DNA from: Atribacter laminatus
GTDB lineage: Bacteria; Atribacterota; Atribacteria; Atribacterales; Atribacteraceae
Assembly: GCF_015775515.1 (NCBI RefSeq)
Contig: NZ_CP065383.1
Location: 1,116,001 to 1,180,000, forward strand
Direction: 5' to 3'
DNA length: 64,000 nucleotides
In this document: piece by piece, positions 1-64,000 of the stretch
How positions within the stretch are numbered: the stretch's first letter is position 1
How the letters are laid out: each line of letters starts with the position of its first letter
Notes under the pieces: generated by a model
Database searches by the model: none
What the model was told of the DNA's origin: nothing
What the model saw: only the letters and a program-made list of their open reading frames with translations
Program-made: the position numbers and the translations under genes

Positions 1-749
1 AGCATTATTTGTTTGAAAATAAATACACACCGATAATCTACGATTCAGAAGAAGATGCAGTTAAAGAAGAAAAATACTTACAAAGTTTACTCGAAAGAAG
101 AGTAGATGGTGTCTTATTTGTTCCTTCCAAAGAGAATAAAAGAATTCCTGAATTTATAAAACAAAAATCTATTCCAACAGTTTTTATTGACCGATATTTT
201 AGTAAAGATTTTGATTTTGTTAAAGGCAATAATTATAGTGGGATAGCCCTGATTATATCGTTTCTTGTTAGTAGGGGTTACGAGAAAATTGGTATGATTG
301 CAGGATCACAAGAGACAGTATCAGGGAAGGAAAGATACCTAGCTTTTTTAAAGGCCATTACTATGCATAACTTAAAGGTTGAAAAAAAATATGTAAAATT
401 TGGAAGTTACTCTATTGAAAGCGGATACTTTAGAATGAATGAGCTATTAAATACCGGTGAATACCCTGAAGTGATAATATCGGCAAATAATTTTATAGGA
501 ATTGGTGCTTTTCAAGCTATCAAGGAGAGAGGTTATAAAATTCCGGATGATATTGGAATTGTAATATATGATGAAGTATATCTTGCCGATTTTGTTGATC
601 CTCCTTTAACTGTGGTAGTTCAACCGGCTGAGGAATTGGGGAGAAGCGCAGCTGAACTATTGTTGGAAAGAATTGATAGTCAAGGTATTTTGCCTCCAAG
701 AGAATTAGTTATTGAACCGAAGTTAATAGTTAGAAATTCAACAAAATAG
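1..749 (+). CDS. LacI/GalR-family transcriptional regulator, 5' truncated by window edge
   Basis: The reading frame is open from the first bases, so the true start and the N-terminal helix-turn-helix lie outside the window; only the periplasmic-binding-like effector domain is visible (about 248 residues). The family pattern is clear: an early 'RRVDGVLFVPS' strand, a 'GIVIYDE' segment near the C-terminus, and the 'PPLTVVVQPAEELGRSAAELLLERI' type ending (residues about 197-221) that LacI regulators share. Such proteins repress sugar-catabolic operons and release DNA when a sugar or sugar phosphate binds. It is co-oriented with and 54 bp upstream of the isomerase gene, so it most likely controls the operon behind it. 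The effector cannot be told from sequence. The TTG at position 9 is inside the gene and is not its start. Confidence 0.9.
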   Translation, partial: HYLFENKYTPIIYDSEEDAVKEEKYLQSLLERRVDGVLFVPSKENKRIPEFIKQKSIPTVFIDRYFSKDFDFVKGNNYSGIALIISFLVSRGYEKIGMIAGSQETVSGKERYLAFLKAITMHNLKVEKKYVKFGSYSIESGYFRMNELLNTGEYPEVIISANNFIGIGAFQAIKERGYKIPDDIGIVIYDEVYLADFVDPPLTVVVQPAEELGRSAAELLLERIDSQGILPPRELVIEPKLIVRNSTK

Positions 750-803
750 TCATTAACCAATACATATTGAAGTTAAATTATAAAAAAATAGGGAGGAATA
801 TTG

Positions 804-1637
804 ATGAAATTTAGTGTATGTAGTGGAAATTATGGCAGGGAACCATTAGAAAAAATTATTAATAGAGCTGCGGAATTGGAATTTGATGGTGTCGAATTAA
901 CTGTAGCATTTCATACTCACCCTAGTATTTCTTTTAAGGAAAGGCAGAAAATAAATGGTTATTTTGCAAATGCAGGTATCAAATGTAGTTCGTTACATTT
1001 TATTTTTGATAAGACTGTTAAACTTTCAAGCCAAAACTTTGAAGACATAAAACAAAATATTCTTTATTTTAAGGCAGTTATCGATCTTGCATCAGATTTT
1101 AATACATCAACTATAGTTGTTGGTGGGGGTGGTTCAAGGTCTATAAAAGCTGATCAGACGAGGAGCGAAGTTGAAGATAATTTTGAAAAAATGTTAAGTG
1201 AAGTTGCTGATTATGCTTCTGAAAAAAAGGTAACTCTTTGTTTAGAAGCGCTAAACAGATATGAAACTAATTTCTTAAAAACATTGAAAGAATGTAGTGA
1301 TATTTCATCAAGAATAAAATCACCATATGTAAAAATTATGGGTGATACATATCATATGAATATAGAAGAAGTATCAATAGAAAAAGCAATAATTGAATCA
1401 AAAAATGATCTGGTTCATTTACATTTTGCTGATTCCAATAGAATGTCTCCAGGCGAAGGGCATATTAACTTTTTGGAGGTACTTAAAGCTTTAAAAACAA
1501 TAAAATTTGATGGCTATTGTGCTTTTGAAATATTTGCATTAACACCTGAAAAATTATGTTTTGATTCATTTGAAGAAGCTGATAAACATATGGTTCTAGG
1601 AAAGAAATATATAGATAATTTAGTTACATCAATATAA
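804..1637 (+). CDS. Sugar phosphate isomerase/epimerase (xylose-isomerase-like TIM barrel)
   Basis: A 277-residue protein of the AP-endonuclease-2/xylose-isomerase-like TIM-barrel superfamily (TIM/IolE/hydroxypyruvate isomerase type). Visible hallmarks are 'ELEFDGVELT' near the N-terminus, 'LCLEALNR' in the middle (metal-ligand Glu), 'IMGDTYHMNIEE' (metal-ligand Asp and His) and 'HLHFADSNRMSPGEGHINF', with His and Asp/Glu ligands of the metal site. Enzymes of this fold isomerise or epimerise sugars or keto-sugars with a divalent metal; the substrate cannot be assigned. A TTG three bases upstream is in frame, but the ATG at 804 sits 7 nt after GGGAGG and is the better start. It is the first enzyme gene of the operon, followed 16 bp later by a Gfo/Idh/MocA dehydrogenase, a pairing typical of inositol or rare-sugar pathways. 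Confidence 0.85.
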   Translation: MKFSVCSGNYGREPLEKIINRAAELEFDGVELTVAFHTHPSISFKERQKINGYFANAGIKCSSLHFIFDKTVKLSSQNFEDIKQNILYFKAVIDLASDFNTSTIVVGGGGSRSIKADQTRSEVEDNFEKMLSEVADYASEKKVTLCLEALNRYETNFLKTLKECSDISSRIKSPYVKIMGDTYHMNIEEVSIEKAIIESKNDLVHLHFADSNRMSPGEGHINFLEVLKALKTIKFDGYCAFEIFALTPEKLCFDSFEEADKHMVLGKKYIDNLVTSI

Positions 1638-1653
1638 AAAGGATTATGCAGAG

Positions 1654-2739
1654 ATGAATAACAAAAAGTTTAAAGTTGGTATCGTAGGTTGTGGGACGAT
1701 TGCACCTTACCATGTTGAAGCTTTTCAAACATTAGAAAATGTTGAGGTTGTTGGTGTTTCTGATGTTAATGAGATGAAGGCTAAAGAACTCTGTAGTAAA
1801 TATAATATTAATTTTTGGACCACTGATTACAGAAAATTACATGATTTAAACTTAGATGTAATTAGCATATGTGTACCCTCTGGTCTACATTATGAAGTTT
1901 CAATTGATGCTATGAAAAAGAAGAAGCATGTCATTGTAGAAAAGCCTTTAGCAATTAATCTTAAACAAGCAGATGAAATGATATTAACATCTGGAAAAGA
2001 AGGAGTGAAGTTAGCAACTATTTTTGATCATAGATTTGACTTACCAAGCAGAATGATTAAAGATGCGCTAAATAAAGATCTCTTTGGGAAATTAATTTTA
2101 GTTGATGCCCACATTAAATGGTATAGAACGCAAGATTATTATGCAAATGGATGGAGGGGTACTTGGAATCTGGATGGGGGTGGAATTTTAGCAAATCAAG
2201 CTATTCATTGGTTGGACTTGATTCAATGGTTTGCTGGACCATTAAAAAGTGTGTATGGAAAAATAAAAACATTTACGCATGAAATAGAAGCAGCCGATAC
2301 AGCGATTGCTATCCTCGAGTTCTTTAATGGATCTTTAGGGGTAATTGAAGCTAGTACTTCTATTTATCCAGGCAGGCAAAAAGGCGGTTTTGTTTATAAT
2401 AACTTACCAGAAAGTATTGGGATATATGGAGAAAAGGGGAGTGTAGTTGTTGAAGGTTCAAAAAATATTAAACTATGGGAATTTGCAGAGAATGGAAGCC
2501 ATGAATTAATTAAAGAAAATAAGATAAAAAATGGAACATCAAGTCATAAAGAATTAATAAAAGCAATTATTGATTCTTTAAGAGAAGATAAAGAAGTTCC
2601 AATTGATGGGAAAGAAGGAAGAAAATCGTTAGAACTGATGAGAGCTATATATTATTCATCTTTTATAAACAAAAAAGTAGATTTCCCATTTATAAAAGAC
2701 GACGAATTAGAAAAAATTATTATAGATAAAATTAAATAA
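1654..2739 (+). CDS. Gfo/Idh/MocA-family NAD(P)-dependent oxidoreductase
   Basis: 361 residues with an N-terminal Rossmann fold ('GIVGCGTIAPYH', residues 9-20), the family 'VEKPLA' motif (residues 95-100) that follows the nicotinamide pocket, and a C-terminal alpha/beta dimerisation domain with 'GGGILANQAIHWLDL', containing the conserved His and Asp. The length is normal for the family. These enzymes oxidise a hydroxyl of a cyclic polyol or sugar (myo-inositol dehydrogenase, glucose-fructose oxidoreductase and relatives). It lies inside the operon, 16 bp from each neighbour, so it should act on the same imported compound as the isomerase upstream and the SDR downstream. The exact substrate is not predictable from motifs. 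Confidence 0.9.
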   Translation: MNNKKFKVGIVGCGTIAPYHVEAFQTLENVEVVGVSDVNEMKAKELCSKYNINFWTTDYRKLHDLNLDVISICVPSGLHYEVSIDAMKKKKHVIVEKPLAINLKQADEMILTSGKEGVKLATIFDHRFDLPSRMIKDALNKDLFGKLILVDAHIKWYRTQDYYANGWRGTWNLDGGGILANQAIHWLDLIQWFAGPLKSVYGKIKTFTHEIEAADTAIAILEFFNGSLGVIEASTSIYPGRQKGGFVYNNLPESIGIYGEKGSVVVEGSKNIKLWEFAENGSHELIKENKIKNGTSSHKELIKAIIDSLREDKEVPIDGKEGRKSLELMRAIYYSSFINKKVDFPFIKDDELEKIIIDKIK

Positions 2740-2754
2740 AAAAGGAGTATAAAG

Positions 2755-3114
2755 ATGAAAATACTTAAGTTAAAAGAAGGTAAAAGTTTTGACATGGGGA
2801 AAGGGAAAACAATTAATGTATTATCTCCAGAAATTGGTTCAAAATATGTTACTCTAAATTATTCTGAGTTTGAGCCTAAACAAGCGTTTACTCAACATAT
2901 ACATAAAAATTCAGAAGACGTCATTATAATCCTAAAAGGTAGTGGATATATTCGCGTAGAAGGTAAGGATTATGAAATAAAAGAGGGAGATGTTGTTTAT
3001 ATTCCTGCTGGTGAAATGCATGGGACAATAGCAGGTGATGAACCGATGATTGCTATTAGCTGTCAAGCGCCCCCTGATATGGACTTATATACAGGAGTTT
3101 ATAATAAAAAATAA
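2755..3114 (+). CDS. Small cupin-domain protein
   Basis: 119 residues forming one conserved beta-barrel (cupin 2). Motif 1 is seen as 'FTQHIHKNSEDVIIILKGSG' and motif 2 as 'GDVVYIPAGEMHGTI', which together supply His/His/Glu/His metal ligands. Small stand-alone cupins in sugar operons act as isomerases, mutarotase-like proteins or sensors; none of these can be chosen here. A good ribosome-binding site (AAAGGAG) precedes the ATG by about 8 nt. It is co-transcribed with the Gfo/Idh/MocA gene (16 bp) and the SDR gene (26 bp). Confidence 0.85.
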   Translation: MKILKLKEGKSFDMGKGKTINVLSPEIGSKYVTLNYSEFEPKQAFTQHIHKNSEDVIIILKGSGYIRVEGKDYEIKEGDVVYIPAGEMHGTIAGDEPMIAISCQAPPDMDLYTGVYNKK

Positions 3115-3139
3115 AGAAAGAGCATTAAGGTGATAAAAA

Positions 3140-3886
3140 ATGAGATTTAAAGACAAGGTAGCCCTAGTAACCGGTGGTAAGAATGGTATGGGTAAAGCAG
3201 TTGCTATGAGGTTGTTAGAAGAAGGAGCATATGTTGCAGTTGGAGATATCGACGAACTTAATATAGAAAGATATTTATCAGATTTTGCAAGTAAAAAAGA
3301 TAGATTTATATTTGTCAAGCTGGATGTAACAAATAATGACAGCATTAGAAAGTGCGTAGGTAATGTAATAGATAGCTTTGGAAAGATCGATATATTAATA
3401 AATTGTGCAGGTATCATGGGTCCTGTAAAACCCACTTGGGAAATAACAGAAAATGAATGGGATCAATTAATGAATATTCATTTAAAAGGTACTTTTCTTT
3501 GCTGTAAAGAAGTTATTTCGTACATGATTAAACAAAGTTATGGAAAAATTGTGAACGTTTCATCAGTTTCGGCTAAAGAAGGAAATCCAAATTTTTCTGC
3601 ATATTCAGCAGCAAAGGCAGGGATTATTGCATTTACTAAATCATTAGCAAAAGAAGTTGCAACAAAAAATATTAATGTTAACTGTATTTCTCCTGCTTTA
3701 ATTGAAACCCGTTTTTTAATGGAAATGAGCGAAGAGCAAAAAGCCGTTCTTCTAAATAAGATTCCTATGGGAAGAGTTGGTAAAACAGAGGAAGTAGCAG
3801 CATTAATAGCGTTTCTTGTTTCTGATGAGGCAAATTTTATTACCGCACAATGTTACGACATTAGCGGAGGTAGATCTGTATATTAA
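3140..3886 (+). CDS. Short-chain dehydrogenase/reductase (SDR)
   Basis: 248 residues, a classical SDR. The cofactor motif TGGKNGMG is at residues 11-18, NCAG at 88-91, the catalytic Ser at about 142 and YSAAK (catalytic Tyr155 and Lys159). The C-terminal 'GRVGKTEEVAALIAFLVSDEANFITAQ' pattern (written here in summary; residues about 213-239) is typical of FabG-like sugar or polyol dehydrogenases. It would oxidise or reduce a sugar-derived hydroxyl using NAD(P). Position between the cupin and the transporter genes makes a sugar or sugar-acid substrate far more likely than fatty-acid synthesis, since no other fab gene is nearby. Confidence 0.9.
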   Translation: MRFKDKVALVTGGKNGMGKAVAMRLLEEGAYVAVGDIDELNIERYLSDFASKKDRFIFVKLDVTNNDSIRKCVGNVIDSFGKIDILINCAGIMGPVKPTWEITENEWDQLMNIHLKGTFLCCKEVISYMIKQSYGKIVNVSSVSAKEGNPNFSAYSAAKAGIIAFTKSLAKEVATKNINVNCISPALIETRFLMEMSEEQKAVLLNKIPMGRVGKTEEVAALIAFLVSDEANFITAQCYDISGGRSVY

Positions 3887-3922
3887 TTTTCCTTATAAGT
3901 AAAAAGGGGGATTTAACGGCTA

Positions 3923-4807
3923 GTGAGAAAAAGAATAGGTACTAGCAATGTGCTAGATAAGAATTTTAAATATATTTTTAATTTACCTTTATATGTTGTA
4001 TTAGGAATTGTGGTAATATTTCCTCTCGTCTATGTTTTCTCTTTGAGTTTTTTTGATTGGCAATTAACAACTAATAGAATTGTTTTTAATAAAATAGATA
4101 ATTATCTTGAACTATTTAAAGATGCCAGATTTATAAATGCAATTTGGAGAAATTTTTATTTTGCATTTTTTTCTGTTTTATTACAAATAATTTTAGGTTT
4201 CGGAATTGCTTTAATTCTAAATGCAAAAATTAAAGGAGTAAAAATATATAGACTCCTTCTCATGATACCAATGATGTCTTCTCCAATTGTTGTAGCTTTA
4301 ACATGGAGATTTATGTTAAATAGATCGTTTGGAATTGTAAACCATTTTCTTGAGAAGTTTGGTTTTCAAGCTTTAAGTTTTTTAGGTGATAAAAGTTTAG
4401 TGTTACCATCTATTATATTAGTTGATACTTGGCAGTGGACTCCGTATGTTATCATTTTGCTTTTAGCCGGACTACAATCTTTGCCACCTGAACCCTTAGA
4501 AGCGGCTCATATTGATGGAGCAAATCCAATCCAGCGCTTTTTCCTTATCACCCTCCCTTTAATGAAAACCCATTTGGGATCAGCAGTAATTTTAAGAACT
4601 GTTATGGCATTTAAAATATTTGACATTATTTGGGGAATGACAAGAGGGGGTCCTGCGTTTGCTTCTGAAACTCTGTATCCATATATATTTTCGCAGAGTT
4701 TCCTTTACTTTAGAATTGGTTATTCGTGTGCAGCAGCTGTTGTATTTTTAATGATAAATCTTGGTTTAAGTTTAATACTAAACCATTTCAAGGCAGATAA
4801 ACAATGA
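3923..4807 (+). CDS. CUT1-type sugar ABC transporter permease (MalF-like)
   Basis: 294 residues with six predicted membrane segments and the permease EAA loop 'EAAHIDGANPIQRFFLITLP' (residues about 193-212) that docks on the ATPase. The first helix follows a short cytoplasmic tail, as in LacF/UgpA/MalF-type permeases. GTG start, preceded by AAGGGGG with a 12-nt gap, begins 36 bp after the SDR stop. The next permease overlaps its stop by 4 bp (ATGA), so the two are translationally coupled. No ATP-binding subunit is encoded in this operon; a shared MsmX/UgpC-like ATPase elsewhere in the genome is likely, as is common for CUT1 systems. Confidence 0.93.
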   Translation: MRKRIGTSNVLDKNFKYIFNLPLYVVLGIVVIFPLVYVFSLSFFDWQLTTNRIVFNKIDNYLELFKDARFINAIWRNFYFAFFSVLLQIILGFGIALILNAKIKGVKIYRLLLMIPMMSSPIVVALTWRFMLNRSFGIVNHFLEKFGFQALSFLGDKSLVLPSIILVDTWQWTPYVIILLLAGLQSLPPEPLEAAHIDGANPIQRFFLITLPLMKTHLGSAVILRTVMAFKIFDIIWGMTRGGPAFASETLYPYIFSQSFLYFRIGYSCAAAVVFLMINLGLSLILNHFKADKQ

Positions 4808-5619
4808 ATAAAAATAAAAAAGTAAAAACGTTTCTTTATCACGTTATTAATGTATTAATAGCTTTTGTATTTATATTTCCAATCTACTATATCATTATTA
4901 CGTCTTTTAAGACTGAAAGAGAAATAGGAACTAATGTTTCAATATGGTTATCCCAACCTATTGTAACCAACTATTATGAAGCTTTCACAAAATATAACAT
5001 TGGTCCAGCATTATACTCAAGTATGGTAGTAGCAATATTTGCTACGATCATTGGAGTAATAATAGGTTCAATGTCAGCATATGTAATTAATCGGTATGAT
5101 CAAAAGAAATTAGCTTTTACTATATTGACAACCATGATGATACCTTACGTGGTATGTGCAATTCCACTGTTTATATTATTTCAGAAAATAGGTTGGTTTG
5201 ATACCTATTCTGGTCTTATATTGTCGCACTTAATTATAACAGTGCCTCAATCTGTTTGGATATTGGTAGGCTTTGTCAAAGCTATACCTAAAGAAATAGA
5301 AGAAGCAGCATTAGTTGATGGATGCACAAAATTTGGGTTGTTTTACAAAATTGTATTTCCTTTGTTAAAGGGAGGAATCGTTGCCGCTGCTACATTGGGT
5401 TTTATTATGTCTTGGAATAATTTTAGTTTAGCACTAATGTTGGGTGGTTCTAAAACTGTACCAGCCCCCTTAGCTTTGTTTAATTTTGTTGGAGAAGCTG
5501 CTATTAATTGGGGAGGCCTTGCTGCAAGTGCCACACTGATGTTAATACCAACAATTGTGTTTACTTTATGGGTACAGAAACATTTAACTCAGGGTTTAAT
5601 GGTTGGAGCAATCCAATAA
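4804..5619 (+). CDS. CUT1-type sugar ABC transporter permease (MalG-like)
   Basis: 271 residues, six predicted helices, an extended 'TSFKTEREI' periplasmic segment after helix 1 and an EAA loop 'EEAALVDGCTKFGLFYKIVFP' (residues about 167-187), all as in MalG/LacG/UgpE. It forms the second half of the membrane channel with the upstream permease, whose stop codon it overlaps. The C-terminus ends 'LTQGLMVGAIQ', the conserved ending of this subfamily. Downstream, 35 bp later, comes the binding protein. Confidence 0.93.
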   Translation: MNKNKKVKTFLYHVINVLIAFVFIFPIYYIIITSFKTEREIGTNVSIWLSQPIVTNYYEAFTKYNIGPALYSSMVVAIFATIIGVIIGSMSAYVINRYDQKKLAFTILTTMMIPYVVCAIPLFILFQKIGWFDTYSGLILSHLIITVPQSVWILVGFVKAIPKEIEEAALVDGCTKFGLFYKIVFPLLKGGIVAAATLGFIMSWNNFSLALMLGGSKTVPAPLALFNFVGEAAINWGGLAASATLMLIPTIVFTLWVQKHLTQGLMVGAIQ

Positions 5620-5654
5620 ATCTATATTTTTAAATTAGAAAAGGGGGTTATTTC

Positions 5655-7049
5655 ATGTTTACAAAAAATATTAAAAAAGCAATAATGTTAATACTAAGTG
5701 TTATGATCTTTATTTCAATTTCAACTTTTAGTTATGCAGAAGTAAATTGGACAAAATATAGTGGTACAGAGATAACCGTGATGTGTTGGACAAGACCGGA
5801 ATTAGAAGCAGCACGATTGCTTATCCCGGAGTTTGAGGCAAAGACAGGAATAAAAGTTAATTGGATAGTTATGGATGCCTGGGAATTAAGAGCCAAAATT
5901 GCCCGAGAATATGCATTAGGACAACCAACAATGGATGGTTGGTTTTACCATCCAAGCCAGCAGGAATTGGCAATTCAAGTTGGGAATTTTCAAGTTGATC
6001 AAATGGAATATATTAATAACCCAGAATTAACACCTGAAGATTGGGATTTTGATGATTTTTTACCAGTCGGAAAAGAAGGGAATACAGTATTTTCTAAAAA
6101 CGGAGGATATTCATTATCTTTCACATCGCAACCTACTGGTTTGTGGTATAGAAAAGACCTCCTTGAAGAAAACGGTTTGCTGGTTCCAAAAACATTTGAA
6201 GAAGCTGAGGTTGCTGCTAAAAAGTTAACAATTGATTCAGATGGAGATGAAAAAATTGATTTGTATGGCTGGATTGGTAGAGGTCAAGGATTTCAAACGA
6301 TAACAAGAATAGGTGGTTTTTTGTTTGGTTATGGAGGAGCTTGGTGGACTCATGATCGAAAATCAGCTATTGATAAACCAGAAACATTACGTGGTATTAA
6401 TGAGTATGCCAGAATGTTAACAACTTATGGGCCTCCATCTCCTCTCGAATTAGGATGGCTTGAAGTTGCTAAACTTTTTGCTGATGGTAAAGCAGCAATG
6501 ATGCCAGAATCAGGTGAACATGCATTTATGTTTGAAGATCCAACAAAATCATCTGTACAAGGAAAAATAGGTATGGCACCATATCCATCGGGCCCAGCAG
6601 GTATTGCAATCCCTACAGAGTTATTATCGTATGGAATACCAATAGATGCAAAGAACAAAGAAGCTTCGTGGCTATTTGCTCAATGGTTGGCTAATAAAGA
6701 AAATATGAAAAAAATGCTAATAGGTGGAGGAGCAGTTGTAAGAGCTTCATCATGGGATGATCCAGAAATTGTACCTGTTAATAAAGAATGGGCTGATTAT
6801 GTAAAGTACTCTTTACAGTTTGGAAGTGATTACTTTGTTAATTTAGCCTGTGTTCCCCTCACGGAAGTAAGAGAAAAATGGGGAGAAGTTGTTGATTACG
6901 CTATGAGTGGTGAAGCTGATCTAGAAAATTTTGCTAAAACAAAAGCAGAAGAAATCAATGCAATTATAACAAGAGATGAAACTGGATTAGACATTTATAT
7001 GGATCCACGATTTAGCTATATGCCTTATGATGTATATAGAAGCAAATAA
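5655..7049 (+). CDS. Extracellular sugar-binding protein (family 1) of the ABC transporter
   Basis: 464 residues. An N-terminal signal peptide (positively charged start, hydrophobic stretch at residues 10-25, cleavage likely after Ala28) is followed by a family-1 solute-binding fold: 'ITVMCWTRPE' as first strand, 'IPEFEAKTGIKVNW', and a C-terminal helix-rich lobe. No lipobox Cys is present, so it is probably soluble or held by its uncleaved signal. The protein is Trp- and Tyr-rich, which suits carbohydrate binding. It is the last gene of the operon, right before a terminator hairpin. RBS AAAGGGGG precedes ATG by 9 nt. Confidence 0.92.
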   Translation: MFTKNIKKAIMLILSVMIFISISTFSYAEVNWTKYSGTEITVMCWTRPELEAARLLIPEFEAKTGIKVNWIVMDAWELRAKIAREYALGQPTMDGWFYHPSQQELAIQVGNFQVDQMEYINNPELTPEDWDFDDFLPVGKEGNTVFSKNGGYSLSFTSQPTGLWYRKDLLEENGLLVPKTFEEAEVAAKKLTIDSDGDEKIDLYGWIGRGQGFQTITRIGGFLFGYGGAWWTHDRKSAIDKPETLRGINEYARMLTTYGPPSPLELGWLEVAKLFADGKAAMMPESGEHAFMFEDPTKSSVQGKIGMAPYPSGPAGIAIPTELLSYGIPIDAKNKEASWLFAQWLANKENMKKMLIGGGAVVRASSWDDPEIVPVNKEWADYVKYSLQFGSDYFVNLACVPLTEVREKWGEVVDYAMSGEADLENFAKTKAEEINAIITRDETGLDIYMDPRFSYMPYDVYRSK

Positions 7050-7078
7050 TTAGTAATAGATTTGGCTAAGAAATATCT

Positions 7079-7123
7079 ATATCAAAAAGGCAATTTTCTT
7101 TAAGAAAATTGCCTTTTTGATAT
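7079..7123 (+). terminator. Long inverted repeat ending the sugar operon
   Basis: Two perfectly complementary 22-bp arms (7079-7100 and 7102-7123) flank one base, folding into a long hairpin whose upstream arm is A-rich and whose downstream arm carries TTTTT after the GC core. It lies 30 bp after the binding-protein stop codon, so it is most likely the transcription terminator of the operon. Confidence 0.85.
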
Positions 7124-7522
7124 ATGGCAAAACATTAAAATAGTAAATGATAAGCTATACAGCAGTGAGTTGCCTGATAATAAGAGGAATTTTTTCTAAC
7201 TCCCCATAAAAGTCGTCCACTCTTTTAGATGGTACGCATTATAAATAAATTTGAGGGGAGAAAAAAAGAAAGAGCGTTCACAATGATTGGAGTGTATCTG
7301 TCAACTCTAATATCCAGCATTTGGCAAAATAAAACTCCAGCACCTTGCATAAGATTAATAGTTTAGACTTGAATGTTCCAAACGATAAATCTTTCCATTA
7401 AATACCAAAAGATGACAGCAATGGACCAACTGGCGAAGATTAGGACTGGTGTCACGTCATCTATGAATTTCCCATTCATTTTGCTGTATTGTTTTGCTAT
7501 AAACTAGTAAATTAACCCAAAC
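7124..7522. other. About 400 bp without a recognisable gene, left flank of IS21 copy 1
   Basis: No frame gives a convincing protein. Short open stretches such as one encoding Asp-Asp-Ser-Asn-Gly-Pro (around 7410) hint at a decayed surface-protein gene, and the zinc-motif fragment just right of the IS (10339-10635) may be its 3' end. The last five bases (7518-7522, CAAAC) are the left target duplication of the IS. Confidence 0.5.
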
Positions 7523-7676
7523 TGAGTAATATTTTGGGATAGACCCACTCGTATACTCAAAAAGGTCCACCATGAGTATCAAATAGGCCCACCTTGGTCA
7601 TGGAGAGATCCACCTGACATATAATGAGGAAATACACTGTAAAGTGTAAATCTTCATTAGGAGGCTGATCAAATAA

Positions 7677-9236
7677 ATGATCAAGTATCGAGAAATTCTT
7701 CGGCTTCACAGCCAAGGTGTGAGTCAACGTGGCATTGCTGCCAGTTGCCAGTGCTCACGGACCACAATCCGTAATGTGGTTGAACGGGCAGAAAGGCATG
7801 AGATTTCATGGCCTTTCGATAAAAACATGTCGGATGCAGATCTTCAGGAACTCCTTTTTCCGGAAAAAAGGAGTCAGTCCAATCGAAAAATACCGGATTG
7901 CGAATATGTTCATAAAGAAATGGCCAAAAGTGGTGTCACCTTAAGTTTGTTGTGGCATGAGTACCATGAACAATGCCGCTTCAATGGTGAAATCCCACTC
8001 ATGTACAGCCAATTCTGTCGGTATTATCATAAGTATGCCAATACCACCAAAGCCACTATGCGCATTAAGCGCAAACCCGGTGAAATGCTGGAAGTGGACT
8101 GGGCTGGAAAGACTGGTTTTATTGTTGATAATCTAACCGGTGAACTTATTCCAGCCTATATCTTCGTAGCGAGCCTATCTTGCAGCCAGTATGCCTATGT
8201 AGAAGCCTTCCTGTCAATGGATATGGAAAGCTGGGTCAATGCTCATGTTCATGCGTTCAAATACTTTGGTGGAGTGGCCAGAATCCTCGTGCCAGACAAT
8301 TTAAAAACCAGTGTAGATAAAGCCTCTCGACCAGATCCCAAGATTAATAGAACCTATCAAGAAATGGCCGAGCATTACGGGACAGCAGTCATTCCAGCCC
8401 GAGTCAGGCGCCCCAAAGACAAGCCCCATGCCGAAAGTACGGTGGGTATTATTTCCACCTGGATCATTGCCTCTTTGCGAAACCAACAGTTCTTTTCATT
8501 ACACGAACTGAATAGCGCCATCCGTCTTAAGCTGGAAGAATTCAACCAGAAACCTTTTCAAAAGAAGCCGGGAAGCAGGAAAAGCGCCTTCCTAGAAGAG
8601 GAAAAAGCACTGCTTTTGCCTTTGCCTTTGCCTACTTCCCCATACGAGCTTGCCACCTGGTCAACGGCGTCCGTACAGTACGATTATCACATAATTGTGG
8701 ATAAAAATCACTACTCAGTGCCCTATGAGTACATCCGGCATCAAGTGGAGGTACGTATAACCAGCAAAACTGTTGAAGTTTTTTACCACAATCATCGCAT
8801 TGCTTCCCATATTCGGATTCGCGGTCAGGAAGGCCAGATTGTCACGGTACCGGATCACATGCCAGAGAAACATAAACAGTACCTGGCTGTAAATGCTGAT
8901 CATTTTAGGAATTGGGCTGCTTCCATTGGACCTCATGCCGTCATTGTGGTGAATGCTCTTTTGTCAGCATCAAGAGTTGAGAAACAAGGTTACCGTTCTT
9001 GTACATCGCTTATGAAACTCGCTGACAAGTATTCTTTATCCCGCTTTGAAGAAGCGTGCCAGCGGGCACTTTGTTACACGCCCAGTCCGAGTTTCAAAAT
9101 CATCCAGACCATCCTCAAAACCGGTCAGGATAGAATATCAGTCCAATCAGATCGACAAAAAGCGACAAAAGACAATCCCAACATCTACGGATTTGTCCGG
9201 GGTGCCGGCTACTATGGAGGAAAAGACAATGATTAA
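7677..9236 (+). CDS. istA: IS21-family transposase IstA
   Basis: 519 residues. An N-terminal helix-turn-helix ('LHSQGVSQRGIAASCQCSRTT', residues about 11-31) is followed by an RNase-H-like integrase core with 'EVDWAGK' (first catalytic Asp, about residue 140), 'VARILVPDNLKT' (second Asp) and a Glu in 'DKPHAESTVG', then a C-terminal SH3-like DNA-binding part. It catalyses cut and strand transfer of the element with IstB as regulator. A Leu-Pro repeat (three units, around residue 317) has one unit more than in the second copy (517 residues). RBS AGGAGG lies 13-18 bp upstream of the ATG. Its stop overlaps the istB start by 8 bp. Confidence 0.95.
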   Translation: MIKYREILRLHSQGVSQRGIAASCQCSRTTIRNVVERAERHEISWPFDKNMSDADLQELLFPEKRSQSNRKIPDCEYVHKEMAKSGVTLSLLWHEYHEQCRFNGEIPLMYSQFCRYYHKYANTTKATMRIKRKPGEMLEVDWAGKTGFIVDNLTGELIPAYIFVASLSCSQYAYVEAFLSMDMESWVNAHVHAFKYFGGVARILVPDNLKTSVDKASRPDPKINRTYQEMAEHYGTAVIPARVRRPKDKPHAESTVGIISTWIIASLRNQQFFSLHELNSAIRLKLEEFNQKPFQKKPGSRKSAFLEEEKALLLPLPLPTSPYELATWSTASVQYDYHIIVDKNHYSVPYEYIRHQVEVRITSKTVEVFYHNHRIASHIRIRGQEGQIVTVPDHMPEKHKQYLAVNADHFRNWAASIGPHAVIVVNALLSASRVEKQGYRSCTSLMKLADKYSLSRFEEACQRALCYTPSPSFKIIQTILKTGQDRISVQSDRQKATKDNPNIYGFVRGAGYYGGKDND

Positions 9237-9972
9237 TTCTACGACCATGAACAAGCTGCATGACATGCGACTCTCCGCTATGGCGGATGCTTTCAAACGC
9301 CAACTGTCTGATGAGAAATATCAGGAGCTATCGTTTGAAGAACGGGTTGGTATTCTTGTTGATGTGGAATGGGCTAAACGCAGAAGCAATAAACTGCTCC
9401 ATCTCATTAAAAAAGCAGATTTCCGCTATCCTCAGGCTAGCATTGAAGATATTGAATACCATGCCGACAGGAAACTAGATAAGGCACAAATCCTACGGCT
9501 ATCTGGGTGCGCTTACATCCAGGAGAAACGCAACCTCATCATCATGGGTGCCTCTGGAAACGGGAAATCTTATGTTGCCTGTGCTTTTGGTATGGCGGCT
9601 TGTCGCAACTATTATACCGTTAAGTATATCCGACTACCGGATCTTCTGGATGAACTGGCAGTGGCTCGAGGTGAAGGTGTCTATCAGATGGTGATGAAGA
9701 AGTACAAAAAGGTTGGCTTACTCATTTTGGATGAATGGCTCTTAACTCCACTTAAAGACACCCAGGCAATGGATCTCCTTGAGATCGTTGAAGCAAGACA
9801 TCAGAATGCTTCTACTATTTTTTGCACCCAATTTGCTCCACGTGGGTGGCATGAAAAGATCGGCGAAGATACACTAGCAGATGCCATTCTTGATCGTATT
9901 GTCCATGATTCCTATACCATCCTTATTGACGGCAAAGTGTCAATGAGGGAACGACATGGGATTAAAAATTGA
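9229..9972 (+). CDS. istB: IS21-family helper ATPase IstB
   Basis: 247 residues, an AAA+ ATPase related to DnaC. N-terminal helical domain ('MNKLHDMRLSAMADAF') that contacts the transposase, then Walker A 'GASGNGKS', Walker B 'LLILDEW', sensor and arginine-finger regions with 'DRIVHDSYTI' at the end. A longer frame opens upstream at 9046, but the ATG at 9229 lies 5 nt after GGAGGAAAAG and gives the standard IstB N-terminus, so the shorter start is used; it overlaps istA (ATGATTAA). IstB assembles on target DNA and selects the insertion site. Confidence 0.94.
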   Translation: MINSTTMNKLHDMRLSAMADAFKRQLSDEKYQELSFEERVGILVDVEWAKRRSNKLLHLIKKADFRYPQASIEDIEYHADRKLDKAQILRLSGCAYIQEKRNLIIMGASGNGKSYVACAFGMAACRNYYTVKYIRLPDLLDELAVARGEGVYQMVMKKYKKVGLLILDEWLLTPLKDTQAMDLLEIVEARHQNASTIFCTQFAPRGWHEKIGEDTLADAILDRIVHDSYTILIDGKVSMRERHGIKN

Positions 9973-10338
9973 GCCAGAACTAAGTAATTAAGAGTGTATT
10001 TATGTCTGCCGGTTAAAGAGGCTGATGGATAGTACCGACCTCTTGTGGACAACCCTCCGCTTCGTGGACGACCAAAACACGTTGTTCACGCTCTCCACAG
10101 CCTCGGCATCTGGTGTTCTATAGAAATCTTAATCTTGTTCCTTCAAACTACCCATCAAAGAGTACTATTCTCAGAACAGTAAAACTCATGATTCGGAAAA
10201 GTGGGCTTATAGCTATTGTGGTTCATTTAAACCGTCATATATAGCTATGGAGTTAACGTATGCACCTAGTGGATTTATTTGGTGCACTCGATGGGTCTAA
10301 AACATCATACTACTGGGTTTATCATAAGACAATAAACA

Positions 10339-10635
10339 CAAACTGATAGGAATTCATACCAGGTCTTTCCTGAAGTTGACTTTATACAATTACCAGAACA
10401 AGCAGTTCAATCAACCCCTCAAATGCTTGGATTGATATCCGTCCCAACTTCTGATGACGGCTATCAATGTGTTGCATCAAAAAAATCAAAAGTATTTCAT
10501 AAAAAATCTTGTGAGCATGTAGCAACCATCAAGGAAGACAATCTTTTTTATTTTCATAGCCTTAAAGAAGCCCTAACTTCAGGGAGAAGAGGGTACAAGA
10601 CTTGTAAATCGGAGGAGTCATTCCATTATTTCTAA
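10339..10635 (+). pseudogene. 3' fragment of a protein with a small zinc-binding (Ada-like) C-terminal domain
   Basis: The frame is open from the IS boundary to 10635 (98 codons); an internal ATG exists at 10423. The C-terminal 45 residues match a small metal-binding domain often found at the end of nuclease or surface proteins: 'KVFHKKSCEHV', then 'FHSLKEAL' and 'GYKTC', i.e. His, Cys, Cys ligands. The usual last Cys of a C-x2-C pair appears replaced (KSEES). On the left side of the IS this frame meets a stop at 7500-7502, so the gene was already damaged or frameshifted before IS21 landed here. Function of the parent gene is unknown. Confidence 0.5.
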
Positions 10636-10718
10636 AGCGAAATCGAATGAGAAAGTTGCTTTAAGGAAAAAATTAATGAGAGATCTAAATTGTCAAAAGA
10701 GGGGAGAAATAGGTCTAA

Positions 10719-10743
10719 AATTCAAGAATCAAGACCTAACCCT
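10719..10743 (-). repeat. Dispersed repeat B at the 3' end of the RelE gene
   Basis: Plus-strand core AATTCAAGAATCAAGACC followed by TAACCC. The repeat sits 7 bp beyond the toxin stop codon in the same relative orientation as other copies in this window. Confidence 0.8.
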
Positions 10744-10750
10744 CAAGAAT

Positions 10751-11011
10751 TCATGGCCTTTTTAATACCTTATCATGTTCTACAACATTACGCATGATGA
10801 TAGTATCTCCGACCATCTCAAAAGTCGTTCGTAATCTCTTTGAAGGACGAGCTTCCCAAATGTCCTGTGTTCTTTCCATTTTCTTGACATGAAGACTGGG
10901 GTATTTTGGGTTCGCATCCAGCAGAGCAAGGGCTTTACAAACACTCCGTTTCTCGGTATGAGTGAGTCTTTCATAAGCCTGCTCAAATTGCTCAGTGAAA
11001 AGAATCTCCAT
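10751..11011 (-). CDS. RelE/ParE-superfamily type II toxin
   Basis: 86 residues with the small RelE/ParE fold: 'ILFTEQFEQAYERLTHTEKR' helices, a basic 'PSKRLRTTFEM' strand pair and a C-terminal 'MRNVVEHDKVLKRP', where the final Arg/His/Asp cluster is typical of YoeB/RelE-like mRNA interferases or ParE-like gyrase poisons. It is encoded 2 bp after the AbrB-like antitoxin, so toxin and antitoxin are co-transcribed with the antitoxin first. Which of the two toxin activities it has cannot be decided from sequence. Confidence 0.85.
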   Translation of the reverse strand: MEILFTEQFEQAYERLTHTEKRSVCKALALLDANPKYPSLHVKKMERTQDIWEARPSKRLRTTFEMVGDTIIMRNVVEHDKVLKRP

Positions 11012-11013
11012 AG

Positions 11014-11298
11014 TTAGGCTTTGTCCTCAAGATACCTTACTGCATCAGCCGTCGACTTGAATCTTTTAACCCGTCCATTTTTTATGTCCTCGTCTGCCTT
11101 GCGTTCCCCTTTTTGCCACTCTTCAGTCCAGAAGTAAGCTTGATTAGCATTCACTAGTTTCTTGGGAGTCAATATGATTCGTCCTTCCTCATCAAGCTGA
11201 ACCTCAACAAAATCACCGGGTTGCATATTGGTTTTAACTCTGATTTCTTTAGGAAGAGTAACCTGACCGCCACTGGTTAGTCTGGTTAAAGTACTCAT
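11014..11298 (-). CDS. AbrB/MazE-like antitoxin of the RelE module
   Basis: 94 residues. The N-terminal swapped-hairpin DNA-binding domain reads 'TRLTSGGQVTLPKEIRVKTNMQPGD' across residues 5-29, the SpoVT/AbrB pattern; the acidic/basic C-terminal tail would cover the toxin. The frame runs on upstream to 11481, but that part translates dispersed repeat A. The ATG at 11298 has GGAGG about 9 nt upstream and gives the canonical antitoxin N-terminus. It likely autoregulates the pair through its AbrB domain. Confidence 0.85.
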   Translation of the reverse strand: MSTLTRLTSGGQVTLPKEIRVKTNMQPGDFVEVQLDEEGRIILTPKKLVNANQAYFWTEEWQKGERKADEDIKNGRVKRFKSTADAVRYLEDKA

Positions 11299-11394
11299 TA
11301 AGATTACCTCCATTATTGGCCCAATATACCATTGATACAATAATATTTTACCGGGGATAAGTTGCCTCGTCAAGAGATGAGAATGAGAAAAAAA

Positions 11395-11572
11395 ACTCAG
11401 AGTCAGTTTCATTAAAACAAGACAAAAAAACCAGGGTGGCATTTCAAGAGCTCGAGCGAATCCAGTTGCCCGGATAACCAACCCCTGCTAGCCATAACCC
11501 CGTCTCAAATAGCATGACTCATTTTTAATCGGAGATGTCTCGTTATCCTCTTTAAATTGTATAATAGGCCCC
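11395..11572 (-). repeat. Repeat A (IS110-like noncoding end), solo copy 1
   Basis: About 150 bp matching the noncoding leader of the IS110 element at 25346-25496. Shared blocks are ccagggtggcatttcaagag, ggataacc, ccccgtctcaaatagcat and tcgttatcctctttaaattg, ending at ATAATAGGCCCC. It lies downstream of reductase copy 1. No transposase remains beside it. Confidence 0.7.
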
Positions 11573-11606
11573 TTCATGAACGGTTTTTGAAAATTCAGTC
11601 TGACCA

Positions 11607-13727
11607 TCAAGGCTTTAAAATTTGACCAACTACATCAATTGGGAGGTCATTAATTGGATTGCCATTGGGATTAAAGAGGTTATGTTCCTCGATAGTTAAA
11701 CCAATAGTAGTACCGTCTTTAACTGCCGCATGCAGATTTCGTGGTTTCACCGAGTCCCCTATATTCACTACATCAATCCCGGCTGCTTTAATTTGTTGAT
11801 ATAAATCGATATTAGGCTTGGTCCAGCAAGTAACCACATGATCATAAGGTATATTTACCTGGTTAAAGCTTTTATCGACTAAAAAAAGTTCGTTTTCCTT
11901 TATTTCATTGATTTTGCTGTTGGTATAGATTTTCACGGGATATTTGAAAGGTTTCGAACTGAGTGCTTCAGCATCGGTTTGTTGAAATCTCTTGAAAAGA
12001 ACATATTTATGAATAACTTCAATTTTTGAGCCGAATTCTTTTTGATCGGTTATGATAGTCACTTCTTTCCCAATGGAAGCTAAATAAGCAGCGGTATCGG
12101 CTGCAGCATAATGGTCACCCCATATGATAATCTTGGTGCCCTTCAATGGTAGGGATTTGCGATCTTGAGGATGAAATTCACAAGCTACTTTCGGACAGGT
12201 CATCACTTTCTCAAAAGGGATGACAACCTCTTTTAAACCATGAACTTCTGGTACATATGATTGTGCTCCAGTGGCATTAATGACCAGATCAAAGGAACTG
12301 AGCTCTTCAATGCTAGGCGATGTTCTGAGCTGAACTTCAATGCCCAAAACAGCAATCTGGTACCTGATCCAATCGGCATACCATTTCATCTTTTCTTTTC
12401 CATTGACCAGACAACAGCCAAGAATCGCTCCACCAAGTTCTCCGCTTTTTTCAAAGAGAGTCACGAAATGACCTCGTTCGTGCGCAACTCGGGCGGCTTC
12501 TAAACCAGCTGGTCCTCCGCCAACAACGGCAATATGGACAGGAGCAGTGGTTTTTTTCTTTATTTCAAGATGTAGATTATTACAGGAAGGATTGATGGCA
12601 CAAGTCACTTCTTTTTTGGCTAAGATTGAATCCGACCAACAGCCAGTCAAACAGGATATGCACCGACGAATGGCTCGGGTTTTCCCATATTTCGTTTTGA
12701 GCGGCCAATAGGGATCGGCTAATAACTGACGAGAAAGGCCGATTAGGTCAGTTTTTCCTTCAGCTAATATTTGCTCGCAGTATTCCGGATTCCGAAGAGA
12801 ATGACTGTTAATAACCGGAATTTTGACCTGCTTTTTTATCTCTTCTGAAGCATATATTGTCCAACCTTCTGGATAATACATCGGATCAAAACCAGCTCCT
12901 GGCTTTTCCTGGACACTTTGGCTCAAATCGAGTGCAGCTACTCCCGCGTTTTCAAATTCCTTCGCAATTTTAACCGATTCAGTGAGGTCTCGACCTTCTG
13001 GAACCCATTCGTCAACCGAGTAACGAATAAGAACTGGGAAGCCTTTTCCGCATTTCTTTTGAATTGAATCCACAATAGCTAATGGCAAGCGGAGACGATT
13101 TTCAAAACTTCCTCCAAAACGGTCATTTCGTTTATTGAAATAAGGGCTTAAAAATTGTGATAAAAGGTAGCCATGCGCGGCATGGAGCTCTACCGCGTCA
13201 AAGCCGGCTTGCATTACTCTCCAGGCTGCTTCGGAAAAAAGACCTACCAAGCCTATCACTTCGTCGGCTGATAATGCCTGAACTGTTTTGTTAATCGCAA
13301 TGGCATCTGCATTAAAAATTGTTTGATTTTGTGACCAAGGAATCAGACCTTCACAATCATTGGAAACAATATTATCTTGTTTTGACAGTGAAACCTGTCT
13401 CCCCGGGTGCTGAAGCTGAACAGCACATTTTGCCCCGTAACGGTGCATTGATTCCGCCAACCATGCCAACCCAGGTATATAATGGTCCTCGTCTACAACC
13501 ATATTGGATCCCGTTGAACGACAGCTTTTTTCATCAACAGAAGTTCCTCCTACCACGATAAAACCGGTACCGCCTTTTGCTATTGTCGAATAATGATTAA
13601 TATTTTTTTCACTCACCGAACCGTCGATATGGGATGAACTGGTTATGGTGGGAACGTGACAAATCCGGTTGGGAACCAAAATTTCGCCGATCAAGATGGG
13701 TTCAAAAAGGCAATGGAACTTTTCCAT
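11607..13727 (-). CDS. NADH:flavin oxidoreductase, FadH/old yellow enzyme type with Fe-S and FAD domains, copy 1
   Basis: 706 residues. Residues 1-350 form the old-yellow-enzyme TIM barrel with 'HAAHGYLLSQFLSP' (182-195). Then come four Cys (356, 359, 363, 376) that ligate a 4Fe-4S cluster, and an FAD/NAD domain starting 'VVGGGPAGLEAARVA' (401-415). This is the domain order of 2,4-dienoyl-CoA reductase, trimethylamine dehydrogenase and BaiCD-like enzymes, which reduce activated C=C bonds or oxidise amines. The frame continues upstream to 13946 only by reading through repeat A; the ATG at 13727 has GGGAGGA upstream and matches copy 2. It stands alone between two repeat A copies. Copy 2 (51573-53693) differs at roughly 18 residues. 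Substrate unknown. Confidence 0.88.
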   Translation of the reverse strand: MEKFHCLFEPILIGEILVPNRICHVPTITSSSHIDGSVSEKNINHYSTIAKGGTGFIVVGGTSVDEKSCRSTGSNMVVDEDHYIPGLAWLAESMHRYGAKCAVQLQHPGRQVSLSKQDNIVSNDCEGLIPWSQNQTIFNADAIAINKTVQALSADEVIGLVGLFSEAAWRVMQAGFDAVELHAAHGYLLSQFLSPYFNKRNDRFGGSFENRLRLPLAIVDSIQKKCGKGFPVLIRYSVDEWVPEGRDLTESVKIAKEFENAGVAALDLSQSVQEKPGAGFDPMYYPEGWTIYASEEIKKQVKIPVINSHSLRNPEYCEQILAEGKTDLIGLSRQLLADPYWPLKTKYGKTRAIRRCISCLTGCWSDSILAKKEVTCAINPSCNNLHLEIKKKTTAPVHIAVVGGGPAGLEAARVAHERGHFVTLFEKSGELGGAILGCCLVNGKEKMKWYADWIRYQIAVLGIEVQLRTSPSIEELSSFDLVINATGAQSYVPEVHGLKEVVIPFEKVMTCPKVACEFHPQDRKSLPLKGTKIIIWGDHYAAADTAAYLASIGKEVTIITDQKEFGSKIEVIHKYVLFKRFQQTDAEALSSKPFKYPVKIYTNSKINEIKENELFLVDKSFNQVNIPYDHVVTCWTKPNIDLYQQIKAAGIDVVNIGDSVKPRNLHAAVKDGTTIGLTIEEHNLFNPNGNPINDLPIDVVGQILKP

Positions 13728-13825
13728 ATTGAAAGTCCTCCCTAGAGTAGGTACCCCCCCAAGTCTGTTAAGATAAAGATATCGATTTATATAATTTTCA
13801 TTATTGTGGGGGTCTTTCGGTAAAA

Positions 13826-14001
13826 ACTCAAGGCCTGTTTCATTAAAACGAGATAAATAAAACCAGGGCGGCATTTCAAGAGCCCGAGCGAATCCAGTTA
13901 CCCGGATAATGTACCCCAACACCCACAACCCCGTCTCAAATAGCATGACACATTTTTAATCGGAGATGCCTCGTTATCCTCTTTAATTTTTATAATAGAC
14001 C
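13826..14001 (-). repeat. Repeat A (IS110-like noncoding end), solo copy 2
   Basis: Same blocks as copy 1, in the same orientation and on the other side of the reductase gene, starting with AACTCAAGGCCTG and ending ATAATAGACC. Two direct copies flanking the gene could have served as recombination sites for its duplication. Confidence 0.7.
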
Positions 14002-14093
14002 TCGAAAATTTCACACCCAAGGTGTCATCCTGAGCGGTGCTTTCCCGCGTGAGGATCTCATCTTTTGTCTTTTTCCAGTATCCCAATTTCCCA

Positions 14094-14120
14094 AAAATTC
14101 AAGAATCAACGCCTTACCCC
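14094..14120 (-). repeat. Repeat B overlapping the MazF stop codon
   Basis: Plus-strand AATTCAAGAATCAACGCC TTACCCC, a variant of the repeat B core; the MazF stop codon (TTA on plus, 14114-14116) is part of it. Confidence 0.7.
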
Positions 14121-14458
14121 GCCGATGGTCCAGTGATAATCATAATGATTTTCTTGATGACTTCTTCAATTTTATTCTGATGAACTGACCCAACCCTTTT
14201 GATAATAATGCGGATATCACTGGTAAACAAACGGTTAGGGCGGATATAACTCGGTTGTTTCAAGCTACCGGTAACAAAATCTTTTTCTTCCAGGAGAACT
14301 GAATAGAGATCGGAATGAGCAACCGTGGTAATCTGGCAAAGAATCACATCATCACCCTGCAATGGAGCAACAACAAAAGCCGGTCGCTTTTTGCTTTGGC
14401 TCAGATCAGAAAAGGGAAAGGGGAGAACAACCACATCTCCTCTTACAAGTCTTTCCAT
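14114..14458 (-). CDS. MazF/PemK-family toxin (endoribonuclease)
   Basis: 114 residues with the PemK/MazF barrel: 'RGDVVVLPFPFSDLSQSKKRPA' at the start, conserved 'KKRPAFVVA', 'CQITTVAHSD' and 'SYIRPNRLFT'. Such toxins cleave mRNA at short sequences. The antitoxin gene upstream overlaps it by 16 bp. The stop codon lies inside a copy of repeat B (14094-14120), so the last residues are encoded next to or within the repeat; this is unusual and suggests recombination at the gene end. Confidence 0.88.
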   Translation of the reverse strand: MERLVRGDVVVLPFPFSDLSQSKKRPAFVVAPLQGDDVILCQITTVAHSDLYSVLLEEKDFVTGSLKQPSYIRPNRLFTSDIRIIIKRVGSVHQNKIEEVIKKIIMIITGPSAG

Positions 14459-14679
14459 GCTTCATCCTCTTCGGGAGTGTCCCAATCTCGGCTCAATATT
14501 TTTTCTGAAGCTTGCATCATTTGGAATGAAGAGGAAATTGCAATTTTCTCGCAAACTAACCTTGCTTCTTCTTCCCTAATAAGAAAGACATCTCCCTCCT
14601 TCACGCCCATTTTCTTTCGAATTGATCCTGGAATAGTCAGACGGCCCCGACGGTCTACAACTGATACCTTCTGATTCAT
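14443..14679 (-). CDS. AbrB/MazE-family antitoxin
   Basis: 78 residues. N-terminal AbrB fold 'VVDRRGRLTIPGSIRKKMGV' (residues 7-26) for DNA binding, followed by an acidic tail ('DTPEEDEAWKDL') that would block the MazF groove. It is first in the operon with the toxin gene overlapping its last codons, the usual MazEF arrangement. RBS AGGAGG lies 10 nt before the ATG. Confidence 0.87.
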   Translation of the reverse strand: MNQKVSVVDRRGRLTIPGSIRKKMGVKEGDVFLIREEEARLVCEKIAISSSFQMMQASEKILSRDWDTPEEDEAWKDL

Positions 14680-15128
14680 AAGTATCCTCCTAAGTAGGAA
14701 TTACCCACAAAATATTATAGCATTTTTCCATTTTTTAAAAAAAGAGATAAAAAATCATATCTTTCCAATCATAACTGTTTTTTTGAACTATCTGTTTAAA
14801 GTGAGATAACGCATAGCCACGCTAAGTTAAGGAGATGAAAATATAAACATGACCAGTTAAGCGAACAGTTCAATGGACTTTTAAGATTAGCAAGGAGATA
14901 AAAGATTAAAAATAAAACATGAGGGACATACAGAGGAGATTACAAATGGAAGAGATTCACAAATATCCTCTGTGAAAAATCGTTCAATGCAAAAAAACCC
15001 ATAAAGGACAAACCTAAGAGTATGCCAATATTTCTAAAAATGTTCACGAAAAAGTACCCACCGAATTTTCGGTAAATTAAAAAATAAAAGAGAAAAGAAA
15101 AGAGGAGAAGATATACGTTGTAATACAA
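14680..15128. other. Intergenic spacer upstream of the HicBA locus
   Basis: AT-rich, no supported gene. A short hydrophobic frame on the minus strand (to 15158) begins inside the repeat block at 15129 and has no clear ribosome-binding site, so it is not called. Confidence 0.5.
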
Positions 15129-15498
15129 GAGAATCCCATTTGGTGCTGTTGGCGTCATCCTGAGGCTTCGTTTTTTGAATCGGTGAGGATCTCATCAACT
15201 CAATTCGTCATTGCGAGACCTGGTTTTTTGAGGTCGTGGCAATCTCATGAGGTTAATCTTTATTAGTTGCTTTCTTATAAACTTGCAGACAGGATAATTC
15301 AAGCCCCTACAATAAATTTTAAAAATTCTGTCATCATAAGTCCGTATCTCTAAAATTCCCTGATTGAGGGGGTTAGGGGGGTGTGCCTTTAATCGGTCAT
15401 CCTGAGGCTTCGTTTTTTGAAGCCGTGAGGATCTCATCTTTTCATCTATTTCCATAATCCCAATTCCCCGAAATTCAAGAATCAAGACCTAATCCCCA
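15129..15498. repeat. About 370-bp composite repeat block, copy 1 (hairpins C + repeat B)
   Basis: The block begins GAGAATCCCATTTGGTGCTG, contains two copies of hairpin C (15154-15196 and 15396-15438: GTCATCCTGAGG...GTGAGGATCTCATC, the arms complementary), a second hairpin (gcgagacctgg...), a G-rich stretch (gattgagggggttagg) and ends with repeat B (AATTCAAGAATCAAGACC). The whole block recurs at 16511-16878, flanking hicBA in the same orientation. Confidence 0.85.
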
Positions 15499-15599
15499 CA
15501 GGTGTGACAAAATTTGTATTATTCAAGAAAAGATGTAAAATAGAGTCAAAATACTGTCAAGAAAGTTAAATTATAAGTATTTGGGGTAGGTAATATACG

Positions 15600-15866
15600 G
15601 TGAAATTGCATATTACAATAGAAGTGTGGAAAAAAGGTCATTGGTATCTCGCAAGAACGCCCGAATTAGATTTTATTTCACAAGGGAGAACAAAACAAGA
15701 AGCAAAGGATAATCTTTTAGAAGTGTTACGGATACAGTTTGCAGAAATGAAAGATATGAACACCTTGGAAGATTATCTTATGGAATGTGGAATTCACATG
15801 AAAGACGATGATCTCATTTCTCCGCTGGAAGTAGTGGAGTGTGAAAAGTCAATAGTATCAATATAG
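15600..15866 (+). CDS. hicB: HicB-family antitoxin
   Basis: 88 residues with the partial RNase-H-like HicB fold: 'EVWKKGHWYLARTPELDFISQGRTKQEAKDN' across residues 7-37, the conserved hydrophobic core followed by 'G.T..EA..N'. There is no added C-terminal DNA-binding domain of the usual length, only about 25 residues. GTG start at 15600, eight bases after GGTAGG. It precedes the toxin gene by 2 bp; most hic loci have the toxin first, so the order is reversed here. Confidence 0.8.
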   Translation: MKLHITIEVWKKGHWYLARTPELDFISQGRTKQEAKDNLLEVLRIQFAEMKDMNTLEDYLMECGIHMKDDDLISPLEVVECEKSIVSI

Positions 15867-15868
15867 CA

Positions 15869-16099
15869 ATGCCGCGCATTACTCCAGTTGACTACAAAAC
15901 CCTCTTAAAAGTGTTCCAATTATATGGGTGTCAATATAAACGAAAAGAAGGATCCCATCATGTCCTCATTTATCCAGGTGCCAAAAGAGCAATTGTTATT
16001 CCAGAATATGATGAAATTGATGTTGAAATTATTAAAAACAATATGCGTACTGTGGGTATGAGCAGAGATCAATATTTTGAATTGCTTAAAAAAGTATAG
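15869..16099 (+). CDS. hicA: HicA-family toxin (mRNA interferase)
   Basis: 76 residues of the double-stranded-RNA-binding-like HicA fold: 'LLKVFQLYGCQYKRKEGSHHVL', where the His of 'GSHHV' is the catalytic residue, and a C-terminal '...DVEIIKNNMRTVGMSRDQYFELL' helix (residues 51-73) as in the family. It would cleave mRNA when free from HicB. Intact, 2 bp behind hicB. Confidence 0.85.
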   Translation: MPRITPVDYKTLLKVFQLYGCQYKRKEGSHHVLIYPGAKRAIVIPEYDEIDVEIIKNNMRTVGMSRDQYFELLKKV

Positions 16100-16510
16100 A
16101 ATAATAGCTCATGCAATTTGTATTAGCAAATACTTTTTCATCCCTACATTCGTTATTAAATAATCAATATCTGAAAGAGTTAATGACATTCATAAAGGCA
16201 AACAAGGAAGTAAGTATGATTTCTTTTGACTTCATCAATAATCTGTATAGCTATATATAGTCCAACCTGGGATGTTCCAGAGGTTCCGGGTCATAGTACC
16301 CCCAGGTTTTTTATTTTCACCCTCTGTTTTATACCCTCTACAAAAAGTGGTTAAAGGTAAGATAATCCGGCTCTCCAAAAATAGTATATTCGTCATGATG
16401 CATTTCCTGAACTTGGATAACAACTCTTTCAACACCAATAGTATAAGCCAGATAAAGCTACCGAGGGAAAACATTCTGAGAGGAGTCAGGTGGTTTCTAT
16501 CGGACGACGT

Positions 16511-16878
16511 GAGAATCCCATTTGGTGCTGTTGGCGTCATCCTGAGGATTCGTATTTCGAATCCGTGAGGATCTCATCAACTCAATTCGTCATTGCGAGA
16601 CCTGGTTTTTTGAGGTCGTGGCAATCTCATGAGGTTAATCTTTATTATTTATTCTCTTTTAAACCTGCGGACAGGATAATTCTAACCCCTACAATAAATT
16701 TAAAATATTGTCATCATAAGTCCGTATCTCTAAAATTCCCTCATTGAGAGAGGTTAGGGGGGTATGCCTTTCATCGGTCATCCTGAGGATTCGTATTTTG
16801 AATCGGTGAGGATCTCATCTTTTCATCTATTTCCAGTATCACAATTCCTCAAAAATTCAAGAATCAAGACCTAACCCC
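16511..16878. repeat. About 370-bp composite repeat block, copy 2
   Basis: Direct copy of 15129-15498 with small differences (hairpins C at 16536-16578 and 16777-16819, repeat B at 16853-16878). The stretch 16100-16510 before it holds no supported gene. The block is followed by CGGGGATTTCG and the 3' end of the NYN gene. Confidence 0.85.
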
Positions 16879-16937
16879 GGGGATTTCGCATACTTAAAAA
16901 TCAATACTTGAACCCAAGGATTTTCATAAATCTTTTT

Positions 16938-17591
16938 TTATCTCCATTTATCTGGTCTTTTGAGTATATAACCATCATTTTTAATTATCTCATTAGGGAA
17001 CAAACTTTTTCTAAGGTTTGCTTCGCCTATTATGAAAGAGGCGTGTGCAATATGTTTAAGGCGAGCAGATATTCTTGATGGAGGGAAAGCGATTATATTT
17101 TTTTTATTTGGATAGATTTCTCGGATTGCCTGAATTGGAGGGGCAAGATCACTATCGCCAGAAATAATGAGAGCTGTATCAAATTTATTTTTATATGCAT
17201 CAATAAGGAGTTCAGTAGCTATGCATACATCTGTCATTTTCTCTTCATAAGTAATCCAGATATGGCCACAATTATTACATGTAATAGTTTTAAAAAGGTA
17301 GTGTCCAAAAAAGATTTTCATTCCATCGAGGGTATTAAGTGCCTCAAGGTAGGTTAATTGCCTTTTTCTTTTTTCCTTCATTTTTTTCTGCAACCATGGT
17401 GGAGAAGATTCATTACCAGCGGAAATATTAGAGGTAAAATACTTTACCATTTCAAGGGATTGACGAGGTTTTAAAAGTTTCTCAGTTAAACATTTCAGAT
17501 TAAGCCAGTAGTATTTTTTCCAACCTTTTTCTCTTAACCCAAAGTAGAGATTAAATCCGCCTATATAGCAAATAATCCTTTCAGTGTCCAT
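16938..17591 (-). CDS. NYN-domain (LabA/DUF88-like) protein with altered first catalytic residue
   Basis: 217 residues of the PIN-like NYN ribonuclease fold. The first strand reads 'CYIGGFNLYFG', where the family has Y-I-D-G-F-N-L-Y; here the metal-binding Asp is Gly (codon GGC). A two-Cys element 'CNNCGHIW', the second acidic patch 'EKMTDVCIATELLIDAY' and 'ALIISGDSDLAPPI' are conserved. Loss of one of the four acidic ligands could make it a non-catalytic RNA binder. The longer frame to 17720 reads through a hairpin; the ATG at 17591 with GGAG 8 nt upstream gives the family's usual N-terminus. Stand-alone, on the minus strand like most genes of this island. Confidence 0.8.
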   Translation of the reverse strand: MDTERIICYIGGFNLYFGLREKGWKKYYWLNLKCLTEKLLKPRQSLEMVKYFTSNISAGNESSPPWLQKKMKEKRKRQLTYLEALNTLDGMKIFFGHYLFKTITCNNCGHIWITYEEKMTDVCIATELLIDAYKNKFDTALIISGDSDLAPPIQAIREIYPNKKNIIAFPPSRISARLKHIAHASFIIGEANLRKSLFPNEIIKNDGYILKRPDKWR

Positions 17592-17657
17592 TCCAATTCT
17601 CCAAAAATATTGTTTACAATTTTTCAAAAATATGTTATTAATTATTGTGTAACCTCT

Positions 17658-17714
17658 CCGGAGATAGCATCTCCGGACCGACGCCTCTCGTATAAGAGGC
17701 GTTTCTTTTTTTTT
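17658..17714 (+). terminator. Tandem hairpins ending in a T tract
   Basis: An 8-bp stem CCGGAGAT/ATCTCCGG (17658-17676) is followed by a second stem ACGCCTC/GAGGCGT (17681-17702) and then TTC plus nine T. On the plus strand it has the form of an intrinsic terminator, although no plus-strand gene lies just upstream; it may insulate the NYN gene from readthrough or be a relic. Confidence 0.55.
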
Positions 17715-17894
17715 AAGCAAAAAATATTTTTATATACCCTCAAAATAATCAATGATATCCTTGGGTAAAAAGAGTCACTTGCAAAAAAGACCTTAATTTG
17801 GAACATTCTCAATTGCCATCCGCTATTAATAATCATGCAAAAAACACTGCTTTACTTAAAATAGAACACTTTACGCCGGGGATTTTGTTAATTA

Positions 17895-18206
17895 TTATTC
17901 AACGGGCTTTCTTTTAAAAAGAATGAAATCTTCTCGGTCAGCTTGGATTTTCTCCTCAGGGGTTCGATCCATATATACGTATTCTGCATAAGGAAAATAT
18001 TCTTTTATGCAAGCTTTTTTCTCTTTACTTTCCTTTTCAGATGATGAAAATATATTTTGATAAATAAAAGAAGCATATTCGGCAGTACTTTTAGTATAAT
18101 TGGCCATTTCGCTGGTATAGTTTTTAATCATCCATAACCACTCTAAAACCACGATAAGGATAATTGAAGTGATAATCCCCACGATAAATAAAAAGATTAT
18201 GAGCAT
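17895..18206 (-). CDS. Hypothetical membrane-anchored protein
   Basis: 103 residues, not recognised. One N-terminal membrane segment (residues 2-25, strongly hydrophobic) is followed by a soluble, charged tail with 'SSSEKESKEKKACIKEY' and a Tyr-rich patch. The RBS is weak (TGAG), so the start is uncertain. Stand-alone on the minus strand; the sequence just past its stop (GCCGGGGATTTTG) resembles that next to the NYN and the broken hicA genes. Confidence 0.5.
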   Translation of the reverse strand: MLIIFLFIVGIITSIILIVVLEWLWMIKNYTSEMANYTKSTAEYASFIYQNIFSSSEKESKEKKACIKEYFPYAEYVYMDRTPEEKIQADREDFILFKRKPVE

Positions 18207-19037
18207 ATCTCAGTCATACTTTTTGACCCTCCTATTTTAAGTTTCGATATGAACATTCCTATTTTCTTATTCTTCTTCGGTAACAAATGCATCAGCTAAA
18301 AGCTTTTAATTCATAGGGGAGTTACCCTGAGCAGTTTAGCTAATTCATTTTTCCTTCAAAGCTAACTGACACCACAGCTTAATAATTTTTTAAATCTCAT
18401 TGCCGATATTATAATTTGTGGAGTATTTATATTTCAATTATTTAAAAAATGTAATAAATATTAATGTGATAAAATAAACTTGCAGTAACTTATAGTAAAT
18501 CTATTAAAACTAACTTAACTTAAGAGGGGAGTATTTACCAGAAATTAGGAGAGAAGAAGGGATGGAAGGCTGCCAATCTTCAATGGGAAAAATCAGTTAA
18601 GAAAGCTAACCTTTTGAGAGATTTATCGATCAGAGATACCAAGATTTCTCCAATTCATCAATTCCCTAAACATAAATAATTCAAGAATCAAGACCTGACC
18701 CCAATAATTCTAGCCACACCCCCGTCTCAAATAGCAGAATATATTTATCTGGTGATCCCTGATTATCTTCTTAAAATTGTATGATAGGCCTATAGTCGTT
18801 ATTGGCGAAAGACGCCGAGGGAGAGATGGCGTGGGGGAAGAGTGGACGAATGTGTGAAATTTTCGCCGTTATTTTCAGGAATCCGGTGTTTTTTACCGGA
18901 CGACGTGAGGATCTCATCTTTTATTTTTCCCTATTGCCCCAATTCCCCCGAAATTCAAGAATCAAGACCTGACCCCATAGGTCGAAATTCAAGAATCAAG
19001 ACCTGACCCCATAGGTTGCAGAAATAAAAAAACAGCT
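18207..19037. repeat. Repeat-rich spacer with partial repeat A and three copies of repeat B
   Basis: No supported gene in about 830 bp. Repeat B cores occur at 18678-18703, 18953-18977 and 18985-19013; a partial repeat A (CCCCGTCTCAAATAGCA...GATAGGCC) lies at 18715-18790 and a hairpin C half at 18899-18918. The last repeat B lies 25 bp from the DUF3226 stop codon. Confidence 0.7.
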
Positions 19038-19667
19038 CTATAAAAGCAAATTAATAAACTTCTTAATATCATTGAAAGCTGGATCGCCTAAGGGAAAGTA
19101 TCCTTTTTCAGAAGCTAAACCAACTTGTATCCCCCCTTCACCTTTACTGGAAAGGAAAGCTTGGACTTTAGCTTTTTCAATATTATGAGGTGGATTTAAG
19201 TCAGTTTTATTATTTAAAAGGCAGTCAATGAAAGAGTTAACACATTCCATTACTGGCAGCTTTTTAACGGAATTTAAAATTATATTTTCAATTGCCCCCT
19301 TCTTATTTTGAGAAGGGCATATGTAAACTGCAACACGTGGTTTAGAGTCGGTGATTGTCATAGGAGCAGTGGGTGCATTTAGCCCTGCACTTTTAAGAGA
19401 ATGACAAATACTTTGAAATGCTCCCTGAGGGTTATCATCAGCATCTCTAACTATGCCTATAGACTTAACTTGATGAAAATATTGGCTAATTACAACAGCC
19501 CTAATTCTATTTTTAAATTGGGTTTTACCCCCGATATCTATAACTTGGATATCTGATATATTATGATATTTAAAAAAGGCATTAAAAAATCGAAATTCAT
19601 CCTGGCCTTCAACAATCATTAAATGATTCTTTTTTATTTCAATAGTTTTTTCTTTTTGAGTTGTCAT
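19038..19667 (-). CDS. Toprim-like DUF3226 protein, partner of the AAA ATPase
   Basis: 209 residues. 'HLMIVEGQDEFRFFNAFF' (residues 15-32) holds the Toprim Glu, and 'GIVRDADDNPQGAF' (about 70-83) the D-x-D metal pair. 'CPSQNKKGAIENII' supplies a further acidic residue. DUF3226 proteins are small Toprim-fold proteins commonly encoded next to AAA ATPases. By analogy with OLD-family nucleases, whose ATPase and Toprim parts are fused, and PARIS, where they are separate, it is likely the effector nuclease of a defence pair. Its ATG overlaps the ATPase stop (ATGA), implying coupled translation. The link to defence is inference; the fold assignment is firm. Confidence 0.8.
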   Translation of the reverse strand: MTTQKEKTIEIKKNHLMIVEGQDEFRFFNAFFKYHNISDIQVIDIGGKTQFKNRIRAVVISQYFHQVKSIGIVRDADDNPQGAFQSICHSLKSAGLNAPTAPMTITDSKPRVAVYICPSQNKKGAIENIILNSVKKLPVMECVNSFIDCLLNNKTDLNPPHNIEKAKVQAFLSSKGEGGIQVGLASEKGYFPLGDPAFNDIKKFINLLL

Positions 19668-20761
19668 CTCATTTCTATGTTAATATCTAAAGCTGCTTCA
19701 AGCGTTTCTGAATCATAAATAAACGGTTGAATAATACCATCAACTTTATCCAAACGATAGTATTGAAACTCATTTTTGGCGATTTCTTTAAAAGCTTCAT
19801 GTGCGGCGTTTATACATTCTCTGCTGTGGGTTGTAGCAATGATCTGGGTATTAAATTCACAGGAGGCTTTATAAATCACTTTCCAGAAATCCCTTAATAT
19901 TGTGTGATGTAAACCATTTTCTACCTCATCAATTAAAATAACGCCATTTTCTGCGTTTCCAATAGCTAAAATTAAACTCGCTATTCGAGTCATACCTTCT
20001 CCCATAAGAGGTAAAGGGAAAAGCCTTTTTTCCCCTGTATCAGCATGAATAACTGATATGCCTCCTGACTTAATGAGAGAAAGACTAACTAATTTTGGTT
20101 CTATAATTTTTAAAGCATTAATTAAAAGTACATCCTTCCCAACAATTTTTAAATTTGAGAAACGTTCTTCTTCTTCCTCTAACGGAATAAGAACTCTTGA
20201 AGCTAAAAATATTGCTGGAAAAGGAGGCAGGGGAGGAGGTGGTATGATTCGTAGTCCATCTGGTTCTGGTTGAATATAAGAAATATCGATATTATTTCCA
20301 TGATGAGTTTCCATTTCAAGAATAGTAATAGATTGGGTGGAAGAAGATATCTTTTTTGAATTGCTATCTAATGTTTGGGACATAACCCCAGGGGGTGTAT
20401 TACTTATTTTCGATATATCTCTTGGTTTTTTTACAAGACGAATAAAAACAGTACGAGATTCTCCAATATCGAACGCTCCTTCGAGCTTAATCTCTTTGTT
20501 GAGTTCAAAATTATAGAAATCGGAACTACATAAAACATCTGCCCATTTATTTGCATCAATTAATTTTGGTTGAATCCCTCGAAATGCGTTAACTCTCAAA
20601 ATTAAATCGGGATTAAAAGCACCACAATGAATAAAAAAAGCTTCTAATAATGAAGTCTTCCCAACGTTATTTTTCCCAGAAATAAGATTAACCCGTTTAA
20701 GAGAATTTAAGGTTAGATTCTTAAAACCTCTAAAATTATCAATTGTAAATTTATAATACAT
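19664..20761 (-). CDS. OLD/AAA-15-like ATPase
   Basis: 365 residues of the ABC/SMC-like AAA_15/21 family. N-terminal 'FRGFKNLTLNSLKRVNLISGKNNVGKTSLLEAFF' spans residues 10-43 with Walker A GKNNVGKTS. Near the C-terminus are the signature-like 'LPLMGEGMTRIASLI', Walker B 'GVILIDEVENGLHH' and the His switch 'IIATTHSREC'. A Pro-rich stretch ('IIPPPPLPPFPA') around residue 170 is unusual. Such ATPases sense or sort DNA/protein partners and regulate a Toprim effector. First gene of a two-gene operon with DUF3226. Full length, no frameshift. Confidence 0.87.
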   Translation of the reverse strand: MYYKFTIDNFRGFKNLTLNSLKRVNLISGKNNVGKTSLLEAFFIHCGAFNPDLILRVNAFRGIQPKLIDANKWADVLCSSDFYNFELNKEIKLEGAFDIGESRTVFIRLVKKPRDISKISNTPPGVMSQTLDSNSKKISSSTQSITILEMETHHGNNIDISYIQPEPDGLRIIPPPPLPPFPAIFLASRVLIPLEEEEERFSNLKIVGKDVLLINALKIIEPKLVSLSLIKSGGISVIHADTGEKRLFPLPLMGEGMTRIASLILAIGNAENGVILIDEVENGLHHTILRDFWKVIYKASCEFNTQIIATTHSRECINAAHEAFKEIAKNEFQYYRLDKVDGIIQPFIYDSETLEAALDINIEMR

Positions 20762-20876
20762 TTCATACTCCCTGGGATCTGCTTTATGTCAAAAAGTTTT
20801 TTTGGCCACAATAATTTTCTTTCCTATATCATAATTATAATCATATATATAAATTCAGTCCATTACCAAGTTAGAA

Positions 20877-20998
20877 CCCGAGTGAACCCAGTTTCCTGGA
20901 TAACCAATCTCAACAGCCACACCCCTGTCTCAAATAGCAAAACATATTTTAAACGGGGATGCCTCGTTATCCTCTTTAATTTTTATAATAGACCCCCA
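20877..20998 (-). repeat. Repeat A, partial solo copy 3
   Basis: Retains CCCGAGTGAACCCAGTTTCC, GGATAACC, CCCCTGTCTCAAATAGCA and TCGTTATCCTC, ending ATAATAGACCCCC. It occupies the gap between the AAA ATPase start and the next toxin-antitoxin pair. Confidence 0.65.
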
Positions 20999-21190
20999 GG
21001 TTGAAATCACTGAATTTTTTTAGGTTATAATATTATTACAAAACATATAAATATATCGTTATTATTAGGTTGGAAAATATAAATATATCCATCGATAATA
21101 ATGGAGCTCATTTTTGATTATTTTAAAAGGAAAACAATATACCGGTTTTAGTGTTTCATTTTTTCTTTTTTGAAGAGAGGAGGAAGACTA

Positions 21191-21385
21191 ATGAGCCTCA
21201 TTCGGGAAAAAATATTAGAGGCAATTGAAAAATTGAAAGATGAAGAATTAGAAGGCGTTTTGGCTTATATCAAACTTATTCAAGAGCCAGAAGAAATTGA
21301 ACCAACCCAGGAGGAAAAAGAAGCTATAAAGCAAGGTCGTGAAGATTTCCAAAAAGGTGACTTTATAATATGGAAGGGTTGCTAG
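21191..21385 (+). CDS. Putative antitoxin of a RelE module (short acidic helical protein)
   Basis: 64 residues: 'SLIREKILEAIEKLKDEELEG' (residues 2-22), then an acidic helix with 'EPEEIEPTQEEKEAIKQGRED'-like composition. This is the pattern of small RelB/DUF2281-type antitoxins whose C-terminal helix wraps the toxin. The in-frame ATG at 21170 lies before the RBS GAGAGGAGGAAG (21174-21185), so the ATG at 21191 is preferred. The toxin gene follows 10 bp later. A -10-like TATAAT (21026-21031) lies upstream. Confidence 0.75.
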   Translation: MSLIREKILEAIEKLKDEELEGVLAYIKLIQEPEEIEPTQEEKEAIKQGREDFQKGDFIIWKGC

Positions 21386-21395
21386 ATTTCTTAAA

Positions 21396-21650
21396 ATGTT
21401 TAAGGTATACCTCACTAAGAAAGCCAATAATACCTATCAACGACTCACTCCGAAGCTTAAAAAAGGGGTTGATCGTTGTATTTCGTATATTTCTGAAAAT
21501 CCAAACTTTGGAGCAAATATAAAAAGACTCAAGGGAGAACCAGGATGTTATCGATACCAAGTTGGAGGCTGGCGGATTTGTTATGAAATCTTAGAGGAGA
21601 AAAAAGAAGTAAGGATCTACCTTATTCGACCTCGCGGAGATGCCTATTAA
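21396..21650 (+). CDS. RelE/ParE-family toxin
   Basis: 84 residues: 'VYLTKKANNTYQRLTPKLKKG' N-terminal helices, 'IKRLKGEPGCYRYQVGGWRICY' (the typical G-x-x-R-x-R/Y-y strand) and 'VRIYLIRPRGDAY' at the end with the conserved Arg. It is intact and co-directional with its antitoxin. Probably ribosome-dependent mRNA cleavage, by family. Confidence 0.87.
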   Translation: MFKVYLTKKANNTYQRLTPKLKKGVDRCISYISENPNFGANIKRLKGEPGCYRYQVGGWRICYEILEEKKEVRIYLIRPRGDAY

Positions 21651-21814
21651 GCAAAAATAAGATTATAAATTAATGAGCGAAAAGAAATTTTTAAACTTTT
21701 TTAAAGCATGATCGAACATCTCCCTTTACTCTTAAGACCAATTGTAAGGAAAATAAATTAGACTGTTTGTTTAAAAGATTGTTTGGCTAAGAAAATTCAA
21801 GAATCAAGACCTGA

Positions 21815-22243
21815 ACATCCCACTCCAAATTTCAAACCACTTTCAAAATATTCTCTTGGTTTCTTCCCAAATTTCATAAAAGCGGTTTTCTTTTATGAAT
21901 GACCAAATAATCATGACCAGATGTCTCCCCAATGATCGGATAGCTTGATTATGCTTTTTCCCTTCTAATCCCAGGAGTGGATGAGCGGAGCCTCCGTATA
22001 TGATAGATTGAGGATGTATTTTATTGTCCTTTTATTGCGTTTATTCATAGAACCACATTTACATGACAAACACCATCCCAGCAAATGTGACGGGACAATA
22101 AAAAAAACAGGGCGGCATTTCTGAGTCGAGTGAATCCAATTGTCAGGATAACGAACCCCGCTAGCCACACCCCAGTCTTAAATAGCATTACACGTTTTAA
22201 CCGGGGATGATGCCTCGTTATTCTCTTTCAATTGGATAATAGG
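21815..22243 (-). mobile_element. Internally deleted IS110-family derivative
   Basis: About 430 bp. The left 150 bp match the 3' end of the IS110 transposase at 24014 onwards (encoding the 'KKHNQAIR' region), then the sequence jumps to the transposase 5' leader (GCGGAGCCTCC, TGAGGATGTATT) and ends with repeat A (ATAATAGG). The central coding part is missing. It begins right after AAGACCTGA of a repeat B, the same junction as in the full-length copy. Likely non-autonomous, MITE-like. Confidence 0.7.
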
Positions 22244-22258
22244 CCTACGGGGATTTCG

Positions 22259-22492
22259 TTAGAGTTCCTCTAATAACTTTCTAAACTGTTCAGGTATCAA
22301 TTCAATTTCACGGAGAATTTCTCTGATTAAAGGGCGGGCAAGATTTCTTCCTGAATGGTAAGGGAGAGTAGTGGTTCTCCTATCGGAATGACGATTAAAG
22401 ACGTGGCTTCCTTTTTGCCGAAATTTTTAAAAACCGAGAGAAAACAGAAGTTTTTCCATGACCTTGAAGTGAACGACTGGTAACTGAGTCAC
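22259..22492 (-). pseudogene. hicA: HicA-type toxin gene with an in-frame nonsense codon
   Basis: Reading from GTG at 22492 gives a HicA protein of 77 codons: 'VTQLPVVHFKVMEKLLFSLGF', stop (TAA, 22427-22429), then 'KFRQKGSHVFNRHSDRRTT' with the catalytic GSH and a normal end 'QFRKLLEEL'. All the family landmarks are in one frame with a single stop at codon 22, where Lys or Tyr is usual. The start overlaps the hicB stop. The toxin is therefore probably dead, unless translation restarts at an internal codon after the stop. Confidence 0.75.
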
Positions 22493-22707
22493 ACTGCAAC
22501 CTCAATTTGTTGAAGCCCTACAAAATGGGGAAAATCTTCAATTTTATCTTTAAACTCCTCAAGACATAATTCCAGGACTTCCTTAAGGTTCTTTTGTAAT
22601 TCATCTAATGTGATTCCCTGAGTATGGGCACCGGGTATTCCAGGGATGATTCCTACATACATATTGGTTTCCGGATCCCATTCAATGTAAGCAGTAAAAG
22701 TTCTCAT
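22489..22707 (-). CDS. hicB: HicB-family antitoxin, now without functional toxin
   Basis: 72 residues: 'YIEWDPETNMYVGIIPGIPGAHTQGITLDELQKNLKEVLE' spans residues 7-46, a textbook HicB core (G-x-x-P-x-x-x-G-T-x-x-E). Strong RBS GGAGGTGAAC. It precedes its hicA (as in the other hic locus of this window), whose coding sequence is interrupted by a stop codon. It could act as a regulator or as an anti-addiction antitoxin for related toxins. Confidence 0.87.
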   Translation of the reverse strand: MRTFTAYIEWDPETNMYVGIIPGIPGAHTQGITLDELQKNLKEVLELCLEEFKDKIEDFPHFVGLQQIEVAV

Positions 22708-22882
22708 TGTTCACCTCCGTTCCAAAAAACACTCTCTATTCATATTCTTATTTTAAAATATTGTTGGCTCAATAAATTATTTTCTCAATTATAGTGATAG
22801 AAAAACATTCCTTCATCAACTTCATTCAAATAAATGGAGCTGATTAAATAAAGGAATAAGCAAGAAGATAAAATATATAAAA

Positions 22883-22908
22883 ATTCAAGAATCAAGTCCT
22901 GACCCCGA
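22883..22908 (-). repeat. Repeat B at the 3' end of the HEPN gene
   Basis: Plus-strand AATTCAAGAATCAAGTCC TGACCCCG, 23 bp beyond the HEPN stop codon, same relative orientation as near RelE, MazF and DUF3226. Confidence 0.8.
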
Positions 22909-22930
22909 GAATTCTTTTATTTAATTAAAA

Positions 22931-23314
22931 TTAAAACCCACTTTTTATTGCTTGCCAACATAAACGAGCTAAGGCAATTGCTTCCTCTGCCTCTTCTTTC
23001 CCAGGTAAACTTTCATCCAAAATCCCAGGTAAGGCATCCGGATAACGGGTAGGAATATAAAAGATATCCATTTGGCTCAATCGCCCTCTCAATTCAAAAA
23101 GAAAATCTTGAGGAATTAAACTGAAGAGGTCGACTATCGAATGGGTTCGAGGTGGTGTTTTCCCTTGATTGGCTAAAATACCCTTAAGACATTTTTCAAT
23201 GCATTGCTGGCTATGAAAACAAACCTGATTATAGATTCCTTCTTGGTAAGCAAGCTCCGCCATTTGTAAATCTTGCTGGGCAAAAATGAACCATCGGTTA
23301 CTTGCTTTGTTCAT
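22931..23314 (-). CDS. HEPN-domain protein of a HEPN-MNT toxin-antitoxin pair
   Basis: 127 residues, all helical. 'WFIFAQQDLQMAELAYQEG' at the start, 'CFHSQQCIEKCLKGIL' and 'TPPRTHSIVDLF' in the middle, 'IPTRYPDA' near residue 92: the pattern of COG2250 HEPN proteins. HEPN proteins are typically RNases (R-x4-6-H) neutralised by their MNT partner, which AMPylates them. The longer frame to 23404 overlaps the MNT gene; the ATG at 23314 overlaps it by 17 bp and matches the family start. Confidence 0.85.
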   Translation of the reverse strand: MNKASNRWFIFAQQDLQMAELAYQEGIYNQVCFHSQQCIEKCLKGILANQGKTPPRTHSIVDLFSLIPQDFLFELRGRLSQMDIFYIPTRYPDALPGILDESLPGKEEAEEAIALARLCWQAIKSGF

Positions 23315-23672
23315 AAATAATCTTTCCTTTAGTAATGATTTCTTCTCTAAAGAAAGGGCTCCTCGCTTGGAGCTGATCAAATTCTTCAGGGGTATACACG
23401 ACAATATCTAACCCGACTTGTGGCTGAATTAATTCTCTAATCTTACGTAGCCTCTGATAAAAAGGTAAATCGCTTTTTTCGACAACCACAAGATCAATAT
23501 CCGACCATTCATGGAGCTCTCCTTGAGCGAGAGTTCCGAAAAGAATCAATTTCTCAGGAGAACCGTGTTTGGTCAACAAGCGAATGTAGCGTTTTAACTC
23601 CTGATTCAATAGCTTCTTTCGATTATTGAGCTCAATTGAGACTTTTAATGGTTTTTTTCTTCTTTCATTCAT
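23298..23672 (-). CDS. MNT-family minimal nucleotidyltransferase
   Basis: 124 residues with the polymerase-beta-like nucleotidyltransferase motif 'LILFGTLAQGELHEWSDIDLVV' (the usual GS is GT here; the SDID Asp pair is intact) and a later catalytic 'GLDIVVY' Asp. In HEPN-MNT pairs this protein is the antitoxin and adds AMP groups to HEPN. It is encoded first and overlaps the HEPN start. ATG at 23672 is chosen over an adjacent TTG; the RBS is weak (AGGG). Confidence 0.87.
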   Translation of the reverse strand: MNERRKKPLKVSIELNNRKKLLNQELKRYIRLLTKHGSPEKLILFGTLAQGELHEWSDIDLVVVEKSDLPFYQRLRKIRELIQPQVGLDIVVYTPEEFDQLQARSPFFREEIITKGKIIYEQSK

Positions 23673-23799
23673 CAATAAACCCTATTTGGACCAAGTCCAA
23701 TATCCTGATATGAATTCATTATAACACTGTCTCTTTTATTCATTATAAAGAACATATTAAACCTGTAAACTATGAAGAGAAATGGAGTTCACTTTTTTG

Positions 23800-23996
23800 T
23801 GTCGTACGACGTGAGGCTCTCATCAACTCCTGCCGTCATTTTGAGGAGTCCGGTTTTCTTTGCGGGACGACGGTGAGGATCTCATCTGGTACTGTTGGCG
23901 TAATCCTGAGGATTCGTTTTTCGAATCAGTGAGGATCTCATTTTTTAACTTCTCAAAGTATCCCAATTTCCCAAAAATTCAAGAATCAAGACCTGA
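23800..23996. repeat. Two hairpin C copies and a repeat B, left flank of IS110
   Basis: Hairpin C variants at about 23831-23887 and 23899-23941 (both end GTGAGGATCTCAT) and repeat B at 23975-23996, where IS110 joins directly after AAGACCTGA. No gene is supported between 23676 and 24013. Confidence 0.7.
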
Positions 23997-24013
23997 ACAT
24001 CCCACTACAAATT

Positions 24014-25235
24014 TCAAGCCATTTTTAAAATATTTCTCTCGTTTTCTTCTCGGATTTCATAGAAGCGCTTTTCTTTTATGAGTGACCAAATAACCCTGAC
24101 CAGATGTCTCCCCAGTGATCGGATAGCCTGATTATGCTTTTTCCCTTCTAATCGTTTTTTCTCATAGTATCGCTTTGATTCTTCGACTTGCCAAGAATGA
24201 TGAGCCACCGCAACCATCATTGCTGCTTTAGTTCGAGTATTCACTGATTTGGCAACTTTACAGCCTTCTTTTTTCCCTGAACTATTATCAAGTGGTGCCA
24301 TTCCTAGGTACAAAGCTAAGCTCATATCTTGCGGAAAACGACTGAGATCGTCAATTTCACCAGCTAGTTCAGCTGAAGAAATTGGTCCAAAACCAGGAAT
24401 ACTTCCGATGATTCCGGCAAGATCTGATTGTTCGCAGAGAGGCTCGAATTCGTTTTCAATGGTTGCAATGGCTTCCATAAGCGCTAGTATGCGTTTGGCA
24501 TCCTCAATGATCATGGAGCTGACCAAGTCAACATCAGTAGAAAAATGAGCTTCTTTTTGCCAGGAAGCGATTACTGCAGCATACTTTTTCCCGACTCCTT
24601 TAATCTTGAGGAGACTCTCTTTCCGCATGGTAGCGAGACTTCGCAGTGAAGGACGGCAGGTGAGAAAAGGAGATACCAACGGCTATCAACATTTTTCACC
24701 AAATCAACTAACCCCGGAGCGACTGATTGAAAGGAGAGCCTTGCATTCGATTCTGGATGCTGATCTTTTCATTCACCAACTGTCGACGTCGTCGAGTGAG
24801 CCGTTTGAGGGTCTGATTCACTCCGTTTCCTGGTTTGATTTTGAGTGATGGCTCAACGCTCTCCTTGGAAAGAAGGAGCAATCCGCATGAACTCGACAAT
24901 CTTTTAGGGCACAATCACATCAGTTTTTGCAGGACCTTAAGAACAGCTCTTTGAATCGAGCCAGTTTTAAATTATTGATGTTATACAGGATATAGCCTTT
25001 CTGTTGAATCAATTGATCAAGAGGTCGAGCATACCCATTAAACCCTTCCATTCCGATTATGACTGGACATTTCAAAGTTGATTCATAATGATTAATTTCA
25101 GAAAAAAGAGAGTTAAAACCACTGGCATTATGAGAAATCCCAAATTCTTTAAAGATGTGTGCCATTTGATTCTGCAATGGCAACCTGATGTGAATGACAT
25201 CCAACATCGATGCCAACCAGAAGGTGTTCGTTCAT
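24014..25235 (-). pseudogene. IS110-family (DEDD) transposase, multiply frameshifted
   Basis: The N-terminus 'MNEHLLVGIDVGCHSHQVAIAE' (ATG at 25235 after GGAGG) carries the first Asp of the DEDD RuvC-like domain. The next piece in another frame (24920-25216) has 'VIIGMEGFNGYARPLDQLIQ', and a third frame (24708-24914) the helical linker. The last part (24014-24679) has the transposase-20 segment 'GIIGSIPGFGPISSAELAGE' and the Ser-containing 'ALYLGMAPLDNSSGKKEGC'. At least two frameshifts separate them, so no intact recombinase is made. Confidence 0.8.
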
Positions 25236-25345
25236 GAGCGGAGCCTCCAAGCTTGATATATTGAGGATGTATTCTTTATTGTCCCACATCGCGTCTATTA
25301 ACAGAGCCACAGTCACACGACCGGCACCATCCCAGCAGATGTTAC

Positions 25346-25496
25346 GGGACAATAAAAAAACGAGGGCGGCATTTCAAGAGCCCGAGTGAACCCAGTTTCC
25401 TGGATAACGAACCCCAACAGCCACACCCCCGTCTCAAATAGCATAGCATATTTTAAACGGGGGTGTCTCATTATCCTCTTTAAATTGTATAATAGA
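25346..25496 (-). ncRNA. Candidate bridge RNA region in the IS110 leader
   Basis: IS110-family elements encode a structured bridge RNA in the noncoding end next to the recombinase start. Here the leader contains nested complementary arms: GGATAAC near 25401 against a GTTATCC-like partner (25470-25476), and inside it CACCCCCGT (25423-25431) against ACGGGGGTG (25457-25465), 9 bp perfect, with a 25-nt loop. A smaller CCAG/CTGG hairpin precedes them. In other copies of repeat A these stems are partly eroded. Guide loops are not assigned. Confidence 0.35.
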
Positions 25497-25509
25497 CCCC
25501 AGAAATTTA

Positions 25510-25982
25510 CTCATGCTTTTCCAGTTTTTCGATCATCCAAGGAAGTGAGGGAGCGAGTCTTTTCCCACAGGGACAGTCAAAGATGAGCCAGATCTTTTTT
25601 AAAGAAGAAAGGACTTCCTCATCATAGATCTTTTTTCGGTTCCTTTTTACCTTGGTGATGGATCCAATGATTCGATATTTTTTGCCGTCTTGTCCGGTGA
25701 GATAGACTTTCCGTCCATGATGAGAAAGGAGCCAGGAGGCATACGTTCGGGTGTATCCAGTGAGATGGACGAGTTCATTTAAGATCTTTCTTTTTTCTTT
25801 CTTAGTGGCTTTTTGATACTCGGGTGCCATTTTCTTAATGATTTCCCTTCTGGTATTCATGGTGAGCTCCATTTTGTTACCTCCTGTTTTAAAAAAATCA
25901 CCTGGAGGTAGAATAGTTTATATCAAGATTTTTAGGTGAGGCAACGATAGGAGTTCATCAAGATTTTAAGTGATTCAATTCG
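25510..25982 (-). mobile_element. Truncated copy of the DDE-type IS found intact at 53803-55207
   Basis: The terminal 110 bp and the first 121 codons of the transposase (start at 25872) are nearly identical to the intact element; homology stops abruptly after the codons for 'EKLEKHE', 14 bp from the IS110 end. The outer end TCGAATTGAATCAC (on the minus strand) is preserved. Not able to transpose by itself. Confidence 0.85.
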
Positions 25983-26017
25983 ACATATTGACATCTTACT
26001 ATAAATATGTTTAAAAT

Positions 26018-26032
26018 GGTTTATCGTTTTCC
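26018..26032. promoter_or_regulatory. Putative LacI-type operator upstream of the regulator gene
   Basis: GGTTTATCGTTTTCC shares AAACGATAAAC (on the opposite strand) with a site before the binding-protein gene (27175-27188) and is centred on CG like many LacI-family operators. CGTTTTCCT is repeated 13 bp further on. A TTGACA (25988) with a weak TTAAAA 17 bp later (26011) could be the promoter. Confidence 0.35.
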
Positions 26033-26105
26033 TTACACGTTTTCCTAAAATGATTAACTTAACTTATTTCTTAACTTATTTTTAAAAAGGAAAGATTAAG
26101 ATTTT

Positions 26106-27116
26106 ATGAGTAAAATAACAATCAAAGAAGTAGCAAAAAAGGCTGGGGTTTCTACTACAACAGTTTCAAGAGTATTGAATGGCAATAATGAAGGTCATAT
26201 GAAAGATGAAACTAAGCAAAAGATACTGAAAGCTATAGAGGAACTCAATTATATTCCTAATAAGCACGCAAGATCCATAAGAAGCAATAAAACAGGGATA
26301 ATTGGTGTAATAATTCCAGATATTTCAAATCCTTTTTTCTCATTAATGGTTAGAGGTATTCAGTTAGTAACAATGAAAAAGCAATTTTCATTAATTATTT
26401 GTGATTCGATGAACTCATTAAAAAAAGAAGTTATATGTTTAGATACTTTATTAAAAGAAAGAGTTGATGGTGTAATACTGGTTTCATCAGGTATAGTCAA
26501 TCATGAAGTTGAAAATCTTGTAAATGAAGGAATAAGAGTTGTTTTAGCAGATCGAAAATTAAAAAATGTTGATTTATCTTTTGTTGGTTCAGATGCTTTT
26601 TATGATGGATACTTAATAACAAAATACTTAATAGATATTGGATACAAAGAAATAGGCTTTATAAAAGGGCCAACACAAACTTCTACAAATAATAAACGTT
26701 TTGAAGCATACATAAGGACTATGAGGAAATATGGTTTGCAAATTAATAAATCATATATTTTTCTAGGTGACAGTACTTTTGATGATGGATTCAGGATAGG
26801 TAAAAACCTTTTAGAAAAATTGAAAAAACTACCTCAAGTATTAATCGTCTCTAATGATATTATGGCTATAGGAGTAATAAGAGCTTTTGAAGAAGAAGGG
26901 ATTGAAATACCAAAAAAAATTGGAATATCGAGCTTTGATAATATATTTAGCTTTATGAAGCCAACACTTACTACTGTACATATTCCAGCTAAAGAAATTG
27001 GGAAAGAAGCTGCATTAATGTTAATAAATGATTTAAAAAGAAAGAACAGCAAAAAAGAATCAAAATTTGTCGAAACAAAATTAGTTATAGGACAGACAAC
27101 CAAGCAAGTAGAATAA
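26106..27116 (+). CDS. LacI/GalR-family transcriptional regulator
   Basis: 336 residues, complete. Helix-turn-helix and hinge at residues 3-60 ('TIKEVAKKAGVSTTTVSRVL', then 'YIPNKHARSIRSNKTGIIGV'), followed by the effector-binding domain with 'VDGVILVSSG', 'GYKEIGFIKGP' and 'IGISSFDN'. It lies directly upstream of, and co-directional with, the ABC transporter and nucleoside hydrolase genes, so it probably represses them; a shared operator-like sequence supports autoregulation too. Effector could be a nucleoside or ribose derivative, by context only. Confidence 0.93.
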   Translation: MSKITIKEVAKKAGVSTTTVSRVLNGNNEGHMKDETKQKILKAIEELNYIPNKHARSIRSNKTGIIGVIIPDISNPFFSLMVRGIQLVTMKKQFSLIICDSMNSLKKEVICLDTLLKERVDGVILVSSGIVNHEVENLVNEGIRVVLADRKLKNVDLSFVGSDAFYDGYLITKYLIDIGYKEIGFIKGPTQTSTNNKRFEAYIRTMRKYGLQINKSYIFLGDSTFDDGFRIGKNLLEKLKKLPQVLIVSNDIMAIGVIRAFEEEGIEIPKKIGISSFDNIFSFMKPTLTTVHIPAKEIGKEAALMLINDLKRKNSKKESKFVETKLVIGQTTKQVE

Positions 27117-27173
27117 AAATTTAAGTTGAAAAAACGCTAATTTTGAAAACATTATCTAAGGGGGTGGTGTTTA

Positions 27174-27188
27174 GGTTAAACGATAAAC
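27174..27188. promoter_or_regulatory. Putative LacI-type operator before the binding-protein gene
   Basis: GGTTAAACGATAAAC, an imperfect palindrome around CG, shares eleven bases with the reverse complement of the 26018 site. It lies 45-60 bp upstream of the ATG, where a repressor would overlap or follow the promoter. Confidence 0.35.
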
Positions 27189-27232
27189 TTATATGAAATA
27201 ATGTATAAAAAAAATGGAGGAGGAGTGGACTC

Positions 27233-28705
27233 ATGATAAAGCGAATATTAATTATTATGTTAAGTTTATTTTTATTGGCAATGATTTCTGTTGTTGGTAT
27301 GGCTCAAAATGATTTTGGTAATTATGAAGGTGTAACTGTAAGAATAGGAGCAGGTGCATTTTCAACAAAAAGTATTATTGATGCTGCTGAAAAATGGGAA
27401 AAGCTAACTGGTGGAAAAATTGAGATGACGGAGGTTCCTTATGGTGATATATATGAAAAGATGCTTTCGTCATTTATGATGGGCGTTGATGCTTGGGATA
27501 TAGTTTACTATTGTTCAAATTGGACATTAGAGTTTGCTGAAGGAGAATATATTCAGAACTTAGAAAAGTATTTCGCTAATAAGACCGATACATGGGATGT
27601 ACTTCCTATGTTTCAAAAACTCCAATATTATGAGGGAGAAAGATATACACTCATGATTGATGGAGATGTAATTATTGGATATTACAGAAAAGATGCACTT
27701 GAAAATCCTGAATATCAAGCTAAATTCGCCTCTGAATATGGATACCCAATGCCAGTTCCTCCTAAAACATGGGACCAGTGGTTAGACGTTGCAAAGTTTT
27801 TCAATGGGTGGGATTGGGATAATGATGGAGAGTTGGAATATGGAACTTTAAATGTATATCAACCAAAGAATTGTTTTTGGGGATTTTACTTTGCGTTAGC
27901 TGCACCTTTTGCAGCTCATCCAGATTATCCAGGATATTTCTATTTTGATCCTAATACAATGGAGCCACTTATTGATACTGAGCCATGGGTTAAGGCGCTA
28001 GAGATATACATCGCACTTAAAGATTTTGGACCACCAGGTGTTATGAATTATGGCTGCGGAGAAGTGCGCGGTAATTATCCAGCTGGAAACGCTGCCCTAA
28101 CTATGGATTGGGGCGATGTTGGAATAATGGCCCAAGATCCTGAGAAATCTACCATTAAGGGTAAAATTGGTTATGCATTAACACCAGGAAGTTATGAAGT
28201 ATGGAACCCAATAGAAAAAAAGTGGGATAAATATTCTGAGATTCAATATGCACCACATTTAGCATGGGGTGGTTGGTGTGCAGCAATACCTTCGACATCA
28301 AACGTCGCAGATGCTGCTTGGAGTTTTATGAATTTTATGGATACAATTGAAAATTCAATGGTTGGTGTTACGACACCAGGTGCTGCAAGAAATCCTTATC
28401 GCGCAAGCCATTTGGTCAATCCTGATGCTTGGGTAAATGGTACGATAAGTTATGAAGATCCAATTCCGTATTTACAGGTTAACCTATTGGGCTATGTTCA
28501 TCCTAATGCTCAGCCAGATATGATGATCCCTAAGGCAGGCGAATATACCGCGGCTCTTGATAGGTGGTGTATGAGAGCAATAGCTGGAGAAATCAGTGCT
28601 GAGGAGGCTTTAAAAGAAGCAGCGAAAGAATGGGAAAAGATTACAGATAATTATGGTCGTGAAACTCAAAAAAGACTGTATCGTCAAATTTATGGTTTAA
28701 AGTAA
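27233..28705 (+). CDS. Extracellular solute-binding protein (family 1), possibly for nucleosides
   Basis: 490 residues. Signal peptide at residues 1-25 (KR start, hydrophobic core, cleavage after 'GMA'), then a family-1 binding fold ('VRIGAGAFSTKSIIDAAEKWEKLTG' region, residues 36-60). Unusually rich in Trp and Tyr ('NGWDWDNDGELEYG', 'AWGGWCAAIP'), suited to stacking with a sugar or base. No lipobox. Strong RBS GGAGGAGGAG. It opens an operon with two permeases and two nucleoside hydrolases; by that context the ligand may be a nucleoside, although the family is usually sugar-specific. Confidence 0.9.
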   Translation: MIKRILIIMLSLFLLAMISVVGMAQNDFGNYEGVTVRIGAGAFSTKSIIDAAEKWEKLTGGKIEMTEVPYGDIYEKMLSSFMMGVDAWDIVYYCSNWTLEFAEGEYIQNLEKYFANKTDTWDVLPMFQKLQYYEGERYTLMIDGDVIIGYYRKDALENPEYQAKFASEYGYPMPVPPKTWDQWLDVAKFFNGWDWDNDGELEYGTLNVYQPKNCFWGFYFALAAPFAAHPDYPGYFYFDPNTMEPLIDTEPWVKALEIYIALKDFGPPGVMNYGCGEVRGNYPAGNAALTMDWGDVGIMAQDPEKSTIKGKIGYALTPGSYEVWNPIEKKWDKYSEIQYAPHLAWGGWCAAIPSTSNVADAAWSFMNFMDTIENSMVGVTTPGAARNPYRASHLVNPDAWVNGTISYEDPIPYLQVNLLGYVHPNAQPDMMIPKAGEYTAALDRWCMRAIAGEISAEEALKEAAKEWEKITDNYGRETQKRLYRQIYGLK

Positions 28706-28712
28706 ATAATGG

Positions 28713-28753
28713 AATCCCTTGGATAGATCAAGTTTTAGTTTATCCAAGGGATT
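28713..28753 (+). terminator. Intercistronic hairpin between binding protein and permease genes
   Basis: Arms AATCCCTTGGATA (28713-28725) and TATCCAAGGGATT (28741-28753) are perfectly complementary around a 15-nt loop, 8 bp after the stop codon. There is no T tract, so it is more likely an mRNA-stabilising or attenuating stem that lets the binding protein be made in excess of the permeases. Confidence 0.65.
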
Positions 28754-28787
28754 GCTCCTTAAGATAGAATTAGGAGGATAATAAACA

Positions 28788-29669
28788 TTGAATAAAAGTG
28801 AACGTTTTGGAGAAAATATGTTTCTTGCACCGAGTCTGATAATATTTATTGTCCTTTCAATTTCGTCTCTGATTTTTGTTCTAGTGATGAGTTTTGGTCG
28901 TTTAAATCTTGGTAAATTTTCTTTTATATTTACAGGCTTAAGTAATTGGATAGACTTGTTTAAAGACCCTTTTTTTCGAATAAGCATTCGTAATGTATTT
29001 GTCATTGTTATATGTAGTGTTATGGCTCAATATTGGATAGGGCTTGGTTTAGCCCATTTAGTCAATCGTATAGCTTTTGGACAGCGATGGATAAGACTTG
29101 TAATATTATTACCCATGATGTGTTCTCCTGTAGTCGTTGGGTTTATGTGGAAAATGCTTTTTCTTGAAGCTTATGGACCGCTTAATTATTTTCTAAATGC
29201 TATTGGATTGCCATCTGTAAGTTGGCTATCTAATCCAAAGTTAGCTATGATGTCGGTTATTATTGCAGAAGTATGGGAATGGACTCCTTTTGTTTTTATA
29301 TTTATGCTTGCTGCTCTAAAATCACTTTCCCCAGAACCGTTTGAAGCTGCACATATTGATGGGGCAACTAAATGGGAAATATTTCGACATATTACCTTAC
29401 CATTATTAGCCCCTATATCTTCAGCAATAATTTTATTCAGGTGTATTGAAACATTTAAATCTTTCGACATCGTATTTATACTCACGGCTGGTGGACCTGG
29501 AACGGCAACTTTAGTTCCAACCCTTTATGCGTATTCGAGGGGATTAAGGGGTTTTGATCTGGGATTTGCAAGTGCGAACTCAATAACATTGTTTATTATA
29601 ATAACCATTTTCGCAATTATTTTTTTAGGTGCTGGAAAAAAGGTTTCTCCTGATTTAAGCGGGAACTAA
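28788..29669 (+). CDS. CUT1-type ABC transporter permease (MalF-like)
   Basis: 293 residues, six predicted membrane helices, EAA loop 'EAAHIDGATKWEIFRHITLP' near residue 185. TTG start at 28788, 10 nt after TAGGAGG; no in-frame ATG nearby gives a full first helix. It pairs with the permease that starts 53 bp downstream. No ATPase gene is present in this operon either. Confidence 0.92.
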   Translation: MNKSERFGENMFLAPSLIIFIVLSISSLIFVLVMSFGRLNLGKFSFIFTGLSNWIDLFKDPFFRISIRNVFVIVICSVMAQYWIGLGLAHLVNRIAFGQRWIRLVILLPMMCSPVVVGFMWKMLFLEAYGPLNYFLNAIGLPSVSWLSNPKLAMMSVIIAEVWEWTPFVFIFMLAALKSLSPEPFEAAHIDGATKWEIFRHITLPLLAPISSAIILFRCIETFKSFDIVFILTAGGPGTATLVPTLYAYSRGLRGFDLGFASANSITLFIIITIFAIIFLGAGKKVSPDLSGN

Positions 29670-29722
29670 TAAGCCCAAGAGTTAAAAAGAATTCTTAATC
29701 GTTATTAAATGAGGTGTTTTCT

Positions 29723-30583
29723 ATGATTGGGAGTCGACTTTATAAATCTCAGAGAATCTTTTCAAACTTGCTTCTTTTTTTATGGATATTGTTTGCTTTA
29801 TTCCCAATTTATTGGATGGTGATGGCTTCTTTTAAGGCTCCTTTGGCAATTCATTCAGGAGGAAAGATTTTACCTTTTATTAATTTCAAACCTACATTAG
29901 AAACCTGGAAATCGTTGTTATTTGGAGCAAATCAAAATGTTTTTTTAAGTAGATTTACGAATAGCTTAATTGTGACTATTAGCAGCTCTGTTCTAGCATT
30001 AATTTTTGGTGCCTTAGGAGCATATGGGCTAGAAAGATTTCGATACCGCTATGGTCCACTCAAGAATGAAAACCTATCCCTTTTGATTATTTCACAAAGA
30101 ATGATGCCGCCCATTGTTGCTTCTATTGCTGTTTTTGTTTTTTTTAGATATTTTAAATTATTGGATACTAGACAAGGGTTAATAATTAGTTATTTATGGT
30201 TTAATTTACCGCTCGCAGTTTTTCTTTTAATGGGTTTTTTTCGAGACATACCAAAAGAAATTGAGGATGCAGCATCTATAGACGGTTGTGGAAAATTTAA
30301 GCAATTCTGGCTTATTGCATTACCCTTAACTTTTCCTGGATTGGTAGCAACCTTTTTAGTGTGTTTTATCTTTGCTTGGAATGAATTTTTACTTGCACTA
30401 ATATTAACTTTTAATAAAGCAATGACTTTACCAATAATGGTTTCCAGCTTGGATGCAGAAATGGAACCAATGTATTGGCTAATTGGTGCCGTAGGTGTTG
30501 TTGTTATACTTCCATCAATATTTGTTTCGTTGGTTTTAGATAAGTACTTAGTTGGAGGCCTACGAATAGGGGGAATTAAGTAA
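29723..30583 (+). CDS. CUT1-type ABC transporter permease (MalG-like)
   Basis: 286 residues, six helices, 'ASFKAPLAIHSGGK' loop after helix 1, EAA loop 'EDAASIDGCGKFKQFWLIALP' near residue 180 and the family ending 'LVGGLRIGGIK'. A GTG at 29714 lies inside the ribosome-binding site GAGGTG, so the ATG at 29723 is used. 190 bp separate it from the hydrolase genes; that gap is AT-rich, with no gene. Confidence 0.92.
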   Translation: MIGSRLYKSQRIFSNLLLFLWILFALFPIYWMVMASFKAPLAIHSGGKILPFINFKPTLETWKSLLFGANQNVFLSRFTNSLIVTISSSVLALIFGALGAYGLERFRYRYGPLKNENLSLLIISQRMMPPIVASIAVFVFFRYFKLLDTRQGLIISYLWFNLPLAVFLLMGFFRDIPKEIEDAASIDGCGKFKQFWLIALPLTFPGLVATFLVCFIFAWNEFLLALILTFNKAMTLPIMVSSLDAEMEPMYWLIGAVGVVVILPSIFVSLVLDKYLVGGLRIGGIK

Positions 30584-30773
30584 TAGATATCAAACTATAT
30601 AATGATGTGTGCAGCAATTACAAATTAGAATAATAGATTTAAGTAAATTATATTATTATAAAAAATGAGTGATACTTACCAATAAGGATTTATTGGAGGT
30701 GATAATTTTTGTAAATATAATTATTAAAGGATCTATTAACTAAAAAAATAATTTTAATTAGGAGGTAGTTAAA

Positions 30774-31751
30774 ATGGCAGAAAGAATAATATTGGATACA
30801 GATATAGGAACTTATTACGATGATGCGTTTGCAGTTTTATTTGCTACAAAATGCCCGGAAATAAAACTAGAAGGTGTCACGACAGTTTATGGAGATACTG
30901 ACTTAAGATCAAAAATAGCTGCAAAATTACTAAAAGTTGCTGGAAAACCTAATGTGCCAGTTTGTAAAGGAGTAGGCGTTCCTCTTAAGGGTAATGCATT
31001 AATGTTTGGTTTTGAAGGTGAGAATATTCTTGAAGAGGATGAAAGAGAAAGTATTAAATATTCAGATCAACCTGCAGATGATTTTATTATAGAAAAAATT
31101 ATGCAGAATCCTGGTGAAATTTCTGTTGTAACCTTGGGAGCAGTTAGTAATGTAGCAGTAGCTATGGTAAAAGAACCAAGAATAATTGAAAATATTAAAC
31201 AATTGGTAATGATGGCTGCTGTGGTAATTCCTGTTTTAGATCCAAAAAGTGTTATGCGTTCTCCTAGAGAAGAATATAACTTTAATAATGATCCAGTAGC
31301 TGCTGAGATTGTTATGAACTCTGGTATTCCAAAAGAACGTTTAGTATTAGTTCCTTGTGATGTTACTTTGAGGACACCGTTACTGGATCAAGATTGGGAA
31401 AGAATAAAAAAATCTAATGACCCTGTTGCAAAACAGGTAAAATCTATAATTGATGTATGGCCACCACAAGAATTCCAAATTTATATTTCTGTAGGAATAC
31501 CAACTGAATTTACTCAAGTATGGCTACATGACCCTCTAGCTCTTACCTGTGCATTTGATAAAAGGTTTGTTAAATTTTACCCTATGCATATAGCAACAGA
31601 ATATTCCGTAACTCCTATTCCAAGGGATATGGTTATAGCTACTGATATTTTAAGAACTGTACCTAAGAAAAAAGAACCAAACATGATGGTGGGTTTACAA
31701 GTTGACGCAGAACGATTTAGCAATTACTTTACAGACAAAATAATTAGTTAG
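30774..31751 (+). CDS. Inosine/uridine-preferring nucleoside hydrolase
   Basis: 325 residues of the IUNH family. The Ca-binding N-terminal motif reads 'LDTDIGTYYDDAFA' (residues 7-20; the catalytic Asp cluster is kept), with 'VTTVYGDTDLRSKIA', 'VVTLGAVSNVAVAM' and the late 'WLHDPLAL', whose His/Asp contact nucleobase and metal. It splits N-ribosides into base and ribose. RBS AGGAGG 6 nt upstream. It follows the transporter genes and is 31 bp before a second hydrolase of the same family. Confidence 0.92.
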   Translation: MAERIILDTDIGTYYDDAFAVLFATKCPEIKLEGVTTVYGDTDLRSKIAAKLLKVAGKPNVPVCKGVGVPLKGNALMFGFEGENILEEDERESIKYSDQPADDFIIEKIMQNPGEISVVTLGAVSNVAVAMVKEPRIIENIKQLVMMAAVVIPVLDPKSVMRSPREEYNFNNDPVAAEIVMNSGIPKERLVLVPCDVTLRTPLLDQDWERIKKSNDPVAKQVKSIIDVWPPQEFQIYISVGIPTEFTQVWLHDPLALTCAFDKRFVKFYPMHIATEYSVTPIPRDMVIATDILRTVPKKKEPNMMVGLQVDAERFSNYFTDKIIS

Positions 31752-31782
31752 TTTTTTTAATAAGAAATGAGGCAACAATAGT

Positions 31783-32775
31783 ATGGAGAAGAAAAGAGTA
31801 ATATTAGATTGTGATCCAGGAGTTGGAATTATAGGTATAGATGCTGATGATCCTCTTGCGATTCTTTTGGCTCTTGGAAGTAAAGAGCTTTTGATAGAGG
31901 GGATTACAACCGTTTATGGAAATGTTGAAGTGAATCTAGCTACGAGATCCGCTCTAAAAGTACTTGAAGTAATAGGAAGATCTGACATACCAGTTGCAAA
32001 AGGTATGTCCTTACCATTATCCGGTTTTCATCATCCAGAAATTGAAAGACAATATAATGGAAATAGAGGAAAAGTGGGTCTTATTAGCTTACCCGAGATA
32101 AAGGATAAGATCCTAAATATTCATGCAGTTGACTTTATTATTTCAAAAGTATTGGAAAATCCTAATGAATTGAGCATAATTACAATAGGACCTCAAACGA
32201 ATGTTGCATGTGCAATTATTAAAGAGCCTTCCATTAGAAACAAAGTCAAAGAAATCATAATGATGGGAGGAGCATTAGGCTTGGACCCAAATTTTGGGAA
32301 AGGAAATATTACACCAGTTGCAGAGTTAAATATATGGCATGATCCACAAGCGGCTAATATTGTGTTTAGTTCAGGAATACCAATAACAATGGTGAGTTTA
32401 GATGTTACTAATCCTGCTAAGGGAACAGTGCTTTATAAAGAAACATTAAAAGAAATTGAAATTAAAAAAACAAGAGTTACTGATTTTATTTACGATATAT
32501 GCAAGACGTATATCGATAAACCTATGTTTAATTGGATAAAGAAAGCAGGTTGCATTTTATATGACCCATTGGCAGTTGCTGTTGCAGCCTTACCAAGCTT
32601 AGCGAAAACTGTAAAGATGTGTGTACAAGTTGAAACAAAAGGTGAATATACATTTGGGCAAACTATTGCTGATATAAGGAAAGTAGATGGAAAAAACGAA
32701 AATATAGATGTATGTATTGATGTTGAAAGCGATAATTTTATAAGGATGTTTGTTGAAAGGTTGTGTTCTCTATAA
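31783..32775 (+). CDS. Second nucleoside hydrolase (IUNH family)
   Basis: 330 residues. The Ca-site motif is the long variant 'DCDPGVGIIGIDADDPLAIL' (residues 9-28), known in a subset of the family. 'GITTVYGNVEVNLATRSALK', 'SIITIGPQTNVACAI' and 'IMMGGALG' are typical. In the late motif the usual His-Asp-Pro is 'YDPLAV', His replaced by Tyr, which suggests a base preference different from the first hydrolase. Together the two enzymes could cover purine and pyrimidine ribosides. Ends the operon; a terminator follows at once. Confidence 0.9.
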   Translation: MEKKRVILDCDPGVGIIGIDADDPLAILLALGSKELLIEGITTVYGNVEVNLATRSALKVLEVIGRSDIPVAKGMSLPLSGFHHPEIERQYNGNRGKVGLISLPEIKDKILNIHAVDFIISKVLENPNELSIITIGPQTNVACAIIKEPSIRNKVKEIIMMGGALGLDPNFGKGNITPVAELNIWHDPQAANIVFSSGIPITMVSLDVTNPAKGTVLYKETLKEIEIKKTRVTDFIYDICKTYIDKPMFNWIKKAGCILYDPLAVAVAALPSLAKTVKMCVQVETKGEYTFGQTIADIRKVDGKNENIDVCIDVESDNFIRMFVERLCSL

Positions 32776-32820
32776 TTATTAAAAAACCCTCCTCAATAAA
32801 GGGGAGGGTTTTTTAATAAT
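32775..32820 (+). terminator. Intrinsic terminator after the nucleoside hydrolase operon
   Basis: 18-bp arms (ATTATTAAAAAACCCTCC and its complement GGAGGGTTTTTTAATAAT) around a 10-nt loop, GC core followed by TTTTTT. It overlaps the last base of the stop codon. Confidence 0.9.
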
Positions 32821-32852
32821 TAATAATAATTTATTTATAGAGGATTTATAAT

Positions 32853-33638
32853 ATGAAGCAAATAGTAATTTTAATGTTATTAATAATATTTTTTTGTTTT
32901 CAAATTGATGGATATTCCAAAAATATTAATTTTAATTTATACCGTAATGGATCCCATGAAACTATTTTAGATACCCTTAATTCTGGAGCAGATGTCAATG
33001 CTAAAAGTGAGTATGATAGGACACCTCTTATGTATGCGGCTTGGGAAAACCAAAACCCTGAAGTAATAAAACTCCTTATTCATTCTGGAGCAGATGTCAA
33101 TGCGAAGGATCGCTTTGATAGGACACCTCTTATGTATGCGGCTTGGGAAAACCAAAACCCTGAAGTAATAAAACTCCTTATTCATTCTGGAGCAGATGTC
33201 AATGCTAAAAGTGAGTATGATAGGACACCTCTTATGTATGCGGCTTGGGAAAACCAAAACCCTGAAGTAATAAAACTCCTTATTCATTCTGGAGCAGATG
33301 TCAATGCGAAGGACAGTCTTTATAGAAGCCCTTTAACATATGCAGCAAAATATAACCAAAACCCTGAAGTAATAAAACTCCTTATTCATTCTGGAGCAGA
33401 TGTCAATGCTAAAAGTGAGTATGGTAAAACACCTCTTATGTATGCGGCTTGGGAAAACCAAAACCCTGAAGTAATAAAACTCCTTATTCATTCTGGAGCA
33501 GATGTCAATGCTAAAAGTGAGTATGGTAAAACACCTCTCAACTATGCATTATATAATATTAATAATGAGATCGTCGAAGTATTGTTAGATAATGGGGCAG
33601 ACGCTCGTGTTATGGATGAGTGTGGGTGCGAAAGATAA
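32853..33638 (+). CDS. Secreted or periplasmic ankyrin-repeat protein
   Basis: 261 residues. Hydrophobic N-terminus (residues 3-18, 'IVILMLLIIFFCFQI') acts as signal peptide or anchor. Then six to seven ankyrin repeats with consensus 'TPLMYAAWENQNPEVIKLLI' and 'SGADVNAKSEYDR', 34 residues each. At the DNA level the units are almost identical (102-bp period), so the array has been copied recently. The last two units are divergent ('DGADARVMDECGC'-like end with a Cys pair). Ankyrin arrays bind proteins; the partner is not known. No operon partner: a terminator precedes and an IS4-type element follows. Confidence 0.87.
   Translation: MKQIVILMLLIIFFCFQIDGYSKNINFNLYRNGSHETILDTLNSGADVNAKSEYDRTPLMYAAWENQNPEVIKLLIHSGADVNAKDRFDRTPLMYAAWENQNPEVIKLLIHSGADVNAKSEYDRTPLMYAAWENQNPEVIKLLIHSGADVNAKDSLYRSPLTYAAKYNQNPEVIKLLIHSGADVNAKSEYGKTPLMYAAWENQNPEVIKLLIHSGADVNAKSEYGKTPLNYALYNINNEIVEVLLDNGADARVMDECGCER
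32981..33592 (+). repeat. 102-bp tandem repeats within the ankyrin gene
   Basis: The sequence TTCTGGAGCAGATGTCAATG starts units at 32981, 33083, 33185, 33287, 33389 and 33491, exactly 102 bp apart. Units 1, 2, 3 and 5 are nearly identical; unit 4 differs most. In-frame gain or loss of units is expected. Confidence 0.92.
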
Positions 33639-33800
33639 ATAATTATTTTATTTAAATTTTCATAAAGTTATTGACTTTTTTATTCAAAACTTCAACTTTT
33701 AATTGTAAAAATATTAAGAAATTGTAGAAATTAATTTAAATAAAGTTATTAATTTATTATGAATAATTTTCCATTAATTTAAAGTAAAAAATTATATTAA

Positions 33801-35318
33801 ATAACTCAACTTTCGCAGTTCAATAATAGCATTTTTTCTTTCAACCATGCTGGGAGACTATTTACAAAATAGAAGAGTAGCTCTTTGACTTTTTCTTCTG
33901 AAAGGACTAAAACCTGTTTTATGGTAGACTTCAGGAGCTCAAGAAGGAGAGTCAGTGCTTCCATAAGAGTGATATCCTGAATTTCATCATAGCAGGCATA
34001 GAAAAGCTCTCCAATGGTGCGGGGATCGGTGTTCCTTCGGGCAGCAACAGAGAGCATAATATACCGGATAAAGACGATACTAGTATGAGTCACCAGGGCA
34101 TCATAAGACCTGACATGAAACTCCCGAGCCAGTTTCAAGACCGATTTCACCATCTTGAAGAAGACATCCATCCCAGCGTTTCCCATAGAGGGTGACGATC
34201 TCGTCTTCAGAAAGAGACAGATCAGTTGAAAGAAGTGCCAACCATTGAGATTTTTGTTTTTCACTTCGGACAAAGACAATCCGAGCTAAAAGTGGTTTCC
34301 CAGTGAGATTGAGATTCACGACACCCGATCCAATGATATTGCCGTGTGGTCTTTTCTGAATTCTGGTGAATAGAGAGGAAAGAGCAAGAGCCTTTCCACC
34401 AAAAGAGGAGTAAATCTTTGGGGTGTTTTTGAGCATGCATACCACTGATAATCCTCGAGTAGCACATTTCCGGATGAGGGTGGGAAAGCTGAACCAACTA
34501 TCAAAGAGAATGGTTGAGACCAAAGGACAGTGTTTTACGGCTCCATCAAGGAGCTTCAAGAGTACATCAGGAGTCTTCTCCTGGGATTCTTTCCGAAGAC
34601 GAGCTCTTTTGCTTCGTCCATCAACGGAAGCATCCATCGGACAGAGCTGGTTTTCTTTTCGGTGGGAACTTAATAACGAAAAGGAAAAAGGAATGAAAGT
34701 GGCTCCATCAGTGAGCCCGAGGGTGAGCATCCGAAACCCACGGCTGAAGCGCTTGGTAGAATGGTCATAGAAACGAGAGAGACCTTCAACTTTCGAACTC
34801 CGAGGTCGTTCATAGGGAGAATCATCCACTACCCAGGCGTAGCGCTTCAGATTGCTAAAAGGAAAGAGGACTTCTGAGACTACTGTGGCACTCAAGAGGA
34901 AGAGGAATTTTCGCCAGCTGCCACTGGTCTGGTGGAGGAAACGGTAAAAAGTATCTTTCTTTCCCTCGAAAATGAGATTTTTAGAGCACAAGATACCAGA
35001 GATGTTTTTTCCGGTAAAGACCAGCAGAAAGATCATCTGGAAGATGTCTTTAACAGGGATTCCTTTTTCTTTGCGGATGGAACATTTTCGAAACAGTTGG
35101 TTCAATTTGAACTCCTTTACAAAGGAGGAAAACATGGGTAATAGAGTCCTTTCATTTTCCAAATTTTCTGGTAGGATAGTCATGAAGACACCTCTCTCTT
35201 TTTGGTGATTGGTTTTTTTCTCTAAGTCAATTCTACCAAAAAAGAGGGGTGTTTTCATTAAAAATCCCTTTAAAATCAAGGTTTCTCACCATTTATTTTA
35301 GTGCGAAAGTTGAGTTAT
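33801..35318 (-). mobile_element. IS4-like insertion sequence with 17-bp terminal inverted repeats
   Basis: About 1.5 kb between perfect inverted repeats ATAACTCAACTTTCGCA (33801-33817) and TGCGAAAGTTGAGTTAT (35302-35318). Contains one frameshifted transposase. No convincing target duplication in the AT-rich flanks. Inserted between the ankyrin and the ribokinase genes. Confidence 0.85.
33806..35279 (-). pseudogene. IS4-family DDE transposase, frameshifted near the catalytic Glu
   Basis: First frame (34101-35279) has the DDE parts 'YAWVVDDSPYERPRS' (first Asp) and 'STILFDSWFS' (second Asp), then runs to 'EIVTLYGKRWD' and shifts. The second frame (33806-34279) continues with 'DVFFKMVKSVLKLAREFHVRS' and the helical C-terminus. 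Together this is the Y-x2-R-x3-E-x6-K signature with the Glu region damaged: compared with the expected reading two bases are missing and the Glu has become Asp or is lost at about 34165. The element is probably inactive unless frameshifting is programmed. Confidence 0.8.
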
Positions 35319-35383
35319 ATAATATAAAAAATGTTAGAAATATATAATATGTGTATGGATATTTTATATTTGGGGGTTAGTAA

Positions 35384-36343
35384 ATGATGTTTATACCTAA
35401 AATCTTGATAGTTGGAAGTTTAAATATTGATATGATTATAAAAACTAATTATATGCCTAAAATTGGAGAAAATATTTTAATACAAGAATTCTCAATGCTT
35501 CAAGGTGGTAAAGGAAGCAACCAAGCTATTGCTTGTTCGCGTCTTGGGCTGGAAGTTTATATGGTTGGCAAGATAGGTGACGATGAGTTTGGTAATCAAA
35601 TACATGCTAATTTAAAAAAGGAACAAATTAATTATAGGTTTGTAACTAAAAACACTGATAGCCATACCGGATTAGCATTTATATTTATTGACAATAAAGG
35701 CGAAAACCGGATATTAGTTGCTCCAGGAGCAAATATGAAGTTATCAGTCGGGGACTTAAGTGATGTTTTACCACTTTTTAAAATATGTAAATATTTGTTA
35801 CTACAATTAGAAATACCTCAAAAAGTAGTAAAAAGTGCGATACAAATGGCACATCAAATTGGACTTAGAACCATTCTAAACCCTGCACCAGCACAACATT
35901 TTGAAATAGAAACACTTTCAAAGGAGGATATTTTAACGCCAAATCAACATGAAGCAGAAATATTGAGTGGAATTAAAATCAATACAATAATTGATGCGAT
36001 TAAGGCAATTCAATTATTAAAAAAACGTTGTGAGTCACGGATTGTTTTTACATTAGGAAAGATGGGAGCGATAGCAAGTGATTCCACAAACCGTATTATT
36101 CACCTTCTTCCTAGAAATGTTGATGTGAAAGATACCACAGCAGCTGGTGATTCATTCAATGCGGGATTACTTTATGGTTTAACGCAAGGGAAAGATTGGT
36201 TAGAGGCTCTAATGTTAGCGAATACCGCAGGTGCATTTGCCTGTACTAAATTAGGCGCACATAATTCATTACCCAATATAAATGATATTAATGATTTTTA
36301 TAATATTCATGGTAAAGGAAATATTATCTATTACAATGTTTAA
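35384..36343 (+). CDS. rbsK: Ribokinase (PfkB family)
   Basis: 319 residues. PfkB signature 1 as 'QGGKGSNQAIACSRLGLEV' (residues 40-58) and signature 2 'DTTAAGDSFNAGLLYGL' near residue 251, with the catalytic Asp in 'AAGDSF'. 'VGSLNIDMI' opens the fold and 'LNPAPA' is the ribokinase-type strand. It phosphorylates ribose, the product that the two upstream nucleoside hydrolases would release. Two ATGs are adjacent (35384, 35387), either possible after GGGGGT. Only the ankyrin gene and the IS4-type element separate it from the hydrolase operon. Confidence 0.9.
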   Translation: MMFIPKILIVGSLNIDMIIKTNYMPKIGENILIQEFSMLQGGKGSNQAIACSRLGLEVYMVGKIGDDEFGNQIHANLKKEQINYRFVTKNTDSHTGLAFIFIDNKGENRILVAPGANMKLSVGDLSDVLPLFKICKYLLLQLEIPQKVVKSAIQMAHQIGLRTILNPAPAQHFEIETLSKEDILTPNQHEAEILSGIKINTIIDAIKAIQLLKKRCESRIVFTLGKMGAIASDSTNRIIHLLPRNVDVKDTTAAGDSFNAGLLYGLTQGKDWLEALMLANTAGAFACTKLGAHNSLPNINDINDFYNIHGKGNIIYYNV

Positions 36344-36409
36344 ATTTTGATTTTAGACAAATTAATTTTATATGTAGAATATTTGATGTAAAAAAGGAGA
36401 TGAATTTGA

Positions 36410-37381
36410 TTGAATTATAAGGGATATTCAACTGGAATATGGGTTTTTGGTAAAACTCCAGATCGATTTTGTGTTAGTGGTTATAAAGTTGATAGAAGCA
36501 TTGAAAAGTCTCTCGATCGAATTGCATCAGTTCCAGAACTTACTGGTGTCATGATGCATTATCCTCAACCAATTAACGAAAATAATATTAATAATATAAA
36601 AAAAATGTTACAAGATCGAGGTTTAAAACTTGCAAGTTGTGATGTTGATTTGTTTAGCGATCCAATTTTCAATTGTGGTAGTTTAATGTCAGAAAATAAC
36701 ACCTTGAGGAAAAAAGCCATTGAATATTCTAAAAAAGCAATGGATATCGCAGAATATTTAGGCGCTAGGGATATGAATCTCTGGCCTGGCCAAGATGGTT
36801 TTGATTATCCTTTCCAAATTAACTATTCTGTACAATGGGATTTGTTGATAACGTCTTTAACAGAAATTGCTAATTACAATCCAAGAGTTAATCTTAGTTT
36901 GGAATATAAATTAAGAGAACCAAGAACACATTCGACTATCTATTCTTCTGGTGTTGCTCTTTATTTAGCTCATAAAACTGGTTGTTCAAATGTTGGAGTA
37001 ACACTCGACTTAGGACACTCTTTCAATTGTAAGGAATCTCCAGCAAATGTTTTAGCACTTTTAGATAAATTCAATAAACTTTTTATTTTGCATCTTAATG
37101 ATAATTATCGAGATTGGGATGATGATATGGCTGTGGGTACTGTCCATTTTTGGGAAACGATTGAATTCATTTATTATTTGAATATTTCTAAATATGATGG
37201 ATGGTTGGGTTTGGATATTTTCCCTTATAGAGAAGATGCTGCTGAGGTCTGCGATTTTAGTATTAAAAACATCCAAACTATGTTAAAGATCGTTAATCGT
37301 ATTAATCTCAACCAACTTCATAGAATTCAAAAAGAAGCCAATGCTATTGAAGCAATTAAATATATACAAAGTTTAATGTAG
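36410..37381 (+). CDS. Sugar phosphate isomerase/epimerase (TIM barrel)
   Basis: 323 residues of the xylose-isomerase-like TIM-barrel superfamily. Metal-ligand strands visible: 'NLSLEYKLREPR' (Glu), 'GVTLDLGHSF' (Asp, His), 'LFILHLNDNYRDWDDDMAVG' (His, Asp) and 'WLGLDIFPYREDA' (Asp). TTG start 9 nt after AAAAAGGAGA. It follows ribokinase by 66 bp in the same direction, so it may act on the same pool of pentose or pentose phosphate. Substrate not predictable. Confidence 0.85.
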   Translation: MNYKGYSTGIWVFGKTPDRFCVSGYKVDRSIEKSLDRIASVPELTGVMMHYPQPINENNINNIKKMLQDRGLKLASCDVDLFSDPIFNCGSLMSENNTLRKKAIEYSKKAMDIAEYLGARDMNLWPGQDGFDYPFQINYSVQWDLLITSLTEIANYNPRVNLSLEYKLREPRTHSTIYSSGVALYLAHKTGCSNVGVTLDLGHSFNCKESPANVLALLDKFNKLFILHLNDNYRDWDDDMAVGTVHFWETIEFIYYLNISKYDGWLGLDIFPYREDAAEVCDFSIKNIQTMLKIVNRINLNQLHRIQKEANAIEAIKYIQSLM

Positions 37382-37542
37382 AAAAAATTATTTTTTGTTG
37401 GTAAATAATTCTTAAATATGAATACTCGCCTTTAAAGGCGGGGTAATTATAGAGATTTAAGCTGTGCTTGCTTCTTTCTTTTTTACAATTCATTATATTT
37501 AACTATAAAGGTCTTTTTAATTCCAAGATAATGTGTACTAAA

Positions 37543-39120
37543 GTTCGCAATTTCGCACCTTGAAAAAAGCCACCGGAGACTCCAAAATGAAGGTTGTACG
37601 AAACAAAAACTTCATCGAGGAGGAATATCCGATGGCTCAAAATAATCATACACCATATCTTTTAAAAATGCTCCTTGCATTCATGACTCAAACCTGATCC
37701 TCTCTATGCTAGGCTCGAGTGGTTAACCAATGAACTTATGAAACTAAAACTGAAAACAAAGTAGGGGCTCACCAAGGAGAGCATTGTTCAATCCGAATTA
37801 CCTATTTCTCTGGAACCCAAGCAAGACGATTTGATGCCCGATTCGGTACGATCTCCCTTCTGGTTCCAAAGCTGAGAAAAGGAGGCTCTATTCCTTTTTT
37901 TGTGACCGAAAGGAAACGCTCGGAACAAGCCCTCCTGAAAGGTGGTTCAAGAAGCCTTTATCAATGGTGTTTCCACCCGAAAGATGGAGCGCCTTGCTCA
38001 AAGCTTAGGGATTGAGTCCCTCTCTGCTGGTCAAGTATCAGAAATCACCAAAGACCTGAGTGATCAAGTGGAATGGTTCCGTACCCGTCCTTTAGAAAAA
38101 GAATATCCAGTCATTTGGGTTGATGCCCTCTACGAGAAAGTTCGCTGTGAAAGACACGTCATCAGCATGGCGGTAGCTCTCGTTCAGGGTCTGACCAGCG
38201 AGGGAAATCGAGAGATCCTGGCGGTCGAACCCCTGATAGCTTGAATCAGAAGACACTTATACTCATCTCTTTGAACAGCTTAAAAGACGAGGAGTGGAAA
38301 CCGTCTGGCTGTGTGCATCCATTGCTCATGCAGGGCTTAAAAATGCCATTCAGAAATCTTTCTGAGGATCAAGTTGGCAACGGTGTAAAGTACACTTTAT
38401 GCGCAACCTCCTTGTCCATATTCCCCATAAAGAAAAAGAATCTTTTGCTGCGAAACTGAAGCAAATCTGGAATCAACCGAACCAAGAGTGTGCAAAGCAA
38501 TATGCCCATTTACTCATCCAGGAATACCGAGATCGCTTTCTTCAAGCCATTGCTCTTTTAGAGGAAGGGCTAGAAGACTCGTTACAATTCCTGGCTTTTC
38601 CTCACCTTGACCAACGAAAGATCTCTTCGACCAACTCACTCGAGCAAGTTCATAAAGAGATTCGTCGCCGCACCCGAGTGGTAGAGGGATCTTTCCTACC
38701 ACTGATTCCTATCTCCGGTTGGTCACCAGTTATCTCATTGAGTATACGAAAAGATTTGGATGAAGAGTAAAAAATATATCAACTCTGAGGCGATTACCAA
38801 GCAACAAGTAGAGCTTCTAAAGATAGCCTAAGGAAAAAAAGAAAGTCAAAAGAAAAAAAGAGGCTGTGGATAGATGGACAACCCTGTGGGTTGACCACAG
38901 ATCCACAGCCCGACGACTCATGAATAGTTATTCACTAAAATACCAGAAAGAATTGACCAAATAGAAAGATTGTATTCTTCTCTTTGTTTATTTTCCATAT
39001 TCATAAAAAGGAGGTGAATCAATCGAGTTATTACTCAAAGAGAGATGACTTTTCATTCAAGTAAGGTCATCTCTGTGTTTAAAAAGAGTCTCCGGTGTTT
39101 GCTAAGAGTAAATTGCGAAC
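37543..39120 (+). mobile_element. Decayed IS256/mutator-type element
   Basis: Outer ends GTTCGCAATTT (37543-37553) and AAATTGCGAAC (39110-39120) are inverted, with further similarity inside (CCACCGGAGA against TCTCCGGTG). Between them lies a broken mutator transposase. The stretch 38770-39090 holds a hairpin (GGCTGTGGA...TCCACAGCC, 38871-38910) and no gene. The right boundary overlaps an IstB-like fragment, so the exact limits are uncertain. Confidence 0.5.
37632..38769 (+). pseudogene. IS256-family transposase, multiply disrupted
   Basis: Starts 'MAQNNHTPYLLKMLL' after GAGGAGGAAT, then frameshifts. 37942-38244 carries 'VWVDALYEKVR'-like sequence ('PVIWVDALYEKVRCERHVIS') with the first catalytic Asp. 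38399-38770 carries 'YRDRFLQAIALLEEGLEDSLQFL' and 'STNSLEQVHKEIRRRTRVVE' with the Glu region. At least three frames are needed to read through, so no enzyme is made. Confidence 0.75.
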
Positions 39121-39637
39121 ATTATTTGACACATACCTAACGAGGGCTTCTTTTGTTAAAGAAAAAGAAAACCTCATCTGCTTTGGACCAGTTGGGACTG
39201 GTAAGACTCACTGTGCGACAGCAGTGGGTGTGGAAGTCTGTCACCAGGGGAAAAGAGTCCGCTATGAGCGAACCGCTCATCTGGTGAATCAACTGGTTGA
39301 TGCCAAAGCCCGAGGAACGCTCACTCATTTTTTTAAAAAGCTCTCACGACTTGATCTTTTAATTTGTGATGAATGGGGATATATCCCTTTGGATCGGGAA
39401 GGAGTGAAACTCCTCTTTCAAGTCATCTCTGATTGTTATGAGAAAAGGAGCGTGATCATCACTACCAATTTAGAATTCAGCAAATGGAATGGAATTTTCT
39501 TTGATGATGTGATCACCAGTGCTATTCTTGACCGGTTGATCCATCATTGTCATCTTGTGGTATTTACTGGAAAGAGTTATCGTTTTAAAACATTCAAGTT
39601 TAAATCATTAATCTCAACTGGGGTGCTGGAATTTTAA
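39095..39637 (+). pseudogene. IstB-like ATPase remnant of a different IS21-type element
   Basis: 180 codons open. Walker A 'GPVGTGKTHCATAVG', Walker B 'LDLLICDEWGY' and 'ITTNLEFSKWNGIFFDD', 'AILDRLIHHCHLVVFTGKSYR' are clearly IstB, but of another subgroup than the two intact copies in this window. The N-terminal helical domain and the istA gene are missing, so the gene is truncated on the left. A second, shorter relic of its 3' end lies at 56128-56262. Confidence 0.75.
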
Positions 39638-39679
39638 TTTGCCAAATGTTGGATATTTGAGTTGCCAAATACAGTTAGT

Positions 39680-40503
39680 TATTTAAGCAATATAATTAAA
39701 TTTATGCTAAATGTATTAATTTGTTATGATTTTAATTTATTTTCTAAAATAATTACCAACTACAAATGAGACTTTGATGATTAAGGAAAAATAATTATGT
39801 TTATAATTGCTATATGGTTTTTGTTTAACCATCTTTATTATGTTTATGAATTCATATAACTAATTGGTATGGAGTGGTTAAAAACAATGGACAAGAATAC
39901 CTTATGAATACTATTTGAGCAATTTGTCATAAGTTTTCACTGGTTTTGAGAGGGATCTCATAAGATGTTACTTAATAATTTTACCAGGTTTTTGAACACA
40001 CAAAAAATATTTCTCCTTTCTGGGTTCTGTCATGAAATCTTTGAAAGCGAAAACTGGAGCAGATTGTGATTCAACTTTGGCAATCTTTGGTGTCTGGATT
40101 TTTCTTCGTGAATAAATTGTTCATTTTTCTTTAAATATAGGTATTTTCTTTTCTAATAATCTTTTCTCTAACAATCAATAATTATATGGATAAATCTTTT
40201 TGACTTTTAACGACAGGAATATTTAGTTGGATAATATTGTTCTACAGGACCGATGGTTAGTGTTGCAATTTTTTTCGCTAAATAACTGTTAAAAAGATTT
40301 GCTAAACAAATTAATAAGTATTTAAGTTGTATCCATGAAGCGACTCTTAATCTGATTTGCTTAATTCATAATTTTTTTTAACATCCAGATAAGTAGGTAT
40401 TGGTTATTTATGTTTCACTTTTCTATCAATTATTATGAGAAAAATAAGAATATAAAAAATATGTTTAGAAAAGGTTTCTTTTTGTTAGAATTATAAATTT
40501 GAT
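39680..40503. other. About 820 bp AT-rich spacer without recognised gene
   Basis: Beyond the IS relic end (GCCAAATGTTGGATATTTGAG, in part) no frame longer than about 60 codons looks coding on either strand. I see no promoter-like or repeat structure that stands out. Confidence 0.5.
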
Positions 40504-41810
40504 TTAGATTTCCTGAATTATTTTAATCTCATCATTAGATAGATTAAATAAATGAAAAGTTAAGTTGTCTATTTCTCTTTCATAATATATTATATTCGCA
40601 TCTAATTTTTTTTGCTTTTCAACTAATATTTGATTTACTAGGTTTATAATTTTAACTGATATTTTCGAGTCAAAAAAAGGCATAGGTAGCTTTTCCAGGA
40701 AGTTAGTTCTATAACGCAGATAACCACCTCCCATATGCATACCACCAAAAAGAATTTTATACAATTCAGAAAATAATTTTGAATTTAGTAAACCTAAAAT
40801 ATATTTTATATCAATATCATTCGAAATTAATGTTCCAAAATATACTCCTCCTTGTGGAATAAACTTCATTTCATCATAGGTAGCTGTAATAAAAAGTGAA
40901 TCTTCAGCAATCAATATTTTTGGTTTAAATAATTTCGTGTATCTAACGGAATTTTTAGAAATTACTTTATCAAGGTTGATTTCTGAGATATATGAATCTT
41001 CAGTTATAAGTGTCCATCTCTTAAACTGGTATTGTTTAACAATTCCAAAATCTGATTTTATTTTATCTTCGTATTTAGTTGGAATTCTCAACCCCTCTGA
41101 AATACTCAGATAATTACCTAAACATGGTTCATTCTTTAATAAACTGAGAAGTATTTTTAATTTTTTTTGATTTATATTAATTGGGACAACAGATTCTGGA
41201 AATTGCATAAAGGTATTAATAGATAAGCAATATTTAGAATCATTTGAATTACTAAGGTTTCCAATGGATTGAGCTTCACGAACAATCATATTTAACTTTT
41301 GTTGGTTTTTTATAAAAAGGGAAATTATTGGATAATTCGATACATCATCAAATACTTCTAATTTTGATGTGCTTACAATTTCTCCCTGACTAATATTTTT
41401 AAAAATTAGATTTCTTAATATTTTTGCAGATGATGCTGCACAATATTTATTTGGGGTTATATAAGACAATATTCCTCTATTTTTTAAAATTTTAAAGCAT
41501 AATTCAAAGAAAAGATAATATAGATCATATTTGCCGACAGCTGCATTGAAATTTTCCTTAAAATAAGTTTTCTCATCTAAGGGTATATTATCAACCCTTA
41601 CATATGGTGGATTCCCAATAACTACATCAAAACCACCTTTCTTATGAAATACCTCAGAAAAATATAGTTTCCAAAGGAAAAAGGGTTTTATATTTTTACC
41701 AGAAGTGAATTCCAATAACTGCTTTTCTGTTGTTTCCAGGTTAAATCCAAATACCTTATATACTTTTTCTTTTTCTCTAAATATATGTATGTCACGTTCT
41801 TTTTCGTTTG
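40504..41810 (-). pseudogene. Eco57I-like DNA methyltransferase, C-terminal part (split by IS21 copy 2)
   Basis: The 3' portion of a gene whose 5' portion is at 44633-46826. It contains the catalytic motif IV 'VVIGNPPYVRVDNIPLDEKTYF', within residues 797-818 of the rejoined protein, the 'YDLYYLFFELC' helix and 'GILSYITPNKYCAASSAKILRNLIF', all typical of gamma-class N6-adenine methylases of type I/IIG systems, followed by a target-recognition-like domain ('GGVYFGTLISNDIDIKYILGLLNSKLF' and 'LRYRTNFLEKLPMP'). Without the SAM-binding N-terminal part it cannot methylate. An internal TTG at 41715 is not a real start. Confidence 0.9.
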
Positions 41811-41970
41811 GTAATCTGAGTAATATTTTGGGATAGACCCACTCGTATACTCAAAAAGGTCCACCATGAGTATCAAATAGGCCCACCTTGGTCATGGAGA
41901 GATCCACCTGACATATAATGAGGAAATACACTGTAAAGTGTAAATCTTCATTAGGAGGCTGATCAAATAA

Positions 41971-43524
41971 ATGATCAAGTATCGAGAAATTCTTCGGCTT
42001 CACAGCCAAGGTGTGAGTCAACGTGGCATTGCTGCCAGTTGCCAGTGCTCACGGACCACAATCCGTAATGTGGTTGAACGGGCAGAAAGGCATGAGATTT
42101 CATGGCCTTTCGATAAAAACATGTCGGATGCAGATCTTCAGGAACTCCTTTTTCCGGAAAAAAGGAGTCAGTCCAATCGAAAAATACCGGATTGCGAATA
42201 TGTTCATAAAGAAATGGCCAAAAGTGGTGTCACCTTAAGTTTGTTGTGGCATGAGTACCATGAACAATGCCGCTTCAATGGTGAAATCCCACTCATGTAC
42301 AGCCAATTCTGTCGGTATTATCATAAGTATGCCAATACCACCAAAGCCACTATGCGCATTAAGCGCAAACCCGGTGAAATGCTGGAAGTGGACTGGGCTG
42401 GAAAGACTGGTTTTATTGTTGATAATCTAACCGGTGAACTTATTCCAGCCTATATCTTCGTAGCGAGCCTATCTTGCAGCCAGTATGCCTATGTAGAAGC
42501 CTTCCTGTCAATGGATATGGAAAGCTGGGTCAATGCTCATGTTCATGCGTTCAAATACTTTGGTGGAGTGGCCAGAATCCTCGTGCCAGACAATTTAAAA
42601 ACCAGTGTAGATAAAGCCTCTCGACCAGATCCCAAGATTAATAGAACCTATCAAGAAATGGCCGAGCATTACGGGACAGCAGTCATTCCAGCCCGAGTCA
42701 GGCGCCCCAAAGACAAGCCCCATGCCGAAAGTACGGTGGGTATTATTTCCACCTGGATCATTGCCTCTTTGCGAAACCAACAGTTCTTTTCATTACACGA
42801 ACTGAATAGCGCCATCCGTCTTAAGCTGGAAGAATTCAACCAGAAACCTTTTCAAAAGAAGCCGGGAAGCAGGAAAAGCGCCTTCCTAGAAGAGGAAAAA
42901 GCACTGCTTTTGCCTTTGCCTACTTCCCCATACGAGCTTGCCACCTGGTCAACGGCGTCCGTACAGTACGATTATCACATAATTGTGGATAAAAATCACT
43001 ACTCAGTGCCCTATGAGTACATCCGGCATCAAGTGGAGGTACGTATAACCAGCAAAACTGTTGAAGTTTTTTACCACAATCATCGCATTGCTTCCCATAT
43101 TCGGATTCGCGGTCAGGAAGGCCAGATTGTCACGGTACCGGATCACATGCCAGAGAAACATAAACAGTACCTGGCTGTAAATGCTGATCATTTTAGGAAT
43201 TGGGCTGCTTCCATTGGACCTCATGCCGTCATTGTGGTGAATGCTCTTTTGTCAGCATCAAGAGTTGAGAAACAAGGTTACCGTTCTTGTACATCGCTTA
43301 TGAAACTCGCTGACAAGTATTCTTTATCCCGCTTTGAAGAAGCGTGCCAGCGGGCACTTTGTTACACGCCCAGTCCGAGTTTCAAAATCATCCAGACCAT
43401 CCTCAAAACCGGTCAGGATAGAATATCAGTCCAATCAGATCGACAAAAAGCGACAAAAGACAATCCCAACATCTACGGATTTGTCCGGGGTGCCGGCTAC
43501 TATGGAGGAAAAGACAATGATTAA
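41971..43524 (+). CDS. istA: IS21-family transposase IstA, copy 2
   Basis: 517 residues, apparently identical to the copy at 7677-9236 except for one missing Leu-Pro unit in the linker near residue 317. Helix-turn-helix, DDE integrase core and C-terminal domain are complete. Overlaps istB by 8 bp. Being near-identical to copy 1 implies a very recent move. Confidence 0.95.
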   Translation: MIKYREILRLHSQGVSQRGIAASCQCSRTTIRNVVERAERHEISWPFDKNMSDADLQELLFPEKRSQSNRKIPDCEYVHKEMAKSGVTLSLLWHEYHEQCRFNGEIPLMYSQFCRYYHKYANTTKATMRIKRKPGEMLEVDWAGKTGFIVDNLTGELIPAYIFVASLSCSQYAYVEAFLSMDMESWVNAHVHAFKYFGGVARILVPDNLKTSVDKASRPDPKINRTYQEMAEHYGTAVIPARVRRPKDKPHAESTVGIISTWIIASLRNQQFFSLHELNSAIRLKLEEFNQKPFQKKPGSRKSAFLEEEKALLLPLPTSPYELATWSTASVQYDYHIIVDKNHYSVPYEYIRHQVEVRITSKTVEVFYHNHRIASHIRIRGQEGQIVTVPDHMPEKHKQYLAVNADHFRNWAASIGPHAVIVVNALLSASRVEKQGYRSCTSLMKLADKYSLSRFEEACQRALCYTPSPSFKIIQTILKTGQDRISVQSDRQKATKDNPNIYGFVRGAGYYGGKDND

Positions 43525-44260
43525 TTCTACGACCATGAACAAGCTGCATGACATGCGACTCTCCGCTATGGCGGATGCTTTCAAACGCCAACTGTCTGAT
43601 GAGAAATATCAGGAGCTATCGTTTGAAGAACGGGTTGGTATTCTTGTTGATGTGGAATGGGCTAAACGCAGAAGCAATAAACTGCTCCATCTCATTAAAA
43701 AAGCAGATTTCCGCTATCCTCAGGCTAGCATTGAAGATATTGAATACCATGCCGACAGGAAACTAGATAAGGCACAAATCCTACGGCTATCTGGGTGCGC
43801 TTACATCCAGGAGAAACGCAACCTCATCATCATGGGTGCCTCTGGAAACGGGAAATCTTATGTTGCCTGTGCTTTTGGTATGGCGGCTTGTCGCAACTAT
43901 TATACCGTTAAGTATATCCGACTACCGGATCTTCTGGATGAACTGGCAGTGGCTCGAGGTGAAGGTGTCTATCAGATGGTGATGAAGAAGTACAAAAAGG
44001 TTGGCTTACTCATTTTGGATGAATGGCTCTTAACTCCACTTAAAGACACCCAGGCAATGGATCTCCTTGAGATCGTTGAAGCAAGACATCAGAATGCTTC
44101 TACTATTTTTTGCACCCAATTTGCTCCACGTGGGTGGCATGAAAAGATCGGCGAAGATACACTAGCAGATGCCATTCTTGATCGTATTGTCCATGATTCC
44201 TATACCATCCTTATTGACGGCAAAGTGTCAATGAGGGAACGACATGGGATTAAAAATTGA
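43517..44260 (+). CDS. istB: IS21-family helper ATPase IstB, copy 2
   Basis: 247 residues, apparently the same protein as the copy at 9229-9972 (Walker A 'GASGNGKS', Walker B 'LLILDEW'). The start was chosen as for copy 1 by the GGAGGAAAAG ribosome-binding site. Active pair with the overlapping istA. Confidence 0.94.
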   Translation: MINSTTMNKLHDMRLSAMADAFKRQLSDEKYQELSFEERVGILVDVEWAKRRSNKLLHLIKKADFRYPQASIEDIEYHADRKLDKAQILRLSGCAYIQEKRNLIIMGASGNGKSYVACAFGMAACRNYYTVKYIRLPDLLDELAVARGEGVYQMVMKKYKKVGLLILDEWLLTPLKDTQAMDLLEIVEARHQNASTIFCTQFAPRGWHEKIGEDTLADAILDRIVHDSYTILIDGKVSMRERHGIKN

Positions 44261-44632
44261 GCCAGAACTAAGTAATTAAGAGTGTATTTATGTCTGCCGG
44301 TTAAAGAGGCTGATGGATAGTACCGACCTCTTGTGGACAACCCTCCGCTTCGTGGACGACCAAAACACGTTGTTCACGCTCTCCACAGCCTCGGCATCTG
44401 GTGTTCTATAGAAATCTTAATCTTGTTCCTTCAAACTACCCATCAAAGAGTACTATTCTCAGAACAGTAAAACTCATGATTCGGAAAAGTGGGCTTATAG
44501 CTATTGTGGTTCATTTAAACCGTCATATATAGCTATGGAGTTAACGTATGCACCTAGTGGATTTATTTGGTGCACTCGATGGGTCTAAAACATCATACTA
44601 CTGGGTTTATCATAAGACAATAAACAGTAATC

Positions 44633-46826
44633 TTGAATAAGTATCTTCTATATTTTTCAATTTTTTAAAATAATCAGATTTTTGAATCTTTAGTTTCAAT
44701 TCAAATATTTTTATTAACAAATCTTCAATTTCTTTTTTCAAAAATATTTTTCTTGTAATATTAGATTCATTTATGAACTCATATTTTTTAATTTGAAACT
44801 GAGTAATAATTTCATCAAATTCATTTTTAAATAATTTATTATTCTTTTCCTTAGATTCATCAAAATTAATCCCCATAAATTCAGAAATTAAACTATTCCC
44901 TTGCATAATGCGATAATCCAAATTTGGTAATGGCTTTATGTTTCTAATATTTTCTTCATCCACAACTAATGAGAGCCACAACCTCAATTTTGCTATTTCC
45001 ACAGCTCCCGGATCAATGTCTACACCATAAAGAGAGTGTTCGATACAATGTCGCTTAAATTCATAAGGAGACCGTTGGTTATCCTTGATGAAATCAGAGA
45101 GCACATTTCTAGTTTTGACAATTTCATTCATCATTCCAACCAGAAAGGCACCCGAACCCACTGCTGGATCGCAAACAGTAATATCAGCAAGAGCTTGATC
45201 TATTTGAGAAGCATTTTTTCTAATACTTTCAGGGAGAAGATAGGTGTATCTTTCTGTTTCTTTTCCATTTCTTTCAATCCAGGCTTCATTTTCTTTAATT
45301 CGCTCACCATAAATAATTAAGGTTTCGATATCTTTTTTTGGGATTTCTGGTTTTTCCCTATGTTCTAAGACTAAATCTAATTGTCCCTTTTTAAATCTGT
45401 TTCCAAATAAATCAAGATTTTTATCTCCAAGTTTTTGATAATATGTCTTATCGGGATTTAACTCGGTATATAAATAATTAATCAAGCTTTGTTGACACAT
45501 ATAATGCACAATCTCACGGGGAGTATAATAAACACCATATTGTTTATTAAACTTATTTTCCTCTCCTTTTTTACCACTCTTTAAGGCTTTTTTATAATCT
45601 TCAAAGTTATCTGGACGAATCGCATTAAATTTCTCATAAGCTTTTCCAAGTAATTCTGGATCAATAGCTACTTCCTTTTCCAAGGGTTCATCTTCTTTTA
45701 CAGTAAAATTATAGCGATCGAAAATATCAAGAATACCATCCCCAGTATCTCCTTCTTTGGTAGGATTTGAATTGGAAAAGAGCTCATTGGGTAATAATAT
45801 ATCGGTATGTACCCAATCATATCCACCAATCGGATCAAAAAGTCCGCCATTGAGGAAGGGAATTCGACAATTGAATTTGCTAAAGTAATCATCATAAGAG
45901 CTGTGATCGGTTGAGAGAGCTTCGTAAAATAAAGGCTCTAAAATATCATTGAAAAAGTTATGATAATTTGCATGTTTTTTTTCAAACAATTCACGTAAAA
46001 AATGCTTGGATCCACTTCCCCAATCATCATCACGACCTACTCCAAACCAACCTTTTTTTTGCAAAAAGTAGAGAAATACAATCTGACCCAAAAGCTTTTT
46101 TGAGAAATTTACTGTATCAATATTTTTAGATTCAAAATCAGCCGCTATTTTCGGATCTTTTTTTATAATTTTGTCGAGTTCCTCTTTTGTACGGATGAAA
46201 AGTTCGCGATATTTAATAAAGAATTCTCTGGTAACAGTTTCAATATCAAATGCTTTCTCAATTTCATCAAGAGTCGGTGACTGTTCATCGTTCTCCAAAA
46301 TTCCGATCAGGCGACTTTTAGCAGTGTGGCATTTTTCATTCTCACCCACTAAAAAAGACCATCGGCGGACAGGAGTAAATACCTCCTTGACTTTTGTTTT
46401 TCCTGATTCAGTTTGGTGTGTTGTATAATCCATCTTCACTAAGGAAAAGCGCCAATCTTTTTTATCCGGGGGAACAAAGGCGACTAAAGCGGCATCTTTC
46501 AGATCGCCTCCTCGGCTTCCATTTAAATACCTCGCTACAAAATTCCGTTGCATGGTTCGAGCACGTTCGAGAGATGTTTCTTTTTGAAGGGTAATGATAA
46601 GAATATCAAGCGTTTTTTCGCTATTTTTATATTTTCCAATTCGTTCTAAAGATTTAATATATTGTTTATAAGCATCAGGGATATAATTTCCCTGGTAAAT
46701 GAAGCGAGCTTCATCAAAAAAGTTCAAAAGATTTTTAATAAATTTGTTAAAAGTGGCTTTATCAAAAGGATTTTCAAACGTATCTTTAATAAGCTGTAAA
46801 GCTTGTTTCCTATCCATTTCAATCAC
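44633..46826 (-). pseudogene. Eco57I-like DNA methyltransferase, N-terminal part (split by IS21 copy 2)
   Basis: The 5' portion of the gene, about 731 native codons before the target duplication; read through into the IS it ends at 44610 after five foreign residues. Residues 1-540 form the large helical N-terminal part of type-IIG/PglX-like proteins ('NKQYGVYYTPREIVHYMCQQSL' precedes the methylase fold). SAM motif I is 'DPAVGSGAFLVGM' at 553-565, followed by 'LYGVDIDPGAVEIAKLRLWL'. The catalytic NPPY lies beyond the IS. Joining the two parts across one GTAATC gives 3507 bp, a continuous 1168-residue frame. Its start overlaps the helicase stop by 8 bp. Confidence 0.92.
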
Positions 46827-49800
46827 CCGTTAAATACATTGAAAGAATAATTTCTCGTTTTCCGATAACAGAAGAATTTTGTTCAGCATAATGACTTTGT
46901 AATAAACGTTCTGGAATGATAGTTTGGAGAACAGCTAACACTTTGTAAGGATTCATCAATTCATTGTTTAGTTTTTCTAAAGATTTTAAGGTTTTTTTGA
47001 TCGTTTGTTTGGGTAATCCCCCTTCCTCAAGCTGAATCATAACATTTTTGAGATATAACTCTTGAATATCGGTTAATTTTTGTGAATTCTTTAAAGTTAA
47101 TTTGAGGATGCGCAATAAATCACTGGAACTATCGCGACCTCTTCGTTTTTGGGAATTTATTATTTCTTCAGTTGTTGCAAATATAAAAGCCTCTTTGTTT
47201 TTATCTAAGAGATCATAAAACTGTTCTGAAAGATTTTTCTTTTTTTCTTCTGGCTTACTTTCAAGTAATTGAGCTGCGGTCATAAAATCCAATTCTTCAG
47301 TTTTATCATTAATAGAGCTTATAAAGAATTTTTGTAGTTTTCCTCGACGGAAATAGGTGAGAAGTGAATTAGCATGCGAAAATTTTTGTTTGGCAGTTCT
47401 TGCTTTTTTAGGAAGCTGTTTTATTTTTTCAAATAGATCGGGATTATTTTCACGGATATCACGGATAATCTGGAGATATTTCAAATCACTTTCTTCTTCA
47501 TCCTCACCTTCAATTGTTTTCTTTGATATTAAGCGGTCAAAAAGCTCATGTGATCCAATTGGTTCACCTTCGGTTAATAGTTCGGCATCTCCACCAAGTA
47601 AGGTTAAAAATGAATTTATTTTCCCTTCAGCCGCTTCTCTTAATTTTATCTGATCATTTGATTGTTTGGTTGGAAAGAAATTAAAGGTGTAGATTGTATC
47701 GTGGGGTGTATCAACACGATTAATTCGTCCCACCCGTTGCATCATCCGGGTTGGATTCCAAGGAATATCATAGTTAATTACTACATTTGCGCGGTGTAGG
47801 TTAACTCCTTCGGAAAGCACTTCAGTGGATATAAGTATACGGAAATCATTTTTTTTGTAGCGAGCCCGAGCATCAAAATTTTCAATAACTTTGTCGCGAA
47901 TAGACTCACCTGAATCACCAGTGTAAAGAAGGACCTTATTGGCATATTCTTGGTTTAAATGAGTATAAAGATAATGGGCAGTTTCTTTGGATTCAGTAAA
48001 AATAATAAGATGATTCTTTTTTAGAACTTCATTGTTTGATAATTCAGTTTTGAATTTTTGCAACTTTGGATCACGGGTAATATTTTGCCATAATTTCTCT
48101 ATTTCCAAGAGAATCTCAAAATCACTTTGCAAATCATTTTTGAATTCTTCTCGAAAATCTTCGCTTTTATATTTATCAGCCTTTCCTTCATCTATTAATT
48201 GTTGGATGGCTGCGTCATCATCGTTTTCAAGGAGATCAAAAATTTTATTGATATGTTTTTTGCTAATATACACAGAGCCATTTTCATATTCTTTAATATA
48301 CATTCTATAAGATTGAATAAATCTTTGTATTGATTTCCGGAAAGCAAAAAAACTACTTTCTAATCTTTTAACCAACAAAATTTTCATAAAACGTCCCATG
48401 TTAATTTGCGACTGAGCTTCAAGTTGGTCAATTTTACCTTTAAAGTATAGTAAGGGTGTATATCGTGAATATCGAAAATGATTGGTAATCAATTCGATCG
48501 TTTTATTAAAAATTTCATCTTCTTTATCATTAAGTTCATAAAATAAGGGTTCTGGTTTTTTGACTTCAGGAAATTTAAGACCTCGTTCTTGGATGTCCTT
48601 TTTAAAATACTTTTCAATTTCGGTTCTCGTGCGCCGAACCATTAGATATTTCAAAACCTTTTCTCGAATTTCTCGAGCATTTGATTTGACTATTTTAATA
48701 AATTCTTCATAATTGCCTTTTCGGTCTAAACCTTTCAGTTTTTTATCCAACTGTTGAAAGAAAGATTCTAGATCAGGTAGATTGGGTATTGTACTTTTTT
48801 TAGCTTTCTGAAAGAGTTTTAGTAAACTAAGAATGTCTTTTGGAGAATTATTGTATGGAGTAGCAGTAACGAGAATAACTCTTTTCCCCCGGCAGATTTC
48901 TGCTAATTTCTCGTAAGAAATGGTACTCTCAGTTCGGAATCGATGAGCCTCGTCTATTATTATATTGGAATATTTTTCCAGATTTCTGCTTAAAAGGTCA
49001 TCTAATTTTCCAATTGATTCATAATCTGCATGGACCCGAAAGTCAGAGAAAACATTTTTCCAAGAACCAGGATTAGATTCATTCAGCAATACAGGTGGAG
49101 CAATGACCAGAGATCGTCCATCCAACTGACCAGCCAGCATGGCAGATATATAGGTTTTTCCTAAACCAACAACATCGGAAATAAAAACTCCACCGTATTC
49201 AAGAAGAATTTTTTTAGCATTTAATACTGCTTGTTCCTGATACTCAAGCTTTATAAAATTCTCCGGTAAATAGTGAATAAAAATATCATCAGTTTGACTC
49301 AACTCATCTTTAAAATATTCATATAGAAATTTTAAATATAATTCATAAGGGGTTATATTTTGAGTTAACCAGGTTTTTTCTTGAATTGTCTGAGTATATT
49401 TTTCACTTACATCTACTGCTTCAGCCCATAATTCTTCAAATTTAGCTTTAGCAAAATCGTAATCACTTCTATTTTTGAGTTCCACATTAAATTCTAAATT
49501 ATCGATTAACCCAGCTTGAGTAAAATTACTTGAACCGGTAATAACTCGTCCAGTATCTCTATCGCCTTCTTTAAAAGTCATAATATATAATTTGGCATGA
49601 ATATTCTTTGATGGATAGGCTCTAAGCGCTAATTTGCCGCTTTTAATCCACTCAATAAATTTATTGGTTCCCTCTTCAACGAGATGAGTGTCTTCTGATT
49701 CTTCCATTTCACATTGTGCTAATTTTTCTATTTTCTTTTTAGTTTCAGCATGAGAAAAATCTAGGACTTGCTGTTCGGTTTTATTCGCTGTTTCTACCAT

Positions 49801-50007
49801 ATCAAGGGTTTCTTGGCAGGTATTAATGCCTATGAGAATTCGTATTTTTTTTGTTGAATCAAGAGAAGGATAGATTGCGTGAAAACCACTTGAATAGAAA
49901 TAACCAACCAGACAGTCAAAAAAATCTGTGCTTTTAATAAGAACTTTAAATCTCTCTTTTAAGTTTTGATTTGCTTCATTGGTAATAAAAGATAAATCAG
50001 TATTCAT
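46819..50007 (-). CDS. PLD-nuclease/SNF2-like helicase fusion of a restriction-type defence locus
   Basis: 1062 residues. Residues 20-170 carry one phospholipase-D-type motif: 'HAKLYIMTFKEGDRDTG' (His137, Lys139) and 'GSSNFTQAGL' (158-167), as in PLD nucleases that work as dimers. A superfamily-2 helicase follows: Walker A 'GLGKTYIS' (281-288), DEAH (352-355), 'VTATPYNN', and the C-terminal 'STEVLSEGVNLHRANVVINYD' and 'QRVGRINRVDTPHD' (arginine finger). A helical tail of 250 residues remains unassigned. Fused or adjacent PLD plus helicase with a methylase is the layout of NgoAVII/CglI-type and related ATP-dependent restriction systems. The gene is intact and first in the operon; the methylase behind it is destroyed. 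Confidence 0.88.
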   Translation of the reverse strand: MNTDLSFITNEANQNLKERFKVLIKSTDFFDCLVGYFYSSGFHAIYPSLDSTKKIRILIGINTCQETLDMVETANKTEQQVLDFSHAETKKKIEKLAQCEMEESEDTHLVEEGTNKFIEWIKSGKLALRAYPSKNIHAKLYIMTFKEGDRDTGRVITGSSNFTQAGLIDNLEFNVELKNRSDYDFAKAKFEELWAEAVDVSEKYTQTIQEKTWLTQNITPYELYLKFLYEYFKDELSQTDDIFIHYLPENFIKLEYQEQAVLNAKKILLEYGGVFISDVVGLGKTYISAMLAGQLDGRSLVIAPPVLLNESNPGSWKNVFSDFRVHADYESIGKLDDLLSRNLEKYSNIIIDEAHRFRTESTISYEKLAEICRGKRVILVTATPYNNSPKDILSLLKLFQKAKKSTIPNLPDLESFFQQLDKKLKGLDRKGNYEEFIKIVKSNAREIREKVLKYLMVRRTRTEIEKYFKKDIQERGLKFPEVKKPEPLFYELNDKEDEIFNKTIELITNHFRYSRYTPLLYFKGKIDQLEAQSQINMGRFMKILLVKRLESSFFAFRKSIQRFIQSYRMYIKEYENGSVYISKKHINKIFDLLENDDDAAIQQLIDEGKADKYKSEDFREEFKNDLQSDFEILLEIEKLWQNITRDPKLQKFKTELSNNEVLKKNHLIIFTESKETAHYLYTHLNQEYANKVLLYTGDSGESIRDKVIENFDARARYKKNDFRILISTEVLSEGVNLHRANVVINYDIPWNPTRMMQRVGRINRVDTPHDTIYTFNFFPTKQSNDQIKLREAAEGKINSFLTLLGGDAELLTEGEPIGSHELFDRLISKKTIEGEDEEESDLKYLQIIRDIRENNPDLFEKIKQLPKKARTAKQKFSHANSLLTYFRRGKLQKFFISSINDKTEELDFMTAAQLLESKPEEKKKNLSEQFYDLLDKNKEAFIFATTEEIINSQKRRGRDSSSDLLRILKLTLKNSQKLTDIQELYLKNVMIQLEEGGLPKQTIKKTLKSLEKLNNELMNPYKVLAVLQTIIPERLLQSHYAEQNSSVIGKREIILSMYLTGD

Positions 50008-51193
50008 TTAACCCTTATTCATACTATAGAAAGATGTTTTTCGATTTTTAACATAGGTTTAAGTATAAGATTATATTACTAAATTTTAACAAACTTTGAA
50101 AGATAAAAGTATTTAATTTTGGATTTATGAAAAATTCTTTACATTATTTATTTTTTACTTAGTTTTATTTGAAGAAGCCTGGATTGGGAAAGTGGTAAAG
50201 ATTTAAGATGAGATCCTCACGGCTTCGAAAACCGAAGCCTCAGGATGACACCTTCATTGTCTGATGAGTGCAAAAATTTGGGGTCAGGTCTTGATTCTTG
50301 AATTTATAATAAAGGCTGTGGTTTAGAGGAATTAAGAATAAAGCTTAAAGATGAGATCCTCACGCCCTCAAAAAGCGAGGGCTCAGGATGACTGATTAAA
50401 GGCACACCCCCCTAACCCCCCTCAATGGGGGAATTTATAAGATGGTGTTTTCAGGATAGAGTATTACTTAAAAAAACCTCACGATCTATTTTTTATTAAC
50501 CTTTTCTAAAAAAGAGATGGGCGCTGTTAAAAGTAAAAAAAGAAATCATGAGGAATGTTTTAAATCACTCTTAATGAAAATTTTTTAAACCTAATTTTAT
50601 TAAGCTACATTTAGCTTCCATTATTTCTTTAATTACTCTCAGCACAACTCAGGGATCAGGCCTTGATTCTTGAATTTATAAAAAAGGCTGTGGTTTAGAG
50701 AAATTAAGAGTAAAGCTAAAAGATGAGATCCTCACGCCCTTAGGTACTGAGGGTGCGAGGGTGTGCGATGGGGAGAAAAAAGAAAAAACAAAAGGGCTCA
50801 GGATGATGGCTTTATTAAATCTCTTGTAGGGGCTTGATTTAACGTGCCCGCTGTTTTTCAAATCCGGTTCAATATTAGATTATTTTTGACCGTTTACAGT
50901 ATTACCTAGATAAGAATCAACCTCCCCTCTTTAATAAGAAGGGTAAGAGGGGTTTTTTTATTCTGCTCACGATTCACTGCTCACAACTCGCTGTTTTTGG
51001 GAATGAGATTGCCACGTCGTCTAACCATAAGATGGTTAGTCTCCTTGCAATAACGGATTTAAATTCCTTCTCCCTTGATGGGAGAAGGTCAGGATGAGGG
51101 TGAAAGTTCAGATTGAGATCCAGGTTAGGTGTTTTTTAATTAAGCCTGGATGAGGTGCTCAGGTTCCCCCCTCACCTTAATCCTCTCCCACCA
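50008..51193. repeat. Repeat-rich spacer, hairpins C, repeat B and direct CCCTC-type repeats
   Basis: No supported gene. Hairpin C copies at 50207-50249, 50350-50392 and 50722-50807 (GATGAGATCCTCAC...CAGGATGA), repeat B reversed at 50279-50304 and 50652-50678, G/C-rich stretches (CACCCCCCTAACCCCCCTC, 50405-50423) and the CCTTCTCCC-TTGATGGGAGAAGG palindrome at 51068-51090. Confidence 0.75.
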
Positions 51194-51440
51194 GGGGCGA
51201 GGAAAGAAAAGAAAAAGATGAGATCCTCAGGGTCAAAGAATAGGGTCGTTCTTCAAGATTTTATTTGATTCAATTCGGTATATAGCCGATTTAATGTAAA
51301 AAAGGGTATACTATTTTCACGCTTAGCATGAACAGGGAAATAGCTCCTCGATAATCTTATTTCTTACATCTCACACTTATAGCAATAAAATAGGAGGGTT
51401 AGCATGAAATATAATATTTTGGAATCAGTTCTTGTTTCTT
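51194..51440 (+). repeat. Duplicate of the lipoprotein gene's upstream region with an aborted start
   Basis: 51194-51410 matches 56649-56860 (about 210 bp), including TATAGCCGATTTAA, the -10-like TATACTATTT and the ribosome-binding site GGAGGGTTAGCATGAAAT. Behind the ATG (51404) the frame ends after a few codons in a degenerate repeat B, so only the control region of the lipoprotein gene was copied, or its body was lost. Confidence 0.75.
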
Positions 51441-51572
51441 GAATTGTAGTAAAAATTATAGGCTTGGTTTGAGGAAAGCGATCTTGATACTCCTGATTCA
51501 TCCCAAGAGTTTCCTCTTAAAATTGTATAATAGACTCCTTCGTGAACGGTTAATGAAAATTCAGTCTGACCA

Positions 51573-53693
51573 TCAAGGCTTTAAAATTTGACCAACTACA
51601 TCAATTGGGAGGTCATTAATTGGATTGCCATTGGGATTAAAGAGGTTATGTTCCTCGATAGTTAAACCGATAGTAGTACCGTCTTTAACTGCCGCATGCA
51701 GATTTCGTGGTTTCACCGAGTCCCCTATATTCACTACATCAATCCCGGCTGCTTTAATTTGTTGATATAAGTCGATATTAGGCTTGGTCCAGCAAGTAAC
51801 CACATGATCATAAGGTATATTTACCTGGTTAGAACTTTTATCGGCTAAAAAAAGTTCGTTTTCCTTTATTTCATTGATTTTGCTGTTGGTATAGATTTTC
51901 ACCGGATATTTGAAAGGTTTCGAAGTTAAGGCTTCAGCATCAGTTTGTTGAAATCTCTTGAAAAGAACATATTTATGAATAACTTCAATTTTTGAGCCGA
52001 ATTCTTTCTGATCGGTTATGATAGTCACTTCTTTCCCAATGGAAGCTAAATAAGCAGCGGTATCGGCTGCAGCATAATGGTCACCCCATATGATAATCTT
52101 GGTGCCCTTCAATGGTAGGGATTTGCGATCTTGAGGATGAAATTCACAAGCTACTTTCGGACAGGTCATCACTTTCTCAAAAGGGATGACAACCTCTTTT
52201 AAACCATGAACTTCTGGTACATATGATTGTGCTCCAGTGGCATTAATGACCAGATCAAAGGAACTGAGCTCTTCAATGCTAGGCGATGTTCTGAGTTGAA
52301 CTTCAATGCCCAAAACAGCAATCTGGTACCTGATCCAATCGGCATACCATTTCATCTTTTCTTTTCCATTGACCAGACAACAGCCAAGAATCGCTCCACC
52401 AAGTTCTCCGCTTTTTTCAAAGAGAGTCACGAAATGACCTCGTTCGTGCGCAACTCGGGCGGCTTCTAAACCAGCTGGTCCTCCACCAACAACGGCAATA
52501 TGGACAGGAGCAGTGGTTTTTTTCTTTATTTCAAGATGTTGATTATTACAGGAAGGATTGATGGCACAAGTCACTTCTTTTTTGGCTAAAATTGAATCCG
52601 ACCAACAGCCAGTCAAACAGGATATGCACCGACGAATGGCTCGGGTTTTCCCATATTTCGCTTTGAGCGGCCAATAGGGATCAGCTAATAACTGACGAGA
52701 AAGGCCGATCAGGTCAGTTTTTCCTTCAGCTAATATTTGCTCGCAGTATTCTGGATTTCGAAGAGAATGACTGTTAATAACCGGAATTTTGACCTGCTTT
52801 TTAATGGCTTCTGAAGCATATATTGTCCAACCTTCAGGATAGTACATCGGATCAAAACCAGCTCCTGGTCTTTCCTGGATACTTTGGCTCAAATCGAGTG
52901 CAGCTGCTCCGGCGTTTTCAAATTCCTTCGCAACTTTAACCGATTCAATGAGGTCTCGACCTCCTGGAACCCATTCGTCAACCGAGTAACGAATAAGAAC
53001 TGGGAAGTTTTTCCCGCATTTCTTTTGAATTGAATCCACAATAGCTAATGGCAAGCGGAGACGATTTTCAAAACTTCCTCCAAAACGGTCATTTCGTTTA
53101 TTGAAATAAGGGCTTAAGAATTGTGATAAAAGGTAACCATGCGCGGCATGGAGCTCTACCGCATCAAATCCGGCTTGCATTACTCTCCAGGCTGCTTCGG
53201 AAAAAAGACCTACCAGGCCTATCACTTCGTCGGTTGATAATGCCTGAACTGTTTTGTTAATCGCAATGGCATCTGCATTAAAAAATGTTGGATTTTGTGA
53301 CCAGGGAATCAGGCCTTCACAATTATTGGAGGCAATATTATCCTGTTTTGACAGTGAAACCTGTCTCCCCGGATGCTGAAGCTGAACAGCACATTTTGCC
53401 CCGTAACGGTGCATTGATTCCGCCAACCATGCCAACCCAGGTATATAATGGTCCTCGTCTACAACCATATTGGATCCCGTTGAACGACAGCTTTTTTCAT
53501 CAACAGAAGTTCCTCCTACCACGATAAAACCGGTACCGCCTTTTGCTATTGTCGAATAATGATTAATATTTTTTTCACTCACCGAACCGTCGATATGGGA
53601 TGAACTGGTTATGGTGGGAACGTGACAAATCCGGTTGGGAACCAAAATTTCGCCGATCAAGATGGGTTCAAAAAGGCAATGGAACTTTTCCAT
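51573..53693 (-). CDS. NADH:flavin oxidoreductase, FadH/old yellow enzyme type, copy 2
   Basis: 706 residues, the same domain order and Cys ligands (356, 359, 363, 376) as copy 1; the two differ at about 18 positions by eye, mostly in the N-terminal barrel (for example Val121 to Ala, Asp124 to Asn, Gly229 to Asn, Glu244 to Gly). Catalytic and cofactor residues are unchanged, so both could be active. Duplication covers about 2.3 kb, from roughly 51527 to 53802, where an IS interrupts the upstream repeat A. Substrate unknown. Confidence 0.88.
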   Translation of the reverse strand: MEKFHCLFEPILIGEILVPNRICHVPTITSSSHIDGSVSEKNINHYSTIAKGGTGFIVVGGTSVDEKSCRSTGSNMVVDEDHYIPGLAWLAESMHRYGAKCAVQLQHPGRQVSLSKQDNIASNNCEGLIPWSQNPTFFNADAIAINKTVQALSTDEVIGLVGLFSEAAWRVMQAGFDAVELHAAHGYLLSQFLSPYFNKRNDRFGGSFENRLRLPLAIVDSIQKKCGKNFPVLIRYSVDEWVPGGRDLIESVKVAKEFENAGAAALDLSQSIQERPGAGFDPMYYPEGWTIYASEAIKKQVKIPVINSHSLRNPEYCEQILAEGKTDLIGLSRQLLADPYWPLKAKYGKTRAIRRCISCLTGCWSDSILAKKEVTCAINPSCNNQHLEIKKKTTAPVHIAVVGGGPAGLEAARVAHERGHFVTLFEKSGELGGAILGCCLVNGKEKMKWYADWIRYQIAVLGIEVQLRTSPSIEELSSFDLVINATGAQSYVPEVHGLKEVVIPFEKVMTCPKVACEFHPQDRKSLPLKGTKIIIWGDHYAAADTAAYLASIGKEVTIITDQKEFGSKIEVIHKYVLFKRFQQTDAEALTSKPFKYPVKIYTNSKINEIKENELFLADKSSNQVNIPYDHVVTCWTKPNIDLYQQIKAAGIDVVNIGDSVKPRNLHAAVKDGTTIGLTIEEHNLFNPNGNPINDLPIDVVGQILKP

Positions 53694-53802
53694 AATGAAA
53701 GTCCTCCCTAAAGTAGGTACCCCCCCAAGTCTGTTAAGATAAAGATATCGATTTATATAATTTTCATTATTGTGGGGGACTTTCGGTAAAAACTCAAGGC
53801 CT

Positions 53803-55207
53803 CGAATTGAATCACTTAAAATCTTGATGAACTCCTATCGTTGCCTCACCTAAAAATCTTGATATAAACTATTCTACCTCCAGGTGATTTTTTTAAAACA
53901 GGAGGTAACAAAATGGAGCTCACCATGAATACCAGAAGGGAAATCATTAAGAAAATGGCACCCGAGTATCAAAAAGCCACTAAGAAAGAAAAAAGAAAAA
54001 TCTTAAATGAACTCGTCCATCTCACTGGATACACCCGAACGTATGCCTCCTGGCTCCTTTCTCATCATGGACGGAAAGTCTATCTCACCGGACAAGACGG
54101 CAAAAAATATCGAATCATTGGGTCCATCACCAAGGTAAAAAGGAACCGAAAAAAAATCTATGATGAGGAAGTCCTTTCTTCTTTAAAAAAGATCTGGCTC
54201 ATCTTTGACTGTCCCTGTGGGAAAAGACTCGCTCCCTCACTTCCTTGGATGATCGAAAAACTGGAAAAGCATGAGGAACTGGTTCTCTCCCAAGAGGCGA
54301 GAAGGAAGCTCCTGGCCATATCTACAGCCACCATTGATCGGCTTCTCCAAAAGGAAAAACGAAAGTTCACCCCCATCTCCCGGTCCTACACCAAACCCGG
54401 GACTCTCCTTAAACACCAGATTCCAGTTCGTACCTTTGCCGATTGGGATGAGAAAAGACCAGGATTCTGTGAAATTGATCTGGTTGCCCACGATGGTGGA
54501 AACCCCAGTGGGGATTTCTGCCAAACTCTTGATGTGACCGATGTCTTGACAGGCTGGACCGAAACTCAAGCGGTCAAAAACAAAGCTCAGAAATGGGTCT
54601 TTGAAGCCTTAGCACAGATCCGAGCACGGCTTCCCTTTCCTCTTTTAGGAATCGATTCCGACAATGGAGGAGAATTCATCAATAACCAACTCATTCGGTA
54701 CTGTCAAAAAGAACAGATCACCTTCACCCGGTCTCGACCTTCTAAAAAGAATGATAACTGTTATGTCGAACAAAAGAACTGGACTGTGGTGAGAAAAACG
54801 GTTGGCTATTGTCGCTATGAGACCGAAGACGAACTCCTCCTTCTCAACCAACTCTATTCCCTTCTTCGTCTCTATACTAACTTCTTCCAACCGGTTACCA
54901 AACTGGTTTTCAAAGAGCGAGTGAATAGTAAAGTCAAGAAACACTATGATGAAGCCAAAACTCCACTGATGCGAGTTCTTGACGCCTCATCGATTGATAA
55001 CTCCCTCAAGCAATCCTTAAAAGACCAATATGAAGAACTCAATCCAGCCGAACTCAAACGACAGATTGTCAAAATACAAAACCAATTGATCGAGATGGTG
55101 ACCTTGAAAAATGATTCAATTCCTTACCCCAAGGAGGTGAATTTGGTATAGAATTTTAAATGAGGCATCGAATCCATTTCATCAAGATTTTTAGGTGAGG
55201 CATCACT
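53803..55207 (+). mobile_element. Intact DDE-type insertion sequence with double-box ends
   Basis: 1405 bp flanked by a 5-bp target duplication GGCCT (53798-53802 and 55208-55212). Each end carries two copies of an about 20-bp box (CACCTAAAAATCTTGAT and variants); a 22-bp perfect inverted repeat TGCCTCACCTAAAAATCTTG-AT joins left inner to right outer box. It inserted into the repeat A upstream of reductase copy 2, so it arrived after that duplication or on this copy only. A truncated relative lies at 25510-25982. Confidence 0.88.
53913..55151 (+). CDS. Integrase-core (rve) DDE transposase
   Basis: 412 residues. N-terminal helical DNA-binding part ('NELVHLTGYTRTYASWLLS', residues 29-47), then the RNase-H-like core: 'GFCEIDLVAHDGG' (first Asp), 'LLGIDSDNGGEFINN' (second Asp) and 'NCYVEQKNWTVVRKTVGY' (Glu), i.e. 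a D-D-E triad. Family probably ISNCY or IS481-like; not resolved. ATG follows GGAGGTAAC. Intact and likely active. Confidence 0.88.
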   Translation: MELTMNTRREIIKKMAPEYQKATKKEKRKILNELVHLTGYTRTYASWLLSHHGRKVYLTGQDGKKYRIIGSITKVKRNRKKIYDEEVLSSLKKIWLIFDCPCGKRLAPSLPWMIEKLEKHEELVLSQEARRKLLAISTATIDRLLQKEKRKFTPISRSYTKPGTLLKHQIPVRTFADWDEKRPGFCEIDLVAHDGGNPSGDFCQTLDVTDVLTGWTETQAVKNKAQKWVFEALAQIRARLPFPLLGIDSDNGGEFINNQLIRYCQKEQITFTRSRPSKKNDNCYVEQKNWTVVRKTVGYCRYETEDELLLLNQLYSLLRLYTNFFQPVTKLVFKERVNSKVKKHYDEAKTPLMRVLDASSIDNSLKQSLKDQYEELNPAELKRQIVKIQNQLIEMVTLKNDSIPYPKEVNLV

Positions 55208-55212
55208 GGCCT

Positions 55213-55374
55213 GATTCTTTAAAATGAGATAAAAAAAACCAAGGCGGAATTTCAAGAGCCCGAGTGAACCCAGTTACCTGGATAACCAACCCCGCTATCC
55301 ACTTCCCCGTCTCAAATAGCATATCATATTTTTAACGGGGGTGTCTTGTTATCCTCTTTAAATTGTATAATAGA
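55213..55374 (-). repeat. Repeat A, copy 6 (beyond the IS)
   Basis: Same arrangement as upstream of reductase copy 1 (CCTGATTCTTTAAAATGAGAT, CAAGAGCCCGAGTGAACCCA, GGATAACC, CCCCGTCTCAAATAGCAT), ending ATAATAGACCCCC. It was separated from the reductase gene by the IS. No gene is seen from 55375 to 55705. Confidence 0.7.
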
Positions 55375-55705
55375 CCCCCAAGAATTCCCTCACGGCAGAC
55401 GAAATACTTCGAGGGTTTGAAGATATTAGTATATTTTTAATTATAGCTATTGCGGTGTAAAAATATTGTAATAAAATAGAATCATACTACTCTACTATTT
55501 CTCCAAAACTCATAAAATTATTGTTATTATTGCTTTAAGAAAATTATTAAAGAACTCACTGCCAATCAATTACAAACCAATCGAATTAATGAATTTAAAA
55601 ATGTCTCTTTATTGTTTTAGGTAAAAGATTGATTGAAAAATCCAACGAATTACACAGAGCTGAAGTCCATATCTATCAATAAGCCATGAAAGGGGGTGAT
55701 TTCAA

Positions 55706-55993
55706 ATGGCAAAATATCTAATTATTCATGCATTGCCAGCTCCGGTACCAATGGCTCAAGCCGAAGCAGTTGCTAAAACAGCAAAGTCTCATTCGAGCGC
55801 AGATGCCTACTGGGTTAGCAGCTGGGTTCAACTGGATGATAAGGGTGATGTGGCAAAAATCTTGTGTGAATGGGATGCAAAAGATGCTGCTGTACTTAAG
55901 AATTTGTTAGAAGCAATGAAAAATGCGTTCCCTAATTTTCCTGTCGATGGACCCTACCCGATGAAGAAGGTGGATGGAGAGTCTTACCGATAG
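55706..55993 (+). CDS. Small alpha/beta protein, tentatively DUF4242/DUF3303-like
   Basis: 95 residues: 'YLIIHALPAPVPMAQAEAVAK', then 'YWVSSWVQLDDKGDVAKILCEWDAKD' (around residues 35-60) and 'LLEAMKNAFPNFPVDGPYPM'. The ferredoxin-like beta-alpha-beta pattern with 'CEWDA..A.' resembles small nickel-binding-like or monooxygenase-like domains, but I cannot name it firmly. Strong RBS AAAGGGGGTG. Stand-alone. Confidence 0.6.
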   Translation: MAKYLIIHALPAPVPMAQAEAVAKTAKSHSSADAYWVSSWVQLDDKGDVAKILCEWDAKDAAVLKNLLEAMKNAFPNFPVDGPYPMKKVDGESYR

Positions 55994-56127
55994 TATCGTC
56001 TAATATCCCCCCTCCCAATTTTTAACTTCAAGTGCGAATATTTCTATCTCTTATGATTGCGATGTCTGAAACCAACCTCTTCCTGAAAAGTGTCGAGATC
56101 GTCTAAACGTATCTGATTTATTGAAAT

Positions 56128-56262
56128 CATCCATCATTGTCATCTTTTGGAGTTTATTAAAAGGAATTTTTGGTTTAAAAATTCAAGTTTATATAACAGA
56201 TTTAATTTAGAATGCTCGAGTATAATTTGCCAAATGCTGGATATTTAAGCTGCCAAATAATC
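56128..56262 (+). mobile_element. 3' relic of the IS21-type element seen at 39095-39660
   Basis: ATCCATCATTGTCATCTT, AAATTCAAGTTT and TTTGCCAAATGCTGG...GCTGCCAAATA match 39538-39670 with many changes and indels. No coding capacity left. Confidence 0.65.
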
Positions 56263-56269
56263 TAATTAT

Positions 56270-56296
56270 TCAAGAATCAAGACCTAGCCCCCACAG
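56270..56296 (-). repeat. Repeat B at the 3' end of the DUF1659 gene
   Basis: Plus-strand AATTCAAGAATCAAGACC TAGCCCCC, 20 bp past the stop codon and in the same relative orientation as the copies behind RelE, MazF, DUF3226 and HEPN. Confidence 0.8.
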
Positions 56297-56315
56297 TTTA
56301 TAAAAAGTTACCTCC

Positions 56316-56540
56316 TTATTCGGTGAGCAGTTTTCCTTCATTGAGGAAAACATCATAGACCGATTTATCCGATAAGTCAGTTAAAGCCACTGCCACATCC
56401 CAGACATCCTGATCAGGAGCTGCTGGTTTGACGTTCCCCCAGGACACCGATGAAGTTTTCATCCTTCCGGTGTCGGGATCCAATCCTTCTTCAAATCGAA
56501 TCCGGAGCCGATTGGTTTGCTCAACTGCAGTAACCGCCAT
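56316..56540 (-). CDS. DUF1659 protein
   Basis: 74 residues: 'MAVTAVEQTNRLRIRFEEGLD' and 'FSNVKP'-like 'WGNVKPAAPDQDVWDVAVALTDL' match the DUF1659 family of short Bacillota-type proteins, usually paired with a DUF2922 protein. No such partner is seen nearby. RBS AGGAGGTTTAGGT lies just ahead of the ATG. Function unknown. Confidence 0.8.
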   Translation of the reverse strand: MAVTAVEQTNRLRIRFEEGLDPDTGRMKTSSVSWGNVKPAAPDQDVWDVAVALTDLSDKSVYDVFLNEGKLLTE

Positions 56541-56853
56541 ACCTAAACCTCCTTTTTATTTGAGTTCTTTTTACGAATCACGCGTGTTCTATCTATAGGG
56601 AGAAATGGGCGACGGGTAGTATTAGCAAAAAGCGCTGAGGGGGCGATGGGGCGAGGAAAGAAAAAGATGAGAGCCTCGCGGTCAAAGGAATGGGTCGTTC
56701 TTCAAAATTTTATTCGATTCGATTTGGTATATAGCCGATTTAACCTAAAAAAAGAGTATACTATTTCCACGCTTAGCATGAACAAGGAAACAGCACCTCG
56801 ATAGTCTTATTTCTTACATCTCACACTTATGGCAATAAAATTGGAGGGTTAAT

Positions 56854-57603
56854 ATGAAATGGAAGTACTTGGTCATTCTTTTTGGATTCTTGGCTTTTAT
56901 TGTATTCAGTTCATGCCATAATACAGGGAATCAAGATGAGATCGATGATTTTCCTCTGGGCATAGGGGGAAGCGAAACCCGGTCTCTCACCTTAGTTAAT
57001 AACGCCAGCAAAGACGTGAAGGTGTATCTGGTCTTTATCGGGGGCTTGACCGGCAACAATGGCTGCTATACCGCTGAGGACTTTCAAAGTCAGGGCTGTG
57101 ATGTGTATCGATCTGATCGGTGCAGCATAACCGTCCCTAAAGGGTCCAGTAAAACCTTGAATCTCGACATGGGCGGTATTAATATCTCCGGCGGTTTGGA
57201 TAACGAACCGATGGGGTCTTGCCCGACCACAATGTTTGAAATCAATATCTCTGCTCCGGACAATAGCATGCACGATCAATTTGACCTCTCTCTGGTCAAT
57301 GGTTTTAATTATTCTATGAAAATTAGCTCTTCGACCGGGGTTAGCACGAAATACGTCACTCAGGCGACTGGAAATAGTGATGGACTTGGGGTATTTCCCT
57401 TGGGTTGCACCCAATGTGTTTCCCAGGGTTCCAATCCTCCGGCATGGAATAATTGCCCGGGAAATACCTCTTCCTGTGGAGGACAATGTTACCGGCCTGG
57501 TGAATGCAAGACAGGTCCCGATGAATTACATCCAAATGTTCCGTGTGTTTTAGAAGTCAAAACCGGTGGGAATTTTACGGTTACTTTTGGGAACCCGTCC
57601 TAA
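56854..57603 (+). CDS. Cysteine-rich thaumatin-like lipoprotein
   Basis: 249 residues. Signal peptide with a lipobox 'FSSC' (Cys21), so membrane-anchored outside. The mature part has features of the thaumatin-like fold: 'LTLVNNASKDVKVYLVF' first strand, 'TTMFEINISAPDNSMHDQFDLSLVNGFNYSM' spanning residues 127-157 (the D-x-S-L-V-x-G-F-N segment is the family's hallmark), and 11-12 further Cys in likely disulfides, among them 'CTQC' and 'CGGQC'. Bacterial examples are uncharacterised. The codon composition is more GC-rich than that of neighbours, suggesting later acquisition. Its control region is duplicated at 51194. Confidence 0.75.
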   Translation: MKWKYLVILFGFLAFIVFSSCHNTGNQDEIDDFPLGIGGSETRSLTLVNNASKDVKVYLVFIGGLTGNNGCYTAEDFQSQGCDVYRSDRCSITVPKGSSKTLNLDMGGINISGGLDNEPMGSCPTTMFEINISAPDNSMHDQFDLSLVNGFNYSMKISSSTGVSTKYVTQATGNSDGLGVFPLGCTQCVSQGSNPPAWNNCPGNTSSCGGQCYRPGECKTGPDELHPNVPCVLEVKTGGNFTVTFGNPS

Positions 57604-57785
57604 TTAGTTCAGTGAATCATACGGGAAGGGGATTTTTTTAATTCGGTTTCTTTTTCTTTCATTTTTTTACTTATTATCTACATAATTGGTCTTTTTGATT
57701 GAGAGGAAAATAACAGCTATCCTTTACTGAGTTATTGTTAACTATAAATAATAAAAAGAAATTATGATGATAGGAGGGGGTAACA

Positions 57786-58334
57786 GTGCAGTTTAGGGCT
57801 CCATTAATGATTGAACATCGTTTGATTGAGAAAATGATATATATTATAAATAAAATTATAAATCAAGCCGAATCAACCCAAATTATTGATACCAGGACTG
57901 TCGATGTTGTTGTCGATTTTATTAAAACCTATGCTGATAAAACTCATCATGGAAAAGAGGAAGATATTCTCTTTAAAGACCTTTCAGAGAAAAAAATGAC
58001 TGATGAAGATGATAAATTAATGAAGGAACTGATCGAGGAACACCTATTTGGAAGAAGTATAGTCCGAGAACTCGTCGATTCAAAAAACCAGTATGTCAAT
58101 GGTGATATGACAGCTGAAAAAGTAATGTTAGAAAAACTAAAAACGCTGGCCAATTTTTACCCAGCACATATTAAAAAGGAGGATGATGTCTTTTTCCCAG
58201 CTTCCATGAAGTATTTAACCAACCAAGAACAAGAAATAATGCTGAACAAATTTTGGGATTTTGACAAAACGATGATCCATTTAAAATATCAATCGGTGGT
58301 TTTAGAATTGAATAAAGCGTTTTCGAATGATTGA
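57786..58334 (+). CDS. Hemerythrin HHE-domain protein
   Basis: 182 residues, all helical. Di-iron ligands: 'MIEHRLIEKM' (His11 region), 'THHGKEEDILF' (His-x3-Glu), 'LIEEHLFGRS' and 'YPAHIKKEDDVFFP' (His-x4-Asp/Glu). Cytoplasmic HHE proteins sense or bind O2, NO or iron; in anaerobes they are often linked to oxidative or nitrosative stress. GTG start after AGGAGGGGG. Stand-alone, between the lipoprotein and an unknown gene. Confidence 0.9.
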   Translation: MQFRAPLMIEHRLIEKMIYIINKIINQAESTQIIDTRTVDVVVDFIKTYADKTHHGKEEDILFKDLSEKKMTDEDDKLMKELIEEHLFGRSIVRELVDSKNQYVNGDMTAEKVMLEKLKTLANFYPAHIKKEDDVFFPASMKYLTNQEQEIMLNKFWDFDKTMIHLKYQSVVLELNKAFSND

Positions 58335-58491
58335 TTTGAATGTATAAATTGAGCCTTTTATCACAGTCTTTCCCCACCTTAACGAATATATATATTTTAA
58401 AGCGAGCAATGACTTGGTCTGGTAGCAGTGAACTTTTGTTTCAATTTAGTATCTGCTATTTGAGAGAATAACCATTTGAAAATCAAGCATA

Positions 58492-59082
58492 TTAGACTAA
58501 TTGATTACAATATTCGAGAAGTGGTTCTTGGTTCCACACCTGGACTTCGATGTAATTGGCAAAATATTTGGGAAGATTGGTTCCCCATTTTTCTCCCGGA
58601 AGACCGTTTGATTGAACCAAATCTTGTATTTCGTCTAAGATGAATACCTTTCCATGAAAATCAGATAAATAATAAGGAGACTCTTTTTGATTCAATAATA
58701 AGAAGGAAACCATGCTATCGGGATAGGTAAAGCTTAAATCTTGTTTTTGGAAAAGAGAAAGAGGGACTTGAATTTCTGTCGTTGTAGAAAGTGTTTTGGC
58801 GTCGGGAGCTTCGATTAACCACTTAGAGCGTCCATAGATCATATAAATCGGATAGAATTCTCGAGGCTTCCCTCCTTTGGCAATGAATTCCTCTCGAAGC
58901 CGAAACTCAATTTGTCGGCGCGTTTTTAAATATTGAGCAGGATTTTCAAACCTTTCCCAAAAAATTGCGCCTTCAATATACAAGTTTTGCATTATTTTGG
59001 TTGCATCAGCATCCGAAAGTGCAGACAAACTTTGGAAGGGGATGGTTCCTTTTTTATAAACATGAATAAGATGGTTAATCAT
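58492..59082 (-). CDS. Conserved hypothetical protein
   Basis: 196 residues, not recognised. Soluble; a winged-helix-like beginning ('VYKKGTIPFQSLSALSDADATKIMQNLY'-type helices within residues 9-36), a Tyr/Phe-rich middle ('EFYPIYMIYGRSKWLIE') and 'KVFILDEIQDLV' near residue 150. No membrane segment or cofactor motif. The start lies where good similarity to a helical start seems likely, but the RBS is weak (AACCAT). Function unknown. Confidence 0.6.
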   Translation of the reverse strand: MINHLIHVYKKGTIPFQSLSALSDADATKIMQNLYIEGAIFWERFENPAQYLKTRRQIEFRLREEFIAKGGKPREFYPIYMIYGRSKWLIEAPDAKTLSTTTEIQVPLSLFQKQDLSFTYPDSMVSFLLLNQKESPYYLSDFHGKVFILDEIQDLVQSNGLPGEKWGTNLPKYFANYIEVQVWNQEPLLEYCNQLV

Positions 59083-59403
59083 AATGGTTACAATCCATTT
59101 TTTGATATTTTTACCTTTTAAAAATTAGATAGCTAAAAATGCTTTGTAACAAGCTGGCACTACTCTTTTCAATTTTACACCTATAGAAAGCCTATCATTT
59201 TATATGATAGTTTATAATCAAACCAGAATATATTATTTTATTTTAAAAAGATGATGTCAAGAAAGATTTTCGATGTTATTCAACCTTGCTATTATTTATG
59301 TTGACTACCCATGAAAGGAAACATACAATTTTGAAAGATTCTATAAAAATCAATACTTAAAAGAATCACATCTATAGTGTAACCATCGAGGAGGGAATAA
59401 TAA
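59083..59403. other. Divergent intergenic region
   Basis: About 320 bp between divergent genes; AT-rich. It contains TATCATTTTATATGATA (59200-59216), a perfect palindrome that could be an operator for one or both genes. Confidence 0.4.
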
Positions 59404-59868
59404 TTGAAGATAGGGATTATTGTAGATTCAAAATCCGGGTTTACTTACTCTATTGCCCAAAGGCTTGAGGAAAAACTGTCGGTATTAAGACATGATGTTC
59501 AGGTTGAAAGAATAGAACCAATTGATGAGAAGCAGGTTGACATTAAAAAAATTCAGTTAAAATCCTTTCCAAAAATAAATCAATATGAAGCAATTATATT
59601 TGGGGCCTGGGTCAGGGGTGGATTCCTTTCTCCAGCTATGGCGGCTTATATGAATCAAATGCCATCACTCCAAGGGAAAAAGATTGCCTGTTTTGTAACC
59701 AAAGGCCTTCCCTTTGCCTGGACAGGCGGAAATCAGACTATTAATCGAATGATAAAACTTTGCCAATCCAAGGAAGGAAGGGTTGTTGATACTGGAATGA
59801 TTATTAGAATGGGACAAAGAAAGAAACAAACCACTGATTTAATTGAGAAATTCGGAAAACTTTTTTAA
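59404..59868 (+). CDS. Flavodoxin-domain protein
   Basis: 154 residues. 'GIIVDSKSGFTYSIAQRLEEKL' at the start is the flavodoxin phosphate-binding loop (residues 4-25; S/T-x-T-G-x-T replaced by D-S-K-S-G-F-T-Y), followed by 'YEAIIFGAWVRGGFLSPAMAAYMNQ' and 'GKKIACFVTKGLPFAWTGG', an FMN-fold ending. It would bind FMN and carry electrons or reduce a protein partner. TTG start 9-10 nt after GAGGAGGG. Single gene. Confidence 0.85.
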   Translation: MKIGIIVDSKSGFTYSIAQRLEEKLSVLRHDVQVERIEPIDEKQVDIKKIQLKSFPKINQYEAIIFGAWVRGGFLSPAMAAYMNQMPSLQGKKIACFVTKGLPFAWTGGNQTINRMIKLCQSKEGRVVDTGMIIRMGQRKKQTTDLIEKFGKLF

Positions 59869-59901
59869 TTCCTTTCTTGGTTTTTTTATTGAGCAAATAA
59901 A

Positions 59902-60684
59902 TTAAAATGCAAATAATACATGAAGGACAATATCGGCGCTAAAATGAGCTATCATTGAGCTTTCTAAACCCCGAGTCCAGTATAACCATCCAAAAGCTAA
60001 GCCTGCAACTCCATTCAGGACAATTGCTCGGGTGATAACAAAGGAATTGAGAGGAAGACCCATCCCTTTCGTTGCCGGAAGATGACCTAAACCAAAGATA
60101 ACAGCGGTAATGATATTGGCAATCCAAAGGACACGAATATTGGGTTGCAGGTCTTTATTTTTCGTCATTAAATTGCCTATCCATACCAACAACGACAGCA
60201 AGAATAAGCGAAGTAACACTTCTTCAGCAATTCCTCCATAAAAGGAAGCAAGAAATCCCTGCCACGCCGGTGGATGAACGGTTTCTGGAAGCACTAAACC
60301 GACTTTTTTCAGATTAAAAATCCAGGTATCTAAACCTATAATAATGAAACCAAAAACAATGCCGATCAAGATCGAAAACCAGGCAATTGGCTTAAAGGGT
60401 TTAGTTATTTTTTCTCCACGGGTGATTGCATCTAAAAAGGGTAATCCTAAACCAATTTTATTGGCGATAAGTAAACCAATTCCAATAACCAAACCAAATA
60501 GCAGACCATTGGTTAGAAGCTGCATAGCTATGATTTGTCCCATGGTTGCCGGAACATTGAGAAGTTTGATTTGTTCTGACTGGATGGTTAAGGTATAGGG
60601 TAAGACGCATACGATGCTTGTTGCCACCATGAACCAAAGGAGAAAAAATAATTTCCAATTAAAATTTTTTATTTTTAAAGCCAT
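59902..60684 (-). CDS. CPBP-family intramembrane glutamic protease
   Basis: 260 residues with 7-8 membrane segments. Motif 1 'GGIAEEVLLRLFLLSLLVW' (the Glu-Glu and Arg of E-E-x3-R, near residue 166), motif 2 'NIITAVIFGLGHLP' (F-x3-H) and motif 3 'NGVAGLAFGWLYW'. These are CAAX/bacteriocin-processing type proteases of the Rce1 clan that cleave membrane or prenylated substrates; the substrate here is unknown. Weak RBS (GGAGAGCTC). Convergent with the flavodoxin gene. Confidence 0.87.
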   Translation of the reverse strand: MALKIKNFNWKLFFLLWFMVATSIVCVLPYTLTIQSEQIKLLNVPATMGQIIAMQLLTNGLLFGLVIGIGLLIANKIGLGLPFLDAITRGEKITKPFKPIAWFSILIGIVFGFIIIGLDTWIFNLKKVGLVLPETVHPPAWQGFLASFYGGIAEEVLLRLFLLSLLVWIGNLMTKNKDLQPNIRVLWIANIITAVIFGLGHLPATKGMGLPLNSFVITRAIVLNGVAGLAFGWLYWTRGLESSMIAHFSADIVLHVLFAF

Positions 60685-60889
60685 ATTGAGCTCTCCTAAA
60701 CAATTTTAATAATGGCGATGAACGATAAGATTCACCGTTATAGTAAAAAATTTATGAAGGTTGATCCCCTCATTTAGTCTTGGTAAGTCTGTATTTAAAC
60801 GATTCTAAGCTTTTAAGGTTACAATTTCAATTCAATAATAGTACAAAATAATTAATAATCAAGAAGGTTTTTTTAGGTTGTAAAGTTAA

Positions 60890-61460
60890 GGTAGGCCTTC
60901 ATGCTGCTTTTGCGACACCAGATGAGGAAGGAAATGATGCCCCCTCACCCTGACCCTCTCCCACGAACGGGCGAGGGAATATTGGCGAAAGACACCGAGG
61001 AGGGAGGGAGCGAGGGGGCGCAAGATTTTGGTTCCTTCTCCTTTGATGGGAGAAGGTGAGGATGAGGGTGAAAAGCCCAAGATTCGACATGCCATGGCAT
61101 GTCGCTACATTAAACGAAGAACGGGCACAATACATTGTGCTCCTCCATTTTTTAATTCTTTTGTGGGGGTTTGATTTATCATGCCCGTGGGTTCTCAGGA
61201 TAGACCCTCATGCTGCTTAGCAGCACCATATGAGGATGAAAATAGGTATCCCCCTCACCCTGACCCTCTCCCACGAAGGGGCGAGGGAAAAAAATTATAT
61301 CATTCCTTCTCCCTTTATTTAAAGAGATAGGAATAAAAAAGATTAAAGTCAAGAGATTGCCACGTCGCTTCGTTCCTCGCAATGACGAGTTAGAGTTCCT
61401 TCTCCCTTGATGGGAGAAGGTGAGGATGAGGGTGGATTTTTAAACTGCTCACAGTTCACG
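60890..61460. repeat. Mosaic of dispersed palindromic repeats
   Basis: No gene in 60685-61741. Repeats include CCCCTCACCCTGACCCTCTC at 60941 and 61251, TCCCACGAA(C)GGGGCGAGGG, TTCTCCTTTGATGGGAGAAGG (61035-61055) and TTCTCCCTTGATGGGAGAAGG (61400-61420), the perfect 20-bp palindrome CGACATGCCATGGCATGTCG (61085-61104) and GGGCACAATACATTGTGC (61123-61140). The same set recurs at 63660-64000 and partly at 51060-51210. Confidence 0.8.
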
Positions 61461-61741
61461 CTTCACGGTTCACGGTATTTTCAGGATAGATAAAATGAGT
61501 TATTTGAAAAAAAAGGAATAAGAAGTATTTTAAATTTGTTTTTAAATATATAAGTAATATACTCTCAATATTTTGAAAAACCCGAAAATTATTTATTGGA
61601 TAAACACCTCGGCAACTAAACTTCCAAGTATAATTCCGATCGGATCCGTGCATATTTGGCAATATGGCTTAATTAAAACCTCTGACTATTTATGATCGGA
61701 CTTTGTGAATAATTGATATTTTTTAAAAGGAGGGAGGAAAG

Positions 61742-62023
61742 ATGGATTTTTTTGAAATGTGTAAAACCGGTCATTTAGAAGAAATTCTATCGAAGATTCG
61801 GGAAGGAATTGATGTGAATACTAAGGATGAAAACGGCTGGACGCCTCTTATGTATGCTGCCTGGTATAATCAAAATCCGGAAGTCGTTAAAATTCTTCTT
61901 GAAGCCGGAGCCGACGCTAAGCTGGTAGATGATTTTGGTAAAAAAGCAATTGATTATGCCAAAAAAAATGATTTCCTATTGGGAACCAGTGTTTATAAAC
62001 AATTGGAAGAAGCGAGTGGATAG
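61742..62023 (+). CDS. Short ankyrin-repeat protein
   Basis: 93 residues, no signal peptide. Two to three ankyrin repeats with 'TPLMYAAWYNQNPEVVKILL' matching the consensus of the longer ankyrin protein at 32853-33638 (TPLMYAAWENQNPEVIKLLI), so the two are paralogs, one cytoplasmic and one exported. RBS AAAGGAGGGAGG. Partner unknown. Confidence 0.82.
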   Translation: MDFFEMCKTGHLEEILSKIREGIDVNTKDENGWTPLMYAAWYNQNPEVVKILLEAGADAKLVDDFGKKAIDYAKKNDFLLGTSVYKQLEEASG

Positions 62024-62135
62024 ACAATCATTAACTTGATTGTTTGAAATTGTATAAATAATGCAAGGAGGCTGTTTTCAATCATCTCATAATCGAATAT
62101 ATGAGTTTTGTGATTCATTCCAGTTAAAGATTTTT

Positions 62136-62170
62136 AGGGAAGGCGACTTGCTTTAAAAATCACCTTCCCT
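62136..62170. terminator. Hairpin between convergent genes
   Basis: AGGGAAGGCGA (62136-62146) pairs with TCACCTTCCCT (62160-62170) with one mismatch. It lies between the ends of the ankyrin (plus) and hydrolase (minus) genes and could terminate both, although no long T tract follows. Confidence 0.45.
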
Positions 62171-62222
62171 GAGTTTGGCAAAAAAATGCTGGAATTTTTA
62201 TGGGATCAATCGTTATAATTAT

Positions 62223-63572
62223 TTATTGCTCGTCAAATATTTCATCCAGCCAGTCATAAAGGACAGCGTTCGAGAGAGGACTATTGTTCATCTGGCAGTG
62301 ACTATCAGCTCCGCTCTGTATATCGAAGACATGGAGAGTAGCAGGACCGGCAACATGATCTACGCAATACTGAGCTTGTTTCAGCGGGATTTTACCTTCA
62401 CCTTCACCTACCATAGCCAGGGTTGGTATGGTAATTTTGTTGACTAATCCAGTAATATTAAATTCTTTTAGATGTTCCAGTAAAGAAAAAATCGATGATT
62501 GGCCAAAACGAGTACACATATTCCACAAACTGATTTTATATTTCGGGCTCATTTCTTCATCTGGTATGTAATCAAAGTCTTCAAGTCGGAGGTCTTCTGG
62601 TATATTTTCTAATTGAGAAAGTCCACCGGCTATCAAGTACTCATGAATGTCAACTATCGGTGAATTGAGGATTAAGGCTTTGATGCGTTTCTCAGTTATT
62701 GCTCCACTGGCAGCAAAATAGCCTCCTAAGCTAATTCCATATAAAGCAAGCTGATTAGGATCAACATCTTTTCTTTTCAAAGCAAAATCGACAACTGCAG
62801 TTATTGGCTGACTATAATCTGGAATAAAAGACATATGAGGATGAAAACGAAGAGCACCAACTTGACCGGGTCCGTCGAAAAGCAGTATATTGTATCCTCT
62901 TTCTAAGGCAGCCCGTCCAGCGCCAAAAAATATTTCCTCCGAGGTACCGTCATATCCGCTCATAATTAGAATGGTTTTTCGAGCAATTTGGTTGGTATCT
63001 TTGTCTGGAGAAAGGAAATAACCAGGGAGAAAGCTATCCTGATAAGGGATTTGGAGTACATCCACTCTCCAATCAAACAAATTTATTCCATCGATAAAAC
63101 AGGTATGGGCTTTTAAGCCAAATTCTTGACGCTCAGGAAGTCGAGGGTCGGCATAATATTCAGCTGCTCGATAATAATTACTGGCTCTCATTAAAGCGTC
63201 CCGGGCACTTACCACGTGACCTTTGGCTAAACGCTCACGGCCATCTTTTTCTACTTGCATTCCTAATTGAGCAAAACTTTTTGGCCAATTACTGGGATCA
63301 CCATCGGTTATTTCTGAGGCCGCTAAAAGTATTTCCCCTAAAATTCCACCTCCATACCAATCAGTACCAATGGATCGCATCAATTGAAAATCCATTTCTG
63401 GATCGGAAAAACCTTTGATTTTCATCGAGCTTCTGGCTAAATTGATCTGGGTAGTCTGATTAACATTTGGTGTTGAATCATTATCTGCATATACTACAGA
63501 AGAAGCTATTAAGATTAAACAAAAAATGAGAAATCCGAAGATAAAGTGATTCGATAAACTCAGCAAATGCAT
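62223..63572 (-). CDS. Secreted alpha/beta hydrolase
   Basis: 449 residues. Signal peptide at residues 1-29 ('FGFLIFCLILIASSVVYA'). After an N-terminal helical part the fold core shows 'LIMSGYDGTSEEIFFG' (oxyanion strand), the nucleophile elbow 'YGISLGGYFA' (G-x-S-x-G), the acidic segment 'MVGEGEGKIPL' and the catalytic His in 'GADSHCQMN'. It resembles DUF1100/FrsA-like esterases or dipeptidyl-peptidase-like hydrolases that act on esters outside the cytoplasm. Stand-alone, convergent with the short ankyrin gene. Substrate unknown. Confidence 0.85.
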   Translation of the reverse strand: MHLLSLSNHFIFGFLIFCLILIASSVVYADNDSTPNVNQTTQINLARSSMKIKGFSDPEMDFQLMRSIGTDWYGGGILGEILLAASEITDGDPSNWPKSFAQLGMQVEKDGRERLAKGHVVSARDALMRASNYYRAAEYYADPRLPERQEFGLKAHTCFIDGINLFDWRVDVLQIPYQDSFLPGYFLSPDKDTNQIARKTILIMSGYDGTSEEIFFGAGRAALERGYNILLFDGPGQVGALRFHPHMSFIPDYSQPITAVVDFALKRKDVDPNQLALYGISLGGYFAASGAITEKRIKALILNSPIVDIHEYLIAGGLSQLENIPEDLRLEDFDYIPDEEMSPKYKISLWNMCTRFGQSSIFSLLEHLKEFNITGLVNKITIPTLAMVGEGEGKIPLKQAQYCVDHVAGPATLHVFDIQSGADSHCQMNNSPLSNAVLYDWLDEIFDEQ

Positions 63573-63659
63573 GGTGTGTCACCTCGATTGGGAAAGACGT
63601 ATTTTAATTTTTTCATTATATTTATTATCGGTTTGAAGTTCAAATTTATTAGTTTTTCT

Positions 63660-64000
63660 GCAGAAGGATAGGGAAGACGGCTTAGGATGAGTGATGAAAG
63701 GCACCCTCCCCGCCGTAAACGGCACCCCTCCAAGGAGGGGAATTGTTGAATTCATTCCCCCATTGAGGGGGGATTTAAGGGGGGTGTGCCTTGTCTTTTT
63801 TTGTTTATTCTTTTTTCACCAATATTGATATTTTCAGGTTAGACCTTCATGCCAAGTTGTGGCAGCAGATGAGGTTGAAAACAAAAATTCGACATGCCAT
63901 GGCATGTCGCTACATTAATTAAAGAATGGGCACAATACATTGTGCCCCTATAATTTTATATTCTTTGGTAGGGGCTTGATTTATCATGCCCGGGGGTTTT
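63660..64000. repeat. Mosaic of dispersed palindromic repeats at the window end
   Basis: Inverted stretches AAAGGCACCCTCCCC...GGGGGGTGTGCCTT (63697-63791), the palindrome CGACATGCCATGGCATGTCG (63890-63909) and GGGCACAATACATTGTGCCC (63927-63946), in the same order and spacing as at 61082-61140. No gene. Confidence 0.8.

Follow-up and report, generated by a model that had tools for sequence, protein, structure and literature searches.

Introduction

The defence pair made up of a helicase gene and a methyltransferase gene is widespread, yet little studied. The architecture considered here is already known, from plasmid pLd8 and from PADLOC ('HKD+Snf2' and 'REase_MTase_IIG'). The orf33-orf34 pair of pLd8, from Lactococcus lactis FM03P, was read as a putative restriction-modification system, and its likeness to class 1 DISARM was pointed out in the same study (PMC6098607). 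As for the insertion sequence (IS) that concerns us here, the L1/L2 and R1/R2 repeats of IS21 have been described (PMC10122671).

We analysed a 64,000-nucleotide window of the Atribacter laminatus genome (contig NZ_CP065383.1, positions 1,116,001 to 1,180,000; all coordinates below are those of the window), in which the methyltransferase gene of such a pair is interrupted. By far the most probable reading, in our opinion, is that an IS21-family element inserted into an intact methyltransferase gene, that methylation by this locus was lost, that the helicase-nuclease is probably idle, and that the element was active recently.

Results

The interrupted methyltransferase gene

The insertion sequence (41817-44626, forward strand) is 2,810 bp long, begins with TG, ends with CA and contains istA and istB. 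The istA gene (41971-43524, forward strand) codes for a 517-aa transposase with an rve domain, matched by NF033546 and by Pfam rve and Mu-transpos_C_2; its score against NF033546, 262.9 bits for a curated cut-off of 160, places it in the IS21 family. The product of istB (43517-44260, forward strand), the AAA+ helper ATPase (IstB_IS21, 3.4e-56), scores 190.8 bits against PF01695, as an IS21 helper should; the listed ORF begins upstream, at 43334, and the ATG at 43517 is the likely start. Each end bears, as in IS21 elements, multiple terminal repeats, four in number and spaced by about 22 bp (near positions 20, 43, 64 and 86 from the left end and 20, 42, 65 and 87 from the right). The element is bounded by a short target-site duplication, GTAATC, at 41811-41816 and 44627-44632, as the sequence-only reading had reported; the chance of a given 6-bp match is about 1/4096.

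On the opposite strand, the element separates the two parts of an N6-methyltransferase gene. The 5′ part (44627-46826, reverse strand) codes for residues 1-733 of the rejoined protein, and the 3′ part (40504-41816, reverse strand) for NPPY, a TaqI_C-like target-recognition domain and the C-terminus. Joining 40504-41816 and 44633-46826 across one GTAATC gives 3,507 bp, i.e. 1,168 codons closed by one terminal stop, with no internal stop or frameshift, and with DPAVGSGAF (motif I) at residue 553 and NPPY at residue 800. The length, the undamaged frame and the reunion of the two motifs had all been announced by the sequence-only reading and proved correct. Its 1168-residue protein corresponds to the open frame, but homologues start at residue 4 of that frame, encoded by the ATG at 46817-46815, one base past the helicase stop, so that the protein conserved among them has 1,165 aa. 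Similarly, its statement that excision restores the frame holds as an in-silico operation, but we saw no evidence of real excision.

Profile comparisons agree on the nature of the enzyme. PADLOC PDLC03596 (type IIG enzyme-methyltransferase) gives the 5′ part 1,042 bits, aligned to positions 1-666 of the 1,148 in the profile, and matches the 3′ part from position 698 onward; the latter also matches other type II/IIG models. The Eco57I Pfam domain, which scores 31 and 101 bits in the separate pieces, reaches 122 bits when they are rejoined, and the TaqI_C domain was located by Pfam on the 3′ part. Among the adenine methyltransferases that the family profile matches, mainly from the NPPY part onward, are M.BseCI, BrxX and M.TaqI; a PDB sequence search with the N-terminal fragment gave no match. 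No second copy of the interrupted gene was found in the 3.10-Mb genome (one contig of 3,101,225 bases), and other N6-methyltransferases are present elsewhere in it, among them two clear N6_Mtase genes at positions 2,017,460 and 2,559,135 of the genome.

Homologues across the junction

Homologues from Peptococcaceae, Syntrophaceae, Spirochaetia, Nitrospira and Desulfotomaculum were compared with the rejoined protein. They are 56-70% identical to it over residues 701-800 and show no gap at the junction, the alignment passing through it unbroken in L001, L002, L003, L005 and the second ORF of L004. A genome of the same phylum (L048) aligns in a single piece over residues 4-909, and another homologue from this phylum (L018) lacks most of a family-specific helical insert, yet is one continuous ORF. 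The full-length hits predicted by the earlier reading were therefore obtained, in several phyla, and none of the homologues aligned starts or stops at the fragment ends, the outcome which that reading had named as fatal to it. The alternative of two naturally separate genes was rejected, since every homologue covering the junction is continuous there. The data give good support to a single, recent insertion into a methyltransferase gene that was intact before.

Past residue 800 the identity falls, mostly to 11-35%, a pattern that would be expected for an exchanged target-recognition domain. Among same-genus genomes, searched for an empty site, no close orthologue of the locus was found. Two homologues have peculiarities of their own. 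In Spirochaetia (L003:8007-10910), the methyltransferase is cut right behind NPPY and continues in frame as a DUF5131 domain (PF07505, 1.1e-58), so that either the gene has been disrupted here too, in another way, or the assembly was joined there. In Nitrospira (L004:8001-11524), the frame is broken near residue 152 to give two ORFs, because of a frameshift or of an error in sequencing.

Copies of the element and age of the insertion

The genome contains eight near-full-length copies of the element and one 229-bp fragment. Six of the eight are identical across 2,810 bp, and the most diverged, which has an imperfect duplication (CATAGT/CATAGC), is still 99.4% identical. Perfect target-site duplications of 4-7 bp flank seven of the eight, i.e. 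six of the seven besides the copy studied here. One of these lies in the window (7523-10338, forward strand; duplication CAAAC) and is 6 bp longer, in frame, within istA. Elements 65-69% alike in DNA exist in the same phylum. The identity of six copies shows that the element was recently active in this genome, although gene conversion among copies could also account for their likeness. The sequence-only reading had called the insertion very recent on the ground that no other damage had accumulated; the dating stands thanks to the copies, but the argument from the frame is the weaker one, because a frame can stay open, at p = 0.05, through about 62 random substitutions (1.8%) since insertion.

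So many copies could in principle mislead an assembler, reads from another copy bridging two unrelated places. We regard such an artefact as largely refuted and its probability as negligible, since the flanks have a common duplication and rejoin as one homologous protein. Recent activity and the perfect duplication are also what one would see if the insertion were not fixed, with both occupied and empty sites present in the culture, or if the element left precisely and acted as a switch. We consider this very improbable: the single assembled contig holds no empty copy, 6-bp repeats are too short for recombination to be efficient, and precise loss is not known as a regular outcome for IS21.

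Decayed insertion sequences are plentiful in the region. At 39095-39637 lies what remains of another IS21-like istB gene (PF01695, 6e-56), with transposase fragments close to it at 37.9-38.8 kb. The stretches 25510-25983 and 53802-54275, 99.4% identical and in inverted orientation, pair a truncated transposase copy with the beginning of an intact transposase gene (53913-55151). Two copies of a flavin oxidoreductase region, 97.3% identical and about 40 kb apart (11542-13836 and 51509-53802), are both near IS remnants. Elsewhere in the window, a gene at 32853-33638 codes for a small ankyrin-like repeat protein whose N-terminus is signal-like; its DNA repeats, each about 102 bp long, are nearly identical.

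The helicase partner

The methyltransferase gene comes last in an operon of two genes. The first (46819-50007, reverse strand) has an intact frame and codes for a 1,062-aa protein with a PLD (HKD) nuclease-like domain fused to an SNF2/SF2 helicase. That the interrupted gene belongs to a helicase-methyltransferase defence pair had been missed in the sequence-only reading of this insertion. The two genes occur together, on the same strand, at 10 other loci, which come from several bacterial phyla and among which are plasmid records of Lactococcus and Prevotella; the helicase gene comes first and the methyltransferase gene follows, except that the order is reversed in L006, and some loci have an extra gene in between. 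Homology and gene order thus mark the pair as a putative restriction-modification or defence system.

Discussion

An IS21-family element jumped into an intact gene for a type IIG-like N6-adenine methyltransferase, duplicating 6 bp of its target. SAM motif I was thereby parted from the target-recognition domain and from NPPY, the catalytic motif IV. The catalytic domain is now encoded in two pieces. The 5′ fragment extends to 44610, where five IS-derived codons are followed by a stop (738 aa in all), and in the 3′ fragment no in-frame start precedes a TTG at 41715, for which no ribosome-binding site is evident. Methylation by the locus, which the earlier reading said should be abolished, very likely is, because 2.8 kb of antisense IS DNA keeps motif I apart from NPPY and because the 3′ piece has that TTG as its only start.

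One may ask whether both fragments are nevertheless made and reassemble as an active split methyltransferase. Their frames are undamaged, naturally split methyltransferases are known, and a low-confidence model (AlphaFold of the homologue L001, six sequences, mean pLDDT 44.9) hints that the junction falls in a turn between two long predicted helices of the helical insert that is much shorter in L018. But the 3′ fragment would have to be translated from its poor start behind 2.8 kb of untranslated antisense IS DNA, promoter-like sites for it are not above chance, and after so recent an insertion open frames are no sign of selection. We therefore find a split enzyme quite improbable, and give the same slight chance to the broader idea of a methyltransferase that is partly or reversibly functional, whether as a split enzyme or through an IS on/off switch, with a conditionally armed helicase-nuclease.

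If, as we favour, the methyltransferase is inactive, restriction has probably been lost too, because the target-recognition domain is held by the methyltransferase, on the lost part, and because the cell lives with its helicase-nuclease gene intact. Deprived of this domain, the helicase-nuclease would probably be idle, which would account for survival of the cell without protective methylation. Its presence in a cell lacking the methyltransferase suggests that the helicase-nuclease does not alone cut unmodified DNA. The locus would offer a natural, clean knockout of one member of such a pair. It also carries a warning for annotation, the two fragments being one broken gene.

The landing of an IS21 element in a defence methyltransferase is an ordinary kind of event, and nothing notable sets this element apart from its family: it shares istA, istB, TG...CA ends and 4-7 bp target duplications, and its end repeats, with their spacing of about 22 bp, are comparable with L1/L2 and R1/R2 of IS21 (PMC10122671). 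With class 1 DISARM (DrmD, DrmMI), the pair has in common an SNF2 helicase and an adenine methyltransferase, through weak profile matches, but its genes score far under the curated cut-offs (131.8 bits against NF038317 for DrmD, where 610 are needed), and no drmA, drmB or drmC was seen on reading the adjoining ORFs, which appear to be ISs, flavin oxidoreductase and sugar-metabolism genes. Type-2 BREX-related, DUF499-centred systems also combine an HKD nuclease-Swi2/Snf2 helicase fusion with an N6-methyltransferase (PMC12839542); the same reading of adjoining ORFs revealed no look-alike of the DUF499 ATPase or of DUF3780, which define them. Membership in either group is not supported. The order and domains are those of the pLd8 pair: a PLD-SNF2 helicase (PLDc_2, SNF2, Helicase_C) is followed on the same strand by an N6-methyltransferase with TaqI_C, in both cases. 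This likeness is one of published description; the corresponding pair of another Lactococcus plasmid (L029) has only 27-29% protein identity with ours. What distinguishes the present locus from pLd8 is that its methyltransferase gene is interrupted.

Follow-up and report, generated by a model that had tools for sequence, protein, structure and literature searches.

We read the locus at 40504 to 50007 of the analysed stretch of DNA (the window, 64,000 nucleotides) as a two-gene ATP-dependent restriction-modification (R-M) system, a split and PLD-armed analogue of the Type ISP and Type I enzymes, and put the probability of this reading at roughly 0.78. One gene encodes a PLD nuclease fused to an SNF2-type motor, and the other encodes an N6-adenine methylase (MTase) that carries the target-recognition domain (TRD). 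The copy in the window is a broken member of this two-gene family, as its methylase, TRD included, is not intact. The module is widely spread. Its broad kind is known, and its packaging was not found catalogued. Our search covered the open-access literature, without REBASE or subscription journals, and found no paper that names this exact pair; such an absence is not proof.

The helicase gene and its parts occupy the following positions in the window:

46819 to 50007, minus strand: PLD(HKD)-SNF2 helicase with C-terminal tail (motor-nuclease), 1062 aa, intact
49414 to 50007, minus strand: PLD nuclease domain, residues ~1–198, HxK-GSSN (H137, K139, N161)
47641 to 49245, minus strand: SNF2-type motor, residues ~255–789 (Walker A K284, DEAH 352–355, motif VI 757–764)
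46822 to 47640, minus strand: family-specific C-terminal tail, residues 790–1062, without known domain

An earlier note on this DNA had described a single-motif PLD nuclease and an SNF2-like helicase joined in one polypeptide, and the domain searches agree. PLDc_2 matched residues 54–194 with 34.0 bits against a Pfam cut-off of 27, while SNF2-rel (residues 328–472, 44.0 bits) and Helicase_C (residues 652–765, 78.6 bits) both scored above their Pfam cut-offs. The PLD part holds a single HxK...GSSN motif. The reading frame is unbroken and aligned end to end with those of 76 relatives. Residues H137, K139, S159, S160, and N161 of the PLD part were invariant in all 77 sequences, as were K284 (Walker A), D352/E353/H355 (DEAH), and Q757/R761/R764 (motif VI) of the motor. 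Because these catalytic residues are invariant, we consider the gene undecayed. Conservation extended along the whole length of the protein and was weakest in the last 150 residues. The large C-terminal tail, also pointed out earlier, is conserved among the relatives (residues ~790–1062). It consists mainly of helices, has one short beta segment, and is closed by a conserved REVILS-like motif. Searching Pfam and the PDB with an HMM of the tail returned chance-level matches only and no family. An AlphaFold2 model of the helicase had a mean pLDDT of 83.4, and a fold search with it retrieved RapA, SauUSI (rank 4), and other SNF2 motors. We make no claim about domain placement from these hits because the global TM-scores were low. 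The HsdR subunit of Type I R-M systems has a C-terminal helical domain, and by analogy the tail of the helicase may dock to the methylase.

Genome neighborhoods gave evidence for a functional pair. Scanning 84,980 genomes with a helicase profile yielded at least 580 relatives, of which the best 80 were analyzed (42–79% identity over the best segment). These best 80 fall in 26 named phyla plus unassigned records, in both Bacteria and Archaea. Together with loci of the window's own phylum, the best relatives made up 87 scored loci. One further locus, L037, did not pass the score filter for the helicase and was left out; a methylase is present there too. A methylase of the same family lay downstream on the same strand in 81 of the 87 loci, and in the other six the contig ended before any methylase. 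The two genes were at most 110 nt apart in 52 of the 81 loci, 16 of which showed a 4-bp overlap, and were separated by more than 250 nt in the other 29. In a reverse test, the methylase was used as the query, without the helicase, in 297 genomes of another phylum. This gave 18 methylase loci in 16 genomes, and every one of the 16 loci with upstream sequence had a PLD-helicase there. Two distant methylase-like matches (L188 and L189, E ~1e-34) were left out of this count. In neither search direction do the homologs lie mostly beside unrelated genes. The pairing is not a chance one; it is obligate, and the conserved two-gene organization of an ATP-dependent R-M type that the earlier note had proposed is borne out.

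No third gene was constant across the surveyed loci. Families such as AlbA_2/schlafen, Fic, BRO-N, and RhuM occurred in the gaps and just downstream of the pair, and gaps longer than 250 nt often hold one of these genes (L041, L042, L043, L046, L050, L111, and others). Type I R-M operons are interrupted by similar genes. Defense genes were also among the neighbors, namely GajA/GajB-like genes, McrBC, ApeA, and GmrSD. At one locus (L034, 949–6331), genes for an EVE-McrB-like AAA protein, for McrC, and for an anti-restriction protein of the ArdC type come after the pair, which sets restriction systems for modified and unmodified DNA side by side. Phage records contained partial, distant matches only and no full copy. 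Plasmids carried distant relatives (24–37%), several of them adjoining a methylase gene. The helicase tree matches the phyla only loosely, which suggests, short of proof, that transfer has been frequent.

The second gene of the pair is present in the window as two fragments:

44610 to 46826, minus strand: N-terminal fragment of the N6-adenine methylase with the N-domain, MTase motif I, and GVDI, called from GTG
40504 to 41715, minus strand: C-terminal fragment of the methylase with NPPY and the TaqI-like TRD, called from the first TTG

The methylase lies downstream of the helicase gene and belongs to the Eco57I/PglX-like N6-adenine MTases, with DPAVGSGAF as motif I. Its N fragment contains 728 native residues followed by a short run into an insertion sequence (IS), and the native codons of the C fragment extend to 41816. 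The 8-bp overlap with the helicase gene reported earlier holds for the GTG start at 46826. It does not hold for the start that is kept in relatives, an ATG at 46817 (MDRKQA..), and thus hangs on the GTG, because the conserved ATG falls 1 nt past the helicase stop. The structure of the methylase was modeled for the intact relative L031 (mean pLDDT 77). In a fold search with this model, CamA was the best match, followed by BrxX/PglX (~1,100 alignment columns), MmeI, DrdV, and BpuSI; the resemblance to BrxX/PglX, MmeI, and DrdV runs along the length of the model.

The hits to MmeI, DrdV, and BpuSI, together with a score of 1042 bits for the N part against the PADLOC model REase_MTase_IIG, favor another account of the pair. 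The methylase could be a self-sufficient Type IIG restriction-methylase that cuts through a nuclease at its N-terminus, in which case the PLD-helicase would play an accessory part and degrade or clear away the cut DNA. We hold this account to be unlikely, since the methylase was never seen without the helicase where upstream sequence exists. The N-domain itself also speaks against it. Among its polar residues, those without any variation are arginines (R88, R121, and R150), and an acidic residue at position 72 is kept in 26 of 32 sequences with no conserved lysine nearby. A sequence search of the PDB with the N-domain gave no match, and no conserved PD-ExK lysine was seen in it. Type IIG/IIL folds do match the model, and on this structural basis the N-domain could be a second nuclease.

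We also weighed whether the pair is a branch of a multi-gene system (DUF499-centered Type-2 BREX-related, DISARM, or PbeABCD) whose other genes have been lost or displaced. HKD-Snf2 helicases pair with a methylase or other modification genes in those systems too (PMC12839542, PMC10853773), and the best PADLOC matches of the helicase were C3a139 'HKD+Snf2' (164 bits) and DrmD (116 bits). This origin is nevertheless improbable, as the survey showed no constant third gene and the DUF499-centered and DISARM systems fit poorly. Nothing like a constant CxC ABC-ATPase or DndE-like partner, the mark of PbeABCD and CxC-ABC systems, stood out in the general survey of neighbors. The DUF499-centered system resembles our pair in that a single operon encodes an HKD-Swi2/Snf2 fusion together with an N6-MTase (PMC12839542), but it needs DUF499 and DUF3780, both of which are absent from the window's genome. 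Among 30 pair-carrying genomes, a DUF499 match occurred in 3 (2 over cut-off) and DUF3780 in 1. In genome G065, a genuine DUF499/DUF3780 locus and the two-gene pair coexist at separate sites. The helicase of that DUF499 locus scored 1494 bits against the PADLOC model PLD_Helicase, compared with 86 bits for the window helicase, and the two proteins are only ~20–27% identical. The window helicase scored 148 bits against NF042964, for which the cut-off is 1100. With its partners missing and the helicase scores low, the DUF499/DUF3780 system was ruled out.

Comparison with other defense systems gave similar results. Two class 1 DISARM models of the DrmD family gave 132 bits (cut-off 610) and 80 bits (cut-off 950) for the window helicase, and we do not take the locus for DISARM. 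Neither drmA nor drmB recurred beside the pair among the 25 commonest neighbor families. PglX/BrxX of BREX matches the methylase model over nearly its full length, but here the partner is a PLD-helicase, and no other BREX gene recurred among the same 25 families. As the earlier note said, the locus is no exact fit for the standard layout of type I, type III, or DISARM. The resemblance to NgoAVII/CglI that it suggested was not supported. Those systems also restrict with a PLD nuclease and an ATP-driven helicase, but they carry them on separate proteins, whereas the window has one fused chain. Kinship with them was ruled out by this fusion and by an RE_NgoFVII score of 23.2 bits, below the cut-off of 23.8.

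The position of sequence specificity was read from patterns of conservation. Methylase conservation was 0.28–0.74 over most of residues 1–750, with a variable linker at 451–550, and fell to ~0.15–0.2 at residues 801–1000. Across 42 complete pairs, helicase identity correlated with identity over methylase residues 1–750 (r = 0.757, Mantel p = 0.0005) and showed no correlation with TRD-region identity (r = 0.003, p = 0.47). Loci with 75–95% helicase identity had a TRD identity of ~21%. Conversely, the TRDs of L061 and L086 are 61% identical, with helicases at 48%. The TRD of the window is ~24% identical to those of relatives, and the N part of its methylase is 54–71% identical to the nearest ones. 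An N part that tracks the helicase and a TRD that varies independently are the pattern left by an exchangeable recognition domain in the methylase, and the helicase would then be a generic motor-nuclease.

This arrangement bears on a further alternative, that of a Type IV enzyme like SauUSI. The PLD-helicase would then cleave modified DNA unaided, would have the methylase as a mere neighbor, and would still be active here. SauUSI is a characterized protein with the order N-PLD-helicase-tail in one chain (PMC7913695). Like the window protein, it combines an N-terminal single-motif PLD, an SF2 motor, and a C-terminal domain, and it ranked high in the fold search. The earlier note could not match the order of the fusion. 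Given the SauUSI precedent and the PLD-Snf2 fusions already known in DUF499 and CxC-ABC systems, this order is not novel. As an account of the locus, however, a SauUSI-like enzyme is very improbable. SauUSI has no methylase partner and reads modified DNA by its own TRD, whereas the window tail has no Pfam or PDB match and pairing with one methylase family is obligate in both search directions. The hypervariable recognition region, moreover, is on the methylase and not on the helicase.

The two-gene R-M reading accommodates these observations through a division of labor. The methylase chain, composed of the N-domain, the Eco57I/PglX-like MTase, and the variable TaqI-like TRD, would recognize a DNA site and mark self DNA by methylation, and the PLD-SNF2 protein would serve as the restriction subunit. 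We infer that the latter would be recruited via the methylase to unmethylated sites, with the helical C-tail as a putative contact in the complex. The SNF2 motor would drive translocation, and cleavage would occur upon pairing of two single-HxK PLD domains. In Type ISP enzymes (LlaGI and LlaBIII), a nuclease is N-terminal to the motor in one unit with an N6-adenine MTase and a TRD (PMC4666363). The window pair shares with them the helicase-like motor, the N6-adenine MTase, and the TRD, which would likewise act as a unit. A Type ISP enzyme, however, is a single chain that carries an Mrr-type nuclease, while the window has two genes and a PLDc_2 nuclease. In Type I R-M, the restriction subunit (nuclease, motor, and helical tail) and the modification subunit are separate. 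The two-gene family resembles Type I in this separate restriction subunit and in the Fic/RhuM/BRO/AlbA-type genes that intervene at some loci, but it lacks HsdS, its TRD is fused to the MTase, and its nuclease is PLD rather than PD-ExK. HsdS (PF01420) matches in the genome were located at 2.02 and 2.56 Mb only, and the window spans 1.12–1.18 Mb.

In the window, the methylase is interrupted by an IS element with the following features:

41817 to 44626, no strand assigned: IS21-family insertion, 2810 bp, 1 of 8 near-identical genome copies
41811 to 41816, no strand assigned: target-site duplication GTAATC, left copy, 6 bp
44627 to 44632, no strand assigned: target-site duplication GTAATC, right copy, 6 bp
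41971 to 43524, plus strand: istA-type transposase
43334 to 44260, plus strand: istB-type ATPase (ORF as listed)

The system had been called decapitated, and it is: the IS21-family element, flanked by the 6-bp duplication, splits the methylase between motif I and NPPY. Joining the flanks by script, as in the empty site, gave one open frame of 1165 aa with the junction after residue 728. The near-identical copies of the element are spread over a 3.10-Mb genome, and a second one lies in the window at 7519–10338 (99.8% identical). Since the joined frame is undecayed and the copies are near-identical, the insertion looks recent. Activity of the split methylase by fragment complementation, which would leave the system working, is about as improbable as a SauUSI-like enzyme, because, although both fragments are open and undecayed and join in frame, 2.8 kb of IS with genes facing the opposite way parts the C fragment from the operon promoter, and with motif I and NPPY on different fragments both would have to be expressed and folded.

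After the insertion, motif I sits on a different fragment from NPPY and the TRD. Methylation and recognition are thereby most likely lost, and the helicase, though intact, is probably silent. Two outcomes had been offered earlier, a silent helicase or one that attacks self DNA. We favor the silent state because the TRD is on the methylase, no second copy of the window's TRD is detectable in the genome, and the combination of a broken methylase and an intact helicase recurs in two relatives. In L115, a transposase ORF lies within the methylase N-domain with later frameshifts, and in L173 the methylase is truncated. A helicase that cut self DNA without its methylase should be lethal in both. This argument from survival applies to relatives that were gathered by helicase match, a sampling that favors intact helicases, and that are mostly MAG contigs, in which some frameshifts may be assembly errors.

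We tentatively propose, at slightly worse than even odds, that the pair constitutes an uncatalogued, very widespread class of ATP-dependent R-M systems. Such a class would combine a constant PLD-SNF2 motor-nuclease with a PglX-like methylase/specificity subunit whose TRD is freely exchanged between lineages. One motor would then be re-aimed by a one-domain swap, and the two halves would sit in databases unlinked or mis-typed. If so, a restriction system of at least 26 named phyla of bacteria and archaea has been hidden because its methylase counts as a Type IIG enzyme that stands alone and its helicase has no full-scoring defense model; PADLOC gave no full-length or full-scoring model for it. 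The pair would also offer a clean two-chain setting for the question of how a motor-nuclease is licensed by the subunit that recognizes and methylates, and its modular TRD might be given new targets. The copy in the window, split by nature, would be a ready-made case for asking whether loss of the methylase leaves the restriction subunit harmless.

The region surrounding the locus is insertion-rich. Transposase-like ORFs and an istB-like remnant lie nearby at 53913–55151, 33806–35279, and 39095–39637. Two duplicates of ~2.3 kb (11542–13836 and 51509–53802) are 97.3% identical and ~40 kb apart, and each bears an NADH:flavin oxidoreductase-like gene. A palindromic repeat of 36–40 bp (GAGATCCTCACG-variable stem-CTCAGGATGAC) occurs at 50206–50250 and 50350–50395 on the plus strand and also at 14025–16790. 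The genome contains 133 copies of this repeat, with several alternative inner stems, compared with 0 for a reversed-pattern control. The listed copies lie mostly on the minus strand below ~0.9 Mb and on the plus strand above ~1.0 Mb, and this strand switch suggests that the orientation of the repeat is tied to the direction of replication.
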